Source: Bacteroidales bacterium (GTDB taxonomy: Bacteria; Bacteroidota; Bacteroidia; Bacteroidales; UBA932). Taken from it: a stretch of DNA of 15,213 nt. The DNA lies in NCBI GenBank assembly GCA_017483985.1, contig JAFUUB010000073.1:1-15213 (forward strand). Direction: 5' to 3'. Numbering within the stretch: position 1 is the first letter of the stretch; each line of letters begins with the position of its first letter. A model generated the notes under the pieces. The model saw nothing but the letters and a program-made list of their open reading frames with translations. It searched no databases and was not told the origin of the DNA. Both the position numbers and the translations under genes were made by a program. Below are positions 1 to 15,213 of this stretch, piece after piece.

Positions 1-2
1 AG

Positions 3-2840
3 GAAGACGCCATCAAGGGTTCCATCATTACCAACATCGACCAGTCCCTCCAGGGCCGTGCGGCCGGTGTCCAGGCAGTCCAGACCTCCGGTGCTCCGGG
101 CTCCTCTTCCTCCATCCGCGTCCGTGGCCAGGCGACCATCAACGCCAACGCCGAACCGCTGTACGTCGTTGACGGCGTCATCATGCAGGGCGGCGGCCAG
201 AGCGGCGCCGACTTCGGTCTGGGCGACGCGCTCGGCAACGGTGCCGTCTCCACGGTCTCCCCGCTGTCCACGATCAACCCGTCCGATATCGTCAGCATGG
301 AAATCCTCAAGGATGCTTCCGCGACGGCTATCTACGGTGCCCAGGGTGCGAACGGTGTCGTCCTCATCACCACCAAGCGCGGTCGGAGCGGCGATGCGAA
401 ATTCACCTACGACGGCATGGTCGCCCTGCAGCGCCAGACCCGTCGCATCGACCTGCTGAACCTGCGCGAATTCGCCGAGTACTACAACGACCTCAAGTCG
501 GTCGGCATGGTCGGCGAGAACGAGAAATACAGCGATCCTTCCATCCTCGGCAAGGGTACCAACTGGCAGGATGCCATCTTCCGTACAGCCCTCCAGCATC
601 AGCACCAGATCAGCGCCCAGGGCGGCGGCGACAAGGTCCAGTACTATGTCTCCGGTTCCTGGATGGATCAGGAAGGTACCATCATCGGTTCCGAATTCGA
701 GCGTTTCTCGGTGCGTGCCAACCACGATGCCAACCTCAAGGACTGGTGGAAGATCGGCTTGAGCGCCACCTATTCCTCCACGGATGAGAACATGAAACTT
801 GCCGACTCGGACGAAGGTATCATCAACTACACCCTGACCTCCCTGCCGAGCGATCCGATCTACGACCAGGACGGCAACTACTACAACATCCAGATGGACA
901 AATACTCCATCGTCAACCCGGTTGCCATGGCCATGCTCGAGAAGATCCTCCTCAAGCGCCAGAAGCTCCAGGGCAACATCTTCTCCGACATCACCTTCCT
1001 CAAGGACTTCGTCTGGCATGCCGAACTGGGTTACGACATCAGTTCCTCCGATGCGGAGACCTTCAACCCCTCCGTGAGCATCGGTTCCTACCAGCGTGCC
1101 GCCAACGAGATCCGCAACCAGAAGAACAGCTCCCTGTTCTGGCAGCTGAAGAACTACGTGACCTGGAACAAGTCGCTTGGCAAGCACAGCCTGACCGCGA
1201 TGGTCGGCCAGGAAGCCTGGGAGAGCAAGTACGACTACATGTCGGTCTACAACACGAACCTCCCGTCCAACGACGTCGAGAACCCGTACCTCGGCGGCGG
1301 TACTCCGACCATCGGTTACGGTTTCGGCAGCAGTTCGATGGCTTCCTTCTTCACCCGTGAGACCTACAACTTCGACAACCGCTACATCGGTACCTATACC
1401 TTCCGGTATGACGGTTCCTCCAACTTCGGTCCCAACAAGCGCTGGGCCCCGTTCCACTCCTTCGCCCTTGCCTGGCGTTTCACCAACGAGCCATTCTTCC
1501 CGGAGGCTGCCAAGAACGTGCTGACCGACGGTAAGCTCCGTATCGGCTGGGGCCAGACCGGCAACTCCTCCATCGGCGGTTACAAATGGGGCGCTTCTAT
1601 GATCAAGGTCGCCACCGGCCTCGGTACCGGCTACCGCCAGGCCAACATTCCGAACCTGGACATCCAGTGGGAGAAGCAGGAGCAGGTCAACGTCGGTCTC
1701 GACCTGACCCTCTGGCAGGGCCGCGTCACCTTCACGGGCGAATGGTATGACAAGCGTTCCAACGACATGCTCATGCCGCTGCAGATGCCGACCTACATGG
1801 GTACCTCCGGCAACGCTTCTTCCGCCCTGGCCGCTCCGTACGGCAACTACGGCAAGATCCAGAACACCGGTTGGGAATTCACCCTCGGCGTGCACCCCAT
1901 CGTGACCAAGAATTTCGAGTGGGGCAGCGAGGCGCAGGTCTCCATCAACCGCAACAAACTGGTCGCCCTGTCCGGCACCGCTTCCGCCGCCATCACGGGT
2001 AACGGCCAGTGGAATGACATCGTGAGCTCCTCCAACATCGGCGAGCCGCTCTTCAGCTTCTACGGCTATGTCACCGACGGCATCATTTCCTCTTACGATG
2101 AACTGGTCGCGGCTCCGAAGACGACCAACTATCCGGCCGACGGTGTTTCCTTCAGCCAGTACAGCACCCCGTGGATCGGCGACATCCGGTTCAAGGACCT
2201 GAACAACGACGGTTACATCACCGAATCCGACCGTACCAACATCGGTTCCCCGATGCCGAAATTCACCTTCGGCTGGACGAATACCTTCCGTTACAAGAAC
2301 TGGGACCTGAGCATCTTCATCAACGGTTCCTACGGTAACAAGGTCCTCAACTACCTGAGCATGCGTACCGGCAACATGAAGTCCGCCTGGGCCAACCAGC
2401 CGGCTGCCGTGCTGGAGCGCACGAAGCTCGAGCCCATCGATGCCGCTGTCGTCTATGATGGCACCGATGGCATTTGGAACTGGTATGAGGATGTCCACAA
2501 CGTCCGCATCGCCAATCCGGGTGCCAAGCTCCCGCGTGCCACCACCGGCGACCCGAACGAGAACAGCCGCCTGAGCGACCGTTACATCGAGGACGGTTCC
2601 TATGTCCGCCTGAAGAACATCACGCTCGGCTATACCTTCCCGAAGGCCTGGCTGCAGAAAGTCAAGATCGACAACCTGCGCGCCCAGATCAACATCCAGA
2701 ACCTCTATACGCTGACCAAGTATACCGGCTATGATCCAGAAATCGGTGCCAGCACCGCTTCGGTCAACGTCATGGGCTTGGATAACGGCCGTTATCCTTC
2801 CCCGACCGTCTATTCCTTCGGCCTGAATCTTACTTTCTAA
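3..2840 (+). CDS. susC: SusC-family TonB-dependent outer-membrane transporter, 5'-truncated by the window
   Basis: This is the outer-membrane beta-barrel that imports oligosaccharides, powered by TonB and capped by the SusD lipoprotein encoded next to it. The reading frame is open from base 3, so the gene starts upstream; the ATG at 183 is internal. The visible 945 codons begin inside the TonB plug domain, with SIRVRGQ, PLYVVDGV, then the SusC hallmarks PSDIVSMEILKDASATAIYG and GANGVVLITTKRG at about residues 90-125. The rest is the barrel, rich in alternating aromatic and polar strands, and ends in a terminal Phe (GLNLTF) as expected for barrel assembly. Missing are the signal peptide, the carboxypeptidase-regulatory-like domain and the TonB box, roughly 100 or more residues. 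The stop lies 18 bp before the preferred SusD start, so the two are co-transcribed. Family is certain; mannan specificity is inferred from the neighbours. Confidence 0.96.
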   Translation, partial: EDAIKGSIITNIDQSLQGRAAGVQAVQTSGAPGSSSSIRVRGQATINANAEPLYVVDGVIMQGGGQSGADFGLGDALGNGAVSTVSPLSTINPSDIVSMEILKDASATAIYGAQGANGVVLITTKRGRSGDAKFTYDGMVALQRQTRRIDLLNLREFAEYYNDLKSVGMVGENEKYSDPSILGKGTNWQDAIFRTALQHQHQISAQGGGDKVQYYVSGSWMDQEGTIIGSEFERFSVRANHDANLKDWWKIGLSATYSSTDENMKLADSDEGIINYTLTSLPSDPIYDQDGNYYNIQMDKYSIVNPVAMAMLEKILLKRQKLQGNIFSDITFLKDFVWHAELGYDISSSDAETFNPSVSIGSYQRAANEIRNQKNSSLFWQLKNYVTWNKSLGKHSLTAMVGQEAWESKYDYMSVYNTNLPSNDVENPYLGGGTPTIGYGFGSSSMASFFTRETYNFDNRYIGTYTFRYDGSSNFGPNKRWAPFHSFALAWRFTNEPFFPEAAKNVLTDGKLRIGWGQTGNSSIGGYKWGASMIKVATGLGTGYRQANIPNLDIQWEKQEQVNVGLDLTLWQGRVTFTGEWYDKRSNDMLMPLQMPTYMGTSGNASSALAAPYGNYGKIQNTGWEFTLGVHPIVTKNFEWGSEAQVSINRNKLVALSGTASAAITGNGQWNDIVSSSNIGEPLFSFYGYVTDGIISSYDELVAAPKTTNYPADGVSFSQYSTPWIGDIRFKDLNNDGYITESDRTNIGSPMPKFTFGWTNTFRYKNWDLSIFINGSYGNKVLNYLSMRTGNMKSAWANQPAAVLERTKLEPIDAAVVYDGTDGIWNWYEDVHNVRIANPGAKLPRATTGDPNENSRLSDRYIEDGSYVRLKNITLGYTFPKAWLQKVKIDNLRAQINIQNLYTLTKYTGYDPEIGASTASVNVMGLDNGRYPSPTVYSFGLNLTF

Positions 2841-2858
2841 AGCATGGAGGATAAACAT

Positions 2859-4613
2859 ATGAAAATGAACATCTTCAAATATACCGCCCTTGTCGCTGTC
2901 CTTTGCTTCGGCGCCGTCTCCTGCGAGAAGTTCCTGGACCGTCCGGCTGAGGATTCCTACAACGAGGCCAATTTCTACCAGGATGCCAGCCAGTGCATCC
3001 AGGGCGTCAACTACCTCTACAATTCCCCGTGGTATGACGTCATCCGCGGTTTCTACCGGGTCGGCGAGTGCTTCTCCGGCAATTACTACATGGGTGACAG
3101 CCCCTATCTGCAGTTCAATGTCAACGGTTCTGACAAGGAACTCCGTGACATGTCCAGTTCCCTGTGGGCCGTCAATTCCAATGCGACCGTCGTCTACAAC
3201 CGGTTGAAGAACACCACCGGCGTAGACCAGGCCACCCTTGACATGTGCATGGGCGAGGCCCTGACCTGGAAAGCCTTTGCGTATTTCTTCCTGGTCCGCA
3301 CCTTCGGCGAAGTACCGATCATGCATGACATCTCGGCTGCCATCGCCGCAGGCGACTACAACAACCTGTACAAGGCGCCGAAGGAGGATATCTACAACTA
3401 TATCGTGATGATCCTCGACAAGGCCATGACCCTCCTTCCGAAGAAGGTGGCCAACAAGGACGGCCGGATCGACTACTACAGCGCCGAAGCCCTGCTGGCC
3501 AAGGTCTACCTGCAGAAGGCCGGCGTGACCGGTACCCTCAACCAGGACGACCTGGACAAGGCGGCCGCCTATGCCAAGGATGTCATCGAGAACTCCGGCC
3601 GCGAGCTGATGGAGAACTACAGCGACATCTTCCGCATGCAGAACAACAAGAACATCGAGGCCCTGATCTCCTGGCACTGGGATGCTTCCGCGCAGCCTTG
3701 GACCGCGCAGAACTCTTTCCAGAGTGACTTGGCCATGAACGGTTTCGACGAGTTCGGCGACTGCTGGGGCCAGTGGAACGGTCCTTCCATCGCGCTGCAG
3801 GATGCCTTCGGTGTCAGCGCCGCCATGGATCCGGCCCAGCGCAATGACGTGGATACCCGCCGCAAGGCGACCATGATGCTCCCGGGCGATACCTATGATT
3901 ACTTCTGGACCGACTGGGGCGGTTTCGACTACCTGCGGTTCTTCTATGACAAGAACTATGGCCCGAGCGGTTCGACGAATGCTTCCGACGGCGCCCTGAA
4001 CTCGCCGACCGGTGCCGGCTGCGTCAAGTTCCTCTATGGCGACGGTGCTGACCACCAGGCCGCCCTGGGCGTTTCCGCAAGCCGTATGGCCTATGGTCTT
4101 TCCACCCATATCCTCCGCCTGGCCGATATCTATCTGGTCTATTGCGAGGCCAAACTGCACGGTCCGGGATCCTCTACGAGCGACGCCCTCGCCGTCCAGT
4201 GCTACAACGACATCCGCAACCGCGCCATCCCGGGCAGTTGGAGCGAGGTCTCTTCCATCACCTTCGAACAGGTCTGGAAGGAACGCAACCTGGAACTGGC
4301 CCTCGAAGGCGACCGTTGGTACGACTACGTCCGCGTCGGTTATTACAACCCGAGTTTCGTCGTGGCCGACATCCAGGCCCAGCGTCGCAACAACTTCAGC
4401 GGAAGCCTCGATGACGTTGCGAAGGCTTACTACGAGACCGGTGTCTGGAACGGTACGGGCATCACGTATAACGAGAATGAGAACCCGGTTCCGTCCGAGT
4501 CCGCCATCCTTGCCAAGATCGCTGCACTTCCGTTCCCGTCTGAGGATGTGGTTTACAACCCGCACCTGGACGAACCGGCCCAGCCGTTCGATCTCTCCAC
4601 CATTACTTTCTAA
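2859..4613 (+). CDS. susD: SusD-family nutrient-binding outer-membrane lipoprotein
   Basis: SusD-like proteins sit on SusC as a lid and bind the target glycan at the cell surface. I chose the ATG at 2859 over the in-frame ATG at 2844. It gives a clean signal peptide (MKMNIFK, hydrophobic core, lipobox AVSC with lipidated Cys22), and a GGAGG at 2846-2850 sits 8 bases before it, overlapping the 2844 start. Family signatures are the N-terminal CEKFLDRPAEDSY, the helical segment around residues 130-150 with AFAYFFLVRTFGEVPIM, TPR-like helices (YSAEALLAKVYLQKAG), and the C-terminal ERNLELALEGDRWYDYVRVG. Its 584 residues are normal for the family. It follows SusC and precedes two binding lipoproteins 18 bp downstream, the standard PUL order. 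Ligand specificity cannot be read from sequence; mannan or glucomannan is inferred from the enzymes downstream. Confidence 0.95.
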   Translation: MKMNIFKYTALVAVLCFGAVSCEKFLDRPAEDSYNEANFYQDASQCIQGVNYLYNSPWYDVIRGFYRVGECFSGNYYMGDSPYLQFNVNGSDKELRDMSSSLWAVNSNATVVYNRLKNTTGVDQATLDMCMGEALTWKAFAYFFLVRTFGEVPIMHDISAAIAAGDYNNLYKAPKEDIYNYIVMILDKAMTLLPKKVANKDGRIDYYSAEALLAKVYLQKAGVTGTLNQDDLDKAAAYAKDVIENSGRELMENYSDIFRMQNNKNIEALISWHWDASAQPWTAQNSFQSDLAMNGFDEFGDCWGQWNGPSIALQDAFGVSAAMDPAQRNDVDTRRKATMMLPGDTYDYFWTDWGGFDYLRFFYDKNYGPSGSTNASDGALNSPTGAGCVKFLYGDGADHQAALGVSASRMAYGLSTHILRLADIYLVYCEAKLHGPGSSTSDALAVQCYNDIRNRAIPGSWSEVSSITFEQVWKERNLELALEGDRWYDYVRVGYYNPSFVVADIQAQRRNNFSGSLDDVAKAYYETGVWNGTGITYNENENPVPSESAILAKIAALPFPSEDVVYNPHLDEPAQPFDLSTITF

Positions 4614-4631
4614 TTTAACCGGCCAACGAAT

Positions 4632-5960
4632 ATGAAAAAATACATAATGAAGTTTGGTTTGATGACGGTCGCGCTGTTCGGCCTCGCAATGGGTTTTACC
4701 GCCTGCGAGGATGAACCGGACCGGTTCGAACTGACCGACGGACTCCCGACCATCCACTACGTCCGTCCGATCGACGTGGCGGTGAAGGATTCCCTGCTGA
4801 CCAGCGCCTACATGGGCAACGGCATCTGCATCGTGGGTGACAACCTGCGCAGCGTCTACAAACTGGTGTTCAACGACCAGGAGGCCGTGCTGAACAACAG
4901 CTACATCACCGACCATACCCTGTTGGTCGACGTCCCGAGCACGATTCCGGGCGAGGTGTCCAACAAGATCTATTTCTACAACAAGAAGGGCGACATGGTG
5001 GACTACGATTTCAGTGTCCTCGTGCCGGGACCGACCATCGCGTCTATGTCCAACGAATTCGCGCTTCCGGGCTCCGTCGCCACCCTGTACGGCGATTACT
5101 TCATCGATGACCCGAACGTGCCGCTGACCCTGGAGATCGGCGATACGCCGGTCACCGATATCAAGGAGATCAGCAAGGGCTACATCCGTTTCACCGTTCC
5201 GGAGGGAGCGGAAGAAGGCGAGGTCTCCGTGAAGACCGTTTACGGCGAGACGACATCCGTCTTCCATTACAAGGATTCCCGCGGCAGCCTCTTCAATTTC
5301 GACAGCGACCCGCATCCGACCAACCACGGCTGGCACGGCCAGGTCATCGAGACCGACGAAACGGCCCTGGACGGCAACTTCCTCCGCCTCGGCGGCGTGG
5401 ATGTCCTGATGGATGCTGACGGTGGCTGGAACGACGGCAACTTCTCCTTCGAGTACTGGCCGGGTGACGGCTGGGGCGACGTGGAGGACTATGCCACCGG
5501 CAAGCGGCTGACCGACTTCGTGGACTTCTCCGATTGGGAGAACATGGCCCTCAAGTTCGAGCTGTACGTCCCGAAGGCCAATCCTTGGAGCGCCGGTTCC
5601 ATGCAGCTGATCGTGGGCGGCGTGGACAAGATTACGGGCGCTGCATCCGGTATCCCGGATATCGATGGAACGATCGTCGCCGGTGCCAACAACACCTACT
5701 TCAACAACGACGAACTCCCGCGCGGCCTGTATACGCCTTGGGTGACCACCGGTTCCTTCGATACCAATGACGAGTGGATCACCGTGACCGTGCCGTATTC
5801 CAACTTTATCTATGGTGCATCCGGTGTCCCGGCCAAGGGCAAACTCACCGCATCCGACTTTACCTCGCTGACCATCTTCGTGTGGAGCGGCGGCAACAAG
5901 GGTACGGAATGCCACCCGGTCATCAAGATCGATAACATCCGTGCCGTTCCTGTCAAATAA
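4632..5960 (+). CDS. Surface glycan-binding lipoprotein, SGBP-B-like (IPT/TIG plus C-terminal glycan-binding domain)
   Basis: This is a predicted surface lipoprotein that holds polysaccharide next to SusC/SusD; it is not an enzyme. The 442-residue protein has a signal peptide with lipobox FTAC (Cys25), followed by EDEPD. That acidic stretch resembles the Bacteroidetes lipoprotein export signal and supports surface display. Two Ig-like/IPT modules follow at about residues 38-131 and 132-214; the second has the PGSVATLYGDYF and FTVPEGAEEGEVSV pattern typical of TIG folds. From about 219 to 442 lies a larger beta-rich domain with many exposed-type aromatics (HGWHGQ, GGWNDGNFSFEYWPGDGWG, WSGGNKG) ending in KIDNIRAVPVK. 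This matches the layout of SGBP-B proteins of xyloglucan and mannan PULs, whose C-terminal domain binds glycan. It lies 18 bp after susD and 3 bp before the next start. Architecture is clear; the ligand is inferred. Confidence 0.85.
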   Translation: MKKYIMKFGLMTVALFGLAMGFTACEDEPDRFELTDGLPTIHYVRPIDVAVKDSLLTSAYMGNGICIVGDNLRSVYKLVFNDQEAVLNNSYITDHTLLVDVPSTIPGEVSNKIYFYNKKGDMVDYDFSVLVPGPTIASMSNEFALPGSVATLYGDYFIDDPNVPLTLEIGDTPVTDIKEISKGYIRFTVPEGAEEGEVSVKTVYGETTSVFHYKDSRGSLFNFDSDPHPTNHGWHGQVIETDETALDGNFLRLGGVDVLMDADGGWNDGNFSFEYWPGDGWGDVEDYATGKRLTDFVDFSDWENMALKFELYVPKANPWSAGSMQLIVGGVDKITGAASGIPDIDGTIVAGANNTYFNNDELPRGLYTPWVTTGSFDTNDEWITVTVPYSNFIYGASGVPAKGKLTASDFTSLTIFVWSGGNKGTECHPVIKIDNIRAVPVK

Positions 5961-5963
5961 TTG

Positions 5964-8264
5964 ATGAAGACCATGAAAAAGATAATCAAATTCTCCGCAA
6001 TCATCGCTTCCTGCCTGCTCGCGCTCGGCCTGGCTTCCTGCTCCCACAAGGAGCTGGACACCGACCAGTTCTCCAGCAAGGAAGTGACCCTGAATGCCTA
6101 TGGTCCGCTGCCTGTCGCACGCGGCGGTGTCCTCCGCTTCATCGGTTCCAACCTGGACCAGGTGACGGCGGTCAACATCCCGGGCGTGGGCTCCCTGACC
6201 AACATCACGGTCGTCAAGTCCGGCGTGCCGAGCGAGATTACCGTGACCCTTCCGAAGGACGGCCCGGAACCGGGTACCGTTTCCATTACCACCAAGGACG
6301 GCAAGACCATCAATGCCGTCACCCCGATCAGCTATACGGAGCCGATTTCCATCGAGTCCGTCACCCCGGCGACCGTATACCCGGGCGACGAACTGACGAT
6401 CGAGGGTGACTACCTGAACCTCATGCACGAGGTCATCTTCGAGAAGGATGTCTTCGTGTCCGAGAACAACTTTGTCAGCCACGACCGCTACAAGATCGTG
6501 GTCAAGGTCCCGGCCGAGGCCCGGACGGGCGCCGTCGGCGTGGGCGATGTCGATGAAATCAACCTTCCTGAGGATTCCAAGGTGATTGCCAATCAGATCT
6601 TCTTCGAGGAAGAGACCGTGGTCGGCACCGCCGAAGGCTCCCTCGTCAAGACGACCCTCAAGGCCGGCGAGACCGCGACCGTCAAGGGTTCGCACTTCGA
6701 CCTGGTCACCGCGGTCAAGATTGGCAATGTTGAAATCGAAGACTTTAAGGCTTCTGCTTCCCAGCTGACCTTCACCCTCCCGGCCGAAGCCGCCGACGGG
6801 GACGTGCTGATGGTCATGGCTTCCGGCGTGGAAGTTTCCGCCGGCAAGCTGGAGACCGTCAAACCGTCGGAATTGAAGGCCGCTCCCGCCCCGGTCAAGG
6901 CCGGTCAGACCCTCACCATCACCGGTAAGGACCTCGACCTCGTGACGGGTATCGAGCTGCCGAATGCCGGCTGGGTGGAATTCCAAGGCAGCGAGGCCAT
7001 CACCTTCGAGATGCCTGCGGCCGCCCAGGAAGGCGATGCCACACTGCAGATGGCCAACGGCCTTTCCGTGACCGTGGCTTACACCCTGGTCAAGCCGGTG
7101 GTTGAGAGTTACAGCGCCAACCCGGCCGCTGCCGGTTCCGACGTGACTCTTAACGGTACCGACCTGGATCTGGTGACCGCCGTGACCTTCGCCCAGGACC
7201 TTACCGTGGAGGTAAAGGATCCTGCCGCCGATGCCCTGACGGTGGCCGTCCCGACGGCTGCTGAGACGGGCAAGCTCCTCCTGTCCCTGGCCAACGGCAC
7301 GCAGGTCGAGGCTCCCGAACTTGCCATCGACAAGCCGGCCGGCGCCTACATCGCCGTCTTCCCGGAGGACCTGTATGCACCGGGCACCATGTTCATCGTC
7401 GACATCGAGAACGCCGAGCACCTGACCGGCGTCCAGGTTGACGGCGTGGATGTGACCTACATCCTCAACGGCAGCACCCTGTACTTCTCCATCCCGGCCG
7501 ATGCGACCCGCGGCAGCCAACTGACCCTGGTCTCCGACAACGGCAGCGTGACCTACACGATGAACATCGATCCGGGTGACTTCATCGTCACGCCGATCTG
7601 GACCGGTTCCTTCGAACTGGGCAACTGGGGCGGCCTGCAGGCGTTGGCTTGGGGCGGCTATGACTGGAGTACGGTCAAGCCCGGCCAGATCCTCCGCATC
7701 GAGGCCGAGAGCGCACTTGCCGAAGGTGAGTGGTGGTGCTACACCCTCAAGAGCGGAACGAAGTGGGACGAACTGGCCGGCGGTCCCGGACAGATCGACA
7801 ACCCGACGAACCCGTATGATATCGTCCTGACGCAGGAAATGATCGATGACCTCATCGCCAACAACGGCCTTGTCATCCAGGGTTACATGGGTATCATCAA
7901 GCGGATTTGCATCGTCGACGACCTTCGTTACGGGACGACCATCTGGTCGGGTTCCCAGGAACTGGGTAACTGGGGCGGTCTGCAGGCATTGGCCTGGGGC
8001 GGCTATGACTGGAGCACGGTCAAGGCCGGACAGACCCTGTATATCCATTCCACCCCCGACGTAGCCGAAGGTGAGTGGTATTGCTATACGCTCAAGAGCG
8101 GAACGAAGTGGGACGACCTGGCCGGCGGCCCCGGACAGATTAACAACCCTGAAAGTCCGCTGGGTATCAAGCTCAACCAGGAGATGGTCGACGACCTGAA
8201 CAACAACAACGGTCTCGTCATCCAGGGATACATGGTGACGATTACCGCCGTCTCCCTGAAGTAA
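5964..8264 (+). CDS. Multi-IPT/TIG surface lipoprotein with duplicated C-terminal Trp-rich module
   Basis: This 766-residue lipoprotein has no recognisable catalytic motif and is probably a long surface glycan-binding protein. ATG 5964 directly follows the previous stop; ATG 5973 (MKKIIKF) is equally plausible and a TTG at 5961 less so. The signal peptide ends in lipobox LASC with Cys26. About six consecutive Ig-like/IPT modules span residues 40-540. Several carry variants of one strand motif: NLDQVTAV, HFDLVTAV, DLDLVTGI, DLDLVTAV and EHLTGV. Residues 545-766 hold two copies of a 115-residue unit, each with NWGGLQALAWGGYDWSTVK, AEGEW, CYTLKSGTKWD and NGLVIQGYM. The copies are 75/98 identical by hand alignment. 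The aromatic richness suggests a carbohydrate-binding beta-sandwich, but I do not recognise a named family. The context, between SusD-type genes and glycanases, supports a binding role. Confidence 0.8.
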   Translation: MKTMKKIIKFSAIIASCLLALGLASCSHKELDTDQFSSKEVTLNAYGPLPVARGGVLRFIGSNLDQVTAVNIPGVGSLTNITVVKSGVPSEITVTLPKDGPEPGTVSITTKDGKTINAVTPISYTEPISIESVTPATVYPGDELTIEGDYLNLMHEVIFEKDVFVSENNFVSHDRYKIVVKVPAEARTGAVGVGDVDEINLPEDSKVIANQIFFEEETVVGTAEGSLVKTTLKAGETATVKGSHFDLVTAVKIGNVEIEDFKASASQLTFTLPAEAADGDVLMVMASGVEVSAGKLETVKPSELKAAPAPVKAGQTLTITGKDLDLVTGIELPNAGWVEFQGSEAITFEMPAAAQEGDATLQMANGLSVTVAYTLVKPVVESYSANPAAAGSDVTLNGTDLDLVTAVTFAQDLTVEVKDPAADALTVAVPTAAETGKLLLSLANGTQVEAPELAIDKPAGAYIAVFPEDLYAPGTMFIVDIENAEHLTGVQVDGVDVTYILNGSTLYFSIPADATRGSQLTLVSDNGSVTYTMNIDPGDFIVTPIWTGSFELGNWGGLQALAWGGYDWSTVKPGQILRIEAESALAEGEWWCYTLKSGTKWDELAGGPGQIDNPTNPYDIVLTQEMIDDLIANNGLVIQGYMGIIKRICIVDDLRYGTTIWSGSQELGNWGGLQALAWGGYDWSTVKAGQTLYIHSTPDVAEGEWYCYTLKSGTKWDDLAGGPGQINNPESPLGIKLNQEMVDDLNNNNGLVIQGYMVTITAVSLK
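7596..8255 (+). repeat. Tandem in-frame duplication encoding two Trp-rich modules
   Basis: Unit one runs from 7596 to 7940 and unit two from 7941 to about 8255, a period of 345 bp (115 codons). Long blocks match at DNA level, for example the stretches at about 7617-7680 and 7962-8025, which differ at only a handful of mostly third-codon positions. Divergence is concentrated in the middle (unit one residues 578-586 against unit two 693-701) and at the end, where unit one has a linker to unit two and unit two finishes the protein with ITAVSLK. The duplication appears recent compared with the much more diverged IPT modules upstream. Confidence 0.9.
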
Positions 8265-8270
8265 CCTTTT

Positions 8271-8302
8271 ATTCCGGAGGGGGCTGACCCTCCCTCCGGG
8301 AT
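8271..8302 (+). terminator. GC-rich hairpin between binding-protein and enzyme genes (attenuator or mRNA-processing candidate)
   Basis: A perfect 8-bp inverted repeat, CCGGAGGG (8274-8281) with CCCTCCGG (8292-8299), encloses a 10-base loop. Flanking T-G, T-A and A-T pairs extend the stem to 11 bp. It lies 6 bases after the stop of the multi-IPT gene and 14 bases before the GH26 start, in the only such gap inside the operon. No T-run follows, so it is not a classical intrinsic terminator. It could stabilise the 3' end of the susCD/SGBP message or partly attenuate transcription into the enzyme genes. The fold is visible; the function is inferred. Confidence 0.45.
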
Positions 8303-8316
8303 CCAATTTATAAACT

Positions 8317-9765
8317 ATGAAACGGATATTTTCTTTGATGCTGGCAACCGCCACCGCAGCCTTGCTCTGGTCCTGCGGCGGCAATGCCGACCCGGACCCG
8401 GATCCGACTCCGGCCGCTCCGAAGAACGTCACTCTTTCCGCGACTTCCGCCAACGTGGCCCAGGCCGGAGAGGAGATCACGCTCGATATCACGGCTCCGG
8501 CCCGCCCAGCCGTTTCCGGCGCTCCGGACTGGATCTCGGTGCGCGAAGGCATCTACAACAGCCAGACCTATGTCATGACCGGCGTCAAGCTGACGGTCGC
8601 GGCCAATACGACCTACGAAACCCGCACCGCCACCCTCACCTTCAAGGCCGGAACGGCTTCCGCAACCTTCCAGGTCAGCCAGGCCGGCCGGACCAAACCG
8701 GCGGATCCGGACAACAAGAACCTGTCCAAGTCGCTGGTGACGGCCGATCCGACACCCAATGCCAAAGCCCTTTTCGATTATTTCCTGGGTGTTTATGGAA
8801 AGAAAACAGTTTCCTCGGTCGTGGCGGATGTCAACTGGAATTACAAGGAGGCTGAAAAGATCCATACGGCAACGGGTAAGTATCCGGCGATAAATTGTTA
8901 TGATTTTATCCAGATCTATGTCCCGTCCGGAAACAATTGGATTAATTACAATGATCTTACGCCGGTTACGGATTGGTACGATGCCGGTGGCATCGTGTCG
9001 CTGATGTGGCATTTCAATGTGCCGAGGAGTGAGTCTACAGTCATTGGGACAGATGGCAGTGGTGTGACTTGCAGTCCGTCCGAGACCACTTTCAAAGCCT
9101 CGAATGCCCTGGTCTCCGGTACCTGGGAGAACAAGTGGTTCTATGATGAGATGGATAAGGTTATCGAAGTAATCCTGAAACTTCAAGAGAAGGGGATAGC
9201 GGCGACCTGGCGCCCTTTCCATGAGGCTGCAGGAAATGCCACGCTCAAGGAATCGGCATCTTGGGCGACATCCTGGTTCTGGTGGGGAGCTGATGGGGCT
9301 GAAACTTATAAGAAACTCTGGAAAGCTATGTTCGAACACTTCGGCGAGAAGGGGGTGCGGAACCTGATCTGGGTCTGGACGACGCAGAATTTCAATGGGG
9401 ACTCCTCTAAGTACAATCAGGATAAGGATTGGTACCCCGGGGATGCCTATGTGGATATGGTCGGTCGGGATCTATATGGTACCAGTTCAGACAAGAATGC
9501 CCAGGAATGGGATGAGATCCAGAAAGCCTATCCGAAAAAGATGGTCTGCCTGGCAGAATGCGGAAATGCTGTGGATAATGATACAAAGAAGGTTACAGCC
9601 TACTTCCCAAAATTGACAGATGTTTGGAATGCCGGAGCATATTGGCTGTCTTTCATGCCCTGGTATGGCGCCAACATGCCAGACAATACATGGTGGAAAG
9701 ATGCGATGAACAGTGAGATTATAATATCACGCGATGAACTGCCTTCCGACTTGTTTACGAAATAA
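8317..9765 (+). CDS. BACON-GH26 lipoprotein, predicted endo-beta-1,4-mannanase
   Basis: This enzyme is predicted to hydrolyse internal beta-1,4-mannosidic bonds with retention of configuration. It has a signal peptide ending in LLWSC (lipidated Cys20), a flexible DPDPDPTP tether, and a BACON-type Ig-like domain at about residues 36-125 (DWISV, NTTYETRTATLTF, VSQAG). The GH26 TIM barrel covers about 143-482. The catalytic pair is visible: acid/base Glu303 in WRPFHEAAGN and nucleophile Glu414 in CLAECGN. The active-site wall is WFWWG (320-324). About 16 residues separate the acid/base from WFWWG, against four in the GH26 at 11325, so a loop there is longer. The aspartates after Cys20 and the BACON spacer suggest surface display, by analogy with the surface endo-mannanase BoMan26B of Bacteroides ovatus. 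GC content falls at about base 8760, where the catalytic part begins. The family call is firm; substrate is inferred. Confidence 0.9.
   Translation: MKRIFSLMLATATAALLWSCGGNADPDPDPTPAAPKNVTLSATSANVAQAGEEITLDITAPARPAVSGAPDWISVREGIYNSQTYVMTGVKLTVAANTTYETRTATLTFKAGTASATFQVSQAGRTKPADPDNKNLSKSLVTADPTPNAKALFDYFLGVYGKKTVSSVVADVNWNYKEAEKIHTATGKYPAINCYDFIQIYVPSGNNWINYNDLTPVTDWYDAGGIVSLMWHFNVPRSESTVIGTDGSGVTCSPSETTFKASNALVSGTWENKWFYDEMDKVIEVILKLQEKGIAATWRPFHEAAGNATLKESASWATSWFWWGADGAETYKKLWKAMFEHFGEKGVRNLIWVWTTQNFNGDSSKYNQDKDWYPGDAYVDMVGRDLYGTSSDKNAQEWDEIQKAYPKKMVCLAECGNAVDNDTKKVTAYFPKLTDVWNAGAYWLSFMPWYGANMPDNTWWKDAMNSEIIISRDELPSDLFTK
8374..8688 (+). repeat. Paralogous lipoprotein-tether/BACON segment, copy 1 (pairs with 9835-10149)
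   Basis: Bases 8374-8688 and 9835-10149 encode the same 105-residue segment, from the lipidated Cys to the SQAG that ends the BACON domain. The copies are colinear with no gaps (constant offset of 1461 bp) and 82/105 residues are identical by hand count. The similarity stops just after SQAG, where the GH26 and GH5 catalytic regions start. This is an ancestral module copied in front of two unrelated enzymes. Confidence 0.88.
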
Positions 9766-9774
9766 TTCGAGCAT

Positions 9775-11322
9775 ATGATGAGATACCTCTGGAAACTACT
9801 TCCCGCCTTTGTATTGACGGCCGCCCTGGCTTCCTGCGGCGGAAATGCCGATCCGGATCCGACCCCGACCCCGGTGGCCCCGACGACCGTGACGTTGTCC
9901 TCCGCCTCCGCGAATGTCGCACAACCCGAAGAAGAAATCACCCTTGACATCACCGCACCATCCCGCCCGGAAGTCTCCGGCGCACCGGACTGGGTGACGG
10001 TCAAGCTCGGCATCTACGATGCCAAGACCTTTAAGATGACCGGTGTCAAGATCACGGTGGCGGCCAATCCCACGTATGAGACCCGGACCGCGACCCTGAC
10101 CTTCAAGGCCGGCACCGCCTCCGCGACCTTCGCCCTCAGCCAGGCGGGGAAAGAACCGGTTGTTGTCCCGACGCTTCCGGACAATGATGCTGTGGCGATG
10201 GCTCGCAAGATCGGCCTGGGCTGGAACATGGGGAATGAACTGGAGGCCCATAACAATGGTTTTGTTGATGAAACGGCGTGGACGGGAGTCCTCGCAACCC
10301 AAGCGACATTTGATGCTGTTAAAGCGGCAGGTTTTACAAGCGTTCGAATTCCGATTTCCTGGCTTGATAAAATTGGAGATGCTCCCGATTATACCTTATC
10401 TTCCGACCGTTTGGAGCGGGTTGCGGAAGTAGTGGGATATGCCAAGAATGCGGGTTTGGTTACCATCATCAACACCCATCATGATGGTGCCGATAGCCAG
10501 TATTGGCTTTCCGTCCTACAGGGAGCCGACAATAATACCATCACGGAAAAGATCAAGAAGGTATGGATGCAAATCGCGGAACGCTTTAAAGATGAGGGAG
10601 ATTGGCTGATTTTTGAGTCTTTCAATGAGATACAAGATGGCGGATGGGGATGGAGCTCGGAATATCAGACCGCTGCTGGGAAAAAACGCCAAAATGACAT
10701 CTTAAATGGCTGGAACCAGACATTTGTAGATGCGGTACGGACAACAGGAGGAAATAATGCCAACCGATGGCTGGGTGTTCCTGGATATGCTGCAGATCCG
10801 GTAAGGACGCTTGATGACGGATTTGTCGTGCCGGAAGATCCGGCCGGGAAGATCATGGTCGCTGTCCATAATTATACTCCATATGACTTTTGCCAGACTG
10901 CAAAAGCCAGCGAGTGGGGCCATACTCGAAAGACAAACCTGACCGATGAGTCATATAATGAAGATTATCTTAGGGCTGTTTTCAATAGACTCTATCAGAA
11001 ATGGGTTTCCAAGAACATCCCGGTTTATTGGGGAGAGTTTGGTTGTGTTAACCGATCGGCCGGAAAAGCTCGTCAATTCCAATTATATTACTTAGAATAT
11101 GTTTCCAAACTCTCCCGCTGTTTCGGGATGGGTGGCTTGATTTGGGATAATGGTGCCAAGAGTGGGAATGGAGAGTTATATGGTATTATCCACCATGGTA
11201 CTGGTGAGTATTTGGATGCGTCATATGGCCCCATGATCGTAAATGCATGTAAAAAAGGATTCCAAAGTGAAGATGCATCTTATACGCTGGATACCATTTA
11301 TGACGCTGCTCCTACCCCGTAA
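9775..11322 (+). CDS. BACON-GH5 lipoprotein, subfamily-4-like endo-beta-1,4-glucanase/mannanase
   Basis: This is predicted to be a retaining endo-glycanase acting on beta-1,4-glucan, glucomannan or mannan backbones. ATGs at 9775 and 9778 are both possible; the lipobox is LASC (Cys21). A DPDPTPTP tether and a BACON-type domain (about 34-125) are followed by a GH5 barrel (about 136-500). GH5 signatures are GWNMGNELEA, the VRIPISW strand, INTHHDG, acid/base Glu285 in FESFNEIQ, a VHNYTPYDF strand and nucleophile Glu421 in YWGEFG. The pattern, especially GWNMGN with AGFTSVRIPISW and the RVAEVVGYA helix, looks like GH5_4 (endoglucanase/xyloglucanase/glucomannanase) rather than GH5_7 mannanases. Within a mannan locus this suggests glucomannan attack. 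The catalytic half is strikingly AT-richer than its own front end and the next gene. It starts 9 bp after the preceding stop. Subfamily assignment is moderate. Confidence 0.88.
   Translation: MMRYLWKLLPAFVLTAALASCGGNADPDPTPTPVAPTTVTLSSASANVAQPEEEITLDITAPSRPEVSGAPDWVTVKLGIYDAKTFKMTGVKITVAANPTYETRTATLTFKAGTASATFALSQAGKEPVVVPTLPDNDAVAMARKIGLGWNMGNELEAHNNGFVDETAWTGVLATQATFDAVKAAGFTSVRIPISWLDKIGDAPDYTLSSDRLERVAEVVGYAKNAGLVTIINTHHDGADSQYWLSVLQGADNNTITEKIKKVWMQIAERFKDEGDWLIFESFNEIQDGGWGWSSEYQTAAGKKRQNDILNGWNQTFVDAVRTTGGNNANRWLGVPGYAADPVRTLDDGFVVPEDPAGKIMVAVHNYTPYDFCQTAKASEWGHTRKTNLTDESYNEDYLRAVFNRLYQKWVSKNIPVYWGEFGCVNRSAGKARQFQLYYLEYVSKLSRCFGMGGLIWDNGAKSGNGELYGIIHHGTGEYLDASYGPMIVNACKKGFQSEDASYTLDTIYDAAPTP
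9835..10149 (+). repeat. Paralogous lipoprotein-tether/BACON segment, copy 2 (pairs with 8374-8688)
   Basis: This is the second copy of the 105-residue CGGNADPDP-to-SQAG segment, inside the GH5 gene. Unchanged blocks include SGAPDW, TVAAN and YETRTATLTFKAGTASATF. Substitutions are mostly conservative (I/V, R/K, S/T) and lie in the tether and surface loops. Base composition matches the rest of the locus, unlike the catalytic region that follows. Confidence 0.88.
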
Positions 11323-11324
11323 TT

Positions 11325-12461
11325 ATGAATAAAATGAAAATTCTTCAGAAAATAATCCTCCTGTCGGCGGCTTCGGCCGTTGCACTGGCCGCCTGCGGGA
11401 ATAAAGAAGTGAAACCGATGGAGACCCCGAAGGACCGCCTGGTGGCGCAACTGTTCGACGCCGTCAAGTCCGGCAAGATCCTGTACGGCCATCAGGATGA
11501 CCTGGTGTACGGCCATGCCTGGAAAGTGGAAGATGTCGCAAACGATCCGCTCGAACGCTCGGATGTCAAGGCGGTGACCGGTCATTTCCCGGCCATGGTC
11601 GGTTTCGACCTGGGCGGCATCGAGATGGGCTGGAACGCCAACCTGGACGGTGTTTCCTTCGACCTGATGCGCCGTGCGGCCGTGACCCATGCGGCCCGGG
11701 GTGGCGTGGTGACCTTCTCCTGGCATCCGCGCAACCCGCTGACCGGCGGAGACGCCTGGGATGTGTCCTCCGACCAGGTCGTCGCGTCCATCCTCGAGGG
11801 AGGGGAGAAGCATGACCTCTTCCTGCAATGGCTCGGTCGGGCGGCTGATTTCCTGGAGACCCTCAAGGATGCCGACGGCCGGCCGGTCGCGGTGCTGTTC
11901 CGCCCTTGGCACGAACATACCGGCAGCTGGTTCTGGTGGGGCGAAAACCTCTGCTCGGAGCAGCAGTACAAGGACCTGTTCCGGATGACGTATGGCTATC
12001 TGACCGGCACCCGGGGACTGACGAATCTCGTCTGGGTCTACTCGCCGGGTTCCGGGATCACCCCGCAGCGGTACATGAGCCGCTATCCGGGCGATGAGTT
12101 CGTGGACATGCTCGGGATTGACGACTATCAGTCTGTCGGCGCAGACCAGTCCCTTGCGAATGCGGAAGCGGGCTATATCGCAGGGATGAAAGAGAGCCTG
12201 ACCTTCATGAACGCGCTGGCGCAGGAACATGAGAAACTGATGTGCCTGTCCGAGACCGGATTCGAAGGCATCCCGGATCCGTCCTGGTGGACAAACACCT
12301 TGCTCCCTGCCATCCAGGATTTCCCGATCGCCTATGTGCTGACCTGGCGCAATGCCCACGACAAGCCCGGCCATTTCTATGCCGCCTGGCCCGGTTCAGG
12401 TGACGCGGCGGATTTCAAAGCATTTGCCGGGAGCGATAACATATTGTTACTGAACGAATAA
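11325..12461 (+). CDS. manA: GH26 beta-mannanase, ManA-like, probable periplasmic mannobiose-releasing enzyme
   Basis: This compact 378-residue GH26 lipoprotein resembles Bacteroides ManA/BoMan26A enzymes that release mannobiose from mannan oligosaccharides. The signal peptide ends in LAAC (Cys24), followed by GNKEVKPME with no acidic cluster, so an inward-facing periplasmic position is likely. No accessory module precedes the barrel, which starts near residue 36 (KDRLVAQLFDAVKSGKILYG). GH26 signatures are YGHQDDLVYG (54-63), TFSWHPRNP (130-138), acid/base Glu197 in LFRPWHEHTGSWFWWG, and nucleophile Glu310 in CLSETGFEGIP. It starts 2 bp after the GH5 stop, and a GH130 phosphorylase and a symporter follow. 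That order matches the Bacteroides fragilis mannan-catabolic operon as I recall it. GC content returns abruptly to the locus level at this gene. The exo mode is inferred from homology, not visible. Confidence 0.9.
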   Translation: MNKMKILQKIILLSAASAVALAACGNKEVKPMETPKDRLVAQLFDAVKSGKILYGHQDDLVYGHAWKVEDVANDPLERSDVKAVTGHFPAMVGFDLGGIEMGWNANLDGVSFDLMRRAAVTHAARGGVVTFSWHPRNPLTGGDAWDVSSDQVVASILEGGEKHDLFLQWLGRAADFLETLKDADGRPVAVLFRPWHEHTGSWFWWGENLCSEQQYKDLFRMTYGYLTGTRGLTNLVWVYSPGSGITPQRYMSRYPGDEFVDMLGIDDYQSVGADQSLANAEAGYIAGMKESLTFMNALAQEHEKLMCLSETGFEGIPDPSWWTNTLLPAIQDFPIAYVLTWRNAHDKPGHFYAAWPGSGDAADFKAFAGSDNILLLNE

Positions 12462-12480
12462 ACCTAAATCTGACTTATAT

Positions 12481-13641
12481 ATGACATTTGAAGAGAGACT
12501 GGCTTGCCTGGAACAAGCCCATGCGGCCCTTTTGGCAAAAAAGAATGAGCCGGTCTATGTGAACGGTGTTTATGAGCGGTATCGCAACCCGATCCTGACC
12601 GCGGAACATGCCCCGCTTTTCTGGCGATATGACCTGGACAAGGAGACAAATCCTTTCCTGCTGGAGCGGTTCGGCATCCATGCCGCATTCAACTCCGGCG
12701 CCATCAAGTGGGGGGACAAGTACCTGCTGTGCGTACGGGTGGAGGCGGCCGACCGCAAGTCCTTCTTCGCCATGGCCGAGAGCCCGAACGGCATCGACAA
12801 CTTCCACTTCTGGGACCGTCCGGTGACCCTTCCGGACTATGGGGAGCCGGCAACGAATGTCTATGACATGCGCTTGACCCCGCATGAGGATGGCTGGGTG
12901 TACGGCATCTTCTGCGTGGAGCGGAAGGATCCCGCCGCCCCGAAGGGCGACCTTTCCTCCGCTGTGGCCTGCGCCGGCGTGGTCCGTACGAAGGATTTCA
13001 TCCACTGGGACCGCCTGCCGGACATCGTCAGCGGCAGCCAGCAGCGCAATGTCGTGCTGCATCCGGAATTCATTGACGGGAAATATGCCCTGTATACCCG
13101 CCCGCAGGACGGCTTCATCGACGCCGGCAACGGCGGCGGTATCGGCTGGGCCCTGGTGGATACCATGGACGGCGCCGTGATCCGGGAGGAGAAGATCATC
13201 AACCTGCGTCATTACCATACGATCAAGGAGTGCAAGAACGGGGAAGGCCCGGCACCGATCAAGACCCCGAAGGGCTGGCTGCACCTGGCCCATGGCGTCC
13301 GCGGCTGTGCGAGCGGCCTCCGCTATGTGCTGTACCTGTACATGACGGCCCTGGACGATCCGTCCCGCGTCATTGCTGAACCGGCCGGATTCTTCATGGT
13401 CCCGGAAGGGGAGGAGTATGTCGGTGACGTGATGAATGTCCTCTTTACCAATGGCTGGATCGCGGATCCGGACGGGAAGGTCTATATCTACTATGCCTCC
13501 TGCGATACGCGGATGCATGTGGCGACTTCGGATGTGGACCGCCTGGTCGATTACTGCCTGCATACGGAGCCGGACGGCTTCACGACCACCGACACGGTGC
13601 GCCGTTTGAACCGGCTGATTGACCGGAATCTCGCAAAATAA
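12481..13641 (+). CDS. GH130 phosphorylase, probable 4-O-beta-D-mannosyl-D-glucose phosphorylase
   Basis: GH130 enzymes break beta-mannosides with inorganic phosphate and inversion, yielding alpha-mannose-1-phosphate. The 386-residue protein has no signal peptide, so it acts in the cytosol. The start MTFEERLACLEQAH begins the helical N-terminus usual for GH130_1. Motifs are RYRNPILTAEHAPLFWRYD (34-51), FNSGAIKWGDKYLLCVRVE (70-88), TNVYDMRLTPHEDGWVYG (125-142) with the likely proton-donor Asp129, and HTIKECKNGEGPAPIKTPKGWL (residues 246-267). The Asp position agrees with Asp131 recalled for the B. fragilis mannosyl-glucose phosphorylase. Similarity and gene order favour subfamily 1 (mannosyl-1,4-glucose) over subfamily 2 (mannobiose or longer). 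The enzyme recovers mannose-1-phosphate and glucose without spending ATP. It lies 19 bp after the GH26 and 33 bp before the transporter gene. Confidence 0.9.
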   Translation: MTFEERLACLEQAHAALLAKKNEPVYVNGVYERYRNPILTAEHAPLFWRYDLDKETNPFLLERFGIHAAFNSGAIKWGDKYLLCVRVEAADRKSFFAMAESPNGIDNFHFWDRPVTLPDYGEPATNVYDMRLTPHEDGWVYGIFCVERKDPAAPKGDLSSAVACAGVVRTKDFIHWDRLPDIVSGSQQRNVVLHPEFIDGKYALYTRPQDGFIDAGNGGGIGWALVDTMDGAVIREEKIINLRHYHTIKECKNGEGPAPIKTPKGWLHLAHGVRGCASGLRYVLYLYMTALDDPSRVIAEPAGFFMVPEGEEYVGDVMNVLFTNGWIADPDGKVYIYYASCDTRMHVATSDVDRLVDYCLHTEPDGFTTTDTVRRLNRLIDRNLAK

Positions 13642-13644
13642 TCG

Positions 13645-13652
13645 TATATTCG
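13645..13652 (+). promoter_or_regulatory. Possible Bacteroidetes -7 promoter element upstream of the symporter
   Basis: TATATTCG at 13645-13652 differs by one base from the Bacteroidetes -7 consensus TAnnTTTG, and lies 22 bases before the symporter start. A TTG at 13619-13621 could act as the -33 element, but the 23-base gap is longer than the usual 19-21. It would give the transporter extra transcription independent of the PUL operon. The match is weak and such motifs arise by chance. Confidence 0.25.
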
Positions 13653-13674
13653 CGGAAATTTAACCACATTTACA

Positions 13675-15036
13675 ATGGCCCAAACGACAGACAAACCGAC
13701 CCTGAAAGAAAAAATCGGCTATGCCCTGGGAGATGCCGCCGCCGGCGGTATTACCTGGAAGGTGATGTCGATCGCATTCCCGCTGTTCTTTACCAACATT
13801 TTCGGCCTCACCGTCGCCGATACGGCGACCCTGATGCTGGTTGCGCGCCTCTTCGATGTCGTCACGGACCCGCTAATGGGTTCGCTGGCGGACCGGACGC
13901 AGTCGCGCTGGGGAACGTACCGGCCGTGGATCATCTTCGGAGCCATCCCGCTGGGTGTCGTTTTCGCCTTGCTGCTCTTCACCCCGGACTTCGGCCCCGT
14001 GGGCAAGCGCATCTACGCCTATACGCTGTACCTGCTCATGATGGCGGTCTACACCGCCGTCAACGTCCCATACGGCTCGCTGCTGGGCGTGATGACGGAC
14101 GATGACAACGAGAAGAACGAGTTCTCTTCCTACCGGATGGTGGGCGCCTACGCCATGGGCTTCGTTACCCTGCTATCCTTCCCGTACCTGCAGAAGATGG
14201 TCGGCGGTACGCCGGCACATCAGTATGCGGTCCTGGGCGTCCTGCTGGGCGGCCTGGCGGCCCTGGGAACGCTGGCCTGCGGCCTGCTGACCAAGGAGCG
14301 GCTGAAACCCGTCCGTGCGGAGAAATTCTCCCTCAAGCCGTTCGCCGACCTGTTCCGCAACAAACCGTGGATCTACCTGACGCTGGTCGGTATCTGCATG
14401 AACTTCTTCAACGGTTTCCGCTATGCCGTCGCGGGTTATCTGCTGGAGTACTGCCTCCATGGCGACGTGACCGTTTCCGGCCTGATCATCAACTATACGG
14501 TGTTCATGACCTTCGGTGAGGTGACCTGTATGATCTTCGGCGGCGTTTCCCCGAAGTTTACCAAGTGGGTCGGATCCAAGCGGAAGGCTTTCTCCTGGGC
14601 GGCCCTGCTGTGCGCGGTTTCGTCCGTGGCCTTCTTCTTCATCCCGATGGACCCGAAGTACATCTGGATGATGATCGCCGTGGTCATCATCACATCCATC
14701 GGCATCGGCCTTTTCTCCCCGCTGCTGTGGTCCATGTATGCCGACGTCGCCGACTATGCCACCGAGAAGAACGGTACGTCTTCGACCGGCCTCATCTTCT
14801 CTTCCGGCACGATGTCCCAGAAGTTCGGTTCCGCCATTTCCGGCGCGCTCGTCGCGCTGCTCCTGGGCCTTTCCGGCTTCGTCTCCGGCACCGATCCCGC
14901 CACGGGACAGACGGTCGTGACCATCACGAACGAGGCCTCGGTCCAGCACATGATCTGGTCACTGTTCTCCCTCTTCCCGGCCGCGATCGCGCTGCTCATC
15001 GTCTTCCTGCTTCGCCTTTATCCGATCAAGAAATAA
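13675..15036 (+). CDS. GPH-family (MelB-like) sugar:cation symporter
   Basis: This 453-residue inner-membrane protein is predicted to take mannobiose or mannosyl-glucose from periplasm to cytosol with a coupled cation, feeding GH130. The start MAQTTDKPTLKEKIGYALGDAAAGG is the classic GPH opening. The loop after helix 2 holds ARLFDVVTDPLMGSLADRTQSRWGTYRPW. Its Asp61 and Asp65 occupy the places of the MelB cation-binding aspartates, and the Arg-rich turn is a family hallmark. About 12 hydrophobic segments are spread over the length, with a central cytoplasmic loop at about 200-230 (LLTKERLKPVRAEKFSLKPF). A second-half GPH signature is seen in the SMYADVADYATEKNGTSSTG region. The length is normal and the C-terminus (LYPIKK) looks complete. 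The IS end lies about 23 bp after the stop. Family is certain; substrate is inferred from context. Confidence 0.92.
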   Translation: MAQTTDKPTLKEKIGYALGDAAAGGITWKVMSIAFPLFFTNIFGLTVADTATLMLVARLFDVVTDPLMGSLADRTQSRWGTYRPWIIFGAIPLGVVFALLLFTPDFGPVGKRIYAYTLYLLMMAVYTAVNVPYGSLLGVMTDDDNEKNEFSSYRMVGAYAMGFVTLLSFPYLQKMVGGTPAHQYAVLGVLLGGLAALGTLACGLLTKERLKPVRAEKFSLKPFADLFRNKPWIYLTLVGICMNFFNGFRYAVAGYLLEYCLHGDVTVSGLIINYTVFMTFGEVTCMIFGGVSPKFTKWVGSKRKAFSWAALLCAVSSVAFFFIPMDPKYIWMMIAVVIITSIGIGLFSPLLWSMYADVADYATEKNGTSSTGLIFSSGTMSQKFGSAISGALVALLLGLSGFVSGTDPATGQTVVTITNEASVQHMIWSLFSLFPAAIALLIVFLLRLYPIKK

Positions 15037-15059
15037 AGAGAATGCCCCGGAATTTTTGA

Positions 15060-15082
15060 TGTGACCCCCAATAGTTGGACGG
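15060..15082. repeat. Terminal inverted repeat (one end) of the IS3-family element
   Basis: The sequence TGTGACCCCCAATAGTTGG continues with ACGG. It lies 11 bases outside the transposase stop codon, where an IS3-family end is expected. The partner repeat is beyond the window, so the repeat nature is inferred from the family pattern, not seen as a pair. Confidence 0.6.
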
Positions 15083-15093
15083 TTTAACATTAT

Positions 15094-15213
15094 CTACGAG
15101 GCTTTAGATTGGAACAGAGCTCGGTATTGTACCGGGCTCTTTCCTTTTAGCCTCAGTTTGATTCTATCATTATTGTAGTACCGGATGTATTTCCGGAGAG
15201 CCTTCTTGAACTG
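15094..15213 (-). CDS. IS3-family transposase OrfB, C-terminal fragment (continues beyond the window)
   Basis: On the - strand the frame reads from the window edge to a TAG stop at 15094-15096, giving 39 residues. It contains YIRYYNNDRIKLRLKGKSP followed by VQYRALFQ. This is the recognisable end of the IS3/IS150 DDE (rve) integrase: the helix YI.YYN..RI with the terminal L.G.SP..YR motif. In the full protein OrfB, usually made by frameshifting as OrfAB, catalyses copy-out-paste-in transposition. The catalytic DDE residues lie outside the window, so activity cannot be judged. The fragment is too short for most automated gene callers. Confidence 0.85.
   Translation of the reverse strand, partial: QFKKALRKYIRYYNNDRIKLRLKGKSPVQYRALFQSKAS

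Follow-up and report, generated by a model that had tools for sequence, protein, structure and literature searches.

How do two neighbouring genes come to share almost the same beginning while encoding unrelated enzymes of different base composition? The window analysed here is a 15,213-nucleotide stretch of a Bacteroidales bacterium (contig JAFUUB010000073.1) carrying a GH26 and a GH5 gene of this kind side by side. An earlier note, made from the letters of this DNA, proposed that a resident lipoprotein/BACON cassette had been joined to catalytic domains from lower-GC donors, possibly after one duplication seeding both fusions. Comparison with related genomes leads us to conclude, with high confidence, that both genes are chimeras, their catalytic domains being recurrently replaced behind a resident leader and BACON by recombination between genomes.

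Locus organization and base composition

The window is probably a (gluco)mannan utilization locus, ordinary apart from the two chimeric genes. Its gene order and orthologues fit an adjacent SusC/SusD pair with CAZymes, SusC and SusD being named by sequence recognition. The features are listed below, with identities to the relative G001 where given.

3..2840, +, SusC-like TonB transporter (ORF, 5' end cut by the window; orthologues 62-85% identical in related loci of the genus)
2844..4613, +, SusD-like glycan-binding lipoprotein (ORF; 99% to the available part of the G001 copy)
4632..5960, +, surface glycan-binding protein SGBP_B_XBD (Pfam PF18329, E=2e-43; 98.6%)
5961..8264, +, second surface glycan-binding protein, with TIG domain (PF01833; 97%)
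8317..8682, +, GH26 gene, front end that was kept, with lipoprotein leader and BACON (PF13004)
8683..8757, +, 5' border region of the GH26 swap, in the interdomain linker (blastn identity with G001 stops at 8683)
8746..9765, +, replaced GH26 catalytic domain, type I (PF02156, E=7e-41)
9726..9850, +, 3' border region of the GH26 swap: GH26 gene end, gap and GH5 leader
9775..10149, +, GH5 gene, front end that was kept, with lipoprotein leader and BACON (PF13004)
10143..10186, +, 5' border region of the GH5 swap, in the linker (identity falls from 90% to 60% at 10150)
10150..11322, +, replaced GH5 catalytic domain, type a (PF00150, E=8e-49)
11323..11370, +, 3' border region of the GH5 swap, within the next gene's signal peptide (identity resumes at 11352)
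11325..12461, +, GH26b, a second GH26, resident (PF02156; 94.7%)
12481..13641, +, GH130 mannooligosaccharide phosphorylase-like, resident (PF04041; 99%)
13675..15036, +, GPH-type MFS sugar transporter, resident (PF13347, TIGR00792; 99.6%)

We found no Rfam matches or tRNAs in the window, and between 8150 and 11500 promoter- and terminator-like sites were in no clear excess over shuffled sequence (4 versus 2.7, sd 1.9, and 5 versus 2.7, sd 1.8).

The GH26 and GH5 proteins match by BLASTP with E=1e-44, and the best gap-free segment covers 105 residues, GH26 19-123 against GH5 20-124. Its 82 identities are exactly those counted earlier, as are the GC counts of 24, 23 and 38 in three 60-base lines. 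Past this segment identity collapses to 1/21 (residues 126-146) and 5/104 (147-250). Pfam places an N-terminal BACON behind a lipoprotein signal in both proteins (65-123 and 66-124; PF13004, 44.3 and 40.0 bits, cut-off 25), followed by GH26 at 141-431 or GH5 at 166-462. Cysteine 20 or 21 is invariant in the homologue alignments, and both products are predicted lipoproteins. The GH26 domain scores 141.1 bits (cut-off 20.2), and E303 (WRPFHEAAG) and E414 (AECGN), which we take to be its two catalytic glutamates, are invariant among 30 aligned homologues. The GH5 domain scores 167 bits, and E285 and E421, presumably its catalytic glutamates, are invariant among 29. The GH5 probably belongs to subfamily 4 (GH5_4); its structural-chain matches include ones named GH5-4 and xyloglucanase. 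Several solved chains matching the GH26 are named mannanase (6ueh and 3wdq, for example), and the best ones (6d2x, 6d2w, 6hf2) are named otherwise.

Base composition changes with the module. The leader/BACON segments have 64.1% and 63.5% GC, against 48.5% in 8746-9765 and 47.2% in 10150-11322, and GC3 falls from 0.80 and 0.78 in the front ends to 0.57 (GH26) and 0.45 (GH5) in the catalytic parts. The window's catalytic-minus-flank GC3 differences (-0.36, -0.23) are the two lowest among 108 values in the compared loci, the other 106 having a mean of -0.02 (sd 0.05). Among 104 ORFs on 20 contigs of G001, only 2 have lower GC3 than the GH5 catalytic part, an extreme value, and 11 have lower GC3 than that of the GH26, which is moderately low.

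Comparison with the closest relatives

Our relatives are draft assemblies, one per species, and the GH26 and GH5 types are our own grouping by best BLAST reference. The window and G001 are sisters on a flanking-gene tree built by a quick method, with less than half of the columns for G001, G018, G061, G064, G359 and G464, and with G297 and G444 left off for too few columns. Flanking DNA is 96.4% identical to G001 over 3860-8683 and 95.7% over 11352-15057; between these flanks the sole match at its own position is the BACON of the GH5 gene (88.7% DNA). BACON proteins are 88% (GH26 gene) and 92% (GH5 gene) identical to those of G001, and those of other genomes reach at most 51% in the domain comparison that included G001. 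The catalytic domains share only 37-41% (GH26; type II in G001) and 52% (GH5; type b in G001). A second relative, G359, is about 98% identical in nucleotides over 8201-8745 (leader, BACON and linker of the GH26 gene) and carries a type III GH26 catalytic domain, 51% identical to the window's; its later genes are only about 81% alike, and positions 9726-9765 match it at 33/40. The leaders and BACONs are thus those of the resident lineage, whereas each of the two catalytic domains is of another kind than its counterparts in the closest relatives.

Catalytic and BACON trees disagree, and module phylogeny conflicts with that of the flanks: AU tests reject a clade of window and G001 for the GH26 catalytic domain (p 5e-49) and one of window, P0121 and G001 for that of GH5 (p 2e-38). 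The BACON tree, built on 102 columns, leaves many forks open; the group in it that includes the BACONs of window and G001 (91/81) is unstarred and lacks G359. These conflicts, with the matching flanks and BACONs, bear out the earlier proposal that a resident front end was kept while catalytic domains came from elsewhere.

We give practically no credence to the idea that nothing was transferred, the catalytic domains having diverged faster in place with a low GC typical of such domains. Catalytic GC3 does lie slightly under the flanks on average in the compared loci (by the 0.02 given above), and G001's own GH26 catalytic GC3 (0.65) is below its flanks (0.80). However, catalytic GC3 in relatives tracks that of their own loci and reaches 0.82 (GH26) and 0.88 (GH5), which speaks against intrinsically GC-poor domains, a reading we rejected, and against low-GC codons conserved in all homologues. 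The window GH26 catalytic domain is 67-68% identical to that of G034 (type I), far above its identity to G001 despite the 96% flanks. Identity in BACON generally trails that in the catalytic part, with median differences of -10 and -16 points over 1308 and 1366 pairs that, like those of the change-point analysis, are not independent, and the trees and AU tests contradict this reading as well.

Borders and direction of the probable swaps

Each swap has one border at or near the linker that joins BACON to the catalytic domain and the other close to where the next gene begins. Identity drops sharply at the module border beside near-identical flanks, broadly for GH5 at the protein level. The loss of DNA identity to G001 at 8683, and again near 10150, agrees with breakpoints placed earlier near 8690-8760 and 10150-10200. 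In predicted structures, from which we took interdomain positions, the last BACON strand of the GH26 protein ends at residue 122 (base 8682) and the first catalytic helix begins at residue 147; in the GH5 protein BACON would end at residue 123 and the catalytic helix begin at 138. The GH26 change points fall at residues 120 (against P0241) and 143 (against P0044), and that of GH5 is broad (about 127-156, window against G001). For change points in genome pairs, the sequences compared kept no more than 128 residues ahead of the catalytic domain, and window indices run 2 (GH26) or 3 (GH5) below protein numbering. The GH5 leader resembles that of P0138 and P0146; P0145 and P0167, of the G001 kind, bear a different one.

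For GH5 the window holds the derived state. Eight of the 11 GH5 proteins with a BACON of the window kind are type b (G001, G359, P0138, P0145, P0147, P0149, P0167, P0194), not all independently, since P0145 matches the G001 protein and P0147 that of G359; the remaining three are the window and P0121 (type a) and P0146 (type c). The window is likely to be derived for GH26 too, less certainly than for GH5. The argument there depends mainly on P0242 and P0243, the next-nearest BACON relatives, which carry type II domains 90-91% identical to G001's, because GH26 GC3 is not extreme and G001's own GH26 also lies below its flanks.

Relatives with near-identical flanks carry other catalytic domains rather than close full-length orthologues. 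One close full-length relative exists for GH5, P0121 (BACON 97%, catalytic domain 100%), and it is the same chimera. The GH26 chimera occurs in one contig only among the matches listed. The window GH5 catalytic domain is 68% identical to that of G074, and among the matches listed and the fetched loci no donor is closer than 68% (GH26) or 71% (GH5).

It is very unlikely that the contig is an assembly artefact joining pieces of different genomes at repeated BACON sequences. The contig is 15.2 kb long, the relatives are drafts, BACON is present twice, and the G359 contig begins within the shared segment. Such an artefact would, however, have to preserve the reading frame at four junctions, and the GH5 one turns up again in 3 contigs of up to 57.7 kb, with a BACON 97% and not 100% identical (P0121). 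Other chimeras occur as differing alleles (P0241, in 19 contigs, P0044 and P0102), and breaks fall at matching places in other genome pairs.

Recurrence across the genus

A search with BACON alone recovered 23 proteins, 16 of them GH26 or GH5. BACONs 82-94% identical to a window BACON precede GH26 types II and III and GH5 types b and c, and in P0121 a BACON of 97-98% precedes GH5 type a. Exchanges that kept BACON are seen in other pairs (G038/G389, G373/G202, G311/G296, P0138/P0146). On the flanking-gene tree of 58 loci, types changed at least 14 times for GH26 and at least 13 times for GH5, against 3 each had every type arisen once. Since loci were fetched for matching the window, the type counts do not measure prevalence.

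Whole genes may move as well. Of the 64 GH26 pairs whose flanks reach 85% identity, 23 have a BACON that trails the catalytic domain by 20 points or more, and some of them resemble whole-gene replacement (for instance G043/G241: flanks 97, BACON 52, catalytic 80). It is possible, though unlikely, that one donor segment replaced the whole block of GH26a and GH5, the BACON parts being restored from resident DNA later or in the same event. Both GC-poor domains are adjacent, such whole-gene pairs exist, and leader/BACON segments seem mobile between species, as the roughly 98% identity of window and G359 beside later genes of about 81% suggests. Against this, GH26 type I occurs with GH5 type a in only 1 of 50 two-gene loci, the window itself; the two imports differ in GC3 (0.57 versus 0.45); and swaps sparing the neighbour's catalytic part are known (G038/G389, G311/G296).

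Bacteroidales shufflons also place several types behind one kind of N-terminus, as seen here, and a site-specific recombinase might exchange silent catalytic cassettes of the same genome. Among the 25 long-range inverted repeats listed, three have an arm near a junction (I17 at 8670, I16 at 10190, I7 at 11360), but they are 20-22 nt long and 77-95% identical, with partner arms 4-7 kb off and at no other junction. In each of the 8 draft genomes searched with type I and II domains only one copy of the GH26a type was found, further matches being GH26b or distant genes (29-38%). Alternative cassettes were thus found in 0/8, and we rejected them, at a completeness of 79-98% that leaves room for a missed one. 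No recombinase was recognized among the 7 of 9 window proteins scanned. We consider such phase-variable shuffling highly improbable.

A tandem of BACON-GH26 and BACON-GH5 recurs throughout the genus, so the cassette was not newly joined to foreign enzymes. An N-terminal part longer than 60 aa is present in 52/53 GH26a and 55/57 GH5 genes of the fetched loci, which were partly chosen by BACON search, and BACON matches occur in 85/120 GH26 and 120/120 GH5 homologues (the best 120 of 7997 and 7999 scored candidates, those sharing most words). Because such front ends are common, we conclude that the imported domains took the place of homologous GH26 and GH5 ones and therefore, contrary to the suggested retargeting of foreign glycanases, were not newly brought to the surface. 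Nor is a single founding duplication supported: in 17 of 18 genomes the GH26-BACON is nearer another genome's than its own genome's GH5-BACON, the exception being L081 (G401 was left out of the counts as its duplicate). In the window lineage the two BACONs are 73-76% identical, nearer to each other than to those of more distant genomes, and some later copying between the two genes is therefore likely.

Discussion

We suggest that DNA of other Bacteroidales entered the cell and that recombination replaced each catalytic domain, leaving the resident anchor, reading frame and operon in place. The products would remain lipoproteins at the surface, acting extracellularly on mannan or glucomannan through another catalytic variant. 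Exchanges of this kind have occurred repeatedly in the genus. Whether leader and BACON form a fixed evolutionary docking module, behind which at least three deep GH26 and at least four GH5 types are repeatedly exchanged near the same linker to re-tune cutting, we regard as evenly balanced. If so, secretion, anchoring, regulation and the partner transporter would stay untouched while substrate cutting is re-tuned, and the BACON segment would be both a structural spacer and a homology handle for recombination.

Three close relatives bear three different GH26 cores behind a nearly identical anchor. Such natural, near-matched chimeras offer a way to ask what each GH26 or GH5 type contributes on mannan, glucomannan or xyloglucan, and a case in which to study how recombination at the level of domains arrives at its borders. 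They also warn that annotating polysaccharide utilization loci (PULs) by flanking genes or N-terminal similarity can give the wrong catalytic type.

Exchange of PULs among gut Bacteroidales is already known for whole loci and genes. The unit of exchange here is a single catalytic domain, replaced recently enough for donor-like base composition to persist. In searches of openly licensed papers, outside which most subscription papers lie, none of those listed dealt with catalytic domains being swapped while BACON stays. For mosaic Bacteroides PULs, a β-mannan PUL included, conjugative chromosome transfer and homologous recombination between core 'node' genes have been proposed (PMC8845570); what moves between core genes in that description is an entire PUL or gene, whereas here a single catalytic domain is exchanged and the PUL kept. 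BACON has been proposed to be a membrane-bound spacer with many different C-termini (PMC11216935). Architectures of BACON/DUF1735 spacers are compared there across proteins, while what varies here, among close relatives whose loci are nearly identical, is the catalytic domain.

The window GH5 matches 3ZMR over residues 56-460 and, like that protein (BoGH5A, a BACON-GH5 endo-xyloglucanase), has an N-terminal lipoprotein part and BACON ahead of GH5. A solved relative of the GH26, 6d2w/6d2x, comes from Prevotella bryantii. Identity of the type I domain to the GH26 portion of proteins that combine GH26 and GH5 (P0068, P0072, P0086, P0087) is 65-67%. The glucomannan PUL 7 of Segatella copri unites SusC/D, GH26, GH5_4 and GH130, with GH26|GH5_4 as a bimodular enzyme (PMC12704710). 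The window likewise combines SusC/D-like genes, GH26, GH5 and GH130, but unlike that bimodular enzyme its GH26 and GH5 are encoded separately, and both genes have a BACON of their own.

Results

Catalytic domains behind a retained front end

All nine genes of the window lie on one strand, in the order SusC-like, SusD-like, two surface glycan-binding proteins, BACON-GH26 (GH26a), BACON-GH5, a second GH26, GH130 and an MFS transporter; SusC-like and SusD-like are putative names, recognised from sequence. Further features are these:

3-8552, minus strand: open antisense frame of 2850 aa that spans genes 1-4 and enters gene 5, most probably a codon-bias shadow
7590-7890 and 7935-8235: the second surface glycan-binding protein has its C-terminal unit duplicated in tandem (345-base period, 80-86%)
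8317-9765: GH26a; its database protein P0001 (396 aa) begins at internal Met87, losing the lipoprotein leader and part of the BACON, likely a gene-calling error
8670-8689 (I17), 10190-10211 (I16) and 11360-11379 (I7): arms of long-range imperfect inverted repeats of 20-22 nt, one per junction zone, with partner arms 4-7 kb off inside other genes; their placement is probably chance

The gap-free front-end match between the GH26 and GH5 proteins reported in the earlier note (82/105 identities) and its three GC counts were reproduced exactly. In predicted structures this similarity stops at residue 122/123, the end of the last BACON strand, and the first catalytic helix begins at residue 147 (GH26) or 138 (GH5).

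Comparison with G001, the nearest of the genomes compared, gives direct evidence that the cores were replaced. DNA identity is 96.4% over 3860-8683 and 95.7% over 11352-15057, and the only own-position match between these flanks is the GH5 BACON (88.7% over 9865-10235). In 50-base steps, identity is 94-100% over 7900-8400, 66-94% through the GH26 BACON up to 8700, 33-73% over 8700-9850 (the GH26 catalytic part, the gap after the gene and the GH5 leader), 89-96% in the GH5 BACON (9850-10150) and 34-84% in the GH5 catalytic part, returning to 92-100% from 11350. The BACON proteins are 88% (GH26) and 92% (GH5) identical to those of G001, and at most 51% to those of all other genomes compared. Against G001 the catalytic domains reach only 37% (GH26; 41% in another alignment) and 52% (GH5), whereas the GH26 domain shares 67-68% with its counterpart in genome G034 and the GH5 domain 68% with the one in G074. 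The GH5 leader (9775-9850) is alike in the window and the proteins P0138 and P0146 and different in P0145 and P0167 (the G001 kind), so leaders too have been exchanged.

A second relative, G359, matches window 8201-8745 at ~98% DNA identity, from the last part of the glycan-binding gene through leader and BACON to the linker. The match breaks at the linker end, beyond which lies a third GH26 kind, 51% identical to the window's and 92-93% to P0044 and P0102. Later genes of G359 are at ~81% DNA identity. Since window 8201-8745 and L123:1-545 (G359) are ~98% alike although the later genes are only ~81% alike, the leader/BACON segment itself seems to have moved recently between species. BACONs 82-98% identical to the window's front three GH26 types. 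The GH5 proteins P0138 and P0146 share 95% identity up to residue 130 and 64% beyond it.

Catalytic types behind window-kind BACONs, by best BLAST reference
GH26 type I: window
GH26 type II: G001, P0241
GH26 type III: G359, P0044, P0102
GH5 type a: window, P0121
GH5 type b: G001, G359, P0138, P0145, P0147, P0149, P0167, P0194 (n=8, not all independent)
GH5 type c: P0146

The flanking-gene tree makes the window and G001 sisters (99*), with G359 next (100*). In both catalytic trees the window lies far from G001; a window+G001 clade is rejected for GH26 (p 5e-49), as is a window+P0121+G001 clade for GH5 (p 2e-38). The BACON tree, built on 102 columns and with many unresolved forks, places window and G001 in one group (91/81, not starred).

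Third-position GC is 0.57 (GH26) and 0.45 (GH5) in the catalytic parts, against near 0.8 for the locus, and the window's two catalytic-minus-flank values are the lowest of 108. Among 104 G001 ORFs, 2 have a lower value than the GH5 part, which makes it extreme, and 11 a lower value than the GH26 part, which is only moderately low. For the GH26 import, composition by itself is not proof; the proof lies in the sequence comparison with G001 and G359.

These comparisons bear out the earlier proposal of imported catalytic domains behind a kept leader and BACON, as G001 and G359 share the front ends and carry other cores, and they place the breaks where it did, at or near the BACON-catalytic linker. 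A new fusion of BACON to catalytic domains, and a single duplication seeding both fusions, were wrong. The wider finding is that catalytic domains are exchanged recurrently behind a retained BACON anchor.

Recurrence in the genus

Retrieval of the locus from further genomes of the genus yielded 60 distinct loci, the window among them (53 with GH26a, 57 with GH5). Genomes G038 and G389 share 95% in the flanks, 87% in the BACON and 36% in the GH26 catalytic domain, with DNA identity lost at about codon 125 and regained at the GH5 start codon. For G373 and G202 (flanks 83%, BACONs 97-98%, GH26 catalytic 40%, GH5 catalytic 67%), GH26 identity is lost near codon 126 and regained at the GH5 start. 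For G311 and G296 (flanks 88%, GH5 BACON 94%, GH5 catalytic 33%), GH5 identity is lost near codon 131 and regained close to where the next gene starts. The G311 GH5 (L124:10615-12150), 33% identical to that of G296 behind a 94% identical BACON, is of another kind; the solved chains that match it best are 6xso and 3vdh.

Mapped on the flanking-gene tree, switches of GH26 type number at least 14 (18-27 in 200 label shuffles) and those of GH5 type at least 13 (15-21 in shuffles); single origins would need 3 in each case. The counts fall below the shuffles but above the single-origin need, and types therefore partly follow descent and often switch.

The BACON is not invariably kept. Among 64 GH26 pairs with flanks at least 85% identical, the catalytic domain differs behind a BACON at least 80% identical in 4, and both parts differ in 1. 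In 23 the BACON lies at least 20 points below the catalytic part, and the other 36 show nothing unusual. The same classes hold 3, 4, 10 and 44 of the 61 GH5 pairs.

Gene content at this position also varies. G038 carries two additional ~500-aa genes with lipoprotein-like starts between the glycan-binding gene and GH26a (L070:9032-12181, minus strand), where its close relative G389 has only ~90 bases. In L066 (G074), which lacks GH26a, BACON-GH5 directly follows the glycan-binding gene; a crossover between two BACONs could have produced this locus.

Discussion

No silent alternative GH26a cassette was found in the eight draft genomes examined; each has a single GH26a-type copy, which suggests that alternatives pass from genome to genome and are not stored. 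The seven of nine window proteins scanned included no mobile-element gene. PMC8845570 proposes homologous recombination with incoming chromosomal DNA for Bacteroides PULs, and by analogy this is the likely route here. Upstream homology would be supplied by the glycan-binding gene end, leader and BACON, and downstream homology by the next gene. Because BACONs from more distant genomes share only ~50% identity, the origin of the first chimera is hard to explain by homology; the first of each kind could have been a rare microhomology event that then spread within the species group.

Putative catalytic glutamates are present in both imported domains, so the products should, as judged from these residues, be active surface enzymes. 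The closest solved chains are 6d2x/6d2w for GH26 type I and 6hf2 for types II and III, and several further solved matches of the GH26 domains are named mannanase. Comparison with the Segatella copri glucomannan locus described in PMC12704710 makes glucomannan or another β-mannan the likely substrate of the window locus.
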